DNA of 54,541 nucleotides, taken from positions 1 through 54,541 of IMG/VR virus record IMGVR_UViG_3300025133_000137. The stretch is one strand, 5' to 3'. Below, piece by piece: positions 1 to 54,541 of the stretch. The stretch comes from a virus. The translations under genes were made by a program, and so were the position numbers. The notes under the pieces are model-generated. The model saw only the letters and a program-made list of their open reading frames with translations, searched no databases and had not been told where the DNA came from. Each line of letters begins with the position of its first letter. The first letter of the stretch is position 1.

Positions 1-208
1 ACAGCGGATTGATTACCGACACCGGCTTGCCGTCGGACACCGGCTCTATCGATTTCCAGGATTCTGGCGACAGCGGATTGATTACCGACAGCGGATTGAT
101 TACCGACACCGGCTTGCCGTCGGACACTGGTTTGCCGTCGGACAGCGGATTGCCGTCGGACACTGGTTTGCCGTCGGACACTGGCTCTATCGATTTCCAG
201 GATTCTGG
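1..208 (+). repeat. In-frame 18-bp tandem repeats encoding (S/T)GL(P/I)(S/T)D
   Basis: Eight units of 18 bp (variants of agcggattgattaccgac and accggcttgccgtcggac) alternate with two copies of a unit encoding TGSIDFQDSG. The last 28 bases of the window also match bases 60-87. Because each unit is 18 bp, gain or loss keeps the reading frame. Copy number may be under-counted if the assembler collapsed units. Confidence 0.9.
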
Positions 209-335
209 CCTTGAAGTCTCTCGAAGGGAACCGCACGGGAATGTACCGGTAGGCTTAGCTCAGCTAGAAGAGCTAACTAAGGCCATAATTAAAAAAATCT
301 TCGCACAGCCCGAATCCACCGGAAGGGGGGAGTAG
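1..335 (+). CDS. Repeat-rich acidic virion-module protein, C-terminal part (gene begins at 54028)
   Basis: The frame is open from base 1 and ends at a TAG at 333-335. It joins in frame with the gene that starts at 54028 and runs off the right end of the window, whether or not the 18-base overlap between the two ends is collapsed, giving about 276-282 residues in all. This part holds acidic hexapeptides of the form (S/T)GL(P/I)(S/T)D plus two TGSIDFQDSG units, then a unique tail that is probably helical (LAQLEELTKAIIKKIF). The TTG at base 9 is not a start; it lies inside a repeat. The next gene follows 3 bases later and is the first of three ejection-type genes, so a virion role is likely. The function is unknown. 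Confidence 0.8.
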   Translation, partial: SGLITDTGLPSDTGSIDFQDSGDSGLITDSGLITDTGLPSDTGLPSDSGLPSDTGLPSDTGSIDFQDSGLEVSRREPHGNVPVGLAQLEELTKAIIKKIFAQPESTGRGE

Positions 336-338
336 GTC

Positions 339-1085
339 ATGGGATGGTTTAGTAAAGGCGGGGTTTTTGATCGGGTAATCCATCCCAAGAAACAGGAGGA
401 ATACTCAGGGGAGGGTTCCGAACACCTAAAGAAAGGTCAAAAGAAGAAGCTTGCTAGATGGGAAGATGATCCAGATAAACAGTGGAAGGCGGACGCAAAA
501 AAGGAAAAGTGGCTAGAGAAGCAGGCCCCTGATTATGATTGGCAAAAACAGCAAAGGGCCGATCTAATGGCTCTCCAACAAGCTGATGATATTGAGGCGC
601 TGCGAGCTAAAATTGCGGCTGGAGAAACTGGTCTATCGGATGCTGAACTGGAGCAGAAGCAGGACGCGGAACGAACTGCGGCGGCTCAACAGCAAGCCGC
701 ACAAGAAGAACGGGTACAACAAGAGGCTCTTGCTCAAGGGGCATCTTCGGCTCACGCACAGCGTATGGTTGATGATTTTCGAGAGGATAAGGGCGCTGAC
801 GCGCAACAAGCTGCTGCTAAAGCATCCCAAAGGGCCTGGGCTAGTGATCTCGCGCAGAAGGCCCAAGAACAACAAAGGTATGACGCAATGAGGGCAGCCT
901 ATACGGCTGCTTATGATGAGTCCGATTCAGGGGCAGGCGCTGATATTTGGTCCCAAGTCTTGGATAGTGCCGGGAGTTTCGCGGAACTTGTTGCACAACA
1001 AGTTAGTAAATCAGGGGACGCCACACCCGAAATTGATCCGGCGCCATCCACCCCACCACCCACAATTACTGCATCCACTCAGTAA
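339..1085 (+). CDS. Coiled-coil Gln/Ala-rich protein, putative internal virion protein
   Basis: This 248-residue protein has no recognisable catalytic domain. The N-terminus is rich in Lys and Trp (about residues 25-75). Residues 80-190 are rich in Gln, Ala and Glu and look like a long helix or coiled coil. The C-terminus is Pro/Thr-rich and probably disordered. GGGGGAG precedes the ATG by about 7 bases. It sits between the repeat protein and a second helical protein, ahead of the giant 2554-residue protein. That order resembles the T7 internal core genes gp14-gp15-gp16, so an ejection or internal virion role is inferred from context, not homology. Confidence 0.75.
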   Translation: MGWFSKGGVFDRVIHPKKQEEYSGEGSEHLKKGQKKKLARWEDDPDKQWKADAKKEKWLEKQAPDYDWQKQQRADLMALQQADDIEALRAKIAAGETGLSDAELEQKQDAERTAAAQQQAAQEERVQQEALAQGASSAHAQRMVDDFREDKGADAQQAAAKASQRAWASDLAQKAQEQQRYDAMRAAYTAAYDESDSGAGADIWSQVLDSAGSFAELVAQQVSKSGDATPEIDPAPSTPPPTITASTQ

Positions 1086-1103
1086 AACTAGAGAGAATAT
1101 ATA

Positions 1104-2858
1104 ATGGCAGTAGAACAGAATCTATTAGCAAGCTTAACTGACGCTGAAAGGTCTGAGTTAGAGAGGCGTGCAGAACAAATTCGAGAGCTTAAGAAGAAAG
1201 TTGGTACTCAGCGTGCGCTCCAAATCGTTGGTTCAGGGCTAGCCATTGCAGGGAATAAACCCGCACTGCTTTCAAGAATGACTCCTAAATTTGGTTACAC
1301 TCCTAGTGAGATAGCTTCTCGGAAAGCTGCACTTAGGAAAGAGCGCCATGCCCTAATGGGAGAGCAGGAAGCAGCCGTGCAGTTTGGTCAGACGCTTTTA
1401 AAGGACCTTCAAAAGAACCAACTAGGGCATAAAGGTTCAATCGTTGCCGAGATCCAAAGGATGTATACAGGTGCGATTGCGCAGTTAAACCAGTCTGCTC
1501 GAACACGTGCAGAGATTGAGTCTAAGGCAGCAGATGCTGCGTATAAACAAGCAGGCCAATATTCTGTGATGGAGAGTAGAGGGGATGAATCAAATATGGC
1601 GCGGGTAGACCAGGCTATACAGGACTTAAACTCTAAGATGGAGGGTTCTGAGTACGTAGATGAGAGGACTGGTGGAATAAGCGGGGAGGCTGCGAAACAA
1701 ATCCAGAAAGTATTGGCTTCTAATGCGCTCCGAGTACCCGGAGCAAAAGAATTTTTTGTTCAGGAGATCCACCAAGGTGCCTTCCCAAAACTGACTTTTG
1801 AGGGCTTTCTAAACACACTACGGATGCGGCTCGACGATCCAAATCTAGAAGGATCACACGAAGCAGGGGTCATTGTTCAGGCTGTAGAGGATGACCGGGC
1901 CCGGAAAGAGAAGTATAAGGCGAGTAGAGACGCATTGTTACTTGAGTCTGCGGAAAAGTACGAGGAAGCAGGACGTAAAGCGTTTGGTGGCACATGGAAC
2001 GAAAAGCTCTTTAATAATATTGAAGCTGCGATGAAAGGAATCGATGGGGCGGCTAATGACGAGGAAGCTACGGGGATTATGCGTAAGCTAGCACAGGATC
2101 TCTCGAAGGGACCTGTAGATGATGAGCGTGCAAATGAAATTAAGAATCTGAGAATGATGGAGGAGGCTTATGACAAAGACTTAGGTCCTGCTCCTGTGCG
2201 CAAAGCTTATCGTTTAATGGAGCAGTCGCCCGCAGTCCAAAAGATTAAAGCAGAACTAACGGCTCCTCCACCGCAAGGGAAAGGCTATAATTTAACAGAT
2301 AAACAAGTCGTTAAGTTAATTTTAAAGAACTCACGACACGAGATGATGCGAACAGACAAGGCATCGAAACCAGATTTTAGTCTTCTTTCAAAGATGATAA
2401 GAAGCGGATTGAATATTGTTGCAAAAAAGGATGTGCCACCTAGAGATGAAGCAACAGTAACAGCTGCAATTGACGCAAAGAAAAAGGTAGAAACTCCTAC
2501 CGATCAAGATAGCTTCATACGAGATCTGGTTTACGGTGTAGGTGGAGAACAAGAAGAAGAAGCAGCCGGTGTTGATGAGGACCAGGAATTATTAGACCGA
2601 CTGTATGGCTTAACGTCTAAGGCAGCTAATCTGGTCCCTCAAAAGGATGAGGAAGGGCCCCCGAAAAAGACGTTTGAGGATACTTTAGATTTTGCATCCG
2701 AACGCGCTAAAACTCCTTCGTCCACTATTATCAATATGAATGACCCGCTCAACCAGACCCAAACAGCTGCTGAGGTTTACGAGAAAGTAACCGAGGAGGA
2801 GGCAGTAGACACCAATTATCCCCTTGGCTACCCACATAGGAACTGGGAACTACCTTAA
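1104..2858 (+). CDS. Large helical protein, putative internal virion/ejection protein
   Basis: A 584-residue protein, predicted from composition to be mostly helical and charged. Residues 1-30 look like a coiled coil (LTDAERSELERRAEQIRELKKK). A short hydrophobic stretch (LQIVGSGLAIAGNKPALL) lies around residues 32-50. I see no enzyme motif. It is the middle gene of a three-gene set leading to the giant protein at 2873. By position it matches the gp15-type ejection protein of T7-like phages. This is inference from synteny and size. Confidence 0.75.
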   Translation: MAVEQNLLASLTDAERSELERRAEQIRELKKKVGTQRALQIVGSGLAIAGNKPALLSRMTPKFGYTPSEIASRKAALRKERHALMGEQEAAVQFGQTLLKDLQKNQLGHKGSIVAEIQRMYTGAIAQLNQSARTRAEIESKAADAAYKQAGQYSVMESRGDESNMARVDQAIQDLNSKMEGSEYVDERTGGISGEAAKQIQKVLASNALRVPGAKEFFVQEIHQGAFPKLTFEGFLNTLRMRLDDPNLEGSHEAGVIVQAVEDDRARKEKYKASRDALLLESAEKYEEAGRKAFGGTWNEKLFNNIEAAMKGIDGAANDEEATGIMRKLAQDLSKGPVDDERANEIKNLRMMEEAYDKDLGPAPVRKAYRLMEQSPAVQKIKAELTAPPPQGKGYNLTDKQVVKLILKNSRHEMMRTDKASKPDFSLLSKMIRSGLNIVAKKDVPPRDEATVTAAIDAKKKVETPTDQDSFIRDLVYGVGGEQEEEAAGVDEDQELLDRLYGLTSKAANLVPQKDEEGPPKKTFEDTLDFASERAKTPSSTIINMNDPLNQTQTAAEVYEKVTEEEAVDTNYPLGYPHRNWELP

Positions 2859-2872
2859 TATAGGGAGGGATA

Positions 2873-5800
2873 ATGCCTGGACCGTTCTTCACAGGTGAAA
2901 CGGAGTTGGAGGCAAAACGAAGAAGCAGGGAACGCTTGAGGAAGCTAGGTTTCCCTGTGGTTCCGTGGGAAGGAGACCGCGTAGAGCCTGAAGAGCCTGA
3001 AGAGCCTGAATTCCAACAGGTAACACCGGAACCTGTAGAGGAGTCTGTTTTATCGGGCACGGCTCCCGTTCTCTCTTCTCCTATTACTACTCCAGAGCCT
3101 AAACCAGTTAAGCCTCCTGAGCCCCCCAAATACGTTCATGAACGGGCTCTCCCTGAAGATGAAGATAAGATTTTACTTCAACGACAGGAAGAGCATTTAG
3201 CAGGGCTGAACAAAGCAGGCCATACAACTAATCCGGAAGGTGGGGGTGGTGATCTTACTCTCGATTCGTTTTATTCGCGCATGGAAAACTTCCTTGAGGG
3301 GAGAGCCCCTAAACGAGCGGTGGCCCCAGGTGAGGGGAGTTCCCCCTCGATTTGGCCAGGAAAGAAGATCATAGAACTCTCAGGGTGGGTCGCTCCTCCG
3401 TTCCGAGAATTATACGATGCGGAATCAATGTACCGTCCCGCTACATCTCTACCCTATTATGGGCAGCGCAGAGGCTTTGGTCGGGTGGCTGCTTGGGCTG
3501 TAGACCGAGAAGGTTTTACAGGAGTCAGAGAGGGGGAAGAGCAGGAAAAACGTCCCCCAGAACTAGAGGGAGAAGATCCCGCTAGCGCCCGAGAGCTACT
3601 CCGGGAAGCTGAGAGCAAGATTACAGAGACAGGAGAGAAGGTTGCTTTTGCTGATTTTGAGCCTTTGGCTATCACCCCAGGCGCAATAAAAATTCTCCGC
3701 TTAAGCCTTGAAAGACTTGGTATTCCGGAAGAACAGGCACGCTCAATTCCCTTAGAGTATGTAGCCCCTGTATGGCACAAGATTAGGACGCAGCTTGCAC
3801 AAGGGCAACAGGCACTGAAAGAACGTAAACCTATCCCCACCGAGAAAATCAAAGGCACAGCTAGGGTCATTGGGGATGATGAGGTTAAGGACCTTACGGC
3901 AGAAATTCCCATCGAGGGAGCAGAAGAAGCCCCCCAACAAATCGTCGCAGGAGCGGCTACTGCACGAACAGCAAAGGAAGCACTTCAAAAGGCAGGAATC
4001 ACAGAAGGATACTTCGATTTGTTTGAAGAACCTCTTATCGGGAAAGACATCGGAGACTATGATAGTCTGGCCAGGTTTTATAAGCTAAGCGCCCTTGAAG
4101 AGAAGTCGGACGCAGTAAAGAAGACAAAAGCGGATATAAACGTCCCTCTCGTTCATGTGAAGAACAGGGGATGGAACATAGACCTCAACTCGGCCCTGAC
4201 TAGCCTTAGACAACGTAAGTATATCCAGTTAAGAAACGGTGCCCTTAGACAGATGGAAAGGGAGGGCCTTACCCCAAAGGCCGCATACGAAAGTTACATG
4301 AAGAATCCTGAACTCCGAGATGAACTAGGGGAGAAGGCTATCCGGCACGCGCATATGAGGGTGATGAGTTTTTTAGGCTCACGTGGGAGAGGTTTCACTC
4401 CTGCTTATTACACGGAAAAGAGTATAGAAAAACACTATTCAGAAATGTTTTCCTCCGATGCACCTGCCCCCGCAACTCCTATGACTCCTATACTGCGTCA
4501 AGCCCAGATGAACAAATTCATGGGACCTTGGAGAACGCTCGGTGGGCTGACGGTGGGGGGCCCTGCGGCAGCTGGTCGTATTTATGAGGAAGTTACTCCG
4601 CAGAACATCTCCCACGGCCAACTCTTTGAATTCCTTCGAACAGTTCCATCTACTGTAGCTGGGAGTTGGATCACTACATGGGACCCCCCCGATTCCTCTA
4701 ATCCCCAGGTGATTTGGGAGTCTTTGTGGGATCATTGGGGATCACCAGAACATTATGAGATGATGACGACGGGTCAATGGGATTTAACGGAAAGGTTTTA
4801 TGACGTAGGGGATACAACCGCTGACCTTCTCGGTATCACAAAAGCAGGGGATGTTCTTGGTGGCTCAATCGAGTCTACGATTGATTCATATAAATTTAGG
4901 AAGGCACTAGGACTGGGGATAGGACTTCCTATCCTCTTGGTCGCGGATCTGGGTCCACTAGATGCGGCCTTTGGGGTCGTCGGGAAAGTTGCTTCCCCCA
5001 TCAGTAGGGGACTAAAGATAGGTAGGAACCAGCACGTGATTAGTCGCTTAGAGGAAGTAGTCTCATCTGATAAGTCTACAAAAGACAAACTGATCGCATT
5101 TCGAGAAGCATTCGGGTGGAGCGCGGCTCACGCTGAAGCTGCCGAGAAGATCATTGAACAGCAAGTCGGTGCGCAATTAGGTAAAAATACCTCAGAGGTC
5201 GTTAGTAGATTAGGAAAGGAAATTAAGAAGGCCGAAACTAAGCACACCCGTACACAGGTAGCTACGAAGAAGGCCCTAGAAACGGGTAATAAAGCGAAGG
5301 TTAATGAAGCCAAGTTAACTGAGCTTAAAGCATCACAAGAGGTTTTAGATACTAAGTACGACGCCGCTCTTCAGATGAAAGCATTGGCGGATGAGGAGGT
5401 GCGAGTCTCGGGGTCACTTCTTGATTCGGTAGGAAACCCTAAGCGGAGTCTTAAGAAGTATTCTGATATTCAAGAATTACATCAGCTAAAACAAAAAGAA
5501 TTTGAAGAGCTTCTCGAACAAAAGATATTCCCCGAAGGGGAAAAGACAAAAGTAGAACTGTATAAAATTGAGAAAGCATACCTCGATCAACGCAGAGAGG
5601 CGGTACGGGAAATTGAGGGGCTTCTTTTAAAGGAAGAGGTGTTAACGGGAAAGACACTCCAAAAAACAGTGGGTGAGGTAGAGCTACGGACTAGACGCGG
5701 AGAATTAGATAAGCAGATCGAGAGGCTAACTAGGGCTGTTGCCCGCCTTGATGAAATGACGGGCTTAACAGATGAGGCCACCGAGCTTCAGACCCAACTA

Positions 5801-8800
5801 ACTAAAGCAGAGACACGACTCAAGGACGATCTGACAGCTACCCCAGAGAAAGTAAAGCACTTAAAAACGAAGGGAACGCCACAAGAAAAATGGGATCGGT
5901 ATCTGTCTCAATATTCTAGCAACCGGGTTGCGAAACGTATCCGCGATACCCGTGCTGAAATAAAAGAGCTTGGTAAGCAGATAAAGGCAGAAGCGAAGAA
6001 AGCGGGCAAGAAAGCCGACAGACAGATTGATTTAGAGAAGGCACGGGGCACCCTAGAAAAACTTAAAGTGGAAAGAACGCAGGTCGAGCAGAAACTGCTT
6101 ACCGCAATGGAAAAAAGGTTTCGGAAAACGCCTGCTTTTGTGGACGAAACCATAGAAGGAGTAACTGAAGAAGTTATTGAACAGACTCCGCTAGAACGGG
6201 CACTTGGAGCTACTAGTAAAGAGAAAAAGGATATTGAGATCCAGGTTCGAGCACTTCTTAAGGATGATGAGTACGTGTTTCGGGGGTACTCAAGCAAGGG
6301 GCGATCTAAGGTCGAGGTTGTGATTAGAGAAGATGGTATTCTGGTGCCCGTATATTTTGACAAGTTATTGGGGAAGCCCGCCAAATACCATAGATATGAA
6401 GCCAACAAAAGTGGAATAGAATGGCGTGCCCTTACTGAGGACGAAATGAGCAGGCTTGTGCTGCCGAGTCCGAGGGCCGCAGTAAAAACACAGAGAACAC
6501 CTGCGTTTACGCGCCTTCTTAAGAACTATCTAGGCGAGATCAAGGCGGCAAAGAAGGTTCGACAAGATGCCCTCGCTTCCCTTGGAGTTTCGCCCAGTGA
6601 TCCGATTCTTAAAAAAATCATGAAAGCCGCTGAAAACGTAGATGTTGGTACGCTTGAGCTTCTTCGTTTACGGCGTTATGCGGAGTCAAAACTAGCTAAG
6701 GAAAAACAACAGCTTGCAGCGAAGATGGTAAAAGCCGCGCAGCAAGAACAGAAAAAGGGCCTTAAGCAGGCAGAAAAGCTCGGACTAAAAACTCCTAGTG
6801 ATGTGCAAGCAAAGATCATTGCTGCGAAGAAGGCTGAAATTGCAGCAAGAGAAGCACTTACTTCTCTTCGTAATCTTTGGGACGATAGTGCGCGAAGCTA
6901 TATCAAGGGGCTGAAATACCATAATGCGCTTCTACGTAGAGGCGGGCGGCTAAATGCGAATACCTTTACCAAACTTCTTACCGAGGTTCCGCGTGTAATG
7001 CAGGCAAAGATCGCCCGCTTGATTGGGAAAGGGGTCCCCCCATTGGAGGCTGCTGAAGCTGTCATTGAGGATATTCCGAAGTATATTCAGGTGGAGCTTC
7101 CTGGTTTGTCGTCTCGGTCGTCTCTTAAAATTGAACGGATTACCGAGAAGACACCTGCATGGTCGGAAGGAGCAGTCGAGGGTGTGGGGGGTATGGGGGT
7201 TGTTGAGGGGTCTATCGATGTGCGGCCAAAAGCTATCCGAGAAACTCTAAACGAAAGGTACGGAAAGCGAATAGTAGACCGCTTTCTTGCTCAGAATAAG
7301 GAAGCTTGGGAGAACTTGGGTAAGCTACCTGACGATGATATTGGACTGAGATCTGTAGGGGACCGTACTCAGGTGAATAAAATCTTATCAAGTACGGAAG
7401 AGGTTCTTTCACTCACACCGGGGGACCTAATCGGGATTCAAGACTTCGAAGAGCTACTTGCCGTGGCGGCCAACAAATTTTGGCAACAAGATCGGCGACT
7501 AGATTTGATTGCACAGAGCCTTAGGATTCAGCAGGAAAGAGGCAACCTTGATAACAGGTGGATCGCAGCTGTGACCTCCTTTGTCTCACGACTTTTTAGG
7601 GGGGGCGCAGTTAATACTAAAGAGATGTCGGACCAGTTACGGCAGACAGTAGCCGCAGCGGAGAACCTTTCGACTCGGGCCTATGAAGAAGTTGACTCCC
7701 TTCTCAAAAAAGCGTTTCGGGAAGACCTCACTAGTGATGAAATTCTGGATCTCTTTACCCGGTATATGGACGGGGAATCCTTTCTAATTGGTACGAAACT
7801 CACTAAGATGGGAGAAACTTTCATGAACTCGGGGGTAAACCTCTGGGATGCTGTTCGCGTCAATCTCCGAAACAACGCGCGATGGACCGTAAGGGTAGGC
7901 AAAGGTGAGATCAGCATGGGCCGTCTAGGCCAGGAGATTAAGATAAAAGCAGAGAAAGTGCTGGAAAAAAAAGGGGTGACCCAGATGTCGGTTCGTGCGG
8001 AAGTCTTAGGAAACCTCCCGCCTACACCAGAACTTGAACGGCAAGCAGCACTCAAATGGGCTCAAATATTAAGCAAACAATTCCGTAAGGAAATGAACAA
8101 GGTCGAGGGCCTTAAACCGACGAAGAGTAGGAATGCAGCTGGGGAGATGGAAACCCGACTAGCCACTGTCTGGGGTGAGGGGAAGGTAGATGCCCCAAAA
8201 AGCTTGCGAACTTTAAGTGTGGCGCTGTGGCCAAGAGGTAAGCAGATGACGCAGACCGGTGAGCTACTTCGCTCGGCTTATGTAGCTTTGAATAGTGCCC
8301 CTGACTTCCCTACCTTTATGCGCCTTTTGGGTCTGCGGTTACGTGAAGCGCCGTTTGATCTCAAAATAGCCAAGGAAGATCCTGTTCGAGGCTATCACAT
8401 TGCTGTTCTTGCTTCTCTTCAGGCGAAGATTGAATCACAGGCGATTAGTAGGGCGGCACGAATTGTAGGTCCTACCCTGTCTAAGAAGGAAGCAGATGCG
8501 ATGAACGCCATGGTGACCGGGAATTGGGGGAGCACTAAGGAAGGACTCGAAGCATTTGATCGAGCATTGGGGATACTTAATGATCTAGGCTTACCGATTA
8601 ACCGACAAACAACAAAGGGACTCCTTAATAAAGCAGCGAAACAGTCACTAACAATACAACGGGTAAGCGAAGACCCCTTTGGAATGAATGCCTACCTTCC
8701 GACAGACCTTATCGAAGACTTTGAAAATGTAATGGGGAGTATCCAAAAAGAAATCGAGGGCTCATATGATAAAAGTATTCGACAAGATTTAGAGGGCACG

Positions 8801-10537
8801 GTGCGTCGAGCCCTACCCTCCGCCCTATACATAAATGAGTTAGGGGCCTGGACCGTAAGCATGCTCTTAAATCTTGTAAAATTATGGCGTCAGTCTGTAG
8901 TAACGGGGCTATTTCTTGCTAATCCTAGACACTGGACAAGTACTTCTGTCAGTAACTTTTTTCAAGTCCATCAAGAAGAAGGAATTAAAACAGCGTCGAA
9001 AGTATCTTTCCAGAACTTACCTGTAAATATCCCCTTTGTCGGGCGGGGTTTCCAAGATTACATAGCACTCAAAGCAGCAAGCGGAAACGAATCCGGGTCG
9101 GTAGTTGCGGCTGTGTTCAACCCTCGACTCCAAGAATTTTGGACTATAGGTTCAAGAAAAGCATCAAGCACTTTTTATCGGGATGCTCGTGGACGATTAC
9201 ATAACTTACAAGAATTACGTATACGCGCAGCCGAAGACGGGATTCTTTCTACCTTTGAGGCAGAGAGAGGTCTACTCCAACAAGCGGATATAAATGCACT
9301 AAAAGGAAAAGAAAAACTACATAAGAAAGCAGGGAGAAAAATAGGGGCCTGGAACGCTGCTATCGCCCAGATGATGGTCTATGGCGAACAGCGGGTGAGA
9401 ACAGGACTTTGGTTAGAAAAGATTATTAATCAAGGGGCGAGTTATCGGGAGGCGCAACAAGCTGTTTTCAATACCTATTATGATTGGAAGCATGGGGTCA
9501 GTGACATTGAACGCGAGTTTTTTGTTCACCTCGCAACCTTCTGGCGTTGGTTTAGTTTAGCTGCTCGCCGACATGGGAGTGCAATAACCAAACAGTTAGC
9601 AGAACCCGTGCCCATGTCGAAGATCCTTACTGGGCGTACCCCTCTGGGTCGAGCGCGAAGACAACTCCAAGTTATCCGTTCGTTAGACGAGTTCTCTGAA
9701 TGGGAAGATGACAACGAAGCAAATATAGATACGGCTAGCAAAGAGTGGGATGCTTTGATGGCCGAAATACGTCCCTGGTGGGGCTTTGAGCGTCTGGTGT
9801 TTGGCCAAAGGCCAATGCCTCTTGACCATTCGCTCCGACTAGAAGATATAAGTGGGAGGTTCTATACCCACTGGACATACATCGGCCCTGCTATTACATC
9901 TGCCGAGATGTTCACTCATCAGCTCTCGATTGCTACAGGGATCAGTATTTTCATAGCCCAGCTGATCAATTTCACCCGGAGACTTGGGGGAAAGGAGCCT
10001 TCTTATGTAATCCCTGCGGGTAAGTTTGGTGGCCCAGCAACAGCCGGTTTTGAGGCTATCTTTCAGCCGGTGATAGAGATGCTTCTTCCTTGGTTTGAAG
10101 CTTTTGCCGAACAACAATTAGGGGGTTATCGAAATTCATTCAAACATCGACCTCTTAGTCTAGGTGAGGCTGCTATAGTCGAGCAGGTTGGGAAAGAATA
10201 CCTGAATCTAGGTGGCGCGGATCTCGAAATCCATCAGAATCGCTTCACGGGAAACGCGGACGCCATTCAACTCTATCGGCTTCTCCCCTTTTTCGGGTCC
10301 CAGGTCCCTTCGATTATAGGGAATATAGTTTCCGCTCAGCCCGACATGGAGGATGACATGGCTAGGGGCATGGCTGTAATGTTAGGTAACTTCTTAGGTA
10401 TACGAAAAGTCCCTTTCGCTCCCGAGAACCAGCTCAAGTGGGAGATGAGAGGGATCGAAACTAAGTTGAAAGAGATTGAGGATAGTGCTAAGCTTCCGAT
10501 GGAGAGAACACGTCATAGTGACGTGTGGAAAAAATAG
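2873..10537 (+). CDS. Giant 2554-residue virion protein, gp16/polyvalent-protein-like
   Basis: This is the largest gene, taking 14% of the window. Residues 1-120 are Pro/Glu-rich. Residues about 678-710 form a hydrophobic Gly-rich segment that could insert in a membrane. Residues about 720-1080 and 1200-1340 are long charged coiled coils. The C-terminal part, about 2060-2240, contains NPRHWTSTSVSNFFQ, then EQRVRTGLWLEKIINQG and FFVHLATFWRWF. This pattern resembles a domain found at the C-terminus of very large phage polyvalent or internal virion proteins. I see no clear transglycosylase triad. Position after two helical genes suggests the channel-forming ejection protein. Start ATG follows AGGGAGG. 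Whether it carries hidden enzymatic domains cannot be settled by eye. Confidence 0.8.
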   Translation: MPGPFFTGETELEAKRRSRERLRKLGFPVVPWEGDRVEPEEPEEPEFQQVTPEPVEESVLSGTAPVLSSPITTPEPKPVKPPEPPKYVHERALPEDEDKILLQRQEEHLAGLNKAGHTTNPEGGGGDLTLDSFYSRMENFLEGRAPKRAVAPGEGSSPSIWPGKKIIELSGWVAPPFRELYDAESMYRPATSLPYYGQRRGFGRVAAWAVDREGFTGVREGEEQEKRPPELEGEDPASARELLREAESKITETGEKVAFADFEPLAITPGAIKILRLSLERLGIPEEQARSIPLEYVAPVWHKIRTQLAQGQQALKERKPIPTEKIKGTARVIGDDEVKDLTAEIPIEGAEEAPQQIVAGAATARTAKEALQKAGITEGYFDLFEEPLIGKDIGDYDSLARFYKLSALEEKSDAVKKTKADINVPLVHVKNRGWNIDLNSALTSLRQRKYIQLRNGALRQMEREGLTPKAAYESYMKNPELRDELGEKAIRHAHMRVMSFLGSRGRGFTPAYYTEKSIEKHYSEMFSSDAPAPATPMTPILRQAQMNKFMGPWRTLGGLTVGGPAAAGRIYEEVTPQNISHGQLFEFLRTVPSTVAGSWITTWDPPDSSNPQVIWESLWDHWGSPEHYEMMTTGQWDLTERFYDVGDTTADLLGITKAGDVLGGSIESTIDSYKFRKALGLGIGLPILLVADLGPLDAAFGVVGKVASPISRGLKIGRNQHVISRLEEVVSSDKSTKDKLIAFREAFGWSAAHAEAAEKIIEQQVGAQLGKNTSEVVSRLGKEIKKAETKHTRTQVATKKALETGNKAKVNEAKLTELKASQEVLDTKYDAALQMKALADEEVRVSGSLLDSVGNPKRSLKKYSDIQELHQLKQKEFEELLEQKIFPEGEKTKVELYKIEKAYLDQRREAVREIEGLLLKEEVLTGKTLQKTVGEVELRTRRGELDKQIERLTRAVARLDEMTGLTDEATELQTQLTKAETRLKDDLTATPEKVKHLKTKGTPQEKWDRYLSQYSSNRVAKRIRDTRAEIKELGKQIKAEAKKAGKKADRQIDLEKARGTLEKLKVERTQVEQKLLTAMEKRFRKTPAFVDETIEGVTEEVIEQTPLERALGATSKEKKDIEIQVRALLKDDEYVFRGYSSKGRSKVEVVIREDGILVPVYFDKLLGKPAKYHRYEANKSGIEWRALTEDEMSRLVLPSPRAAVKTQRTPAFTRLLKNYLGEIKAAKKVRQDALASLGVSPSDPILKKIMKAAENVDVGTLELLRLRRYAESKLAKEKQQLAAKMVKAAQQEQKKGLKQAEKLGLKTPSDVQAKIIAAKKAEIAAREALTSLRNLWDDSARSYIKGLKYHNALLRRGGRLNANTFTKLLTEVPRVMQAKIARLIGKGVPPLEAAEAVIEDIPKYIQVELPGLSSRSSLKIERITEKTPAWSEGAVEGVGGMGVVEGSIDVRPKAIRETLNERYGKRIVDRFLAQNKEAWENLGKLPDDDIGLRSVGDRTQVNKILSSTEEVLSLTPGDLIGIQDFEELLAVAANKFWQQDRRLDLIAQSLRIQQERGNLDNRWIAAVTSFVSRLFRGGAVNTKEMSDQLRQTVAAAENLSTRAYEEVDSLLKKAFREDLTSDEILDLFTRYMDGESFLIGTKLTKMGETFMNSGVNLWDAVRVNLRNNARWTVRVGKGEISMGRLGQEIKIKAEKVLEKKGVTQMSVRAEVLGNLPPTPELERQAALKWAQILSKQFRKEMNKVEGLKPTKSRNAAGEMETRLATVWGEGKVDAPKSLRTLSVALWPRGKQMTQTGELLRSAYVALNSAPDFPTFMRLLGLRLREAPFDLKIAKEDPVRGYHIAVLASLQAKIESQAISRAARIVGPTLSKKEADAMNAMVTGNWGSTKEGLEAFDRALGILNDLGLPINRQTTKGLLNKAAKQSLTIQRVSEDPFGMNAYLPTDLIEDFENVMGSIQKEIEGSYDKSIRQDLEGTVRRALPSALYINELGAWTVSMLLNLVKLWRQSVVTGLFLANPRHWTSTSVSNFFQVHQEEGIKTASKVSFQNLPVNIPFVGRGFQDYIALKAASGNESGSVVAAVFNPRLQEFWTIGSRKASSTFYRDARGRLHNLQELRIRAAEDGILSTFEAERGLLQQADINALKGKEKLHKKAGRKIGAWNAAIAQMMVYGEQRVRTGLWLEKIINQGASYREAQQAVFNTYYDWKHGVSDIEREFFVHLATFWRWFSLAARRHGSAITKQLAEPVPMSKILTGRTPLGRARRQLQVIRSLDEFSEWEDDNEANIDTASKEWDALMAEIRPWWGFERLVFGQRPMPLDHSLRLEDISGRFYTHWTYIGPAITSAEMFTHQLSIATGISIFIAQLINFTRRLGGKEPSYVIPAGKFGGPATAGFEAIFQPVIEMLLPWFEAFAEQQLGGYRNSFKHRPLSLGEAAIVEQVGKEYLNLGGADLEIHQNRFTGNADAIQLYRLLPFFGSQVPSIIGNIVSAQPDMEDDMARGMAVMLGNFLGIRKVPFAPENQLKWEMRGIETKLKEIEDSAKLPMERTRHSDVWKK

Positions 10538-10602
10538 CCCCCCTGAAGAGAGGGAGGGTCTTTGGGTGAAGAATCCATCGTACCCCTCGAAGAGAGGACA
10601 AT

Positions 10603-10857
10603 ATGCCATTAGTCAACGGTAGATATGTAAGAGCTTCAGCCGTAAAGAAGCCTGCACCGAAACCTGTCCCGGCTCCTGCTCTTGAAGGGTTAGACTTTGA
10701 AGCGATTACTAAAACAATCTCTTCAATCAAATCATGGTTGAAAACAAAACCGTCGCAGGAAGATGCGATGGATATATTTCAATATGAGATAGACCATTCA
10801 AACCGCAGCGGAGCAACCGGAGATGAGGGTTGCCTCACTGAATATCTTGAGAAGTAA
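10603..10857 (+). CDS. Small hypothetical protein
   Basis: An 84-residue protein of unknown function. The N-terminus is basic with a KKPAPKPVPAPA linker, followed by a probably helical region (LDFEAITKTISSIKSWL). The ATG follows AGAGAGGACAAT. It is separated from the giant gene by 65 bases that include a weak C-rich/G-rich inverted repeat. It lies in the rightward virion/lysis run. Confidence 0.6.
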   Translation: MPLVNGRYVRASAVKKPAPKPVPAPALEGLDFEAITKTISSIKSWLKTKPSQEDAMDIFQYEIDHSNRSGATGDEGCLTEYLEK

Positions 10858-10868
10858 AGGAGGCTTTC

Positions 10869-11303
10869 GTGCCTAGTGTTAAAAATAGATGGGTCAAACC
10901 TGGTGGATCGTTCAACTACACAGAAGGGCAGAAGGTTCTTAACCGAGGAGGGACTACCCTCCCGACTCTTTGCGCTGTGCGGGTTACTGGAGTAGCGGGA
11001 GGCGTAGCCATTGTAGAGCCTGCTGATGGCGGGGCTCCAGCCACGATCACAGGTCGTATCCTATTCCTCCGTCATGCTATCCCAGACCAACGCTACGGTG
11101 TAGGAACTCCCTGGATTATCGCTACAGGCACAGCACGCAATCCGATTGATACCCTCGCTGCCGCTCCAGGCGATCCAGTTTTTATCGGTGCAGCAGGGGT
11201 ATGGACTCTGGCCGCCCCAGCTAACCCACGTATCATTGGCTATGTTCTTATTTCAGATAATACTAATGGTGCAATCTCGTTTGCTGACACCAACGCTATC
11301 TAG
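10869..11303 (+). CDS. Beta-rich decoration/head-fibre-like protein
   Basis: A 144-residue protein that starts with GTG after a strong AAAGGAGG. The composition is Gly/Ala/Val-rich with few charges, typical of beta-sandwich virion proteins. The pattern APGDPVFIGAAGVWTL followed by NPRIIGYVL recalls the G-x-P-V-[FY]-x(n)-G-x-[IV]-G pattern of DUF2190-type or head-fibre-like decoration proteins. The capsid-adjacent gene at 45256 has a comparable LGVAQYPIPAGFFGFL region. The assignment is tentative. Confidence 0.6.
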   Translation: MPSVKNRWVKPGGSFNYTEGQKVLNRGGTTLPTLCAVRVTGVAGGVAIVEPADGGAPATITGRILFLRHAIPDQRYGVGTPWIIATGTARNPIDTLAAAPGDPVFIGAAGVWTLAAPANPRIIGYVLISDNTNGAISFADTNAI

Positions 11304-11315
11304 TGAGGTGCCGTT

Positions 11316-11777
11316 GTGGCTTATTACAACAAACGGGTAATCAGACATCAATCCTTTGGAGTTAGCGCATTTGTGGGTGCGGGTGTGCCTTTTTTTGGGA
11401 TGGAGCCTCTAACTCTCTTGGGGATTCGGGGACAGATCCGCCGTGTCTGTGTGCGGGCAGAATTAACCACCGCCGCAGCCGGTACGTTAGACACATGGAT
11501 AGTAGACGGTCAGCGTTCCCCTATTGTCTCCCCCGCGTCTCCTCCTCCACCCAAAGACGAGGATGTATTCTATGCTAACCTCGGGGCAGTTATTGTTCCC
11601 TCTGCTACTACGGCTATGATTAACGATCATGTCGCTGCGACAGGGGGATCTGATTACGAAGTAGACCCAGTGCAAGCACCACTACCAGCTGCCCTAAGCT
11701 TTGCATGGCAAGTAACCTCGGGAGCGGGGGGGCAGGTAGATTTCCTAATCACTGTCTGGTCTGAAGTCCAGCTATAG
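11316..11777 (+). CDS. Hypothetical beta-rich virion-type protein
   Basis: A 153-residue protein starting with GTG after a GTGAGG Shine-Dalgarno. It is rich in Val, Ala, Gly and Pro, with few lysines, and ends in a strand-like segment (VDFLITVWSEVQL). No domain is recognised. It stands between two other non-enzymatic, probably structural genes, so it may be part of a tail appendage or decoration complex. Confidence 0.55.
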   Translation: MAYYNKRVIRHQSFGVSAFVGAGVPFFGMEPLTLLGIRGQIRRVCVRAELTTAAAGTLDTWIVDGQRSPIVSPASPPPPKDEDVFYANLGAVIVPSATTAMINDHVAATGGSDYEVDPVQAPLPAALSFAWQVTSGAGGQVDFLITVWSEVQL

Positions 11778-11785
11778 GAGAGAAC

Positions 11786-12433
11786 ATGCAGACTTGGCCA
11801 CCCCACCTCGCTGGCTTACCTATGCTGGATGCCAGGTGGTATGACTCGACGACACTCGGAGTCTATGATGCAGTGCAGGGGATGGATATTAGGCCATCAT
11901 CAGTCAGCACCAAGGCGCTTTGGCTTGTTCCGTTTCTACAATGGGCAGCAGGACCAGTGCGATACACAGAGATGGGTTTAGATGTTGACAATGCATTTAT
12001 GGGCTCAGACTTTACTTATGGAATCTATGCGAATATAAATGGAGTACCGGGACGACTGCTCCATGCGGCACCCACTTTTAACGCAGCGGTTGCTGGACCT
12101 GCAACGCAAGCTTTCCTGAATCCAGTCCTACTAGCTCCTGGTATGTATTGGTTAGCACTTCTAAATGATAGTAGGGTGGAAGTGGCAGGTTGGACTGGGG
12201 GTTCTGGTATAGGTGCGTCAGAGGGCTTTAGTACGCTTGGAACACCGGATATGGCTTCAACGGCTAGTCTTAATAAACAATGGGGGTGGTTTATTAATAA
12301 CATAGATCCGGCTATCATACCTGGACTCCCGTCTAATCTATCCCCTCTCCCCGCTGCTGGAGCTAGTCCTCCGGGGCCTCTGGTTTTAGGTATTGGTTTT
12401 GACATCCCGCGTCTGGGACTGTTAGTGGGGTAG
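11786..12433 (+). CDS. Putative receptor-binding or appendage beta-sandwich protein
   Basis: A 215-residue protein, Trp/Gly/Pro-rich and weakly charged. A central region (YGIYANINGVPGRLLH, then LLAPGMYWLALL) has the look of carbohydrate-binding beta-sandwich modules, where a G-x-P-G turn is followed by a PG-x-YWL strand. The C-terminus is a Pro/Gly linker and a hydrophobic tail. Position before the lysis genes is common for late structural genes. A host-surface-binding role is inference only. Confidence 0.55.
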   Translation: MQTWPPHLAGLPMLDARWYDSTTLGVYDAVQGMDIRPSSVSTKALWLVPFLQWAAGPVRYTEMGLDVDNAFMGSDFTYGIYANINGVPGRLLHAAPTFNAAVAGPATQAFLNPVLLAPGMYWLALLNDSRVEVAGWTGGSGIGASEGFSTLGTPDMASTASLNKQWGWFINNIDPAIIPGLPSNLSPLPAAGASPPGPLVLGIGFDIPRLGLLVG

Positions 12434-12437
12434 CTTA

Positions 12438-12824
12438 ATGCTTCTAACAAAAGAAGAGCGCCAGTCCTTAAGCAAGGACGAAAGAAAGGCCCTGCGCGTG
12501 AAGCGGAGAGCCGAACTTAAAGAGGAGCGGGGTCCCTTCCTGGGGATCAAGCTAGACGTACTTGAGCCCCTTGCGGAAGACCTGATCCTAGAGCTTGTTT
12601 CCGATACCATCCCTGGTAAGGATAAGATGGGGGAAGTTATCGAGGCACTAGCTCAAGAAGCAGATAAATTTCTTAAGTGGAACGGGCTACCCCCTTGGCT
12701 AAGCCTACCACTCGAAGCTCTAGATGGGATATTGCTCCAGGCTATTGCACGTAGTACATTACACCCGCTAGTCCAACGAGTGTACGATAGACTCGAAGAA
12801 GCAGGGAAGCTGGCTGTAGAATGA
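12438..12824 (+). CDS. Hypothetical helical protein next to lysis cassette
   Basis: A 128-residue protein of unknown function. Residues 1-35 are very basic and helical (KEERQSLSKDERKALRVKRR). The rest is amphipathic, with hydrophobic patches (LPPWLSLPLEALDGILLQAIA) that are too polar for a clear membrane segment. Its last bases overlap the start of the YkuD-like gene (ATGA), so the two are translationally coupled and may act together at lysis. Confidence 0.6.
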   Translation: MLLTKEERQSLSKDERKALRVKRRAELKEERGPFLGIKLDVLEPLAEDLILELVSDTIPGKDKMGEVIEALAQEADKFLKWNGLPPWLSLPLEALDGILLQAIARSTLHPLVQRVYDRLEEAGKLAVE

Positions 12825-13405
12825 ACCTACCTACTCTAGACAACATTCAAGAAACAATGGTGAGGAAGAGCTACGCTTGGTTTTGTCGTCCTGAGTCGAT
12901 TAACCTAGTAGGTGTACGCCATTCCGACCCTACATCCAATACCTTTAATGATTGGATGACTTGTACTTGGTGTGATGCATATGGGCACTGGACCTTTCGG
13001 CGTTGGCCTTGCACTACAGATCCCGGTCTTTATTACAGGGAGAACCCTCTCAATGTAAATGGGACTGCGATTGTAGTACCTGGCCAGTACCGGGGGGCCT
13101 ATGCTTTAGGTTTACACCGAGGCTATAACGCTATTGTCCAGGTCAAACCCATCCATGTATGGCGGGACAATGATAAGGATGAGATCTTAGATTGGGAGGG
13201 GAATACCTCTTCTGGTCTTTACGGGATTAACATCCATCGAGCTAGCTCATCCACCACTTCCAATGAGGTAGGTAGGTGGAGCGCAGGGTGTCAGGTATTG
13301 GCTAGCCCCCATGACTTTGCTGAATTGTTGGCGATTGTAGGTAGGTCCTGCTCGCACTTCGGTGACAATTTCACGTATACTCTATTAGAAGGTAGCGAGC
13401 TATGA
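12821..13405 (+). CDS. YkuD/L,D-transpeptidase-like protein, putative endolysin
   Basis: A 194-residue protein. The key feature is GINIHRAS around His139 followed by WSAGCQV with Ser154 and Cys157. This H...SxGC arrangement is the catalytic signature of YkuD-type (L,D-transpeptidase fold) cysteine enzymes that act on peptidoglycan. There is no signal peptide. The next gene encodes a membrane protein and overlaps by 4 bases, which fits an endolysin-holin pair. The family link rests on the motif alone, and the spacing between His and SxGC (about 15 residues) is longer than in many YkuD proteins. Confidence 0.65.
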   Translation: MNLPTLDNIQETMVRKSYAWFCRPESINLVGVRHSDPTSNTFNDWMTCTWCDAYGHWTFRRWPCTTDPGLYYRENPLNVNGTAIVVPGQYRGAYALGLHRGYNAIVQVKPIHVWRDNDKDEILDWEGNTSSGLYGINIHRASSSTTSNEVGRWSAGCQVLASPHDFAELLAIVGRSCSHFGDNFTYTLLEGSEL

Positions 13406-13851
13406 GTGGGGAGATCGAGGATAGACTTGACCAGCACGGGAGACGTATTTCAAACTTGGAGGGTGATGTGTCTTCACTAAAGATCGATGTATCTAAGATT
13501 GGATTAGTCCTCGATCACCACGCTGATAAGGCAGAGGAAAGGCACGGTATCCTTTCCACACAACAGATTCGTATGATGGATCTCCTAGAGGAGCGCGAGA
13601 AGGATGCGCGGGACTACCGCATCCGTAGAGAAGAGCTTGAGGAGGAAGCAAAGATCGCCCACAAACAGTGGATCAAAAGCTTAGTGAACCCCCAGACTGT
13701 TGTCATCATCCTCGCAATTGCCCTCTCGCTCTTCGGGACACGCTTAGCTGACGTACAGCAAGTCGCTGAAATAATAGGAACGCCTATTCCTCAGCAGCTT
13801 CTTCGACCTCAGCCTCAGCCGCCTCTTCCGGAGCAGGCCCCAGTTCAATAA
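13402..13851 (+). CDS. Coiled-coil plus C-terminal membrane segment, putative holin/XhlA-like
   Basis: A 149-residue protein. Residues 1-90 are a charged heptad-like helix (EDRLDQHGRRISNLEGDVSSL onward). Residues about 95-114 are a single hydrophobic segment (TVVIILAIALSLFGT), followed by a Pro/Gln-rich tail. This is the layout of XhlA/hemolysin-like accessory holins, which sit in the inner membrane with a cytoplasmic coiled coil. It overlaps the endolysin candidate upstream by an ATGA and the convergent leftward gene by 68 bases at its 3' end. Confidence 0.65.
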   Translation: MSGEIEDRLDQHGRRISNLEGDVSSLKIDVSKIGLVLDHHADKAEERHGILSTQQIRMMDLLEEREKDARDYRIRREELEEEAKIAHKQWIKSLVNPQTVVIILAIALSLFGTRLADVQQVAEIIGTPIPQQLLRPQPQPPLPEQAPVQ

Positions 13852-14014
13852 TCTCTAAGGTAGGCGCCTCTTCTGTCGCACAGGTAGAGAACTCAACAGT
13901 GAACCCGTCACCTGCGTACACGATACCTCCGAGTGCGGCTACCGCTGCTGCGATGAGTACCTTTGGTTGCTTAAGAGAATCAAGGGTGAGCTTAGTTTTT
14001 TCTTCTTCAGACAT
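13784..14014 (-). CDS. Small acidic single-membrane-segment protein
   Basis: A 76-residue protein starting MSEEEKTKLTLDS. I chose this start because AGAGG lies 6 bases upstream; the frame stays open further upstream but without a ribosome site. Residues about 18-34 (VLIAAAVAALGGIVYAG) form one membrane segment, and the C-terminus is an Ala/Glu-rich acidic tail. It is the last gene of the leftward arm and overlaps the holin-like gene tail-to-tail. It could be a second holin, an antiholin or a membrane adaptor; the sequence does not decide. Confidence 0.6.
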   Translation of the reverse strand: MSEEEKTKLTLDSLKQPKVLIAAAVAALGGIVYAGDGFTVEFSTCATEEAPTLEIIELGPAPEEAAEAEVEEAAEE

Positions 14015-14140
14015 GCGGACCTCTGGTTGGGGAAGCCGCGCAGAACAGACATACGAGAATATATCACCGACCCCAGGTTGCGGTTTATTCTGCGCGGCCA
14101 GATAAATGTAACGATAATTCAAGCTAAAAGCAAGATGCCC

Positions 14141-14317
14141 CTAGTGTTCGAACCCCACATGGTAGTCGAAGTCTAAGATATGGAGGATCAATTCGACAGC
14201 TATAGCGGTGAGCTTAGGGTCTTCATACACAGCTAACTGACTCTCAAAGAGAACTTCAATCGTATCTGGTATGGGAATTTTCCACGGGAGTTCCGGCTCC
14301 TCTGCGTAATAATCCAT
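14141..14317 (-). CDS. Small hypothetical protein (58 residues)
   Basis: This short gene starts with ATG at 14317, reads MDYYAEEPELPWKIP and ends at a TAG at 14141-14143. AGGGGGAG sits upstream at good spacing, and the start directly abuts the stop codon of the SbcC-like gene, so it belongs to the same leftward transcript. It is acidic with a helical C-terminal half. The function is unknown. Confidence 0.65.
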   Translation of the reverse strand: MDYYAEEPELPWKIPIPDTIEVLFESQLAVYEDPKLTAIAVELILHILDFDYHVGFEH

Positions 14318-15559
14318 CTACTCCCCCTGTTCATCCATATCTACCTTACACCATTTACTTGAGAGTCGTCCCCTGGGTTGGATAGGACACTGCACAAAGA
14401 TCTGGTTAGGTCCTGCCTCACTACCGAATGCCTTCAAGAAGTCTGCTATCCCTCGATGATCGAACGCTCGGTCTGGTGTAGTGATGAGATGAAAGGAGTT
14501 ATCCCGATTGATAATGCCTGAAGCTACCGCAGTCAGCAGCCATGTGGATTCAGCACCAGAAACAAGGGGGTCCCCGTTAAAGGTGAAGTAGATGCTGCTC
14601 TTTTCAATGGCGAGTCCAAAGGGATCATCCCCCCCTTCGGCTGGTGTCCGGTGGTTAATCGCACGTAGGATACCTGTTAGGTTGTGCTTTACGTCCGCTT
14701 CCATCGCTTTCAAGCAGTAGCCTACTAGCTCTTCTGCTTCCTTAGCTTGACGGTCTGCCTGCTCAGCGGCGTACTTCAGAGCAGAGATTCTACTTGAAAC
14801 AGGCTCGTCCCCTATCTTAGACTTCGCCTTATCGTGCCGCTCTTGTAGGACATGCATGAAGGTTTCTTGTCCACATACACCACAGATGGGGAGCTTATGC
14901 CCAAGTTGGAACCCCGTGAGAGTAACGATAGCACTCGCTACTATCGCACCATCCGAAGCTTCAGACCCACCTAGCTGCTCAAGTGCAACCCGAAGAGCCT
15001 TAGCCCCAGCCTTATGCTGGTTCATAGACTTCCGTGCAGCCGCTTCAGTGAGGAGGATTCTCTTATTCCAGGGGAGATCGGTGCCCCCCATTAGGTTGGC
15101 TCGGAGCCTATGGATGTCCTGTGTCCCGAAGTACTTAGTTAGAAACCGGAGCATCGTTTGCTTGGTTCCCTTTAGGGCAGCCTCAGCCTCTGGGATAAGG
15201 AGCCGGGGCTCCGGTGCATCTTTAGGTCTGGTTCGCTTAGCTTTCTTCCCTGGAACGAGCGTCCACTCAAAGGTGTAGGTGGATGTAGTCGCATTCTCTG
15301 TCGTATTCACTAGGTCCACCCTTGCGTAGAGTTCTTCCTCCCCTTCAGGTAGTAGGTGCCGAAGCAGCGTACTTGTCTTAGCCTTGTCCTTGATCCCTAA
15401 GTCGTGGGCTTCTCCTGTCAGCGCAAGCTGAAGTGCGTTGAGGATAGCCGTCTTACCGGAACCATTCGATCCTGTTAAGAATACTCTAGGTGTAAGGGTG
15501 TTTACTTTAATTCCTCCTGGGTGTTTGATATTTGTTTCAATGGTTTTAACGTACAACAT
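14318..15559 (-). CDS. Short SbcC/Rad50/RecF-like ABC ATPase with single CxxC hook
   Basis: A 413-residue ATPase. The Walker A GSNGSGKT is at residues 30-37, followed by TAILNALQLALTG, typical of SMC/RecF/Rad50 N-lobes. CGVCG at 226-230 sits near the middle and matches the CxxC zinc hook of Rad50/SbcC. VSGAEST near residue 338 is a plausible ABC signature. The C-lobe has a degenerate Walker B (FHLITTPD). The coiled coils are very short compared with about 1000-residue SbcC. No SbcD/Mre11 nuclease is encoded next to it. It lies directly downstream of the polymerase, suggesting a role in DNA end processing or recombination. Confidence 0.8.
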   Translation of the reverse strand: MLYVKTIETNIKHPGGIKVNTLTPRVFLTGSNGSGKTAILNALQLALTGEAHDLGIKDKAKTSTLLRHLLPEGEEELYARVDLVNTTENATTSTYTFEWTLVPGKKAKRTRPKDAPEPRLLIPEAEAALKGTKQTMLRFLTKYFGTQDIHRLRANLMGGTDLPWNKRILLTEAAARKSMNQHKAGAKALRVALEQLGGSEASDGAIVASAIVTLTGFQLGHKLPICGVCGQETFMHVLQERHDKAKSKIGDEPVSSRISALKYAAEQADRQAKEAEELVGYCLKAMEADVKHNLTGILRAINHRTPAEGGDDPFGLAIEKSSIYFTFNGDPLVSGAESTWLLTAVASGIINRDNSFHLITTPDRAFDHRGIADFLKAFGSEAGPNQIFVQCPIQPRGRLSSKWCKVDMDEQGE

Positions 15560-15575
15560 GTTCTCTCCTGGGGGG

Positions 15576-18026
15576 TTAAACGGTTGACCAGCGTTCTCCT
15601 ATATGAGCCTCGGCTGTAAAGGTAACGGCTAATTCCGGTACTCTACGGGTGAGGTGTGTAGTGATGGCATCCCTGGCCCAAACGGCATCCTGCTCTTTTA
15701 CTGTAAACAAAACCGCATCGTGTAGCTGGTTAACTAATCCAGTGCGTTCCTTAAAGCGGAAGGGTAGATGCTTAAGAACATCCAACATCCCAAGGGCTAC
15801 AATGGAAAAGCCTCCAGCTTGAACACCAAAGTTCACGATAGCATTGAAGTCTGTTAGGTCTGCGAAGTAACGTCTACGCCCTAAGACCGCTTCCTCTACG
15901 TACCCATCCCTTCGACAGTCACGTACTACATCGGCCCACCAAGCACTGAACTCGGGGGCAGCTTGCATCCACTTGTGGTGTAGGGCTCTGACCTGGCGCA
16001 GTGAGTAGTGACCGTATAGAAGCTCACCGTTGTCCCCCTCTGCTTTAGTCAGAATCTCATGGACCTTAGGGGGAGCCGCACCGTAGAGAGAAGCGAAGCA
16101 GATGGTCTTGGATAGATCTCTTAGCTTCTTAAAGGGTCCTGTCCCTTTCTCGAACTTGTTGTGGGGTGCCCCACTCGCCTTCCAGAACTCCTGACCAAAC
16201 ATCATTTGTCCAGTTAGATTGTGGGGATCTATCTCTTTTCTCTCAAATGCATCTAAGTAGTGGGTCGCCCCAGCTAGTGCAGCAGCTAAGCGTAGCTCAA
16301 GCTGATCGAAGTCAGCTCCGACAAAGACACATCCTGGTGGGGGGATAAACATATCCCGAAGCTTGTAAGGAATGTTCTGGAAGTTCGGGTTGCTTGAGCT
16401 TAGCCTCCCCGTGATAGTCCCGGTCACATTGTAGTCAGGGTAAACGTAACCATCCCTGACTAGCTCTAAGTTCTCGGGGGCTAGCTTAGCGATATAGGTA
16501 TTGATTAGCTTGGCTGCTTTCCGATAACCACGCAACGCTCTGATGACTTCCTTCTGCTCGTCGTCCACTAGGGGGTTGGTAATCAGAGAGCGAAGCGCAG
16601 CGTCATTAGCACTGGGCTCACCAGTATCTGTGTAAGAGTGAGGAGGTAGATACCACTTGTCAAACAACAACCGCTGTACTTGAGCGGGGCTGTTGGGGTT
16701 AGGAGTTTCATCTCCAAGCAAAGTCTTTAGCACAAGGTGATGCTTCTCTACCTCTACCTTTAGCTTCTCGTGATGCTCCTTACGTCTGCCCTCATCGATC
16801 CGCATACCAAGCCGATGCATCCCAACGCACATGTCTTGGAGCTTGGCATCCACATCATAGAGACTCTTCTGCTTACGCAGGTTGGCTCCTCTTAGTAAGG
16901 GCTTGGTTATCCGAGCAGTCACACAGACGTCTGTCATGCAATAGTCATGAAGTTCTTTATCTTGAGAAGCTGTGGTCGCCGTATGGTCTGCTTTCCAAGC
17001 GGGTACATCAGTCAGGACAGAGCCAATGTAGCCTAAGCCATGCGGGTATTCCCCTTCCGCTAATCGGTGCAGCAGGATAGTATCTACCAGCGGAGTAGGA
17101 GTGACATTAAAATGCTGTTCGATTACTATCCGATCATAGTAACCGGCGTTGTGGCCAACTTTACAGATGGTGGGATCAACGAAGAATTCAGAGAGGAGCC
17201 GTCTGATCTCCTTCTCTTCAGCGGGGAGGTAGAACTTCGTCACGCCATCGATAGACAGAAGCGGGACCAGAAGTACTTCATCCTCTGTGCCGAGTCCGAT
17301 ACACCGTAGTCCTGCTGTAAGGGGTTCTAGAGCGTCCGTCTCCACATCGTAGGCTACCGCTCGCCGTGAGTCTCTACACCGCTGTATGAACTCATGAAGG
17401 TAGGTTCCGGACGGGAAGAAGATACGCTTCGGGTTCTTCCAGTTCAGCTTCCCCTCGAAGTGACGGAAAGCTTTGGCCACATCCCGCCAGAAGATAGGCT
17501 TCCATATCATGTTGTACAGGGCATAAGCAGGGTGGAACGTAGGCAATATCTTAAACCCATTGTTCGAGGTAGGTCCTCCGCGTACCGCACTAAGGCTTGG
17601 GTTCCCTGGTAGTACTGCTTTCGTAGCGAGAGAACCGAAGCTGATTATGTTTGAGTACTGACTAAGCTCATGCTCTAGTCGAGGACGGCAGCATTCCATT
17701 GGGGTGGGGGACTTGTTCTTCCTGCTACGGTTTTGTTTCTTTAGCTTGGCTGTGAATTCTTTCTCGTTGTCATTAGGGAATCTACAGCCACAGACGTTAG
17801 TCCAGGCTACGTCATGCCTTTCTTTTCCGCAGGCTCCGATAGCTTCTACAGCCGCCACAGCAGAGGGTCCAACGAAGGGACGACCATAGATTGTTTCCTG
17901 TTTACCGGGTGCGTCACCAACGATGATGGTATCGCTTGTGTTTAACTCACCGAAGACGGGAGCCCATGAACCCTTCTTTTCCCAGAATTCTTTAAGCGGA
18001 CACTCGTCACATCTAGGTTCACTCAC
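15576..18026 (-). CDS. polA: Uracil-DNA glycosylase / family A DNA polymerase fusion
   Basis: An 816-residue replicative polymerase with an unusual N-terminus. Residues 1-190 match family 4/5-type uracil-DNA glycosylase: GDAPGKQE (37-44), FHPAY (164-168), and four cysteines (C6, C9, C81, C112/113) placed to hold an Fe-S cluster. Residues about 222-400 carry a DEDDy 3'-5' exonuclease: DVETD (227-231), GHNAGYYD, and HDYCMTD. The rest is a PolA palm and fingers: TGRLSSSNPNFQNIP, GADFDQLELR, RDLSKTICFASLYG (Phe at the position equal to E. coli F762) and QLHDAVLF. There is no 5' nuclease domain. SPO1-type polymerases are known to carry UDG-like domains. It overlaps its upstream neighbour by 4 bases. 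Confidence 0.93.
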   Translation of the reverse strand: MSEPRCDECPLKEFWEKKGSWAPVFGELNTSDTIIVGDAPGKQETIYGRPFVGPSAVAAVEAIGACGKERHDVAWTNVCGCRFPNDNEKEFTAKLKKQNRSRKNKSPTPMECCRPRLEHELSQYSNIISFGSLATKAVLPGNPSLSAVRGGPTSNNGFKILPTFHPAYALYNMIWKPIFWRDVAKAFRHFEGKLNWKNPKRIFFPSGTYLHEFIQRCRDSRRAVAYDVETDALEPLTAGLRCIGLGTEDEVLLVPLLSIDGVTKFYLPAEEKEIRRLLSEFFVDPTICKVGHNAGYYDRIVIEQHFNVTPTPLVDTILLHRLAEGEYPHGLGYIGSVLTDVPAWKADHTATTASQDKELHDYCMTDVCVTARITKPLLRGANLRKQKSLYDVDAKLQDMCVGMHRLGMRIDEGRRKEHHEKLKVEVEKHHLVLKTLLGDETPNPNSPAQVQRLLFDKWYLPPHSYTDTGEPSANDAALRSLITNPLVDDEQKEVIRALRGYRKAAKLINTYIAKLAPENLELVRDGYVYPDYNVTGTITGRLSSSNPNFQNIPYKLRDMFIPPPGCVFVGADFDQLELRLAAALAGATHYLDAFERKEIDPHNLTGQMMFGQEFWKASGAPHNKFEKGTGPFKKLRDLSKTICFASLYGAAPPKVHEILTKAEGDNGELLYGHYSLRQVRALHHKWMQAAPEFSAWWADVVRDCRRDGYVEEAVLGRRRYFADLTDFNAIVNFGVQAGGFSIVALGMLDVLKHLPFRFKERTGLVNQLHDAVLFTVKEQDAVWARDAITTHLTRRVPELAVTFTAEAHIGERWSTV

Positions 18027-18289
18027 CGGTCCCTCCGAGGGCTGGGTTCAAAGAGTCCATCTAGGTCCTCGGGAGAAAACTTAAGGATCTTATTCAGTTG
18101 AGTAAAAAATTCCATGGGCGTTTCTAATATCCACACAGGCTTCTTCCTTCCAAGAAGCCATAGTGCTAGAGCATGAGAAGATTCAACTGCTACGATATGG
18201 TCAACGTTCACCCATAGAAAGTTCGAGGGCGTTACCATATTGTTAGGGCAGTCTGGGGTGACTTGGATAAAGCGAAGTTCGGATTTCAT
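18023..18289 (-). CDS. Hypothetical protein upstream of polymerase
   Basis: An 88-residue protein of unknown function. It is a mixed alpha/beta sequence starting MKSELRFIQVTPDCPNN, with a central IVAVESSHALALWLL and an ending rich in Arg. Its stop overlaps the polymerase start (ATGA), so it is co-translated with it. AGGAGAATG precedes its ATG. A short phage polymerase accessory role is possible but unsupported. Confidence 0.65.
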   Translation of the reverse strand: MKSELRFIQVTPDCPNNMVTPSNFLWVNVDHIVAVESSHALALWLLGRKKPVWILETPMEFFTQLNKILKFSPEDLDGLFEPSPRRDR

Positions 18290-18309
18290 TTCATTCTCCT
18301 AAACACAAA

Positions 18310-18366
18310 CATCCCCCCTCCCGAGGAGCAGGGAGACATGGGAAACCCAAGGCAGGAGGGGGGATG
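18310..18366 (-). terminator. 12-bp perfect inverted repeat, terminator or attenuator hairpin
   Basis: CATCCCCCCTCC (18310-18321) pairs perfectly with GGAGGGGGGATG (18355-18366). The 33-base loop contains a small inner TGGG/CCCA pairing. Read leftward it lies after the ssDNA-binding candidate and is followed by a T-rich run (TTTGTGTTTAGG). It fills the only sizeable gap (93 bases) in this part of the operon, so it probably lowers transcription into the polymerase gene or protects the upstream mRNA end. Confidence 0.65.
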
Positions 18367-18382
18367 CGAGTGACTTGATATA

Positions 18383-18970
18383 CTACAGATCGATGAAGTC
18401 TAAGGGGTCGGTTGTATCTGTTTCTGGGGTGGCTGGCCGGACAACAACTGGAGTTCCGTTGTCCCCTTCGTCCACTTCTTCCACTTCAATACCACTGGTG
18501 TCTTCTGCGAAGCTGGCTGCAAGAGCCGTCAATGTTTCGTATTGCTGAGGAGTGAGGAACTTCTTGATAGGCCATTCATGTTCATTGATGGCAGGCTCAT
18601 ACTCATAGTATGCTACCTTCCCTACACAGTTCTTCTTGCACCAAGCAAGCAGAGTAGTCTTGCCGGTAACCTTTCCAGTAAGCTTACTCTCACCAACACC
18701 CATACTGAGCAGTGCTGTCTTCCAGAAGCTCATCCGCTGGAAGTACTTCTCCTCTCCTAACTCTGCCCGGTCAAGGATGTTAAGCCCATCTCGCACAGTG
18801 CAACCCTTATGCTTACCTTCATCAACAACCATGTTGAATTCAATACGCTGGTTCCCTGCGTTGGTTTCTCGTTGGCTAACCGAGATGACTCGGGTTCGGT
18901 AAAGACCCTTCTCAGGGATGGGTCGGACGCTACCAGATGCAGTAACGCCAGTAAAATCTAATTCGAACAT
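18383..18970 (-). CDS. DUF669-like protein, putative ssDNA-binding protein
   Basis: A 195-residue protein. The N-terminal 130 residues are a beta-rich domain (YRTRVISVSQRETNAGNQRIEFNM) resembling the DUF669 family of phage proteins found beside Sak-type recombinases and thought to bind ssDNA. The C-terminal 45 residues are acidic and low-complexity, ending in DPLDFIDL. An acidic tail with a hydrophobic tip is typical of SSB proteins that recruit partners. It is 9 bases downstream of the Sak4-like ATPase. AGGAGAACAT precedes the ATG. Confidence 0.7.
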   Translation of the reverse strand: MFELDFTGVTASGSVRPIPEKGLYRTRVISVSQRETNAGNQRIEFNMVVDEGKHKGCTVRDGLNILDRAELGEEKYFQRMSFWKTALLSMGVGESKLTGKVTGKTTLLAWCKKNCVGKVAYYEYEPAINEHEWPIKKFLTPQQYETLTALAASFAEDTSGIEVEEVDEGDNGTPVVVRPATPETDTTDPLDFIDL

Positions 18971-18978
18971 ATGTTCTC

Positions 18979-19908
18979 CTAGAGTTCAACAGTTTCAAAA
19001 CTGTCTATGAATGTATTGATTATGTTTGTATTGTGGTACGCTAGTCTTGCCCGATCGAATGCATCTGACAAGGCCCACCGTACATGTTTCTGATTCTTAT
19101 CCTTTAGCTGATTAGCTACTTTAGTTAGTATCTTCTTATAGTCAGGGTCCTCCTTTCTCATCTCTTCTAGTATCACTGGGTAAAGTTTATCGACTACCTT
19201 CTCTGTCCACCCAAGCTCCTTGGGTCGAGGGAGGGAGTAGCCTGCTGCAATCAGCATCTCTCTAAGGTTCAGGGAGAAGATACCGGGACAGATGCTCAGC
19301 CTGTCTCCAGTCACGTAGTGCTCATCCGGTGCTACCTGATAAACATATGGCCAACTCCCACCATAGTCAGGGTTGTAAGTAACCCTAGCTACGAAGTCTA
19401 CCAGGGCTGGTAGCTTCTCGGGTAGCTTATGCCCACCGATGGACGGAGAGCCGGGGATGTACTTAACCCCACCTACCTTCTTAACCTCACGAGGAGGCTG
19501 CTCATGCATGGTCAGGAACACATGGCATGGGAGCTTACGAGCTAGGTCACGGAACTCACACACCCTGTCGGATAGGACAGCGTATGCATCCCATACAATC
19601 TTGTGTGTCTTACGTAGCTTAGTGAGTTCAGCATCAGCGATGATACTAAAGTCATCAATGATGATGGCAGAGTACTGAGCTACATTGGTTTTCTTATCAC
19701 TTAGAACTTGAAGCAGTTGCTCCACGTCCACTGCTTCTAAGCAAGCAGGCTCCCAGTCGATCCAACTCTTACATGAGAGTCCTCCCCTTGGAGCGATGAA
19801 CAAGCCATTCGGGAATGCTCTCAAGGTTGCTAAGGTTTTACCTGTCTTTGGTCGTCCGTATAGGATACCGAACACAGGGTTTTGTTTAGAGTTACTTCTA
19901 GCGTTCAT
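18979..19908 (-). CDS. Sak4/RecA-like phage ATPase (AAA_24 type)
   Basis: A 309-residue ATPase. The Walker A GRPKTGKT is at residues 18-25 and the Walker B AIIIDD at 81-86. The sequence matches the RecA-fold, Sak4/AAA_24-type proteins common in phage recombination modules, which work with an SSB to anneal or pair single strands. I chose ATG 19908 (MNARSNSK) because GGGGAG lies about 7 bases upstream and it follows the nuclease stop by one base; the longer frame overlaps that gene. Its neighbours, a Cas4-like nuclease and an SSB-like protein, complete a recombination set. Confidence 0.8.
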   Translation of the reverse strand: MNARSNSKQNPVFGILYGRPKTGKTLATLRAFPNGLFIAPRGGLSCKSWIDWEPACLEAVDVEQLLQVLSDKKTNVAQYSAIIIDDFSIIADAELTKLRKTHKIVWDAYAVLSDRVCEFRDLARKLPCHVFLTMHEQPPREVKKVGGVKYIPGSPSIGGHKLPEKLPALVDFVARVTYNPDYGGSWPYVYQVAPDEHYVTGDRLSICPGIFSLNLREMLIAAGYSLPRPKELGWTEKVVDKLYPVILEEMRKEDPDYKKILTKVANQLKDKNQKHVRWALSDAFDRARLAYHNTNIINTFIDSFETVEL

Positions 19909-19909
19909 A

Positions 19910-20737
19910 CTATTCTCCCCACTTACAAATGTTTGCTTTGGGACATTCCCCATACGGTGTCCAACAGGCTGTCTCGTGATAGACTGCGGGCCATTCATTA
20001 GGAGGAAGGTCTTTGTACTTCCTGATTATTCTCTCTGCGTATATGATTGTTTGTTTTAAGTCTTGTACTGCTACTGGTGCTGATTCTAATGTTGGTCTTG
20101 TAAACTCGAATTTCCCATCGAGGCTCTTGGGGAATTGTAGCATGTTCAGCATCACCCCTGCAAACTTTTTACCCCACAATTTTCGACCGAACAACTGATA
20201 GCCCAGCATCTGACCGGACAATGCGTACCGCTTGACAACCTTCGGAGCGATGCGTGCCGTGGACTTGTGGTCGATAATGTGGACGTTTCCACCCTTGTCC
20301 GCAACGATGAGGTCAGCTCGCTGAGTATACAGGTAGGTCGTATCTAATTCCTCATCATAGACATTAGCCCTAAGCTCCCTCTCTACCCCTAGTATCTCCC
20401 ACTGTTCTGCATTCCAATGGAACTCATAGTTCTCTACAACCCTTTGAGCTATCTCTGCAAACTGCATCCAAAGCTCACTACCTGTTCGAGCGTACTCCTG
20501 AATGGACAAACAAGTAATAGCTTCCCCTGCTCTGTACCATTCATCGGGGTCTTCCCCTCTCTGCTCTGACTGCATCCGTTTGTAGTGGTGGGCTAGTCCT
20601 ATGTGAACAAGGGCCCCCTTCACTAGAGCGGGCTTATCCCAATCTGTTCCTAGTGCATAGAGTCTAGGGCATCTCAATACTGTCTGTAGTCTATGCCATC
20701 CTGCTTCGGATGGTCCTGCGTTAAGTAACTTCTTCAT
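19910..20737 (-). CDS. Cas4/RecB-like PD-(D/E)XK exonuclease with Fe-S cysteines
   Basis: A 275-residue nuclease. The RecB-type motifs appear in order: VHIGL with His45, RADLIV with Asp142, IDHKS with Asp156/Lys158, and SGQMLGY with the Q-x3-Y pair near 176-180. Cys23 plus three C-terminal cysteines (CWTPYGECPKANIC) are placed as in the AddB/Cas4 Fe-S cluster. I chose ATG 20737 because GAGGA lies 6 bases upstream and it overlaps the stop of the zinc-finger gene as ATGA; ATG 20755 has no ribosome site. Likely a recombination exonuclease. Its first residues are duplicated upstream (see the 23-bp repeat). Confidence 0.82.
   Translation of the reverse strand: MKKLLNAGPSEAGWHRLQTVLRCPRLYALGTDWDKPALVKGALVHIGLAHHYKRMQSEQRGEDPDEWYRAGEAITCLSIQEYARTGSELWMQFAEIAQRVVENYEFHWNAEQWEILGVERELRANVYDEELDTTYLYTQRADLIVADKGGNVHIIDHKSTARIAPKVVKRYALSGQMLGYQLFGRKLWGKKFAGVMLNMLQFPKSLDGKFEFTRPTLESAPVAVQDLKQTIIYAERIIRKYKDLPPNEWPAVYHETACWTPYGECPKANICKWGE
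20706..20728 (-). repeat. 23-bp direct repeat, copy 1 (inside nuclease start)
   Basis: These 23 bases are identical to 20919-20941, 213 bases away. Here they encode residues LLNAGPSE near the N-terminus of the nuclease. The second copy encodes the same peptide in a short leader frame upstream of the zinc-finger gene. Confidence 0.95.
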
Positions 20738-20919
20738 GATCTTCCTCGGTGCCATGCGATGATGGCTAAATCTTCCGCAACTTTTTTCCGTTCTTTGTGT
20801 ACATTTAATAGTTCCTTCCCACTCTTTTTTGTGGTGCAGGGGTCATACTTCTTCGCGCCACACTTTGGGCAGTCTCGCATTAGGCTGTACTCATTGGGGT
20901 CGGGCCAACTACTACTCAT
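20734..20919 (-). CDS. Small zinc-finger protein (C-x2-C-x7-C-x12-H)
   Basis: A 61-residue protein with C17, C20, C28 and H41 in the order CPKCGAKKYDPC...VHKERK. This pattern is seen in small phage and actinobacterial zinc-binding proteins and as a module attached to nucleases. The start at 20919 overlaps a 13-codon leader frame and has only a weak ribosome site, so it is probably expressed by coupling. It is flanked by the two copies of a 23-bp repeat and appears inserted between the methylase gene and the nuclease. Confidence 0.7.
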   Translation of the reverse strand: MSSSWPDPNEYSLMRDCPKCGAKKYDPCTTKKSGKELLNVHKERKKVAEDLAIIAWHRGRS

Positions 20920-20953
20920 CGGATGGTCCTGCGTTAAGTAATTGCTTAGTCAT
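20912..20953 (-). other. 13-codon leader frame, apparent remnant of the nuclease start
   Basis: ATG at 20953, 1 base after the methylase stop and behind a good AGGAG, reads MTKQLLNAGPSDE and stops at 20912-20914. The nuclease itself begins MKKLLNAGPSEAG. The leader therefore looks like the original start region of the nuclease, cut off by insertion of the zinc-finger gene and now able to couple translation into it. Confidence 0.6.
20919..20941 (-). repeat. 23-bp direct repeat, copy 2 (leader frame)
   Basis: Exact match to 20706-20728. It lies in the leader frame and its end contains the ATG of the zinc-finger gene. Confidence 0.95.
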
Positions 20954-20954
20954 G

Positions 20955-21503
20955 CTATCTCCTGGGTAGGTCAGTTGCAGTTGTGAACTGTGGGACACGT
21001 CGAGACTCATCGAAGATCAATAGACAAGACGGAGCAGGAGCAGTCCCGCTGAACTTAGGCCCAAGAGGTGAGCCGAACTTGATTCTACCCTTGATAAGCC
21101 GTATCTCTGCTGCCTTCATAGCCCAGTCATGCCACCACCTAGTGTCACTACGGACAAAGGTGAGCACCACAACAGTGCAACCCTTCAAGCTTTCCCGGTA
21201 AGCTTTCTCTATCCACTTACCTATGTCCTTTCCATAGGGGGGGTTAAGCCATACCGCACCAGTATAACCAGTCATTTCCCTTGCCCAATCAAAGTGAAGG
21301 GAACCCTCGATGGTATTCCAGCCTTGACTTAGGTCACAACTGTGTCTTGCAATGTAATGGAGGCACTTAGCATTCTCGGCAGTAGCCGCTGCGTCTAACC
21401 CAAAGCTAAACTCCTCATGCAGTGCATCGTACAAAGCTTGGGGGGTTTCCCAGTCCTGTCTCTTCGATGAGTGTAATTGATCTTCATTCCATGCTGTCGT
21501 CAT
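20955..21503 (-). CDS. dam: Phage DNA N6-adenine methyltransferase (Dam type)
   Basis: A 182-residue enzyme. NPPY at residues 87-90 is the catalytic motif of adenine-N6 methylases. The N-terminal SKRQDWETPQALYDALHEEF and GLDAAATAENAKC are characteristic of the small phage Dam family (about 170-200 residues), in which the latter segment binds S-adenosylmethionine. It likely methylates phage DNA against host restriction or marks replication. No partner endonuclease is present. The gene ends 1 base before the leader frame that precedes the zinc-finger gene. Confidence 0.88.
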   Translation of the reverse strand: MTTAWNEDQLHSSKRQDWETPQALYDALHEEFSFGLDAAATAENAKCLHYIARHSCDLSQGWNTIEGSLHFDWAREMTGYTGAVWLNPPYGKDIGKWIEKAYRESLKGCTVVVLTFVRSDTRWWHDWAMKAAEIRLIKGRIKFGSPLGPKFSGTAPAPSCLLIFDESRRVPQFTTATDLPRR

Positions 21504-21511
21504 CCTCTCTC

Positions 21512-21706
21512 CTAGTGTGGTTTAGGTGGACCTTGCTCACGGTTAAAGGGACCTCGGCTTGCATAAAGCTTAGTTAAAAGCCAGAACTCTGCTTGAGCTT
21601 TACGCGGTCGAAGATCCCGTCTTGCGTGTTCAGCTAGCGCGTCAGCTTCAGCCGGGGTTAGGTGGACCTGTAGGATTACAAACCCTTCCTTCTTGTTAGT
21701 TCCCAT
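21512..21706 (-). CDS. Small protein, possible ribbon-helix-helix fold
   Basis: A 64-residue protein. The opening strand-like GFVILQVHLTP followed by two helices (AEADALAEHARRDL, KAQAEFWLLTKLY) matches the strand-helix-helix layout of Arc/CopG-type DNA-binding proteins. The next gene upstream has the same layout. A DNA-binding role is inferred from this pattern only. Confidence 0.6.
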   Translation of the reverse strand: MGTNKKEGFVILQVHLTPAEADALAEHARRDLRPRKAQAEFWLLTKLYASRGPFNREQGPPKPH

Positions 21707-21709
21707 ACT

Positions 21710-21913
21710 TTACTCCTCCGTTGGGTAAATAATATTCTCTCCATCATTCAATAAGCCTTGACGAACGTACCGAATGATTTGTTTAGACCGTCCTCTATCC
21801 TCTCGATCAGCTATTAAATCAAGTGCAGTTAGGAGATGCTTAGGCATACGTAGGGTTACAAACCCTGAACCTTTGCGTCTCCATTCAGTCTTGACCTTCT
21901 TCTTCCGAGCCAT
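21710..21913 (-). CDS. Ribbon-helix-helix (CopG/Arc-like) DNA-binding protein
   Basis: A 67-residue protein with a basic N-terminus (MARKKKVKTEWRRK), one strand (GFVTLRMP), and two helices (KHLLTALDLIADRED, RSKQIIRYVRQGLL). This is the ribbon-helix-helix plan: dimers place the strand in the major groove and bind short palindromes. It overlaps the helicase stop by 29 bases. It is a candidate binder of the GGTGWCACC palindromes found in three promoters of this genome. Confidence 0.72.
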   Translation of the reverse strand: MARKKKVKTEWRRKGSGFVTLRMPKHLLTALDLIADREDRGRSKQIIRYVRQGLLNDGENIIYPTEE

Positions 21914-23516
21914 CTTGTACCTCCATTAGTTGTAGGATGTCTGCGATGACAGCATCCTCATCCTGTTCTCCTGCTAGCGTACTGGCTAAGCCAGCCGCTT
22001 CACTATCGTTTAGCGTACTACTCACTGCTTCAAGCTTGCCGAGTAGGATGTCAGCTACGTGCTCATCCACTGTACCCTCGGCTACCATGTACATAATTAG
22101 GACCGGACGAGTGGAACCCTTACGAGAAAAGCGTCCCTCTGCTTGGGTTACTTGTCCTGGGGTCCAGGGTAGTAAGGAGAAGATAGCTAGGTCTGTATGC
22201 TGTAGCCCATCTATCGCCTCACCGAAGGCATCGGTAGTACCAACGAAGATAGACGGCTCCTCGCAGGCAGCGTAGGCTGATACCATACTATCCCTTTCCT
22301 TAGTACTAACCCCACCATGACCCCACCATAAGGGAACATGATCGGGCTTCTTCTTCTCTAAGGCTGCGGCTATCCTCTCACAATCCGTACGCCGTCCGGT
22401 AAAGATTACCACCTTCTGCTTAGCATCGACAGCTTCGAGTACTGTCTCCACTACATAGGCCCGCTTCCTACTAGCAGCCTCTAGTAACCTCATCTCGAAG
22501 AGAGCTTGGACTCCGCTCTTGGCTGCTCGCTTAAGGTCAGCAGCAAAGGCAGCGGGTCTGTTCTGGTCTGCCCTGGACAGGTAGCATAGCTGTCTTCGCT
22601 TAGGGGGTAACTGCTTTGCCATCTCTGCGTACTTCACTACATGGCAAACCTCTTGGAGCCTAGCCTGTAGCTCTTCCTTATTCGACACACCGTTCTCATC
22701 CCAAGCTCCGTACTGGTTTTGAACTGCGTCACAATATCTCTTCTTAAACTCTAAGCTATGCCCCCAACAGTTAGGCTCAATCAAATCAAGTTGAGCCCAA
22801 AGGTCACCAAGGACATTACGGATAGGGGTAGCTGTTAAACCTAACCGACGCCTTGCAGCATGGGATAAACGCATAGCCGCAACAGCGATGTTATCAAGCA
22901 GACGATAACCCACAGAACCATCGCTTCTGATATGTTTCTCTTTACGCTTCCAACTCTTAGCCTTATGAATCTCATCGAACACCACCGAGAATCTGTTTTG
23001 TTTACCCCATCGAGTTAGCTCCCCTACCCAGTAGGGTAGGCACTCCCAACCAATGATGACCATGCGTACTTCTTTCCCTATCTTCTTGGGAGTCTGCCCC
23101 TCTAAGATTAGGGGTTGGATAAAAGATAACCGCTCTACCTCTCGCCTCCACTGTCGTCTAGCTGTAGCTCTAGTTATAATTACGATAGGTCCACCCCAGG
23201 CATCACTAAGGGACCAACAGATAGAGGTTGCAGTCTTACCAGCACCACAAGCGTGCCAAAGGTTAGACCCTAGTCTATCTTGAGCGTAGTGCCATGCTTC
23301 CTTTTGATAGTCGGTAAGCCAATCAGGAACCCAATCCCTTAGGGCTTTAGAAGGCTTGTCCCAAGGGGGCTCTGACTTAGCTTGGATAGGCTTACGAGTT
23401 AGTAGGTTACGGCAGTTAACCGGAGGCCCGACAGCTACGTCGGACCTCCTTACCTTTACTCCCGGTACATCATAGAGATACCGAGAACTAACTGAAGAGC
23501 TATACCTTAGCCGCAT
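21885..23516 (-). CDS. Superfamily-2 DNA helicase
   Basis: A 543-residue helicase. It shows Walker A GAGKTATS, the DEIH box (VVFDEIHKAK), motif III GLTATPIRN and motif VI QAEGRFSRKGS, all in order, as in SNF2/DEAD-like phage helicases. The second RecA lobe has KQKVVIFTGRRTDCERIA. I chose ATG 23516 because it follows an extended AAGGAGGAGAAGG; the frame extends upstream to 23549 with a poly-Arg stretch but no better site. It lies upstream of the recombination genes and probably serves replication or branch migration. Confidence 0.88.
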   Translation of the reverse strand: MRLRYSSSVSSRYLYDVPGVKVRRSDVAVGPPVNCRNLLTRKPIQAKSEPPWDKPSKALRDWVPDWLTDYQKEAWHYAQDRLGSNLWHACGAGKTATSICWSLSDAWGGPIVIITRATARRQWRREVERLSFIQPLILEGQTPKKIGKEVRMVIIGWECLPYWVGELTRWGKQNRFSVVFDEIHKAKSWKRKEKHIRSDGSVGYRLLDNIAVAAMRLSHAARRRLGLTATPIRNVLGDLWAQLDLIEPNCWGHSLEFKKRYCDAVQNQYGAWDENGVSNKEELQARLQEVCHVVKYAEMAKQLPPKRRQLCYLSRADQNRPAAFAADLKRAAKSGVQALFEMRLLEAASRKRAYVVETVLEAVDAKQKVVIFTGRRTDCERIAAALEKKKPDHVPLWWGHGGVSTKERDSMVSAYAACEEPSIFVGTTDAFGEAIDGLQHTDLAIFSLLPWTPGQVTQAEGRFSRKGSTRPVLIMYMVAEGTVDEHVADILLGKLEAVSSTLNDSEAAGLASTLAGEQDEDAVIADILQLMEVQDGSEEEGQD

Positions 23517-23883
23517 CCTTCTCCTCCTTCTCCTTAAGGATAAGATCACGCTGGTGCTTAAAGATTATATCTCTTAGGATGAGCGTATCCTCCATGTCCA
23601 ACGCCAGATTCTTTATGAGATAGTTTAGGAACTGTGCCCATATCTCTACGCCGTTACCCTCCAGCCATGTCCAGAGGAAATCTAACTCCCCTTGTTCATA
23701 GTCAAGCATGTCGGTGATGTCAGAGTTATTGTACTCCCATTCAAGAGTGTCACTAACTTCAATAGTAACAGTGAAGTCCCCTTTTATTTTCCCCTCTGTT
23801 ATCGTAACGTCTCCGTTAAGATCGCTACCATCTATGAATTCCTCTACCTTACCCTCTACAAATACTTCTCTAGTTCCACCCAT
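23500..23883 (-). CDS. Hypothetical acidic protein
   Basis: A 127-residue acidic protein. Residues 1-50 look like beta strands (FVEGKVEEFIDGSDLNGDVTI), the rest helical (LDFLWTWLEGNGVEIWAQFL), and it ends in a lysine/glutamate helix that overlaps the helicase start. TTAAGGAGG precedes the ATG. No family is recognised. Confidence 0.65.
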   Translation of the reverse strand: MGGTREVFVEGKVEEFIDGSDLNGDVTITEGKIKGDFTVTIEVSDTLEWEYNNSDITDMLDYEQGELDFLWTWLEGNGVEIWAQFLNYLIKNLALDMEDTLILRDIIFKHQRDLILKEKEEKDAAKV

Positions 23884-23884
23884 C

Positions 23885-24127
23885 TTAAGCCTCCTTAAAG
23901 TTATAGTAAAAGCGTGGCCGGTGTTGGAATTGTAAGCTCCCCTCTACGTTATCAGCCTTACGTCTAACCACAACATAGGGAGCACCGAACCCCACTACAC
24001 TGAAGTCCTCTTGCAGTTGTGCGGTATCCCATACCTGACCTACCCTATCTTCTAGCTCCTCTCTCTCTGTTGCGTTTCTGTTTGTGTGTGCTACCAGTTG
24101 TCGTCTCAATTGTTCTACTTCGTTCAT
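23885..24127 (-). CDS. Hypothetical protein
   Basis: An 80-residue protein reading MNEVEQLRRQLVAHTNRN. I chose ATG 24127 because GAGGAGGT lies 7 bases upstream; an earlier ATG at 24151 overlaps the neighbour. A helical N-terminus is followed by a strand-rich half (FSVVGFGAPYVVVRRK). It belongs to the run of small early genes. Function unknown. Confidence 0.65.
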   Translation of the reverse strand: MNEVEQLRRQLVAHTNRNATEREELEDRVGQVWDTAQLQEDFSVVGFGAPYVVVRRKADNVEGSLQFQHRPRFYYNFKEA

Positions 24128-24128
24128 G

Positions 24129-24524
24129 CTATACCTCCTCTCTAAGTTCATTCTGGATCTCTCGGTTCATACACTCCGCTTCTTGCCTAGCTACCGGATG
24201 CCATAGGGAATTGATTGGCTCACCTGGTTTGTAGTTATCTCGTGCCCATCGGATAAAGCTCTTCTCCTCTTCCGAAGTAAGGTTACGAAATAACTTAGCA
24301 TCCGCTTTCTCTTGCTTTCTCTCCCGAACAAAATCAAGAGCAGACTTATCCCCAATGAATTCAAAGTCAGCGTTACACCTGAATAATGTTATCTCTGTGT
24401 GGTTATTGTCCTTATCTACAAGGATAATGGTTGTGACTGGGAAGGTATCTCGCTCCCCTCGTGTCTCGCGGGTGCTAACCCCGACTGCTTCAATATGATG
24501 TAGGTTTATATTTATGTTACTCAT
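24129..24524 (-). CDS. Hypothetical protein
   Basis: A 131-residue protein. The N-terminus is beta-rich (NININLHHIEAVGVSTRE, then FPVTTIILVDKDNNHTEITLF) and the C-terminus helical. Residues about 85-100 (FRNLTSEEEKSFIRWARDNY) and the closing Glu-rich helix have no recognised partner. It is the first gene after a 148-base gap that may carry a processing or terminator element. Confidence 0.65.
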   Translation of the reverse strand: MSNININLHHIEAVGVSTRETRGERDTFPVTTIILVDKDNNHTEITLFRCNADFEFIGDKSALDFVRERKQEKADAKLFRNLTSEEEKSFIRWARDNYKPGEPINSLWHPVARQEAECMNREIQNELREEV

Positions 24525-24672
24525 CTCTACTCCTCGTTCTCTGGTTTCTTCTTAGGTTAAAATGGGGATGAGACACCTGATTAAGTGGAATCACAACCAC
24601 TACGGTATGCCTCCCTGTCCGGCTTGGCAGTTAGCTGGCCCTTCCCCAAGTACCAGCTAACCAATCCCTCCC
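24525..24672 (-). other. Intergenic gap with two hairpins
   Basis: No gene is seen here. GTTAGCTGG (24630-24638) pairs perfectly with CCAGCTAAC (24653-24661) across a 14-base loop, and AGTGG (24584-24588) pairs with CCACT (24597-24601). Neither is followed by a T-run in the leftward direction, so they are more likely RNA-processing or stability elements than terminators. I checked for a tRNA and could not fold one. Confidence 0.5.
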
Positions 24673-26055
24673 TTACCCAATAGGTAAAAGGATTCTGTTG
24701 TTCTCTGCTTGTTGTAGTCCTCGGTGAAGAAGCTCACCACCAAGACGTTCCAACTTCATCTGCTTACCCAAGTTAATCTGCTCGTGAGCCACGTAAGTGA
24801 TGGCGTCAGGAACACTAGTTAGCAGCCGACCGTTACCATGAACAGTAGGGTTGTTCAGCATAGTAGTACGGATCTCTTCTTTAAGTCCGGTAGTCATCCA
24901 TGCTGTATTCTCTACCATAGTTTCAAACCACTTATAGGCATCATCAATCTCAATAATAAGAGAATCATTGTAAGCCTTAAGCAATCCGTTAGCATCAATT
25001 AGCATGTCTTCAACAAGACCTGGGAGGTCACGACGGATACGAGAACCACTGTCCCCAGTGTGGTTCCAACGCTTAGTAGTCTTAGCATTGAAATGGTAAC
25101 AGCCGTTACTACACCACTTATTGAAGATGCTAGGAGCGAAAAGAGAACTACCATCCCCATAGATCCCATTCCTTAAGGTCAGAGCGGGAACAGGAACACC
25201 TACTTCATTGTTAGTATAGGCATCTTCTACGTGGACCAACTGAACATGAAGCCTACCATCCCGACAATCATATCGGATGACATGCCAATCGTTTAGGTCT
25301 TCACCAAGACACATGATAACATCTTTAATGTAAGCGCTATTATCATAGGTCGAGTAGGTCTCACTTAGCATAGCATTTAGATGACGCCTTCCATCCTTTC
25401 CCAGTGCAGTACGAAAGAGGTGGTTCTTATTGTAGTGTGTACGAAACAAACCCATACACATTTCCGTAAGCTTATCTCCACCCCGTAACCGAAGCTGCCT
25501 ATCCCATGTCCTAAGGGCACCGGCACCCCCTAAACTACTACATAGCTCTCGGTATGCTTTCCGGTTAATCCGGATAGGCTCTCCCCATGCATCGCCCCGA
25601 AACATGAACTGACCCGAAGGCTGCTCACCCTTAAACTTAACGATGAAACCATTAGCATTTCGTAGGTAATCCTGAGGGTCCTCCTTCTCTTCAAGGTCTT
25701 CGAGGTTAGCCAAGACTTCTTCAAGAGTCTTGGTAGTGAACTGATCCCGAGCACTAGAGAACTTCCGTCCTCTCATGTTAGCAAAGTCTTCCTCTTCCTC
25801 TTCCACAGAAACAGGGGGGGTAGGGGGTTCGATAGACCTAACTTCAAGGTTAGTACTAGTAGCTGTTACAGGTACTAGCATACGAGTAGGCACTTCCTTT
25901 GCCTCGATAATATCAGGTTCTTCTTGTTCTATAGTCACGGTGTCTGCTTCTTCTTCAATCTGCCCACTAAATCCGTTGTCCCTATAAAACTGCATAGCTT
26001 CTTGAGGATTAAGGTTAGGGTGGACTACTCCATTGGGGTCGATGTAGGATAGCAT
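24673..26055 (-). CDS. DUF932-like phage protein
   Basis: A 460-residue protein. Residues 1-110 are acidic and low-complexity. The remainder resembles DUF932-type phage/plasmid proteins: ALTLRNGIYGDGSSLFAPSIFNKWCSNGCYHFNAK-type layout, where a conserved turn is followed by CxNG, and then WNHTGD. The molecular function of that family is unknown. It has its own promoter of the shared three-box type at 26129-26158 and a leader hairpin, so it is probably made in quantity early. Confidence 0.65.
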   Translation of the reverse strand: MLSYIDPNGVVHPNLNPQEAMQFYRDNGFSGQIEEEADTVTIEQEEPDIIEAKEVPTRMLVPVTATSTNLEVRSIEPPTPPVSVEEEEEDFANMRGRKFSSARDQFTTKTLEEVLANLEDLEEKEDPQDYLRNANGFIVKFKGEQPSGQFMFRGDAWGEPIRINRKAYRELCSSLGGAGALRTWDRQLRLRGGDKLTEMCMGLFRTHYNKNHLFRTALGKDGRRHLNAMLSETYSTYDNSAYIKDVIMCLGEDLNDWHVIRYDCRDGRLHVQLVHVEDAYTNNEVGVPVPALTLRNGIYGDGSSLFAPSIFNKWCSNGCYHFNAKTTKRWNHTGDSGSRIRRDLPGLVEDMLIDANGLLKAYNDSLIIEIDDAYKWFETMVENTAWMTTGLKEEIRTTMLNNPTVHGNGRLLTSVPDAITYVAHEQINLGKQMKLERLGGELLHRGLQQAENNRILLPIG

Positions 26056-26100
26056 GAATGCTCCATTAGTATTGTTATTGTTAGGGAAAGGTTGTTACCA

Positions 26101-26124
26101 ATGCCGGCTCTCGTTGACCGGCAT
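26101..26124 (-). promoter_or_regulatory. Leader stem-loop of the DUF932-like gene
   Basis: ATGCCGG (26101-26107) pairs perfectly with CCGGCAT (26118-26124) around a 10-base loop. It would lie at the very 5' end of the transcript started by the promoter just upstream (start expected near 26122), a position that protects mRNA from 5' degradation. Confidence 0.55.
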
Positions 26125-26128
26125 CGCC

Positions 26129-26158
26129 AGTGTATCACCAGGTGTCACCCCAGGTCAA
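26129..26158 (-). promoter_or_regulatory. Early promoter P3 with palindrome in spacer
   Basis: Read leftward: -35 TTGACC (26153-26158), 18-base spacer, -10 TACACT (26129-26134). The spacer holds the palindrome GGTGACACC (26141-26149). ATCA begins exactly 13 bases upstream of the -35 (26168-26171). TGCGCCAC (26220-26227) ends 61 bases upstream, with a second TGCACCAC (26200-26207) 20 bases closer. Promoters P1 and P2 share the 61- and 13-base positions. The -35 overlaps the last codon of the preceding gene. Confidence 0.75.
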
Positions 26159-26451
26159 CTCGATTTGTGATTTGCCAGTTTCAAGTACCGATCCCACGAG
26201 TGGTGCATCGGATCGTCAAGTGGCGCATCGGCCAGTGCTTCTTCTATCTCTTCTTTTCTATACTCCTCTACTAATTCTTCTGCTGTATTCTCTTCTGCTT
26301 TAAGTCTTAGGTAATCATCTATTAGTTCTTCTAAGTTTATATCTCCTTCTTGTGTAGATACTACGAAATCGTCTGCCTCAATATCTATCTTGGTACACTT
26401 AAGTGGGGTGATAGATGTTACTTGGTATAAGCACCAATCAAAGTGAGCCAT
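26155..26451 (-). CDS. Hypothetical acidic protein
   Basis: A 98-residue protein with a basic-neutral start (MAHFDWCLYQVTSITPLK) and a very acidic middle (LEELIDDYLRLKAEENTAEELVEE, as two helices). The last 30 residues lie over the upstream control boxes of P3, so their sequence is partly constrained by promoter function. TAATG overlap with the preceding gene. Function unknown. Confidence 0.6.
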   Translation of the reverse strand: MAHFDWCLYQVTSITPLKCTKIDIEADDFVVSTQEGDINLEELIDDYLRLKAEENTAEELVEEYRKEEIEEALADAPLDDPMHHSWDRYLKLANHKSS

Positions 26452-26837
26452 TAGATACCTCCTTCTAGTAAGTGTTGTTCTAGATCCTTGAAAGCTTTAT
26501 CAGGTATGAGGTCAACCCACTCATCCTCACGGCAGCTATAAAGGACACGTCCATAGATGGGGTTACCATTAGCAGTCCATCGACCCTCCTTTCTGCGTTG
26601 ACTTTCAGGAAGTATAATCTCCTTAATCCTAATGATCTCTACTGTCGCTGGACTAGGGGGATTTACCCTATCTCCCGGTACTTCATCTGTATAATGATAG
26701 TGAACGAGAGCCTCTACTGTCTCCCCACTATCCAGCTCTATCTCTACCTCCTCCTTCTCACTACTAACTGTCTCGTAAGGGGTAACCCTCACGTAGTCTC
26801 TTTCATGGTCATGTTCCCAGTGTCTATCTTCTCTCAT
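26451..26837 (-). CDS. Hypothetical protein
   Basis: A 128-residue protein starting MREDRHWEHDHERDYVRV. It has beta-rich segments with Glu clusters and a short aromatic C-terminal part (WTANGNPIYGRVLYSCREDEW). Its final codons GGAGGTATC double as the ribosome site of the following gene. No family recognised. Confidence 0.62.
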   Translation of the reverse strand: MREDRHWEHDHERDYVRVTPYETVSSEKEEVEIELDSGETVEALVHYHYTDEVPGDRVNPPSPATVEIIRIKEIILPESQRRKEGRWTANGNPIYGRVLYSCREDEWVDLIPDKAFKDLEQHLLEGGI

Positions 26838-26839
26838 TA

Positions 26840-27028
26840 CTACTCCACTTTGTACTGTGTTTTTCTAAAGGTAACCAAGTCCCCAGCTATGGGGCTAAAC
26901 GTAAGAGCCTGCACCTCCATCGATGCTTGAGCCCCCTCACGCCAATAGAATCTAATCACTCTTACTGTCTCACTAGGAGCAGCATCTTTGAGGACAGACT
27001 TCAAAGCAAATGGGGGAAGCCTAATCAT
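26840..27028 (-). CDS. Small hypothetical protein
   Basis: A 62-residue protein with alternating strand-like segments (VRVIRFYWREG, ASMEVQALTFSP, DLVTFRKTQYKVE), suggesting a small beta barrel. It overlaps the upstream gene by 8 bases. Function unknown. Confidence 0.58.
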   Translation of the reverse strand: MIRLPPFALKSVLKDAAPSETVRVIRFYWREGAQASMEVQALTFSPIAGDLVTFRKTQYKVE

Positions 27029-27227
27029 TCTCCTTCAACCTCTGTTTGATTAACTGCCCAACTAGGTGGGTTAGCTGCTTAACCTCTTTACGCAAGCATC
27101 CCACCTCCTCATAAACACAGTCGGAATACCACATGGTATCCCTAACAAGTTCATATAGCCTCTTGCCTTCGGGAGGGTTTCTTACTGCGGCTTCTATTTT
27201 ATGGAGATGTTCATTCGGATGTGACAT
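27021..27227 (-). CDS. Small helical hypothetical protein
   Basis: A 68-residue protein, probably helical and coiled-coil near its end (EVGCLRKEVKQLTHLVGQLIKQRL). It overlaps both neighbours by a few bases, which supports it as part of a tightly coupled early operon. Function unknown. Confidence 0.58.
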   Translation of the reverse strand: MSHPNEHLHKIEAAVRNPPEGKRLYELVRDTMWYSDCVYEEVGCLRKEVKQLTHLVGQLIKQRLKEND

Positions 27228-27825
27228 CTTCAGCCTCCGCTATAAAGTCAAAGTTACTAGCGACTAGAAGACGAACCACTTCTGAACGTCGGCTATACTC
27301 CTCCTCCCATGTCATGTCATACTGGGTATCATAGTAGTTAGCTCCGTTATAGTCCCCTTCCTCGATGCAGGATTGCATCGAGTCCCTGTTATCATCAAGC
27401 ATTTCATCAGCCTCAGCTAGTTTCCTAGCTTCATTGAGTAATAGCTTCCACTCTTCACCAAGAGCATGCCACGGCAGGTAATAGCCCGGACCTCTCCACA
27501 TTAGACAAGTAATATACTTCTCAACTAGCTTTTGACTAACTTCAAAGGCATGGGTCTTCGTTAGTAACTGCCGGTCCCCTTCCGTCTGGTGCTCTTGGTC
27601 TTGCATGATTGCATTAGCATCGTATGTTCTATCGTTATCGTAATACTTCCCAGGTAAACCGTGGGCACATCTATGGAGCCGATACGACTGCAAGGTGCCC
27701 TTGAACCAAGGTGCTCGGTTTAGATAAGCATCTAAGATTACATTAGCTAAGAGATCACCCAGAGCCTCTGCTGATTCCGCTTGGAGACAATCTCCCTTCT
27801 CTTGTGCTAACTTTGGGTTATCCAT
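27211..27825 (-). CDS. Hypothetical protein
   Basis: A 204-residue protein starting MDNPKLAQEKGDCL. I chose ATG 27825 because GGAGGG lies 5 bases upstream; in-frame ATGs at 27837 and 27840 overlap the neighbour further. The protein is helical and acidic, with Trp and Tyr clusters (WRGPGYYLPWHALGEEW). No domain recognised. Confidence 0.62.
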   Translation of the reverse strand: MDNPKLAQEKGDCLQAESAEALGDLLANVILDAYLNRAPWFKGTLQSYRLHRCAHGLPGKYYDNDRTYDANAIMQDQEHQTEGDRQLLTKTHAFEVSQKLVEKYITCLMWRGPGYYLPWHALGEEWKLLLNEARKLAEADEMLDDNRDSMQSCIEEGDYNGANYYDTQYDMTWEEEYSRRSEVVRLLVASNFDFIAEAEDVTSE

Positions 27826-28132
27826 TGAGCCCTCCATCACAGTCGGGATCTTCTATGATACCAGCAGCATAGAGGGAGCGTTCAACCTCTTCCCTAGCTA
27901 GCGCATCCTCTTCTTTTCTGTACTCCTCTAGGTCAGGTAGGTTCAGGTTCCTAACTGCATAGGGTAGTTCCTCTGCACTCTCTTGTAGCTTAGAGATATG
28001 GCGTACCTCTGCTACATCCTCAAGCCTAAGTATCTGCCGCTTAACCTTTAAGATAAGAGGCGGGTTGTATATATCGTTTGGGTCTAGTCTCTCTAGTACT
28101 TCTTCTAGTAGTTCTATTATCTGCTGTTTCAT
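27818..28132 (-). CDS. Hypothetical protein
   Basis: A 104-residue protein. The first 20 residues form a clear amphipathic helix (QQIIELLEEVLERLD), followed by further charged helices. It overlaps the Gp88-like gene stop by ATGA and the next gene by 8 bases. Function unknown. Confidence 0.6.
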   Translation of the reverse strand: MKQQIIELLEEVLERLDPNDIYNPPLILKVKRQILRLEDVAEVRHISKLQESAEELPYAVRNLNLPDLEEYRKEEDALAREEVERSLYAAGIIEDPDCDGGLNG

Positions 28133-28950
28133 GCTGACCTCTTCGGTTTGGTTAAGTTAATTGCCCACTCTATGTTCTCTTTTGCTAGCTTCTTCCAGTA
28201 TCCTCTTGCTTTATTATCGTGGTTGATGAACCCTACTACCTCTGGTCCCTCTTCCTTAGGGTCACAAAGCCCACAATTATTACATGTTAATGGCCTTTTC
28301 CCTAAGGCTGTCGCCATCTGCTCATAGCAAACAACCCCTTGCTTACCAGCAGGAGTAGTGAAGGTAGCTCCATTCTCGTTAAGCCAACCAGAAGGTAGGG
28401 TTACTGTCGCTCGACTAAACCCTAGAGCATCTATCACATAGTCAGCTTGAGCGAACAGCCCCATCTTCAGTCCCTTAACAGGGAGAGAAGCACAGTAGAG
28501 GTCTTGATCTCCCCGCCTAGCTACCAGGAAAGGGAAGTGAGTATAGCTAAGCCAACCTAGTTCCTCTTCCCTAACCTTGTCATGAGCAGAGCGTACCTCC
28601 TTAGGGTCACATCTAGCAGAGTCCCCTAGCATTACGTTCCTAACGTACTTAGCTGACCAGGAACGACCAGCTAAAGCTCGGTCAATGGTGTAGTGGGTAA
28701 GTACTTCAGCGTACTTACCTGCATCCTTCCACCTCTTAATCTTCCTAGCCATACTAGAGTGTGCCATCCCTGGTGTACCGGGATGGGAATAGCAGTTATC
28801 ACCGCTGTCAGCATCCTCTCTAGTTGGGTCTAAGGGGCAGCCCTTACAGGAAGCGTAGCTCTCCTCCCTAGTCTCTCCTACATAAGAGACTGGGATAGCC
28901 CCTAGCTTAGTTGCTGTTGTCGCCTTAAGCCACAGTAGTTTAGGTTTCAT
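28129..28950 (-). CDS. Gp88-like phage protein with C-terminal CxxCxxC
   Basis: A 273-residue protein. Cysteines near residues 35-55 (SCKGCPLD, NCYSH) and the C-terminal CNNCGLCDP preceded by EQMATALGKRPLT match the pattern of the mycobacteriophage Gp88-like family, which has conserved metal-binding cysteines and an unknown role. A central YASLPVKGLKMGL-type region is not recognised. The cysteine layout suggests Zn or Fe-S binding. The start overlaps the upstream stop as ATGA. Family membership is judged from motif layout only. Confidence 0.6.
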   Translation of the reverse strand: MKPKLLWLKATTATKLGAIPVSYVGETREESYASCKGCPLDPTREDADSGDNCYSHPGTPGMAHSSMARKIKRWKDAGKYAEVLTHYTIDRALAGRSWSAKYVRNVMLGDSARCDPKEVRSAHDKVREEELGWLSYTHFPFLVARRGDQDLYCASLPVKGLKMGLFAQADYVIDALGFSRATVTLPSGWLNENGATFTTPAGKQGVVCYEQMATALGKRPLTCNNCGLCDPKEEGPEVVGFINHDNKARGYWKKLAKENIEWAINLTKPKRSA

Positions 28951-29177
28951 CGGACACTATCCTTTGGCTTACCTGTTAGGTTGGCTAAGCTTATGTGGAA
29001 CCTACGTTCAGGCTCCGGGTCGCCTTCCTCTACCCTACGGTCTGCTAGCCGTTGGCTTTCCTTCGCTATGGACTGAAGAGATGTTAGTAATCTCTCGTCG
29101 ATAGTCCTGACTACCTCCTCTAACTGCATCATACTTAAGTACAATGCAGCCTCTTGTTCATCCAGTTCGACAGCCAT
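28947..29177 (-). CDS. Small helical hypothetical protein
   Basis: A 76-residue protein, helical in its first 50 residues (LDEQEAALYLSMMQLEEVVRTI), followed by a basic tail. TAATG overlap with the preceding gene and ATGA overlap with the next show tight coupling. Function unknown. Confidence 0.6.
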   Translation of the reverse strand: MAVELDEQEAALYLSMMQLEEVVRTIDERLLTSLQSIAKESQRLADRRVEEGDPEPERRFHISLANLTGKPKDSVR

Positions 29178-29500
29178 TAGATCCCTCCTTCGAAGAGATG
29201 AGTTAGGTCACCTGCTTTTATTGCTGAGTCCCACTCTTTATCAGTCCAGCTAGGGTAGTGCTTAGCTCCTTCAGGGATAACCTCAAGGTTATCGGGGTTA
29301 GCTGCGAGGAATGCCTCAATCCCTGCTTCACTATCAAAGCCAGGGACTACCTGGCATTCATCCTCTAGCTCATCTTCATCACGGTTACGGAGATACTCTC
29401 GTGCCTCCTCTGTAAAGATACCTACCCAACCTGTACCAGGTATACATATCTCTTCTACTTCTACTCCTGCTTCTATGCCTTCTACGAATAGTAATCCCAT
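29177..29500 (-). CDS. Hypothetical acidic protein, first gene after leftward promoter P2
   Basis: A 107-residue acidic protein starting MGLLFVEGIEAGVEVEEI. I chose ATG 29500 because GAGGAG lies about 9 bases upstream; the earlier in-frame ATG at 29548 has no ribosome site. It would be the first gene read from P2, with an 87-base leader. The first gene of an early phage operon is often a host-takeover factor, but nothing in this sequence says so. Confidence 0.65.
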   Translation of the reverse strand: MGLLFVEGIEAGVEVEEICIPGTGWVGIFTEEAREYLRNRDEDELEDECQVVPGFDSEAGIEAFLAANPDNLEVIPEGAKHYPSWTDKEWDSAIKAGDLTHLFEGGI

Positions 29501-29593
29501 CGTCTTCTTCTCCTCTATTGTTTCTATTAATAAATATCTAAGTAGCATATCGAGTGAGCCGGTTTCGTCGTCGGTTTGCTCGGTGCTGGATTG

Positions 29594-29622
29594 AGCTTAT
29601 CGTTCGGTGTCACCGCCGTCAA
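29594..29622 (-). promoter_or_regulatory. Early leftward promoter P2 with palindrome in spacer
   Basis: Read leftward: -35 TTGACG (29617-29622), 17-base spacer, -10 TAAGCT (29594-29599). The palindrome GGTGACACC (29606-29614) lies in the spacer. ATCA starts exactly 13 bases upstream of the -35 (29632-29635). TGCACCAC (29684-29691) ends 61 bases upstream. A partial copy (TGCACCGA, 29664-29671) lies 20 bases closer, as in P3. This promoter would drive the 29500-13784 arm. Confidence 0.78.
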
Positions 29623-29731
29623 GGTTGAATTTGATTCTCGGCGTTGGCTGGTGGTTTTGCAGGTCGGTGCAAATCAGGGCGGCGTGGTGCATCGGTCGTT
29701 TTGAGACATCGGAAAAGGTAACCAATGGCAT
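29597..29731 (-). CDS. Possible 44-residue early peptide
   Basis: ATG at 29731 follows a perfect AGGAGGT at about 7 bases, and the same AGGAGGTACGC element is present a second time 16 bases further upstream. The peptide reads MPLVTFSDVSKRPMHH and ends at 29597. No family is recognised and no promoter is obvious upstream. P2 and its control boxes overlap the coding sequence, so it may be a chance frame behind good ribosome sites. Confidence 0.4.
   Translation of the reverse strand: MPLVTFSDVSKRPMHHAALICTDLQNHQPTPRIKFNLDGGDTER
29711..29724. repeat. 14-bp repeat GGAAAAGGTAACCA, copy 1
   Basis: Identical to 29887-29900. The core GGTAACC is palindromic. The two copies lie in the divergent control region between P2 and P1. 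Confidence 0.85.
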
Positions 29732-29939
29732 CAGCGTACCTCCTATTGGCGTACCTCCTTGTATATCTTTACGTATTGGGAGGGAAGCGGGCAGGCGATA
29801 GGCAAGGTCAGAATCATAAAGCCTTATAATGCCATAGATAAGGGGTCGAATTAGGGGGGTTTGCGCCAGTTGCACCACGACCAGCAGGAAAAGGTAACCA
29901 GCGAAAGGTGACGTTTGCGGCTGAATATCAAAATGGTGC
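29732..29939. other. Divergent control region between leftward and rightward arms
   Basis: No convincing gene. It contains the duplicated AGGAGGTACGC ribosome-site element (minus strand, about 29733-29760), an AT-rich TTATAAT stretch at 29824-29830, the paired boxes TGCGCCA (29862-29868) and TGCACCAC (29871-29878) of P1, and the second copy of GGAAAAGGTAACCA. Confidence 0.6.
29887..29900. repeat. 14-bp repeat GGAAAAGGTAACCA, copy 2
   Basis: Identical to 29711-29724; it ends 39 bases upstream of the P1 -35 hexamer. Confidence 0.85.
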
Positions 29940-29968
29940 TTGCATGGTGTCACCAGCATGACGATACT
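29940..29968 (+). promoter_or_regulatory. Early rightward promoter P1 with palindrome in spacer
   Basis: -35 TTGCAT (29940-29945), 17-base spacer, -10 GATACT (29963-29968). The palindrome GGTGTCACC (29946-29954) abuts the -35. ATCA starts exactly 13 bases upstream of the -35 (29927-29930) and TGCACCAC (29871-29878) ends 61 bases upstream. The layout equals that of P2 and P3. Expected transcript start is near 29975, giving a 44-base leader to the gene at 30019. Confidence 0.75.
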
Positions 29969-30018
29969 GGAATCGGGTCGCAATTCAGCGCCCATTAATA
30001 GAATAGAAAGAGGAAAAA

Positions 30019-30786
30019 ATGAAACATTCACTAAACGCGGAATCAACACTGCGCAGAATCGTAGAATCGGCACCTATGTTAGATAAGGTGGGTATGCTCG
30101 AAGAGTGCGCGCATGACTATATATACAATGAGGCTACAACTAGCCCTATTGTAGCGTCGGCAATGAGTACGGTGTTTGCAGAGGTAAATTACAAGCCCAA
30201 CAGGGACGGGGGATTTACCACGTCTAAAGCAAAGCTCAAGGCTCGGCTCATGGGGCAACTGGCGAAAGTGTTAGCCGCCAAAGCAGCGCCACCAAAGAAG
30301 CGGGGATTCGACATCAACGACTACCTACCTGAAAATGAGAAGGAAGAGACCTTCCAATATGGCGGGCTAAGTTTTCAAGGGAAGGACCCATGGACAGAAC
30401 GACCTTCAGAAAAGGTAAAGCCCCCCACACCAGAGACCGAATTAGAACGGCTTCAACGTGAGTTGCGAGAAATGAAGGCTTTGCTAGCCAAGCCCGAAAC
30501 GCGAAAGACAGCCCAACCGGATGTGATCGCATGCAAGCTTACAAAGCTTACCCCATCGGCAGCGGACAAATACCCTGCCACCGTGAATATTAAGGTGTGG
30601 GTAGGAAAGAAGGCTACAAGCTATAAGCTCACATTTGGTGGTGATCTAACGACCTATGACAAGATAGCCGGTCAAAATGTTGTAGTAGACAAGTCCAAGG
30701 TGCTAACTAGTGATGTTCGGAAGGAGTTAGCCCTCGCTTGGGAGCGCGCTACCATGACTTTCGCTAATATTGACCAGTGGCTATAG
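30019..30786 (+). CDS. Hypothetical protein, first gene of the rightward early arm
   Basis: A 255-residue protein. Residues 1-70 are helical and acidic. Residues 70-130 are basic with Pro-rich spacing. A heptad-like helix lies around 140-160 (ELERLQRELREMKALLAK). The C-terminal 85 residues look like a compact alpha/beta domain (VNIKVWVGKKATSYKLTF). GAGG precedes the ATG. No family is recognised. It is read from P1, so it is probably early. Confidence 0.68.
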   Translation: MKHSLNAESTLRRIVESAPMLDKVGMLEECAHDYIYNEATTSPIVASAMSTVFAEVNYKPNRDGGFTTSKAKLKARLMGQLAKVLAAKAAPPKKRGFDINDYLPENEKEETFQYGGLSFQGKDPWTERPSEKVKPPTPETELERLQRELREMKALLAKPETRKTAQPDVIACKLTKLTPSAADKYPATVNIKVWVGKKATSYKLTFGGDLTTYDKIAGQNVVVDKSKVLTSDVRKELALAWERATMTFANIDQWL

Positions 30787-30926
30787 GTAGTCCAGAAGAG
30801 GGGATCACTATCTTCGTATTGGTGGTCCTTTCGATTCCCTGGATACTGATAATACTAGGGATCACACCCTATTAACGAGAACAAATAAACCTAAGAAGCC
30901 CCCACAAGGGGGCGAAGGAATAAAGA
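30787..30926 (+). other. Gap with GC-rich hairpin before the next gene
   Basis: GCCCCC (30898-30903) pairs with GGGGGC (30908-30913) around an ACAA tetraloop, ending 13 bases before the next ATG and next to its GAAGGA ribosome site. There is no T-run downstream on the plus strand. It may tune translation; on the minus strand it is followed by TTCTTAGGTTTATTT and could stop antisense reads. No gene is seen in the 140 bases. Confidence 0.5.
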
Positions 30927-31247
30927 ATGAAACCATTTAATAATACTAGGTCTGATACGTGGCAGAACGATTTGAACACCCGGCGTTTGCTTCGTATGTT
31001 GTTAGAGAATTCCCCTCGTATGGTGGGTATGTTTGAAGTAAATGAGAACGGGTTCATAGACGATAGCGGAGCTTTCTATATCGGGCAGCTAATGCCCCTT
31101 CATGCTAGTGAGGAGCTTTCCCATATTCGGAACAGGCGGATAGATCTCGGAGCAATTGGAGGTGATCGTTACGTGTTTATGTTGGTTGAAATCAATCAAC
31201 TTGAACGCCTCCCCCGATCAATCTTGACCCAACAAGGAGGTGTGTAA
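30927..31247 (+). CDS. Hypothetical protein
   Basis: A 106-residue protein starting MKPFNNTRSDTWQNDLNTRR. It is mixed alpha/beta with a strand-rich C-terminal half (DRYVFMLVEINQLERLP). AAGGAGGTGT near its stop is the ribosome site of the next gene, and the two overlap by one base (TAATG). Function unknown. Confidence 0.65.
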   Translation: MKPFNNTRSDTWQNDLNTRRLLRMLLENSPRMVGMFEVNENGFIDDSGAFYIGQLMPLHASEELSHIRNRRIDLGAIGGDRYVFMLVEINQLERLPRSILTQQGGV

Positions 31248-31552
31248 TGACACCTAAAGCTGACAGGATAGGGAGTGCGATCGGAACTGGTGACGGGGTA
31301 GGTATGGAATCTACCTTGTCTATACGCGAAGGTAAGATCACGCTATACGAGGGCCAGGTCTGGACGGGACCCGGTAGGAGCTATTGGTCGGTATCGCTAG
31401 TACCGCATGGACGCTACACTCAAGTGAAGGAGTTCACGCGAGAGATCGTGGTTCCTCTATGGTTGGCCGAGTTAGCAGAAGCAGCGAGAGGTGACACAAT
31501 GGCCGAAATTCAATTCCTCAAATGGCTACGTGAAGAGGGTATCCTAGACTAG
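31247..31552 (+). CDS. Hypothetical protein
   Basis: A 101-residue protein. Beta-rich middle (KITLYEGQVWTGPGRSYWSVSL) and a helical end (PLWLAELAEAARGDTMAEIQFL). It is the last gene before a rho-independent terminator at 31577. Function unknown. Confidence 0.65.
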   Translation: MTPKADRIGSAIGTGDGVGMESTLSIREGKITLYEGQVWTGPGRSYWSVSLVPHGRYTQVKEFTREIVVPLWLAELAEAARGDTMAEIQFLKWLREEGILD

Positions 31553-31576
31553 TCATCACCAGTCGCTGGTAGTCCC

Positions 31577-31614
31577 TACCTCGCTTGGCCTATGCCGGGC
31601 GGGGTATTTTTATT
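31577..31614 (+). terminator. Rho-independent terminator closing the P1 transcript
   Basis: TACCTCGC (31577-31584) pairs with GCGGGGTA (31599-31606) with one G-U pair and a short inner GGC/GCC pairing; it is followed directly by TTTTTATTT. It lies 24 bases after the stop of the preceding gene. Confidence 0.75.
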
Positions 31615-31800
31615 TGCAAGATATAGGGCTTTTCCTCTAGGCTATCCCCTAGCTGCCCCTAGTCTTTACTAGGCTATACTAGGTCCGGACTAGCCTGGCC
31701 AGGCCTACATAGAATATCACGCGCGCGCGGGGCACCCCCTCCAAGGGGGGGCCTCAGCCGAAGGCTGAAGGGCCCTCTTGACACGGCAAGTCTTTTTTGC
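31615..31800. other. Non-coding structured stretch rich in CTAG
   Basis: No gene. Six CTAG tetramers occur between about 31636 and 31694, followed by alternating GCGCGCGCG, a CCCCCTCC/GGGGGGG inverted pair and a CAGCC-GAA-GGCTG hairpin. The mixed short inverted repeats suggest a structured RNA or an origin-flanking element. No match to a known RNA family is apparent. Confidence 0.45.
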
Positions 31801-31860
31801 CCGACAGAAAGCTATGACATTTTCTTGACAGATGTAAAAAACCAGGTTCGCTCGTTGCCT

Positions 31861-32162
31861 GGGACAATATCTACGTCCCAGAAATCGTATATCGTCCCAG
31901 CTACGTCCTCGGATACCCGGCGTTCTAAGGGGGTCGAGTACTTAAGAGGACGATATGACAAAGGAACCCCCCATATCAGCTTCGTAGAACGCCTATGCAA
32001 ATCGCTCTCTATATAGAGGCGAATCTGCACATGCACTCTAGGGTCCCCTGATACTTTTTTACGTCTACATCGTCCTCGATCGCGATAAGCCTGTTACAAG
32101 CCCTAATCTCCGAGGACAATATCGAAAAAAAGATTGTCCTCGGGGACACAGATGTCGTCCCA
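31861..32162. repeat. Cluster of GRGGACRATAT-type motifs, putative origin or operator array
   Basis: At least nine related elements occur in 300 bases on both strands: GGGACAATAT (31861), TACGTCCCA (31872), ATATCGTCCC (31889), TACGTCCTC (31902), GAGGACGATAT (31946), ACATCGTCCTC (32067), GAGGACAATAT (32112), ATTGTCCTC (32133) and TGTCGTCCCA (32153). The 32111/32133 pair forms a perfect 10-bp inverted repeat. A separate 12-bp palindrome CTCTATATAGAG lies at 32007-32018. The array directly precedes the HTH and primase-helicase genes, so a replication origin with iterons is likely. Confidence 0.65.
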
Positions 32163-32196
32163 CACCTGTAAAATCGTGGTAATCTTTGTGACGCCC

Positions 32197-32225
32197 TTGC
32201 ATCGGTTGTCCATCTGTGCTAGGCT
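32197..32225 (+). promoter_or_regulatory. Promoter of the HTH/primase transcript (P4)
   Basis: TTGCAT (32197-32202), 17-base spacer, TAGGCT (32220-32225), ending 24 bases before the ATG at 32250. A weak copy of the array motif (GGTTGTCC, 32205-32212) sits in the spacer. This promoter lacks the GGTGWCACC palindrome and the 61- and 13-base boxes of P1-P3. Confidence 0.6.
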
Positions 32226-32249
32226 CTGAACATTCACCCAGGAGAACCA

Positions 32250-32453
32250 ATGCCAGACGAACACCAACACAGCCACCGCTGTCTCACTGTAAAAGAAACA
32301 GCAAGAAGGTTGGGGGTTTGCCCTCACACCGTCTACACCCTCGTCCGTGAGGGGGACCTACCTGCATTCCGCGTGCGCAACCAGTGGCGCGTAAATGAAA
32401 CTGCTCTAGATCAGTACATGAACACCGAGAATCCCACCCCCTCTGCCCCATAG
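32250..32453 (+). CDS. Excisionase/MerR-type helix-turn-helix protein
   Basis: A 67-residue protein. LTVKETARRLGVCPHTVYTLVREGDLPAFRVRNQWRV is the standard winged HTH of the excisionase-type family, split here at residues 12-48. AGGAG precedes the ATG. There is no integrase in the window, so a true excisionase role is unlikely. Position next to the motif array and ahead of the primase-helicase suggests a replication initiator or a local repressor. Confidence 0.85.
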   Translation: MPDEHQHSHRCLTVKETARRLGVCPHTVYTLVREGDLPAFRVRNQWRVNETALDQYMNTENPTPSAP

Positions 32454-32459
32454 GACATA

Positions 32460-34958
32460 ATGAACACTTCCCAAGAGCCTAATCTCCAGGCCAATCGACA
32501 GGAAATCCGGGCTGCTCTCGGTGCCCTCTTCAATCAGGGCGATATAGTAGAGCTTCGCGCCTTCATACCATCTAATTACAGCGGTAAACCTAATATCATC
32601 GCGGGCTACTTCGATGACTTCGACGTTCTTTCCAACACAGCAGCAGACATCTCCAATGCGGGCGCTTATGGTTTATACATAACCCCACAAGTGATTAAAG
32701 AAGACCTACTAGCGAGAGCGTTAAACAAAACCAAAAAGGGAATTAAGACAACTTCAGATAAAGATGTTCTAGGTTATCGTTACCTACTCATCGACATAGA
32801 CGCGAATCGCGTATCTGGTGTTAGCTCTACAGACGAAGAAAAGAAAGCAGCCTTCAATAAGCTCAAAGAAGTCTTTTATTACCTCCGAGCCGAGGGCTGG
32901 CCAGAGCCGATCTTTGGTGACAGCGGAAATGGGGCTCATCTCCTCTACAGCGTAGACCTACCCTCGGACTCAGACCTAGTTGAACGCTGTCTCAAGGCCC
33001 TAAGCTTCCTATTCGACGATGATAAAGTTATCGTAGACCAGAAAGTCTTTAATCCCGCAAGGATCTGGAAGCTCTACGGAACCGCTACCCGGAAAGGAGA
33101 CTCAACCCCGGAACGCCCCCATAGAAAAGCCCGACTCCTTAAAGCTCCAGACCATCTCGAACGAGTCACTAAGAAATCCCTTAAGAAACTCGCTAAGAGA
33201 ATTCCGCCAGACCCTTCGCGCTCAAAACTTGGCTCAGCAGGAACAGAACGGGCGAAATTAGCTACATGGATTCACCAGAACTTCAAGGACGGGATTACTG
33301 GCCCTATCTCCTGGCCAGGGAAAGGTGTCCGCTGGCTATTCGACGAATGCCCCTGGGACCCCGACCATCGGGACCGAAGTGCTTTCATCGTTCACTTCGA
33401 TCGGGGAGGCATCGCAGCAGGGTGCCATCACGAAGACTGTGAGGGAAATAGTAGTAAAAACAGCAAAGGGAACTCAGGTTGGACCCGGCTTCAGGGAAAG
33501 TTTACCAAAATGAAGCCCCCTAAGCCCCCGTCAAACACCCCACTAGGCCCTATAGCCGCCCCAACTCCCAACAATCCTGGCTATACGGACACCGGAAACG
33601 CTTTACGGTTGGTTCGAGCCCACAAAGAAGTCATTCGTTACGTCCCGACGTGGCATAAGTGGCTTGTCTTTACTGGCAGACGCTGGGCTCCCGACGAATC
33701 CCAGCAAATCATGCAATATGCGAAGACCTCTATCGACGCGATGTACGTAGAAGCCTCGGGGCTCGCACAAAGTGAGCCAGCAGAAGCCAACAAGCTCTTC
33801 AAATGGGCCGTAAAATCCGGATCAGCCTCGTCACGCAGAAATATGATTAGCCTAGCAGAGTCGGAACCAGGTGTCCCAATCAAAACATCGAAGCTAGACT
33901 CAGATCCTTGGAAGCTTAATCTCCTAAACGGTACGCTTGACTTAAAAACAGGGGAACTTTATGCGCATAAACGGGAAGATATGCATACTAAGCTCGCGAA
34001 AGTGGAGTATGACGACAAAGCAAAATGCCCAATCTGGGATGAGTTCATGCTTACCATCATGGGAGGGAAGGAACATCTAGTTGATTACCTTCATGCCTAT
34101 ATGGGATACTCAATGACCGGGGTGATTACCGAACAGACGCTTGCTTTCCTTCATGGGACAGGCAGCAACGGTAAGTCCACCTTCCTGACAACTCTGCAAC
34201 GACTAATGGGGGACTATGCAAGGCAGGCTGCACCTGAACTATTGCTTTCCAAGTCAATGGGGAGCGACCACCCAACCTCAATTGCAGACCTCCAGGGGGC
34301 AAGGTTTGTAACGACATCGGAGATTGACCGAGGGAGACACTTTGCGGAAGCACTTATCAAGCAACTCACCGGAGGCGAAACGGTTAAAGCCCGTTTCATG
34401 CGGCAGGATTTCTTCGAATTCGAACCGACCCACAAACTCTGGATCGCGGCAAACCATCGACCAATTATCAAGGGAAATGACTGGGCGATATGGCGAAGAA
34501 TCCGTCTCATCCCCTTCGAGGTTGTTATCCCCGATGAGAAACAGGATAAGAATCTCCCTTACAAACTCATCGAAGAACTCCCCGGTATTCTGAACCGAGT
34601 TCTGGCCGGCTGCTTACGCTGGCAGGCAGGGGGCCTTTCAACCCCTGATGAGGTCATGGTTGCTACCGAGGAATACAAGGATGAGATGGATCTCCTTAAA
34701 GAATTCCTTGATGACTGGTGTGTCAAGCGGCCAAGTGTCCGAGTCGAAGTCTCGGTTTTGTATGAACGCTACCTAGACTGGTGTGACTTGACTGGAGATA
34801 GAAAGCCAATTAACAAGAAGTACTTAGGTCGTCTGCTCAAGGAGAGAGGCTTCAAGCAGTGCAAGAAAAGTGGTCATCGAGCATGGGAGGGATTGGCTCT
34901 TAAGCCGAGAAACCCAGCGGCCAATCAAAGGTCCGAGAAGTCGGCTAGGTGGAACTAA
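32460..34958 (+). CDS. Primase-polymerase / superfamily-3 helicase fusion (D5-like)
   Basis: An 832-residue replication protein. The N-terminal archaeo-eukaryotic-type primase has LIDIDANR (about residue 110), DSGNGAHLLY (about 156) and KLYGTATRKGD followed by RPHR. A possible zinc-binding region (CPWDPDHRD, CHHEDC) lies around 295-330. The C-terminal SF3 helicase has a D5_N-type region, Walker A GTGSNGKST (about 566), Walker B FVTTSEID, and WIAANHRP with WRRIRLIPF as the sensor/arginine finger. It probably unwinds and primes at the upstream motif array and supplies the polymerase with primers. Confidence 0.9.
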   Translation: MNTSQEPNLQANRQEIRAALGALFNQGDIVELRAFIPSNYSGKPNIIAGYFDDFDVLSNTAADISNAGAYGLYITPQVIKEDLLARALNKTKKGIKTTSDKDVLGYRYLLIDIDANRVSGVSSTDEEKKAAFNKLKEVFYYLRAEGWPEPIFGDSGNGAHLLYSVDLPSDSDLVERCLKALSFLFDDDKVIVDQKVFNPARIWKLYGTATRKGDSTPERPHRKARLLKAPDHLERVTKKSLKKLAKRIPPDPSRSKLGSAGTERAKLATWIHQNFKDGITGPISWPGKGVRWLFDECPWDPDHRDRSAFIVHFDRGGIAAGCHHEDCEGNSSKNSKGNSGWTRLQGKFTKMKPPKPPSNTPLGPIAAPTPNNPGYTDTGNALRLVRAHKEVIRYVPTWHKWLVFTGRRWAPDESQQIMQYAKTSIDAMYVEASGLAQSEPAEANKLFKWAVKSGSASSRRNMISLAESEPGVPIKTSKLDSDPWKLNLLNGTLDLKTGELYAHKREDMHTKLAKVEYDDKAKCPIWDEFMLTIMGGKEHLVDYLHAYMGYSMTGVITEQTLAFLHGTGSNGKSTFLTTLQRLMGDYARQAAPELLLSKSMGSDHPTSIADLQGARFVTTSEIDRGRHFAEALIKQLTGGETVKARFMRQDFFEFEPTHKLWIAANHRPIIKGNDWAIWRRIRLIPFEVVIPDEKQDKNLPYKLIEELPGILNRVLAGCLRWQAGGLSTPDEVMVATEEYKDEMDLLKEFLDDWCVKRPSVRVEVSVLYERYLDWCDLTGDRKPINKKYLGRLLKERGFKQCKKSGHRAWEGLALKPRNPAANQRSEKSARWN

Positions 34959-35833
34959 TGGGTAAGCCGACAGGATTGCGTGGGGAGAGGCTTTGGCGGT
35001 TTGCGACTGGGGCCTGTAATTACCCTTCAACAGCTTGCGTTCACCATGTCATTCATATGGGACTTCATTTCCAGAGTGACCTGGCCTTTGCGGAGTTTTC
35101 ACCTAAAGCGGTCAAGCAACTTCTTTTCACGATGGGGCAAATTCGAGGCAATCTTAGGACGGGTGGTTATATCACTTTGAAAGGAGAAAAGAATGTGGAG
35201 ATTGCTTCTTGGATTGAAGGTACTCCTGTTTTCAAGAAGTGGATCATGTCTCCACAAGCTTTCGTCGCCCCAGAAGCTTGGCCCGGTGACACAGAAAAGA
35301 TGTTTCAGTTCTATGGGGAGGTTCCTTCGCCTTACGAGGTCGCAGGACTAAGGGCATCTGTGCATACCGTCCGAGGAAAGTGGCATACCCATGCTGTCTC
35401 AGTTTTGATGGCGTATGCTTGTGGGATGTCTATCGAGATCATGGAAGAGGGGATGCAGATTGACCGGAAGTACATCCTAGCGGACATGATAACCGGGGTT
35501 GAGTCACTGTGTTCGATTCCGCAGTTCAGGCTATGGTGTCATAACCTAGATCTTTCGCTGGTTACCCTTCCTCCACTCGTAGGCTATACCCTAAATGAAC
35601 GCCTTGAAATCTTTGATGCGTTACAGACCCATCCGTTTAACGTGAAAACTCCTGCTTGCCGGGCTCTCCTAGACGCACCCTTTTTTAAGTCTTATGCTAA
35701 ACTGAAACTGCTTCCGTCTCGACCGAAGTTACGTCCTCCCATGGGGACACCAATCGTCGGGCCCCCTCGACTTAGGAAAAAAGATGTCCAAACGGCGAAA
35801 GATACCCACGAGAAGGTCGCCTCCAGCAAGTGA
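34958..35833 (+). CDS. Hypothetical protein before terminase
   Basis: A 291-residue protein starting MGKPTGLRGERLWRF. I chose ATG 34958 because AGGTGG precedes it and it overlaps the primase-helicase stop as TAATG; the frame opens at a GTG 9 bases earlier. It is mixed alpha/beta with aromatic clusters and a basic Lys/Pro-rich C-terminus. The next gene starts inside its last 50 bases. No family recognised. Position between replication and packaging genes gives little help. Confidence 0.65.
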   Translation: MGKPTGLRGERLWRFATGACNYPSTACVHHVIHMGLHFQSDLAFAEFSPKAVKQLLFTMGQIRGNLRTGGYITLKGEKNVEIASWIEGTPVFKKWIMSPQAFVAPEAWPGDTEKMFQFYGEVPSPYEVAGLRASVHTVRGKWHTHAVSVLMAYACGMSIEIMEEGMQIDRKYILADMITGVESLCSIPQFRLWCHNLDLSLVTLPPLVGYTLNERLEIFDALQTHPFNVKTPACRALLDAPFFKSYAKLKLLPSRPKLRPPMGTPIVGPPRLRKKDVQTAKDTHEKVASSK

Positions 35834-36203
35834 TGGTGCTGATTACTCTGCTTGGTTGGCTCAAGTCCCTCTCGATAAGCGCGAAGTAATCTCTAAGTTC
35901 TTACGGACAAATCCCGTTAAGGACTATGAAGATGTTCTAAACTTTAGTCAATTTCTGCTCGCAGAATTGGTAGAGGGAAACATTACTCCTGTCATCGCGA
36001 GAGAAGCGCGGAACTATCTAGAGCTAATCTTTACGATCATCGCTACCAAGAATTCTGCGATGGGGACCCCAGGAAATGCTTACATGGATATCATCGGGGC
36101 TCTAATCTCTGTTAAGCAAGAGGCTCCGAGGCTTACGGCAAGCTATACAACAGATGCAGAAATTATTGATGTTGAATCGGAAAGGGTTGAGAAGGTTGGA
36201 TGA
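35784..36203 (+). CDS. Putative small terminase subunit
   Basis: A 139-residue protein directly upstream of, and overlapping by 4 bases, the large terminase. It has a basic N-terminus (MSKRRKIPTRRSPP) and several helices (REVISKFLRTN, YEDVLNFSQFLLAELVEG, REARNYLELIFTIIA), typical in size and build for small terminase subunits, which recognise the packaging site. Sequence similarity cannot be claimed; the call rests on position. Confidence 0.5.
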   Translation: MSKRRKIPTRRSPPASDGADYSAWLAQVPLDKREVISKFLRTNPVKDYEDVLNFSQFLLAELVEGNITPVIAREARNYLELIFTIIATKNSAMGTPGNAYMDIIGALISVKQEAPRLTASYTTDAEIIDVESERVEKVG

Positions 36204-37933
36204 GTAAGTCAGACGCACAAAAAGCGACTGAAGCTCTTAAGTCCTTAGCAGATCCCTCAATTAGTTTGAGGGCGTATGCGCATATTCATGACCAGGCATC
36301 GGGTCAAGCTGTCCCTTACGATCCCTTTAAGATCACTGGGCGACTTCAGGCTACCCTCCTTACCTATTTTTCAGATCCACCGAAGACAGAATATGGCCAG
36401 AACAAATGGCTCACTCTTTTGGGGTATCGTCAGGGTGGCAAATCTTTAACCGCCGAGCTATGTGGGTATGTGAAAGCAGCCTATACACCGGGCTGGGACC
36501 ATGTGTGTATTGCAGATAATAAAAAGCGCGCAGAATACCTGCATTCGAGGGTTCACTTTTGCCATGGACTTTGGCCTGAAACTATTCGCTCTCCTACAAT
36601 CCCTAATCGTGAGGCACGTCAGCTTACGTTTGATTCCAAAGCGGGTGGAAAGATGCGCGTCCTCTCAGGAGAAAGCGGGGCCGTTGGTATTGGTCAATCC
36701 CCTGATTCATTCCATGCTTCAGAGGTGCCTTACTTTGCGGACGCAGCAGGACAATTTACCTTAATCTATCCGTCGATGATTAACCGGGACCACTCCCTAA
36801 TGGTTCTCGAATCGACTCCTGCACCAATGGATGCGCCCTCTGCGGAGTGGTGGCACGACCAATGCCGGGATGCAAAGCTGGGGACAGCCCGACACATCTA
36901 CGCTTTTTTCCCCTTCTGGGATGGGGTTCTTAATCAGCGTCCTTGGCCTAAGGGTGCAGCCCTGGATGTAGAAGAGCTTCGGTTTCTAGAGCGTTTTGGT
37001 CCACTAGGGCTGAAGAAAGAGCATCTAGCTTTCCGAAGATTAATGCTGGAGATTGACCCCGAGATTCGTCGTAACCCAGATCTCTTCCAGGTCTACTATC
37101 CGTTTGATGATCTCTCTTGCTGGCTAGCTTCTAGTGTTTCTGTTATCCATCCGAGTTTGCTTAAACGCCATCGGGAGGCTAAATTAACCAATTGGGTGCC
37201 TCCGTATATGGAGTACGAGCAGCCACAGGAGGGGGCTATCTATGTCATCGGAGTGGACCCTGCTGGTTATGCTGCTCGCGATCATGCTGCATTCCAAGTT
37301 CTCAAGGTATACGATGGGGAGTGGACTCAGGTCGCTTGCTATGCAGATCACACGACTCCTATCCCGTTTACGCGGAAAATAATGGAAGCTCACCATAAGT
37401 ACAACAATGCGATTGTAGCCGTTGAATCCAATGGGGTAGGCGCAGCTGTTATCGCTCTACTTGAAGAGATGGATTGTAAAAAGCTTTATTATGAAAAAGC
37501 TTACCGTCCCGGTATTACAGCGACATCGAAGTCTGTAGACCAGATGCTCTCTTACCTTCAGGATGCACTTCGAGATGATTTATTTTTTAATGACCAAGAT
37601 ACAGTCTCCCAACTGACTGGTTATAAGCACGATAAACGAGTGGAACGAGCAGCCTCTGCGGAGATATTATTGGGGGATGGTCCAGGGAAAAGGAGGCGCG
37701 AGAGGCATCACTGGGATAAAATCTCTGCGTTACAAATGGCTATCGTGGCTGCACGTCGTTGCCCACGTCGTCTAAAGGGCACACCCGTCCCGGATGGGTT
37801 GGAGAATGTTGTACTTTTTAAGGATATGTCATACGATCGTATCCAAGCGTACCGGAAAGATGAGGCAAAACGCGAATCAAAATCCCGACGCAAATTTACT
37901 TACCGAAGCATTCGGAACAGAAAACAAAAGTAA
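36200..37933 (+). CDS. terL: Large terminase subunit
   Basis: A 577-residue packaging motor. The ATPase has a Walker A-like GYRQGGKS at residues 75-82 and a Walker B/SE motif (FHASEVPYF). The RNase H-like nuclease has GVDPAG (about 351), VAVESNGVGA (about 406) and HHWDKISALQMA (about 504), giving the three acidic residues. It cuts and pumps DNA into the prohead through the portal. It starts by ATGA overlap with the small-subunit candidate. Confidence 0.9.
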   Translation: MSKSDAQKATEALKSLADPSISLRAYAHIHDQASGQAVPYDPFKITGRLQATLLTYFSDPPKTEYGQNKWLTLLGYRQGGKSLTAELCGYVKAAYTPGWDHVCIADNKKRAEYLHSRVHFCHGLWPETIRSPTIPNREARQLTFDSKAGGKMRVLSGESGAVGIGQSPDSFHASEVPYFADAAGQFTLIYPSMINRDHSLMVLESTPAPMDAPSAEWWHDQCRDAKLGTARHIYAFFPFWDGVLNQRPWPKGAALDVEELRFLERFGPLGLKKEHLAFRRLMLEIDPEIRRNPDLFQVYYPFDDLSCWLASSVSVIHPSLLKRHREAKLTNWVPPYMEYEQPQEGAIYVIGVDPAGYAARDHAAFQVLKVYDGEWTQVACYADHTTPIPFTRKIMEAHHKYNNAIVAVESNGVGAAVIALLEEMDCKKLYYEKAYRPGITATSKSVDQMLSYLQDALRDDLFFNDQDTVSQLTGYKHDKRVERAASAEILLGDGPGKRRRERHHWDKISALQMAIVAARRCPRRLKGTPVPDGLENVVLFKDMSYDRIQAYRKDEAKRESKSRRKFTYRSIRNRKQK

Positions 37934-37942
37934 GGAGTTCTC

Positions 37943-38362
37943 ATGGCACAAGGATATAACGATAAACTCGATGAATCTCTGGGGGAGAAGGATGGTGCGC
38001 TTGCTACCAAAGACCCATCTACTACCGAAGAAGCTCGTAGGAATGAGTCCCGTGGAGCGAAAGGTCCTGATATTGATGCTCTAATTTCTCATTACGAAGA
38101 GGGACTAGCTCTTTTGAAGGAGCATAAAGCTTCTATGGGGGGTGGTGGTGAACTTATCGAGGATATAGGTATTGCGGAAGAGCTTCCTGGCGGGGAGATA
38201 CTAGCGGAAGGCGCAGCTATCGAAGAGCCTATACCCGGTGGTGAGGTGGACATCGGTGCTCTACTCGAAGCAGAAGCGGGCCCTCCAGGTCCTCCACCCG
38301 AAGAAGAGGCTTTCGATTTGAACGCGCTTACTGCACAAGCAGCTAAAAACGCACTCGCTTAG
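37943..38362 (+). CDS. Acidic protein ending in LNALTAQAAKNALA
   Basis: A 139-residue acidic, Gly/Glu/Pro-rich and probably disordered protein (GGEILAEGAAIEEPIPGGE). Its last 14 residues, LNALTAQAAKNALA, share a motif with the two following genes and three others in the virion module. AAGGAG precedes the ATG. The function is unknown; a virion cargo or assembly factor is the best guess from position between terminase and portal. Confidence 0.65.
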   Translation: MAQGYNDKLDESLGEKDGALATKDPSTTEEARRNESRGAKGPDIDALISHYEEGLALLKEHKASMGGGGELIEDIGIAEELPGGEILAEGAAIEEPIPGGEVDIGALLEAEAGPPGPPPEEEAFDLNALTAQAAKNALA

Positions 38363-38371
38363 GGAGTAGTC

Positions 38372-38680
38372 ATGGCAAGTAACAATCGTGGACCGGGTTG
38401 GCGAGAGACGCTAGGTCGTACGGAGCCTTTTTCAATGAAGGCGCTTCGAGAGAAGGCGGCTAAGAATGCGATAGACAAAGATAAGGAAGATTGGATCGGT
38501 AAGGCTACCGATAAGATGAAGAAGAAGGGAACCGTTGGCGCTTTCTCTAAAGCTGCAAAAGAGCGTGGAGAGACAACAAAAGAGTACGCAGATCAAGCGT
38601 TAGCTCCTGGTTCAACCGCCTCACCGTTGACAAAACAGAGGGCCAACTTTGCGAGGAATGTGTCTAAAGCGGGGAAATAA
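38372..38680 (+). CDS. Small basic protein with AAKNAI motif
   Basis: A 102-residue basic, helical protein. The motif KALREKAAKNAI is at residues 23-34. It is lysine-rich (DKDKEDWIGKATDKMKKKG) and could bind DNA. It overlaps the next gene by one base. Function unknown. Confidence 0.65.
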   Translation: MASNNRGPGWRETLGRTEPFSMKALREKAAKNAIDKDKEDWIGKATDKMKKKGTVGAFSKAAKERGETTKEYADQALAPGSTASPLTKQRANFARNVSKAGK

Positions 38681-39972
38681 TGGCAGAGTCACAGGAGCTT
38701 GTTCTCAAAAGAATGCGGGAACAGGCCGCAAAGAATGCCCTTGAGGCTGATAAGCTTATTAAAGGTCCGCTTGCAGAGGCAGAAGAATGGGCTTTAGCCA
38801 ATCCAGATCCCGAGATAGAGAAGCAAGCTCAACTAGATGAAGCTCCTGGTATTCATTCAGGGGATCTTTCTCAACGTATGTCTACTCCGGAGCAGACCCA
38901 TGAGGCCAAAAAAGACTTCGTGAAAGCTGCTGCGACAGAGGTTGCCGCTAACGCAGCGTTAGGTGGAGCAGGGAAAGTCGCACAAGCTGCTATCGCTTTC
39001 ATCCCAGCCCCCAAAGAATTTGCGCGTCATGGTATTAGCAAAATATCAGCAGCAATTCCCGAGGCTGCGAAGCAGAAGTTCCTGGCTGCCTTAGACGAGC
39101 TTAAAGCCAACAATCCTTTTGCTTACGACAATCAAGTCGAACACTACCAGAAGGTATTGGAACTCGTTGAACGGGAAGAAGCGCGACAGCGGTTATTTGA
39201 GCAGGCAAGCAAAGCTACCCCCGAGGATATTGTTCTAGACATTATTTCGAGTCTGGATGAGGGTCGGCAAAATGGGCTCCACGGTCAACTGCATTTTACG
39301 GAGAGGGAGATCAATCAATTATATAAACAAAGATATAATAATCTTCAGCACGCACGCCTTCAAGATGAGATAAGGCGTCTGCCCGATGACCTAGACAAAT
39401 ACGAGCGCAGGGTGGCTGTAGACAGGTTAGAAAATAGCAAGCGTTTTTCTCAACGAGGTAACACCAAATATCCTGACCTCCTCGATGACGGCGCACCAAA
39501 TCGGGTCTACAACCCTGAAGTCAAAGAAGTTCTAGCCAAACTAGGGCGCGAGGGCAAGATCCGCCTCTTCAGTCGCCCCAGAGGGACCCCTGGGCCCTCC
39601 GTACTTTACTCCCCTCGTACCTACCCCGGACCCGGTGGCATTGAAGGCATTCATATGAATGCCACCGACGACACGGTGGGGGCTCTCACAAGAAAGTCGG
39701 ATCTACTTGAAAAGGACTATTGGTCCCCAGAGAATATATTTAACAAACATCTAAAGTCGATTGATCCCAAGGGTAAGCTGATGGACTATTCTCGCCAAGG
39801 TTCGCCTGCTAAGGCGCGGGTGCTTGATGAAGACATTGTACAGTGGCCATTAGGTGGGGGAAAGTATGGTGACCCCGCACCTCCAGGCTCCTTATCTTTT
39901 CCAGAAGGCTCTCCTGGTGCGTTAAGTCTTGTCGATGACATCCCTGGCGCGTTAAGTATTGTAGACGATTAA
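38680..39972 (+). CDS. AAKNAL-motif protein with C-terminal PGALS(L/I)VDD repeats
   Basis: A 430-residue protein. KRMREQAAKNAL lies at residues 10-21. A hydrophobic Ala/Gly helix (VAANAALGGAGKVAQAAIAFI) lies near residues 88-108. The middle is charged and helical. The C-terminus ends in tandem PGALSLVDD and PGALSIVDD units after a related PPGSLSFPEG. It sits directly before the portal. A membrane-active or ejected cargo protein is possible, but no enzyme motif is seen. Confidence 0.65.
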   Translation: MAESQELVLKRMREQAAKNALEADKLIKGPLAEAEEWALANPDPEIEKQAQLDEAPGIHSGDLSQRMSTPEQTHEAKKDFVKAAATEVAANAALGGAGKVAQAAIAFIPAPKEFARHGISKISAAIPEAAKQKFLAALDELKANNPFAYDNQVEHYQKVLELVEREEARQRLFEQASKATPEDIVLDIISSLDEGRQNGLHGQLHFTEREINQLYKQRYNNLQHARLQDEIRRLPDDLDKYERRVAVDRLENSKRFSQRGNTKYPDLLDDGAPNRVYNPEVKEVLAKLGREGKIRLFSRPRGTPGPSVLYSPRTYPGPGGIEGIHMNATDDTVGALTRKSDLLEKDYWSPENIFNKHLKSIDPKGKLMDYSRQGSPAKARVLDEDIVQWPLGGGKYGDPAPPGSLSFPEGSPGALSLVDDIPGALSIVDD

Positions 39973-39989
39973 AAACGGGGTAACTAATA

Positions 39990-41819
39990 ATGGGACTAAC
40001 AGGGCAGCAGATTCGTGGGATCATCGATACTCATCAGTCTAAGATGCGGCGCGAACGCAACCAGTGGGACAAGTATCGGTCTTGGTATGTGGGTGAGTTC
40101 TGGGGCAATACGCAGGAAGACTTGCCTCAAGGGGCGAGTACTTTTACGGAAACGAACGAGGACGTAACCTTAGAAACAAACTATCCTTATGCTTACATCG
40201 ATACGATGATCGCGAATGTTTGTCCGACAAACCCACAGATTACCGTAAACGCACGGAGGGATAAGTTACGAGAAGCCGCATATTATCGGGAAGCTCTCGT
40301 TAATGACACATTCAATCGGATTAAGATGCATTCTATCGTATGGAATATGTCATCTCATGCCGCGATTTGTGGTCGTTCTTTTTTGAAAGCTGTTTGGAAT
40401 TTTAAGCGTCAGTCTCCGGATTTCTTTTCAGTAGACCCACGCTTTGTTTTCTTTGATATGTCGGCTCAACGGTGGAACGATATTCGTTATCTAGTCGAAG
40501 TTACCGTGCTTACTCGGGCAGAATTTGAGGTTCGGACGAAACGCAGGGGTAAAAAGGATGGCCGCTACAATTCAAAGGTTGCCGACAAGGCTTCGTTTGG
40601 TGGGTATCCTAGTTGGCTACGGGATTATACTAACGACCAATCCCTGTTTAACGATGCCTCTAAAGAAGTCTATGAATGGGTAACTGTTTATGAGTTCTAT
40701 GATTTTGAGGGAGAGGGGAAGTATTACCATTTCCTAGACGATTCGGATGACCCTTTATTTGTAGGCGAGCTTCCTTATCGTTTTATTCGGAACCCCTTTA
40801 CGTGTTTAACTTTTAATGACAACATGTTAGACCTTGGTGGTTTGAGTGATATTAAGTTAATTGCTTCTACACAAGAGAGATTAAACGAGTTAGATACATT
40901 AGAATTATGGCACGCTCAGTCGAGTATCCCGGTAATGATGGTCAATACAGGGCTCGTTGATAATCCTGAAATGATTTTGAATGCTCTTCGAAATGCCACT
41001 GAACCGGGCTCTATGATCGAGATAGCGGGGACTGCTAACGCTCCTCTGCGAGACTTGATCCATACCACACCAACGCCACAGCTTCAGCCTGGGTTCACTG
41101 CTATGAGAGAGCGTGCGGTCCAGATTATTGAGTTTGTACTAGGGATACCCCAGTATAGCCGGGGTGTGGTTGGGGTTACAGACGTAGCAACCGAAGTAGC
41201 TCTAGCCGATACGGCTACTCGAACAAGGAACGGACGTCGAATTCGGAAGCTAGAAGATATTATCCAGCGTGCAGCGGAAGCAATTGTTTCTCTCTATGAT
41301 GAATTCCTTCCGGCTGATAGTCTCTTACCTATTCGTTTAACGGATAGCGCAAAGGTTATTGAGGCAAATCGAGAAGCCTTAAAGCTACGAACGCTGAGTG
41401 AGGAGGCAGAGCAAGGGGCCCTAGAATATGATTACGAGGCAATTGCCTATTCCCCTACGGAAAACCATCGCCTCATACAGCTTCGAAACATCAATCAATA
41501 CCTCCCGCTTCTTATGGAAGCACCTAATGTGGATAAAGAAAAACTTGTAGTCAAGCTGCTCGACTTACTTCTCATGCGGGACCTAGCTATGGAAGCCCAG
41601 CAGGCAGACGCTCAGATGCCTCCCGGTGCAGGTATGGGTCCAATGGAGCCACCTTCTGAAGATACAATGGCAACTGGCGCCCTACCCCCAGGGACACAGG
41701 AACCTCCGACACCCCCCTTCCCCGGTGGTGGCCCAGGTTCTCCAATGCCCTCCGTATCAGATGGGTTTGAAGGAGCAGCCGCAGGGTTTGAAGGCGCAGG
41801 ATTCCCAGGAGCTAAGTGA
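39990..41819 (+). CDS. Portal protein
   Basis: A 609-residue protein. The N-terminus (KMRRERNQWDKYRSWYVGEFW) and the NYPYAYIDTMIANVCPTNPQI region are typical of podovirus portals, as are the stem-like EFVLGIPQYSRGV and a long helical C-terminal domain. The last 60 residues are a Pro/Gly/Met-rich flexible tail. It forms the DNA channel at one capsid vertex and binds terminase. Position after the terminase and size support the call. Confidence 0.88.
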   Translation: MGLTGQQIRGIIDTHQSKMRRERNQWDKYRSWYVGEFWGNTQEDLPQGASTFTETNEDVTLETNYPYAYIDTMIANVCPTNPQITVNARRDKLREAAYYREALVNDTFNRIKMHSIVWNMSSHAAICGRSFLKAVWNFKRQSPDFFSVDPRFVFFDMSAQRWNDIRYLVEVTVLTRAEFEVRTKRRGKKDGRYNSKVADKASFGGYPSWLRDYTNDQSLFNDASKEVYEWVTVYEFYDFEGEGKYYHFLDDSDDPLFVGELPYRFIRNPFTCLTFNDNMLDLGGLSDIKLIASTQERLNELDTLELWHAQSSIPVMMVNTGLVDNPEMILNALRNATEPGSMIEIAGTANAPLRDLIHTTPTPQLQPGFTAMRERAVQIIEFVLGIPQYSRGVVGVTDVATEVALADTATRTRNGRRIRKLEDIIQRAAEAIVSLYDEFLPADSLLPIRLTDSAKVIEANREALKLRTLSEEAEQGALEYDYEAIAYSPTENHRLIQLRNINQYLPLLMEAPNVDKEKLVVKLLDLLLMRDLAMEAQQADAQMPPGAGMGPMEPPSEDTMATGALPPGTQEPPTPPFPGGGPGSPMPSVSDGFEGAAAGFEGAGFPGAK

Positions 41820-42598
41820 TGCCGGAAGATGATTTAGATGCTTTGAGAGCACAAGCGGCTAAAAAAGCCTTAGAGCCATCTGAAGAGCCTCGACGCAAAC
41901 ATTCGTGGGACCTGAATGTCATTAGCCAAGACCCGAAAGACCCACAGAAATCCTTTGCGATGACAGGTTCACCGGGCTCAGACCCTAAGAAGCTTTACGT
42001 AGGGGATTTTACGCCTGAAGGGGATGCTGTTGTAGGCTTTGAAGATCAGGGGATTCGACTACTTCCTGAGCAACCAGGCTCGAAAGAGTATACCCGCTAC
42101 ATGGGGGACAAGGTTCCGACTCCTGCCCCAGACTATGCAGCGATTGCAGCGAAGGTTAACGAAGCATCGCTGGAACAATCGCAGCTTGCTCAGAAACGAA
42201 CCCGCGCCGCCGCAGACGCTATCGAGCGCGCACGAGAGGGTGTCATCACTGAACTCCGGGGCTTCTATACAGGTCCCCCAGGCGGTCAGTGGGGGGATTA
42301 CGAGGCGACTATCAACGCTCAAATTAAGGATGCAGATTTCCCAGACCCCCGGACAGAGGTTGCGGTAAAAAATGCGTTTGATGATATGTGGTCATTACTT
42401 GACGACAGACCGAGGTTGTTAAGTACATCGCAAGAACATCAAGATGGTATTCCCAATCGTATTTATTTCGAGTCTGAAAATGGCGAAAGGTGGGAGTGGG
42501 TTTATAATGATGGACAGGTTGAAGCTCATCGAGCAGATGAGGATGAGGTGCCCCAAAGGGGAGCTATGCCGGATTTTTCAGGGCTCGAACCAATGTAG
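41819..42598 (+). CDS. AAKKAL-motif hypothetical protein
   Basis: A 259-residue protein starting MPEDDLDALRAQAAKKALE. I chose ATG 41819 because GGAG precedes it and it overlaps the portal stop (TGATG); a GTG 3 bases earlier is less likely. The motif lies at residues 6-18. The rest is acidic and mixed, with a helical middle and a strand-rich NRIYFESENGERWEWVYNDG near residue 220. No family recognised. Confidence 0.65.
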   Translation: MPEDDLDALRAQAAKKALEPSEEPRRKHSWDLNVISQDPKDPQKSFAMTGSPGSDPKKLYVGDFTPEGDAVVGFEDQGIRLLPEQPGSKEYTRYMGDKVPTPAPDYAAIAAKVNEASLEQSQLAQKRTRAAADAIERAREGVITELRGFYTGPPGGQWGDYEATINAQIKDADFPDPRTEVAVKNAFDDMWSLLDDRPRLLSTSQEHQDGIPNRIYFESENGERWEWVYNDGQVEAHRADEDEVPQRGAMPDFSGLEPM

Positions 42599-42606
42599 GA
42601 GAGACA

Positions 42607-42999
42607 ATGCCGTTATATGATATTAAATGTTTAAGCTGTGAGCAGAGAACCAATGACATCTTCTTCCGACTCAACGACACTATCATCTGCCCCACCTGTG
42701 GCGAAGGTGCTCGTACTATTATCGGTCCCGTTCTTACTATTGGCCCTATGCCGTCAAAACCGCTCAAGATGGAATCCATTGGGCGCGAGTTCACATCTAA
42801 TAGCGAGCTTAGGGCGTATAAGGAAGCTAACCCAGATTTAGCTTTTCATTCTAAGGATGATACGAGTTGGCGCAACCATGTAGATATGGCAAGAAATAAA
42901 ACAGAAAGAAAAGCAAAGCTACAGGGTTTCAGTGATAGGGCAGATAAAAAGGCATATTTGCGGAAAGAAAGGAAGAAGAAGCAGGAGCTATCGAATTGA
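42607..42999 (+). CDS. FmdB-like zinc-ribbon protein
   Basis: A 130-residue protein. MPLYDIKCLSCEQ...ICPTCGEGAR is the zinc ribbon of FmdB-type putative regulatory proteins, with C8, C11 and a second CxxC pair near residue 30. The C-terminal half is strongly basic (KTERKAKLQGFSDRADKKAY). Such ribbons are often found in phage structural operons near the capsid, where their role is unclear. AGGAGAGACA precedes the ATG. Confidence 0.78.
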   Translation: MPLYDIKCLSCEQRTNDIFFRLNDTIICPTCGEGARTIIGPVLTIGPMPSKPLKMESIGREFTSNSELRAYKEANPDLAFHSKDDTSWRNHVDMARNKTERKAKLQGFSDRADKKAYLRKERKKKQELSN

Positions 43000-43041
43000 T
43001 TTTTGGTTATCTTTTGAGTAAAACAATGGGGGGAGATGTCC

Positions 43042-43302
43042 ATGCATGACGGGTCTTGTCCAATGTCGGGAGAAGTTGAGGTTGAAACCAAAGAACAGGT
43101 TTCCTCCTCAGATCCCCTTCAAGAGATTCTTGATAATCCTCCTGCAAACCCAGAAGAATTTATGGCTAGGCTAAAAGAAAGCGGCTATGAATTAAAACCA
43201 ATCGTACAGCAGCGGGAGAGTTTCTTACCTCCTCAACCTAAAATGGTAGTTATTCGATTGGACGCAGCCAAAAATGCTTTAAAGGGACAACCGCATGAGT
43301 GA
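43042..43302 (+). CDS. Small acidic protein ending in LDAAKNALKGQ
   Basis: An 86-residue protein starting MHDGSCPMSGEVE. I chose ATG 43042 because GGGGGAG lies about 7 bases upstream; the ATG at 43036 is too close to it. The C-terminus has VIRLDAAKNALKGQPHE, the shared motif. It overlaps the scaffold candidate by 8 bases. Function unknown. Confidence 0.6.
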   Translation: MHDGSCPMSGEVEVETKEQVSSSDPLQEILDNPPANPEEFMARLKESGYELKPIVQQRESFLPPQPKMVVIRLDAAKNALKGQPHE

Positions 43303-44158
43303 AACACCAGAAGTAGCAGCCCCAGTAGCCGAAGCACCGGCAGTTGCGGCACCGGCAGCGGCTGCACCAGCGGCTCCTGCGGCTGAAGTTGACGCTTCTG
43401 CTTCTTCTAGTGAGGCCCCTGTTGCTAGTGAGTCAGCGGTTACGCATGAATCGTTCGATTGGGATGGGTGGGAAGGTAGCTCCGAAACTTTTCCAGAAGA
43501 TATTAGGCCATGGGCAGATAAGATTTCTTCGCATTATACTCAATACAATGAGATTCTAAAGAAGAATCATCATAATCTGAAAGAGCTTTATGATTCTATT
43601 TTGACTGGCTCGGAAGATCCCCGTATTAAAGAGTTTGAAGAAAGTAGAACTAGCTGGGACGCAGAAAAAGCTGATTTTCTTGCGAAGCAAGAAGAACTTC
43701 AGAACGGCTGGGATACAACAAAACAGAACTATGAGGCTTACGAGCAGGCTGTTTATAAATATCATGTTGATAAAGCAGAGAAGCAACTAGAGGTCTTCGT
43801 AGGTGCGCGTCCTGAAATCTTAAAGGATGAAGCTAAGTATAAACTTTTTTCAGAACTTCTTGATGAGAGATGGGATCTAGATTCGGCGGATAAAATTCTA
43901 AAAATGTCCCCGGAAGCTGCTACGATTGCCCGAAAGGCTAAATCGGAGGGTGTTCCCGCTTCTTACGCTATTAAATTTGCAGAGAAAGCTCCCCCCCAGG
44001 TGCAAAAACCGCAACCTCGTCCCGCAGCTACAATCACGTCGGGTGCCGTTAGTCGGACTACCCCACATGCTTCTAGCAGAGGGATGGGTGACGCAAAGTC
44101 TTTGGAAGAAAGTAGGGCTATGGCATCCGCTAGAGCTTTAAAATTACACAAACGATAG
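43295..44158 (+). CDS. Putative scaffolding protein
   Basis: A 287-residue protein directly before the major capsid gene. Residues 1-45 are an Ala/Pro/Glu-rich disordered arm. The middle is a long charged helical region (EFEESRTSWDAEKADFLAKQ). The C-terminus is basic and helical (GDAKSLEESRAMASARALKLHKR), as expected for the capsid-binding end of a scaffold. Position, composition and size fit; no direct homology is claimed. Confidence 0.7.
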   Translation: MSETPEVAAPVAEAPAVAAPAAAAPAAPAAEVDASASSSEAPVASESAVTHESFDWDGWEGSSETFPEDIRPWADKISSHYTQYNEILKKNHHNLKELYDSILTGSEDPRIKEFEESRTSWDAEKADFLAKQEELQNGWDTTKQNYEAYEQAVYKYHVDKAEKQLEVFVGARPEILKDEAKYKLFSELLDERWDLDSADKILKMSPEAATIARKAKSEGVPASYAIKFAEKAPPQVQKPQPRPAATITSGAVSRTTPHASSRGMGDAKSLEESRAMASARALKLHKR

Positions 44159-44167
44159 GGGGAGACA

Positions 44168-45232
44168 ATGGCTATTTCGCCTGATGTCCTAGCAACTGCG
44201 CTCCAGGAGTTGATGCCAAGTTACTCCGAACTTTTTGTTCAATGGCATCCAGTCCTAGAGAAATTAGTAAATAAAGGGAATCTCTCACGAGAAACCCTAC
44301 AGGGTCCGTGGCGTGAATTTGCCGTTGTAACTGATGGTCCTGGTGATGTTACTCAAGTACTCACTGGTTCAGAGGTTATTGCCGGTGGTCGTCGTCAGAA
44401 TGCGGTTCGAGGTAATACATATGCACCTCGTTTAATTTATGCATTCGATGTTCCTGGTAAGGACTTGGCCGAAGCTAACGGGGAGATGGACCTTGCAAAG
44501 ATCCTGAAGAACTACCCTGAGCTTGCGCTTAGTGACTTCCATGAACGGATTGCAGACCAAATGGGAACAGGAAACGGCCTCAACGTGGGTGGTTTTCTTA
44601 CGCTTAATGGTGACGCCACCTATAACCCAGATGGTATTGCTCGTAACGGTGCATTCGAGTTTGCGGCCCCTGCGGCGCAGGTTCTGCCTCGATTTGGCCT
44701 TAACCCAGGAACAGTACCCGGTTGGGTTAACCAGTACGGCCAGATTACTTCGTTTGCTGTGGACGGTAAGTCTACAATGCGTCGTGTTTATTATGCCTGT
44801 TCTCGTCAAGGGAAAACATTGGGTCCAGTTGACCTACTTCTCGGTGATGAGGAAAGCTATCTTAACTACATTGAAGACTTGGACGATCAGGTTCGGGTAA
44901 GCAAAGTAGAAGGGGATAAGGCTCCTGCTAATGTCCGACAGGGGACAAAGTTCCTCGATGCGGATTATTACCTGGAAGACTCCATTGTCCCGGCACTCTT
45001 TAACGGTGGTGCAGGAAGAGATGGTGTCATCTACATGATGAAGACCGGCACTTGGCACGCATACACCCTCGGTCATGATGCGAATCGTGAAACGAAAGGT
45101 GACTTTGCAGTAAGAGGCCCGTTCCGTATTCCGGAACAAGACCTCTGGCGTTATGAAATTGTACTCATGATGGGTATGCACACCACTCAACTTCGAGCCA
45201 ACGGCTGTATTGAAGGCGGCTCCATCCCATAG
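44168..45232 (+). CDS. Major capsid protein
   Basis: A 354-residue protein. It has an N-terminal helical arm, a Gly/Asn-rich beta section (GNTYAPRLIYAFDVPGKDL) and a C-terminal domain (VIYMMKTGTWHAYTLGHDANRETK) resembling podovirus capsid proteins. It follows the scaffold candidate by 9 bases, with GGGGGAG before the ATG. Capsid identity is inferred from size, position and composition; the fold is likely HK97-type. Confidence 0.82.
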   Translation: MAISPDVLATALQELMPSYSELFVQWHPVLEKLVNKGNLSRETLQGPWREFAVVTDGPGDVTQVLTGSEVIAGGRRQNAVRGNTYAPRLIYAFDVPGKDLAEANGEMDLAKILKNYPELALSDFHERIADQMGTGNGLNVGGFLTLNGDATYNPDGIARNGAFEFAAPAAQVLPRFGLNPGTVPGWVNQYGQITSFAVDGKSTMRRVYYACSRQGKTLGPVDLLLGDEESYLNYIEDLDDQVRVSKVEGDKAPANVRQGTKFLDADYYLEDSIVPALFNGGAGRDGVIYMMKTGTWHAYTLGHDANRETKGDFAVRGPFRIPEQDLWRYEIVLMMGMHTTQLRANGCIEGGSIP

Positions 45233-45255
45233 GGATGATTTAAAGGAGGTTTATT

Positions 45256-45858
45256 ATGTCACGTACAGCTATGGGGATTGACCATCTCACTGCAACAGGT
45301 CAACCAGACCCACTTAACCCAGGCGCAGATCTGCCAGTCCCGGTAACCGCTGCGATTGGTCGGTTTGCACAGGCACCACTTGGATTTATCCATGTAGAGC
45401 CTGCAAGCCAGAATCCAATCGATTTTGGAGGGGGCCCTATTCCAGTTAATAACTCTGGTGCGGGTGATGAAGAGTGGATCTATGTATTCAACTCAAGTGG
45501 TGCTCCTATATTGCCTGGAGCACTTTGTCAGCGCGAACTGCTTACCGGGGTCCCAGGGCCACCCGGACTTCCAGTTTGTTTTGCTACAACTGTGATAGCT
45601 GCTCCGGCAAGCGAACGCATAGTTCTTGGCGTAGCTCAATACCCCATTCCGGCTGGTTTCTTCGGTTTTCTTCTACGGAAAGGGGCAGCTGAGGTAGTCT
45701 ACACCGCGCCGACGATTGGTGGTCTTCCCATTATCCCGACCGCAGCGGGAGTTCCCGGATTAAGCGACGAGGGTGTTATTGGTCAGCCTGGGTTTGGGAT
45801 TACGACAGCTATCGCGGCTCCTGGTCCTGGCATGGCTATTATAGATTGTTCTGGCTAA
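45256..45858 (+). CDS. Capsid decoration-like protein
   Basis: A 200-residue protein, Gly/Pro/Ala-rich and beta-like, without catalytic motifs. It follows the capsid gene with AAAGGAGG. The stretch ERIVLGVAQYPIPAGFFGFLLRKGAAEVV resembles head decoration/DUF2190-type repeats, and a related pattern occurs in the 10869 protein. It probably decorates or stabilises the capsid. Confidence 0.62.
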   Translation: MSRTAMGIDHLTATGQPDPLNPGADLPVPVTAAIGRFAQAPLGFIHVEPASQNPIDFGGGPIPVNNSGAGDEEWIYVFNSSGAPILPGALCQRELLTGVPGPPGLPVCFATTVIAAPASERIVLGVAQYPIPAGFFGFLLRKGAAEVVYTAPTIGGLPIIPTAAGVPGLSDEGVIGQPGFGITTAIAAPGPGMAIIDCSG

Positions 45859-45881
45859 AAGCTTGAAAGGGAAAGGGGCGG

Positions 45882-47882
45882 ATGAACCTTGCTGAAATCC
45901 GGACGAGGATCTTTAATCAGATTGACTGGGCTCCAACTACCAGTTCTGAAGCGGTAACTCGTACCAATGGTTTTATTAATCGTGCTTACGAACAACTCTG
46001 TTTAGAGGCCCCTTTCTGTTTCTTTGAGTCAGAGGTTAAACTTTCGACTCTACCCGATGTCCTTTCAAATGACGAGTGCAGTACGGCAAATGGGATTAAT
46101 CCTATTTTAGTACCGGTTATTGAGGCGTCGGGTATCGGTATTGCAGACCGTCTTACCTTTGGGACTCAGACCCCCAGCATGATTGCCACTCAGAGAAATG
46201 CGGACGAACAAGCCGATACTGCTGGGGTATTACCTGTTGGTGCGAATACCACCCAGGATACAAATGAAAGTATTCGTTCATGGGCCCCCAATCCTTGGGT
46301 TTTGACCTGGAACTTCGCAGCTTCTGCTGCGCTCTGGCAACAGTTTGTGGCTGCTGGTGGCGTCGTACCTCCGATTGATGGCTCGTGGGATGGTAGGAAT
46401 ATCGATCTCTATGGACCTGATGGGAAATGGCATACGAATCGAATTCGGGAGGTTTGGTTTGAGGCGCAGGCAGTTGAGGGATTTCCTGATATGCTTAGTT
46501 ATTGGATTGTTTTATGGAATCCTTTTCCGATTGAACAATTTGATTACAGCACAACTACGTTTAAGTACCGTGTCTATACGGAGAATTACTATTTTCCTGA
46601 TGATATGATTAAGGCTCATTCTGTTGTCATTAATGATGATCAGCGTACTTATCCTGTGGATATAATTCTTCAGGAAGAAGCGGAACAGTTCTCGCTGACA
46701 GATCATTTTGAGATGGCGAGTGGTATACCTTCTGTTGCTTATCGTAGATCCCACTTCCAGTTACCTGCCCCAAATACAGCTCCTATTGCTAGTCTTAACG
46801 TTTGGGAGTCTTCAAATATCCATTGGCATGGTCCTGAGCCTGCGGGTACGTTTAGTTATCTCGTTACTTACTGTATTGGATCTAGAAACTTATATAATCG
46901 AAATCCGGGCCCAGGCATGTTCGATGAAGACTATACGAATAATTTCCTCCAGAATGGTCGTAATACCTTTTTCGGAGTTTGGCCTTACTATGAACCCACA
47001 ACCCCAGGGGAAACTTCAGGTAATGTAGTTCCCTGGCATCCTTCTTCCAATCGTTTTCGAGAGCCCCTATGGGAATCTGCTCCGTCACCCATCTCGTCTC
47101 TGGTTACGGTAAGGCTTGACCCAGAAGGGGGTGTCGGTACTAATGAGGCGGTAACTCTCCAAGTTCCAAACATTGCTTTCATGCTTGGGATGCTTGGATC
47201 AGGGCTGTATGAAGATGATTCCCATCTCACACGTTCTTTCCGGCGTCCCTTTGCGGATCACTGTGGAGTTCGGATTCGGATTTATCGACGGAGGCACACA
47301 CAGGACTGGACAAACTATGAAATTCTGCGGGCGGCTGCCCCGCCCCATCTAGAAGGGGCGACTTATACTTCTCTTGAAGTTGATGGCGTTCTACAAGCTC
47401 CTTCTGGCCACATTGAAATCTCAGATGCATATTATTTACTGGCCGAGATGCAGGTTACCGACTCGAATAGGGGGATTTACATCGACGATGGGCAGGTACA
47501 TCCTGACTATAATCGAAGGCTGAGAGATGTTCATGGTTATCAATCAATGGGCCTTTATCCTATTCCCGATAAGACTTATAATTTCAAAGTCCGCTGTCTG
47601 CGCCGCCCACCAAAGCTCATTGACGATCAAGATGTCCCTCTTGTCCATGCTGAAGCCTGTAATGCTTTAATTGACTTAGCTGCTTCTTATTGGTATGAAG
47701 CAGAAGGCGTACCCGAGATGGCTAGGCAGATGCGAGAGCGCTATGATAGGGGCATTTTTGATTTAAAGAAGAGATATGGTAACCTACAGAGCCAAGCGAA
47801 CCCCCATCTTAAACGCCTTTCAAGAGCGAAAGCAGGGTTCAGGCGGACACGTCCTTTGCGTAAGTGGTGGACACTACCTTAA
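45882..47882 (+). CDS. Tail adaptor / tail tubular protein A-like
   Basis: A 666-residue protein. The N-terminus (MNLAEIRTRIFNQIDWAP, then TNGFINRAYEQLCLEAPF) matches gp11/gp4-type podovirus adaptor proteins that sit under the portal. The C-terminus (VPLVHAEACNALIDLAASYWYEAEG, then RMRERYDRGIFDLKKRYG) is typical too. Large beta-rich insertions in the middle make it about three times longer than T7 gp11, so extra domains are present and may be exposed. Confidence 0.75.
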   Translation: MNLAEIRTRIFNQIDWAPTTSSEAVTRTNGFINRAYEQLCLEAPFCFFESEVKLSTLPDVLSNDECSTANGINPILVPVIEASGIGIADRLTFGTQTPSMIATQRNADEQADTAGVLPVGANTTQDTNESIRSWAPNPWVLTWNFAASAALWQQFVAAGGVVPPIDGSWDGRNIDLYGPDGKWHTNRIREVWFEAQAVEGFPDMLSYWIVLWNPFPIEQFDYSTTTFKYRVYTENYYFPDDMIKAHSVVINDDQRTYPVDIILQEEAEQFSLTDHFEMASGIPSVAYRRSHFQLPAPNTAPIASLNVWESSNIHWHGPEPAGTFSYLVTYCIGSRNLYNRNPGPGMFDEDYTNNFLQNGRNTFFGVWPYYEPTTPGETSGNVVPWHPSSNRFREPLWESAPSPISSLVTVRLDPEGGVGTNEAVTLQVPNIAFMLGMLGSGLYEDDSHLTRSFRRPFADHCGVRIRIYRRRHTQDWTNYEILRAAAPPHLEGATYTSLEVDGVLQAPSGHIEISDAYYLLAEMQVTDSNRGIYIDDGQVHPDYNRRLRDVHGYQSMGLYPIPDKTYNFKVRCLRRPPKLIDDQDVPLVHAEACNALIDLAASYWYEAEGVPEMARQMRERYDRGIFDLKKRYGNLQSQANPHLKRLSRAKAGFRRTRPLRKWWTLP

Positions 47883-47894
47883 TCCCAGGAGTTA

Positions 47895-48143
47895 GTGATG
47901 GATTTTATTTGCGGTGCAATCTACCGAGTTAAAAACGAGCCAGAATCATACGGAATGATGCTAGCAACGGAGATGAAGAATGGAATATCCCACGGGCTAT
48001 TCCAACGCTTCGGTCACGCTCCTATGCGGATTAACAATGATTACAATGGCGGGATGGATCTCGAACTCGTTTCAGTTCCAGGTGCCCAGACTACACCCAC
48101 GAAAAAACCAGGTCGGAAAAAGCGTCTTGCCTTAGAGAAATAA
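47895..48143 (+). CDS. Small hypothetical protein between adaptor and tail tube
   Basis: An 82-residue protein. Mixed N-terminus (MDFICGAIYRVKNEPESYG) and basic C-terminus (KKPGRKKRLALEK). Good ribosome site (CCCAGGAG) before the ATG. It sits between two large tail genes. Function unknown. Confidence 0.62.
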   Translation: MMDFICGAIYRVKNEPESYGMMLATEMKNGISHGLFQRFGHAPMRINNDYNGGMDLELVSVPGAQTTPTKKPGRKKRLALEK

Positions 48144-48153
48144 GGGGGATGTT

Positions 48154-50604
48154 ATGGCGACAAAGCGTAATCGGCTTACTTCCGGTACGCTCTCATTACG
48201 AGTTGAAAGTAATAAGTTTATTCTAGCGGATACAATTGCTTCTCATATTCGTAATATGGTGCCGACCGAGGAGGGGACCTTACGTGGAATTCGTGGTCCG
48301 TGTCCATATGTGCCGTATAATCCGAATCTAGCTGCGGCCCTTCCACCGAATAGTGGTCGGCCTATTTTTCCTATGGAGGGGCTCCTAGCTACGAAAGGAC
48401 TTTTCCATGCCGTACTACCTACCTATAATCGGGATGTTCTTCTTTTAGAGGCGCATAGTACAATATGGGAGCTTCAGGGTTGGATGCATGGTTGGCGTCC
48501 CCTTGTAGGTCAAAATCCCCTATCTCTTTTGGTCGTTCAGTCCTGGCTTAATGATGATGCTCCACGTTTTCCAACACAGTTTGAGGTGACAGATACTGGG
48601 ATTATTATTGTTCCCCAGGGGGGGCGCGCTTATTTTTATGATGGTAAGTGCGTAGCCCAGTTGGGGTATACAGAGATTCCGGGTCCTCCAACAGGGCATG
48701 GACCGGCTTCGACCGAAGATTATGTCACTTACGCCCGATTAGAGCGGGGCACTTTTGATATTGCTACTACAACCTACTATCCTGATCGTTACATCTACGG
48801 AGAGGAGATCCCTCTAGTAGACGAAGCCTTCGGTAATCCTATTGAAGTTGGGTTTGCAGATCCCCTTTTGAATAATGATTCATACGCACATGATAGTCAG
48901 CAGGGGTTTAAAACGGCTATGCATCGTGACTTTGGGTATGGACGGGTGGGAACAGTCGAGCCAAATCCGGGTGATGTGGGGGTGAATGGCATTGTCTTAA
49001 ATTGCCGTTATCAAGCAGCAATTCAATGGATAGATCGCTGGGGTAATCTCTCCCCATTAGGAGGGCGTAGCAATGAGGTTTATATTACTGAGCAACCTTC
49101 TTTTATATATAGTGAGACTACAGATTCAACAGAAGAAGACATAGTAACGGAAGTTAGTCCGGGGAAAATAGATTTAGTTTTGAAGCAAGTCGCATGGAGT
49201 GGTATTGAGGCTGGACCAGAAAGGACTATTGGACGGATTCTTTGTCGTACGAAAGATTTAGACCACTCAGGAACATCCAGCTTATTCATGATGCGATCTT
49301 ACGCAGCAGAAGGGGGAGCTAATTTTGCGACAATTCCTGATAACGATACTTCTTTTTTTCCTGACAATGTACCTGATTCGTGGCTGTTTATCCCTGTAAA
49401 GGAGCCTATACCTATCCCGGAGTTTAAGCTTTCTCGGGCCGCTTTCGGTCGGCACTTTATTGCAAATATGACAGCAGAAGAGGGCCTTGTTCGTTGGTCA
49501 ATGCCCGGTAGGTGGGGTACTTTTCTTAAAGATGACTATATATTCCCAGACCCTACCGGAGCGCAGGTCACGGGCCTCTGGCGCTGTGCCCAGGGACTAC
49601 TCGTTTTCACCTCTGGGAGTACATACCTTTTTACCCCGAACAGTTCAGGGGACGGTTTTAAGAGCCAGACAGTAAGTGCCACAGTGGGGTGCGCAGCACC
49701 AAATTCTCTCTCTACGACAGAAACAGGTTTGACTATTTGGTTATCTTATTCGGGTTTTTATACTTATAGTTCAGCTGGAATTAATCCAATTAGTGCGCCT
49801 ATTGAGCGCACACTGAAGACGCTTAACCGTAGTCGACTTCGCCAAGCTTGTGCAGCGATAGATGCGGAGACAGGTGAGTATAGATGTTGGGTAGCTCGTT
49901 ACTCTTCAAAAGAGAATGATTTATGCTTCGTATATGATGGGGTAGGGTGGCGGGAACGTGATGATATAATTGTTACAGGACTCTGTGTTACCCGAGATCA
50001 CCGTCAGTATATGTTAGCGGCTGGTCGTCAGTTTAGGAATGGAGATCTTTATCAACCCCCACTTAGCTCTGGGCCCGAAGATGGGTATGGAGTATATAAT
50101 CCATCTCCAGTTGAGCCTCCCGACTATAACGTCTGGGTTATCGATCATGAGAATCAAGCTTATATACCAATTCGAAGTCCTGCTTTAGTTGAGACCGCGT
50201 GGCTAACAGGGCTAGCGGGGAGAGAACGTGCAACAGCTTTGACAGTTTATTTTTGGTTAAGAGAAACAAAGAAAAATACAGCGTCCTATCCTCCCTTTGA
50301 TACAGAGGGGGACTTAACCGTAGAGGTATGTCGAGATTGGCGTGAGACAGTAATCGAGACTGTAACTACTGATTTAGTTCCTGATGACGATCTCCCCCCA
50401 TTCTATAACGACACACTTTTAGGCACTGACTCTCTTTGGATTAGACGCAGACCTTATTGGGTACGTGCATTTATTTACGTACCTTCGTGTGAGGTCTTTA
50501 AACTTCGGATATATAATACAGGGGACTGGGAATTCTTGGGACTCGTCTTCGATGAGCAACCCAAGAGGAGCGGTGGCGCTCGTATTCCAGTTTCTAGCGG
50601 GTAG
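48154..50604 (+). CDS. Tail tube/nozzle protein (tail tubular protein B-like)
   Basis: An 816-residue beta-rich protein. Like T7 gp12 and related nozzle proteins it starts with a short basic arm (MATKRNRLTSGTLSLRV), then VPTEEGTLRGIRGPCPY, and continues with propeller-like strands (LLVFTSGSTYLF, GLTIWLSYSGFYTYSS). It likely forms the tube through which DNA leaves the virion. Position after the adaptor supports the call. Confidence 0.72.
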   Translation: MATKRNRLTSGTLSLRVESNKFILADTIASHIRNMVPTEEGTLRGIRGPCPYVPYNPNLAAALPPNSGRPIFPMEGLLATKGLFHAVLPTYNRDVLLLEAHSTIWELQGWMHGWRPLVGQNPLSLLVVQSWLNDDAPRFPTQFEVTDTGIIIVPQGGRAYFYDGKCVAQLGYTEIPGPPTGHGPASTEDYVTYARLERGTFDIATTTYYPDRYIYGEEIPLVDEAFGNPIEVGFADPLLNNDSYAHDSQQGFKTAMHRDFGYGRVGTVEPNPGDVGVNGIVLNCRYQAAIQWIDRWGNLSPLGGRSNEVYITEQPSFIYSETTDSTEEDIVTEVSPGKIDLVLKQVAWSGIEAGPERTIGRILCRTKDLDHSGTSSLFMMRSYAAEGGANFATIPDNDTSFFPDNVPDSWLFIPVKEPIPIPEFKLSRAAFGRHFIANMTAEEGLVRWSMPGRWGTFLKDDYIFPDPTGAQVTGLWRCAQGLLVFTSGSTYLFTPNSSGDGFKSQTVSATVGCAAPNSLSTTETGLTIWLSYSGFYTYSSAGINPISAPIERTLKTLNRSRLRQACAAIDAETGEYRCWVARYSSKENDLCFVYDGVGWRERDDIIVTGLCVTRDHRQYMLAAGRQFRNGDLYQPPLSSGPEDGYGVYNPSPVEPPDYNVWVIDHENQAYIPIRSPALVETAWLTGLAGRERATALTVYFWLRETKKNTASYPPFDTEGDLTVEVCRDWRETVIETVTTDLVPDDDLPPFYNDTLLGTDSLWIRRRPYWVRAFIYVPSCEVFKLRIYNTGDWEFLGLVFDEQPKRSGGARIPVSSG

Positions 50605-50610
50605 GTTTAT

Positions 50611-51576
50611 ATGGCTTGGAAATTTACACTCCACAATATGAAACCCGAACACTCGTTGTCCGTTATGGATATTAATGATAATTTTATTGAGATCATTGAT
50701 GAGATGGGTTCTTTGAATGAGCAGAATTGGAATGATCGATTTTTATTCCGAGTTGATTTAGGGCCCACTGAAACAAATGAGATCGTAAATTCAATAGAAG
50801 ATGCCGCTGCGTATGTAATTAACCAGACGGCTCATATCATAAATCCTAACTTTGATTTAGAGAATGATTTTGATGATGAGGTGATGCAAACCTTCTCATT
50901 TGAGTTGAACGAGGATGGAGGCTGGAATCCCATTCCTTTTGGGGGAGCATCTATTGAGAGTGATACTGAGATGCAGTTCACGTCTAAAGGCGGGAAGCTG
51001 TGGATTATGGCATCTTTTCAATATAGTAGCGGAACTTCTTGGTTTGGTTTTCCTCAACAGCGAGTTGATAAGCAGACATGGAACGGTGTTGGATTGGATG
51101 ATCCCACAGAAGCTGTCTTTCATAGTGAGGGGGGGAGGCTAGCTCTCAATACAAGGAGTGCTGGGGCTGAGTTTGCTATTCAGGTGGACGGTACTATTAT
51201 CCCTGAATCAATTTTGGGATCAGGCGAAAGTTCTGTTCAAGACCCTACTGTTTTTAGGCAGTGGAAGAGTACACCCCCTCTTCCGATGCTTCCTGAAAAT
51301 GTATGGGGACCTCTTCGGGGGTCTACCCCTGGGTGTTGGGGAGATCGTCTTCCTTGCGTGGTAGAGGCGCTTGTTTCTATCGCTCCTGGGGTTCACACCG
51401 TTAGGGTTGTTGCTAGAGTCCCTAAGCCCCTAGAATCAAGACGGCCTGCGTCCCTTGAAGCTTGGAATGACGGAAATGTCTATCCGAATGTCGCGACTCC
51501 TGGATTTGAGTATGTTCCGCTTCCCTTGCAATGGGTAACAAATCGTGAGTTAATCGTTATAGAAATTTTGAGGTGA
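50611..51576 (+). CDS. Tail fibre/appendage-like protein 1
   Basis: A 321-residue beta-rich protein. The N-terminus (HSLSVMDINDNFIEIIDEM) resembles, loosely, those of the next two fibre-like genes in having a NxxF segment near residue 25. The C-terminal part (GVHTVRVVARVPKP) looks like a beta-sandwich. It probably attaches to the tail nozzle. It overlaps the next gene by a few bases. Tentative. Confidence 0.62.
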   Translation: MAWKFTLHNMKPEHSLSVMDINDNFIEIIDEMGSLNEQNWNDRFLFRVDLGPTETNEIVNSIEDAAAYVINQTAHIINPNFDLENDFDDEVMQTFSFELNEDGGWNPIPFGGASIESDTEMQFTSKGGKLWIMASFQYSSGTSWFGFPQQRVDKQTWNGVGLDDPTEAVFHSEGGRLALNTRSAGAEFAIQVDGTIIPESILGSGESSVQDPTVFRQWKSTPPLPMLPENVWGPLRGSTPGCWGDRLPCVVEALVSIAPGVHTVRVVARVPKPLESRRPASLEAWNDGNVYPNVATPGFEYVPLPLQWVTNRELIVIEILR

Positions 51577-51578
51577 AT

Positions 51579-51845
51579 ATGGTTATTCCACCAGCAGTGA
51601 TGAAAGCAGGGCTTGCACTCCTACAAGTAGGGGGGACGGTAGCAGCAGCACAAAAACGAAAGCTCGATAAAATGAGAGAAGAAGAAGAAGAAGAAGACCA
51701 GGGTCGGTCTAAAACGCAGAGAATTCTTATTCAAAAAGAAGACCTACAACCACAACAGGTTCCTCTTCCTACTCTAGAAGAGGAAGAAGGTCAGAGTCTT
51801 GATACGCCCGAAGACCTGCAATTAGAAGGCGTCCACTATGCCTGA
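51579..51845 (+). CDS. Small Glu/Gln-rich protein
   Basis: An 88-residue protein starting MVIPPAVMKAGLALLQVG. I chose ATG 51579 because GAGG precedes it; a GTG at 51573 is in frame. A short hydrophobic N-terminal helix (about residues 1-22) is followed by a very acidic, Gln/Glu-rich chain. It overlaps the next gene by 8 bases. It may be membrane-linked or a chaperone of fibre assembly. Confidence 0.58.
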   Translation: MVIPPAVMKAGLALLQVGGTVAAAQKRKLDKMREEEEEEDQGRSKTQRILIQKEDLQPQQVPLPTLEEEEGQSLDTPEDLQLEGVHYA

Positions 51846-53049
51846 GATTACTTTTGTCCCTTATCTAGAGGGACAACCCTATGACGCAGCATCATTGAAT
51901 ACACGCTTTTCTGCTGTAGAGACCGGTTTAGAGAGTCTAAGACCAGATATTCAATTTGGTTCAGAAGGACTTGGATCTCCGCACCTCCCTAGCCTAGCTG
52001 GATATGTTGTAAATACTGCCCAACCACAAACCCCATTTCTAATACAAGTCGCCGGGGATACCTATACTACGGGACCCCCCCTAACTTTTGCCGCAAACGA
52101 ACATCCAATTCCAGGGGCCCAGTCCATGCTAAACTTAGCGGAAGATCCCCCGTCCACTTGGGTTCCAGGTAATTACCCAGGGGAACTCGCGCCGGGAATA
52201 ACCCTTATCAGTGATAATAACTATTGGTTGCCGTTACGAGCGGGGGCTGACGGCGGGGGATCGGATAACACTCTCGCGCTGTGTTTTGGGGATCTCCTAA
52301 GCGAAGATGATCAAAATCACTTGTATTTAGATCAACCTACTGCGCTTGCTCAAGAGGAAGTCTGGGCACAAGGACTAGTTGTACTTGCGAACTTCCAGTT
52401 TAAAAATCTTGTACGACAACGAGCTGACGGTGAAGGGCCGGGTGACATGCGTCCCTTTTTGGGGACACGTTTTTATGCGGCTTTTTGTATTCAAATTCTA
52501 ACTTACGTTGACGATTGGGAACCAGGTGTTTCTGGTGTTGGAACGGAGAATATGGTATGGCGTATAGTTCCTCGGACGATTCGTTTTGTCTCAGAAAAGA
52601 CCCTTCCAAATGCAGGTCATACTCGTGCCCCATCACCTTCTGTTGCACTTAATATTTTCAAGAATACGGCTGGAAATGATGGAACCACTGTTGCGCCTTA
52701 TGAATGGCTAAATGAGCACGCCTCAGAAGAAAGTTGGATTGATATTTCAATTCGAACAGTTATTCGAAAGGAGGATTTGCTAGCTTCAGGGCAGAGAGTC
52801 TCCCCTGAGACTGGCCCCCTTTTAGGTGTGAGGGTCGCAATCGGTCAGTGGATAGTTTGGCCTGGTCCGGTTCAACCCGGTTCTTATGCGAATGACCCAA
52901 TACCCGGCTGGGATATTTTTTCTGGTTATGGCGGTCCTCCAGATGGTCTTTTTGATGTGGGTCTGCCCCAAATGAGCTTTATCCGTCAAGGCAATCTTAC
53001 AGTATTCCCTCTTCATGCGGGTGAAAACATTAAACGGTTGATACCCTAA
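51838..53049 (+). CDS. Tail fibre/appendage-like protein 2
   Basis: A 403-residue beta-rich protein. The N-terminus MPEITFVPYLEGQPYDAASLNTRF... shares its pattern with the next gene: MP-[ED]-[IL]-T, then [LI]-[ED]-G-x-P-x-DAASL and a following N/F. This short anchor is seen in phage appendages that dock by a common base. The rest is Gly/Pro-rich and probably beta-sandwich. It starts inside the stop region of the gene before. Confidence 0.65.
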   Translation: MPEITFVPYLEGQPYDAASLNTRFSAVETGLESLRPDIQFGSEGLGSPHLPSLAGYVVNTAQPQTPFLIQVAGDTYTTGPPLTFAANEHPIPGAQSMLNLAEDPPSTWVPGNYPGELAPGITLISDNNYWLPLRAGADGGGSDNTLALCFGDLLSEDDQNHLYLDQPTALAQEEVWAQGLVVLANFQFKNLVRQRADGEGPGDMRPFLGTRFYAAFCIQILTYVDDWEPGVSGVGTENMVWRIVPRTIRFVSEKTLPNAGHTRAPSPSVALNIFKNTAGNDGTTVAPYEWLNEHASEESWIDISIRTVIRKEDLLASGQRVSPETGPLLGVRVAIGQWIVWPGPVQPGSYANDPIPGWDIFSGYGGPPDGLFDVGLPQMSFIRQGNLTVFPLHAGENIKRLIP

Positions 53050-54014
53050 TGCCCGATCTTACTCTAAATACTTTTATAGATGGGACTCCCGCAGATGCGG
53101 CGAGTCTGAGTCAGAACTTTTATACTCCCCAAGTCTTTAACACGCCTCTTCCAGATGCCGTTTCTTTTGAGCTTCTTAATGGCTGGCTAGAGCGGGATAA
53201 TAAGGAGGCCGATACTAAGGTTTCGCGAGAAGCGATACAACCTAGTGCCCTAACAGAAGGGCGTATGGTAGGTGGTACTCTAAATCAGGATTACTTTAAA
53301 TCTCTTTTCCCCAAATTCTGCAACTGGGAAAATGCTACACAGGATATCTATCCATCGGAGCCGGAGCCTGCCGATTTTGATTTTGAATATCAAGGCACCG
53401 AAGGCACCGAGGGCAGTGCCGAACATGATTCATTCCTCACAATTCCAGGGGCCTCCATTAATTTTTATAATCCGTATGAGAAAGCCTTTATTCTTTTTAC
53501 GTGGAATATTCGGTGGACTCACGATGGGGAGGCAATCATGTTTGGCCGCTTACCAGGCGGGGTGATACCCTTTAATATTACTGAAACTGCTCAAGAGGAT
53601 GCAGCTATTCGTTTTTTTCTTAAAACACCCACTAATTACGGATATGTGCCTGGAATTGGGGCCTCAGCAGATTACTCTGATGCGCTTAGACGGCGTGTAG
53701 GGCAGATTAATATTGGGTTGGAAACGCATAGTCAATTTCCAAGTAAAGAGGTCGGAGGACCGGGCCGGTTCGATTATTTACGTCATCGAGAATGGTCAGG
53801 CCACTGCGCATTAGGTGTCTCTCGCGGTGAGAATTTGATTAATCCTTCGGTGCCAGCTCTAGGCCCCCTTCGGTATCCAGGTAGCAATACCGGGGTGTCA
53901 CGTGGATGGTATGGAGGAAGCTTACGAATTGCTTCTGGTGCAAAACAAGCTCGTGTCCAAGTCCGCTCAATGCGTTATATTTGTTTTAAGTTAGAAGATA
54001 CCCCAGCTGGTTAA
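53049..54014 (+). CDS. Tail fibre/appendage-like protein 3
   Basis: A 321-residue protein. The N-terminus MPDLTLNTFIDGTPADAASL aligns with that of the preceding gene without gaps over the anchor; after it the two differ. It has beta-rich, Tyr/Gly-rich parts and a C-terminal KQARVQVRSMRYICFKL strand. It likely shares a docking site with the preceding protein while binding a different target. It overlaps the previous stop as TAATG. Confidence 0.65.
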   Translation: MPDLTLNTFIDGTPADAASLSQNFYTPQVFNTPLPDAVSFELLNGWLERDNKEADTKVSREAIQPSALTEGRMVGGTLNQDYFKSLFPKFCNWENATQDIYPSEPEPADFDFEYQGTEGTEGSAEHDSFLTIPGASINFYNPYEKAFILFTWNIRWTHDGEAIMFGRLPGGVIPFNITETAQEDAAIRFFLKTPTNYGYVPGIGASADYSDALRRRVGQINIGLETHSQFPSKEVGGPGRFDYLRHREWSGHCALGVSRGENLINPSVPALGPLRYPGSNTGVSRGWYGGSLRIASGAKQARVQVRSMRYICFKLEDTPAG

Positions 54015-54027
54015 GAAGGATGAGACA

Positions 54028-54541
54028 ATGGCATTCGAAGATAAATTAAGAGATAAGGCAATCAAAGCCGCACTTCCCCCGACGCAAGATGATCCCGACC
54101 AACAGCTCCTAGACAAACTATATGCCGCTGAGGAGTCTCCAGCAGCAGAAGTGGACACCCCCCCTACGATGGATCGATACCATGGGAAAGGTCCCGGTAA
54201 GACCTACACGGATAAATTCGATCCGGAATGGTCCTATCGTTTGTATGACGATGGCTCGATTGAGATTATTGCGGCTCCGGAAACATCGACGCTAAAGCTG
54301 CCTTATACTCCGAAGAGAGATGGGCGCGCCTATGAGGCTATCTTTAACCAGGTGACTGGGGCTGAACCGAAAGCGCCAACTGAACCGAAAGCGCCAACTG
54401 AACCGAAAGCGCCAACTGAACCGAAAGCGCCAACTGAACCGAAAGCGCCAACGGAGGCTGTCGAGGAAACAGTTACGGAAACAGTTACGGAACCCGCTAT
54501 TCCAGGCGGTGATGATTCTGGCGACAGCGGATTGATTACCG
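54028..54541 (+). CDS. Repeat-rich acidic protein, N-terminal part (continues at base 1)
   Basis: ATG at 54028 follows AAGGATGAGACA. The first 171 codons are in the window. Residues 6-16 read KLRDKAIKAAL, a diverged form of the AAKNAL motif. Residues about 40-110 look like a small folded domain (YRLYDDGSIEIIAAPE). Five EPKAPT units follow, then ETVTETVTE and the first SGLIT unit. The frame continues without a stop at base 1-335. It sits between the fibre-like and ejection-type genes. Confidence 0.82.
   Translation, partial: MAFEDKLRDKAIKAALPPTQDDPDQQLLDKLYAAEESPAAEVDTPPTMDRYHGKGPGKTYTDKFDPEWSYRLYDDGSIEIIAAPETSTLKLPYTPKRDGRAYEAIFNQVTGAEPKAPTEPKAPTEPKAPTEPKAPTEPKAPTEAVEETVTETVTEPAIPGGDDSGDSGLIT
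54364..54453 (+). repeat. Five 18-bp repeats encoding EPKAPT
   Basis: The unit GAACCGAAAGCGCCAACT occurs five times in a row, the first four identical and the fifth with one change at its last base. It encodes a Pro/Lys linker between the folded N-terminal part and the acidic repeat part of the protein. Confidence 0.95.

Follow-up and report, generated by a model that had tools for sequence, protein, structure and literature searches.

Shared sequence elements at three putative promoters suggest common control of three gene blocks in an uncultured phage

In phage phi29, protein p4 binds about 80-100 bp upstream of the transcription start at the A3/A2 promoters and contacts the alpha C-terminal domain; these promoters are divergent and share one intergenic region, and p4 recognises A/T-rich inverted repeats. 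The ribbon-helix-helix protein Arc of phage P22 has its operator between the -35 and -10 hexamers of Pant, and no upstream activator box is known to belong to this operator. In phage P2, the Ogr box lies at about -55. Four late promoters of that phage carry TGT-N12-ACA and are under the control of Ogr (PMC3931495).

The 54,541-base stretch of viral DNA analysed here (the window) contains three putative promoters, P1, P2, and P3, each with an upstream box (TGCRCCAC), an ATCA closer to the core, and a palindrome (GGTGWCACC) in the spacer between -35 and -10. The likeness to the Ogr system is that of a putative activator box upstream of a host-RNA-polymerase core at several promoters of separate operons, but the box sequence differs, the Ogr box is nearer to the core than the position near -100 found here, and that system serves late genes and has no known spacer operator, whereas the blocks described here appear to be early. 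TGT-N12-ACA is absent from the columns common to the three upstream regions, which yield TGCRCCAC and ATCANA, and no Ogr relative is present among the protein families matched in the window. The arrangement resembles that of p4 in the upstream binding distance, in the contact with the alpha C-terminal domain that we propose, and in the presence of divergent promoters in one intergenic region, but the recognised sequence is TGCRCCAC rather than A/T-rich inverted repeats, and the matched families likewise include no p4 relative. With Arc, it has in common a candidate repressor site in the spacer and a candidate ribbon-helix-helix protein encoded by the phage, although the operator sequence differs and the ribbon-helix-helix binder here is a candidate only. 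The wiring would be of a known phage kind, and its sequences, distance, and combination appear unmatched in the collections searched.

Layout of the promoters and the gene blocks behind them

A preliminary description of this region had located the three promoters and their elements, and its coordinates held throughout when checked base by base:

29940-29968, plus strand: putative P1 core promoter, TTGCAT-17-GATACT (-35 at 29940-29945, -10 at 29963-29968), with a start predicted at about 29975 from sequence only
29865-29878, plus strand: P1 upstream box GCCAGTTGCACCAC, with its core TGCACCAC at 29871-29878, ending 61 bp before -35
29927-29930, plus strand: P1 ATCA, within an A/T-rich ATCANA block, 13 bp before -35
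29945-29955, unstranded: candidate P1 operator TGGTGTCACCA, an 11-bp palindrome in the spacer
29594-29622, minus strand: putative P2 core promoter, TTGACG-17-TAAGCT (-35 at 29617-29622, -10 at 29594-29599), with a start predicted at about 29587 from the letters alone
29684-29697, minus strand: P2 upstream box GACCGATGCACCAC, with its core at 29684-29691, ending 61 bp before -35
29664-29671, minus strand: second, partial P2 box TGCACCGA, 20 bp closer, read directly
29632-29635, minus strand: P2 ATCA, 13 bp before -35
29605-29615, unstranded: candidate P2 operator CGGTGTCACCG, an 11-bp palindrome in the spacer
26129-26158, minus strand: putative P3 core promoter, TTGACC-18-TACACT (-35 at 26153-26158, -10 at 26129-26134), with a predicted start at about 26122
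26220-26233, minus strand: P3 upstream box GGCCGATGCGCCAC, with its core at 26220-26227, ending 61 bp before -35
26200-26213, minus strand: second P3 box ATCCGATGCACCAC, 20 bp closer
26168-26171, minus strand: P3 ATCA, 13 bp before -35
26136-26149, unstranded: candidate P3 operator GGTGTCACC (26141-26149) with an overlapping palindrome CACCAGGTG (26136-26144)

A sigma-70-like core is present at all three promoters, that of P1 being weak in its hexamers (TTGCAT and GATACT). The P3 spacer measures 18 rather than 17 bp; this core was also picked up by a promoter scan, its -35 shares bases with the stop codon of the preceding gene (26155-26451), and its boxes sit within the 3' end of the same gene. 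The boxes of P1 and P2 form an inverted pair across a divergent intergenic region, and the order of elements relative to -35 is the same for P1 on the plus strand as for P2 and P3 on the minus strand. As had been claimed, TGCRCCAC ends 61 bp before a -35 hexamer of the form TTG[A/C], with an identical gap in three of three promoters, and ATCA starts 13 bp upstream of it in each. The extra box 20 bp closer to the core was likewise found, in full at P3 (26200-26207) and with six of eight positions at P2 (29664-29671).

Each promoter stands at the head of a block of genes:

30019-31552, plus strand: P1 unit, three genes (255, 106, and 101 aa)
26155-29548, minus strand: P2 unit, nine small genes, few of which have a known family
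14318-26055, minus strand: P3 unit, replication genes and two ribbon-helix-helix-like proteins

The P3 unit encodes a DNA polymerase I, a Sak4-like protein, an exonuclease, a methyltransferase, and a helicase, and a strong intrinsic terminator (31577-31606) follows the P1 unit. It is from gene content that we infer the three blocks to be early. An HTH protein and a primase form a further unit with its own promoter-like sequence, TTGCAT-17-TAGGCT at 32197, in a separate intergenic region, and none of the shared elements, box and palindrome included, is present there.

Placement and rarity of the shared elements

The combination TGCRCCAC-N48-ATCA-N9-TT occurs three times in the whole window, in every case at P1-P3. 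The box extends to GNCMGWTGCRCCAC, which the window contains in three perfect copies and no more, those of P1, P2, and P3, while a single mismatch admits the second P3 box and one intragenic copy at 43339. The invariant block upstream of the three -35 hexamers reads G.C.G.TGC.CCAC and, apart from this, ATCA.A. By itself, ATCA is weak evidence; it extends to ATCANA, a block that lies at the position of a proximal UP element and may not be a separate protein-binding box. With the three promoters anchored at -35, 20 of 130 upstream columns are identical, compared with a mean of 8.3 in random TTG-anchored triples from the window. The best 8-column block is identical across the three upstream regions at seven of its eight columns, a value that did not occur once in 200,000 random triples anchored at TTG[AC] and drawn from the whole window, with the qualification that the significance tests on the shared block were all computed after the pattern had been pointed out. 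The idea that common words came together by chance close to promoter-like sequence has in its favour that patterns were searched for by eye and that, with 3 bp of anchor slack in either direction, the same 7/8 block is attained in 1 of 4,000 simulations. However, the palindrome occurs nowhere but in the three spacers and the joint occurrence is far below chance, and we consider this explanation very improbable.

The confinement of the palindrome is a line of evidence independent of the box. GGTGWCACC has three copies in 54,541 bases, one in each of the 17-18 bp spacers of P1, P2, and P3, where it had been described, and none elsewhere; many intragenic matches of equal quality had been named beforehand as grounds against the finding, and the outcome is in its favour. 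The rigid layout that had been proposed stands for the box and ATCA, which are locked to -35, but not for the palindrome, which begins at varying distances downstream of that hexamer (0 bp in P1, 2 bp in P2, and 3 bp in P3). These distances bear on the main rival explanation, in which a single protein would bind both the spacer palindrome and the boxes through a shared CACC half-site and repress by looping over ~75-78 bp, with no activator involved. The box TGCACCAC does include CACC, the half-site of GGTG-W-CACC, and the overlapping palindromes of P3 amount to three half-sites (CACC-A-GGTG-T-CACC), one CACC being extra, with more GGTG words near P1. On the other hand, the P3 box at -61 reads TGCGCCAC, in which CACC is broken, the box keeps its distance to -35 and not to the palindrome (74.5, 77.5, and 78.5 bp, centre to centre), and its conservation reaches beyond CACC (GNCMGWTGCR). 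Taken together, looping by one protein seems to us unlikely.

The preliminary description had also argued against simple duplication, and this is borne out, as the elements are rare and exactly placed while the flanks differ, with pairwise identities among the three promoters of 32-35% upstream and 27-32% downstream. A related possibility is that the three promoters are decaying copies of one ancestral module, the shared words being leftovers; the element order is indeed the same at all three promoters, and P2 and P3 share slightly more (CCGATGCRCCAC). Identity outside the words is nevertheless so low that recent copying is unlikely, and the palindrome is shifted relative to -35 with the box distance unchanged. 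Since the geometry is fixed amid such divergent flanks, the layout looks maintained rather than copied, and we regard a decaying module as improbable. It is also conceivable that the boxes or the palindrome are sites of a borrowed host regulator, either NtrC-like or another global factor. The NtrC site in enterobacteria is TGCACCA-N3-TGGTGCA, and TGCACCA resembles half of it, but none of the three boxes has a second inverted half at the NtrC spacing, and the cores resemble those of sigma-70 rather than sigma-54 promoters, which leaves this explanation quite improbable.

Relatives and wider searches

Relatives were sought with the primase, the polymerase, the helicase, and the head genes of the P3 and P1 units, and none of those fetched with these five queries spans 24-31 kb of the window. 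Five near-identical fragments (96-100%) are without the P1-P3 region, as is an 81% relative of 34.8 kb (G002), which is syntenic with the window from 31.7 kb to 54.5 kb and on to ~11.3 kb. As this synteny is joined across the ends of the window, the window probably represents a near-complete genome in circularly permuted form. The palindrome is absent both from G002 and from the stretch of the window that G002 covers. A relative with a 45% primase differs in its early region, which lacks the palindrome, and in a distant relative of 73.7 kb and two others (33-35% polymerase), no palindrome is common to the spacers of separate promoters. No close cultured phage was found, and a scan of genome contigs returned only distant primases.

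Two layout patterns were run over 2.9 million viral contigs, a set from which the record of the window itself and others very close to it may be missing. They gave 2 and 10 matches, and in none of these is the layout complete. The first 2 lie in or among genes, the 61-bp gap occurs in none of the other 10, and these numbers are about a rough estimate of chance. Among TTGAC promoters elsewhere that contain GGTGWCACC (107 stretches, of which 80 were kept), there was no clear preference for a 17-18 bp spacer beyond the pattern's own, and the 20 best matches of a literature search with the operator sequence were all unrelated papers. An N4-type system, in which a virion RNA polymerase uses hairpin promoters, was considered and dropped, as no polymerase match was obtained; for the obvious candidate, a 2554-aa protein, nothing significant emerged from Pfam, PHROGs, or PDB sequences, searches in which a distant homologue could be missed.

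Proposed control and candidate binding proteins

We consider it fairly likely that P1-P3 are sigma-70-type head promoters of three early-type units, co-controlled by an activator and a spacer repressor. The elements hold a conserved position on three promoters of one phage and are rare elsewhere in its genome, as in a co-regulated set, and because the same signals recur with the same spacing at three block heads, the blocks are probably switched together by a single activator and a single repressor. The preliminary description had attributed the layout of all three promoters to one protein complex; common control is supported, but with the box and ATCA fixed to -35 and the palindrome not, two independent contacts fit better than one rigid complex. 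An activator, either phage- or host-encoded, would bind GNCMGWTGCRCCAC, the centre of which lies near -100, and optionally a second site near -80. It would touch RNA polymerase, probably via the alpha C-terminal domain on ATCANA at about -48 to -40, a contact that would account for the constant distance of the box and ATCA to -35. A repressor dimer on GGTGWCACC in the spacer would block RNA polymerase, and since its site merely has to overlap the core promoter, the palindrome may float by 0-3 bp. The likely use of such a system would be to turn all three blocks on together after entry and off together later, with the repressor itself encoded in one of them.

Three proteins are plausible binders of these elements, the ribbon-helix-helix proteins as candidates by fold only:

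21710-21913, minus strand: candidate repressor with a ribbon-helix-helix fold (weak RHH_1 match; strand-helix-helix in a low-confidence model)
21512-21706, minus strand: second ribbon-helix-helix candidate, named in the preliminary description
32250-32453, plus strand: HTH_17/excisionase-like DNA-binding protein, a candidate regulator in a separate unit

The RHH_1 match of the 21710 protein (E=0.053) falls short of the Pfam curated cut-off, and its model has the strand-helix-helix order at a mean pLDDT of 61; the two together make a ribbon-helix-helix protein likely, and its tie to GGTGWCACC is only a guess. The 21512 protein matches no Pfam or PHROGs family, and the fold model of the protein at 31247 is uninformative (mean pLDDT 49.5).

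A more far-reaching version would be an early-gene master switch, with a new activator family acting ~100 bp upstream at each early head promoter and a separate new spacer repressor with a 9-bp operator, a two-protein code that would switch the whole early genome as one. We put this forward tentatively, as an unlikely reading. The layout described here offers a concrete and cheaply testable prediction of early-gene control in an uncultured phage lineage, and it provides two short DNA motifs that could be used to fish out phage DNA-binding proteins from units in which most genes are without a known family.

A repeated word near the promoters and a possible hairpin in the P3 leader

The intergenic region between the divergent predicted promoters P1 and P2 carries a repeated word, which recurs in part at a third site:
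29711-29724 and 29887-29900, copies of GGAAAAGGTAACCA, spaced 176 bp
26867-26877, third exact copy of AAAGGTAACCA

When at most one mismatch is allowed, AAAGGTAACCA has 8 matches against 0.78 expected, and the distance from the copies to the promoters varies rather than being constant. The word is a possible site for an additional regulator. By eye, a 9-bp hairpin (CGATGCCGG / CCGGCATTG) could form in the 5' leader of the predicted P3 transcript (26085-26122), where it might perhaps act as an mRNA stabiliser.

Two proteins with distant or divergent homologues

28129-28950, DUF7227-like protein (E=1e-5), P2 unit
2873-10537, 2554-aa protein

The DUF7227-like protein is shared with the distant phages G008 and L095, and its gene is the only one of the P2 unit also seen in distant relatives. 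Searches of Pfam, PHROGs, and PDB sequences with the 2554-aa protein returned nothing significant; a homologue (36% identical) is encoded by the relative G002.

The gene-poor stretch

31553-32249, ~700 bp without convincing genes, containing a terminator, palindromes GCCTGGCCAGGC and CTCTATATAGAG, the inverted repeat CCGAGGACAATATC/GATTGTCCTCGG, and repeated GTCCCAG words

Both the near-identical fragment L004 and the contig L005 start within this stretch, which may be a replication origin or a genome end.
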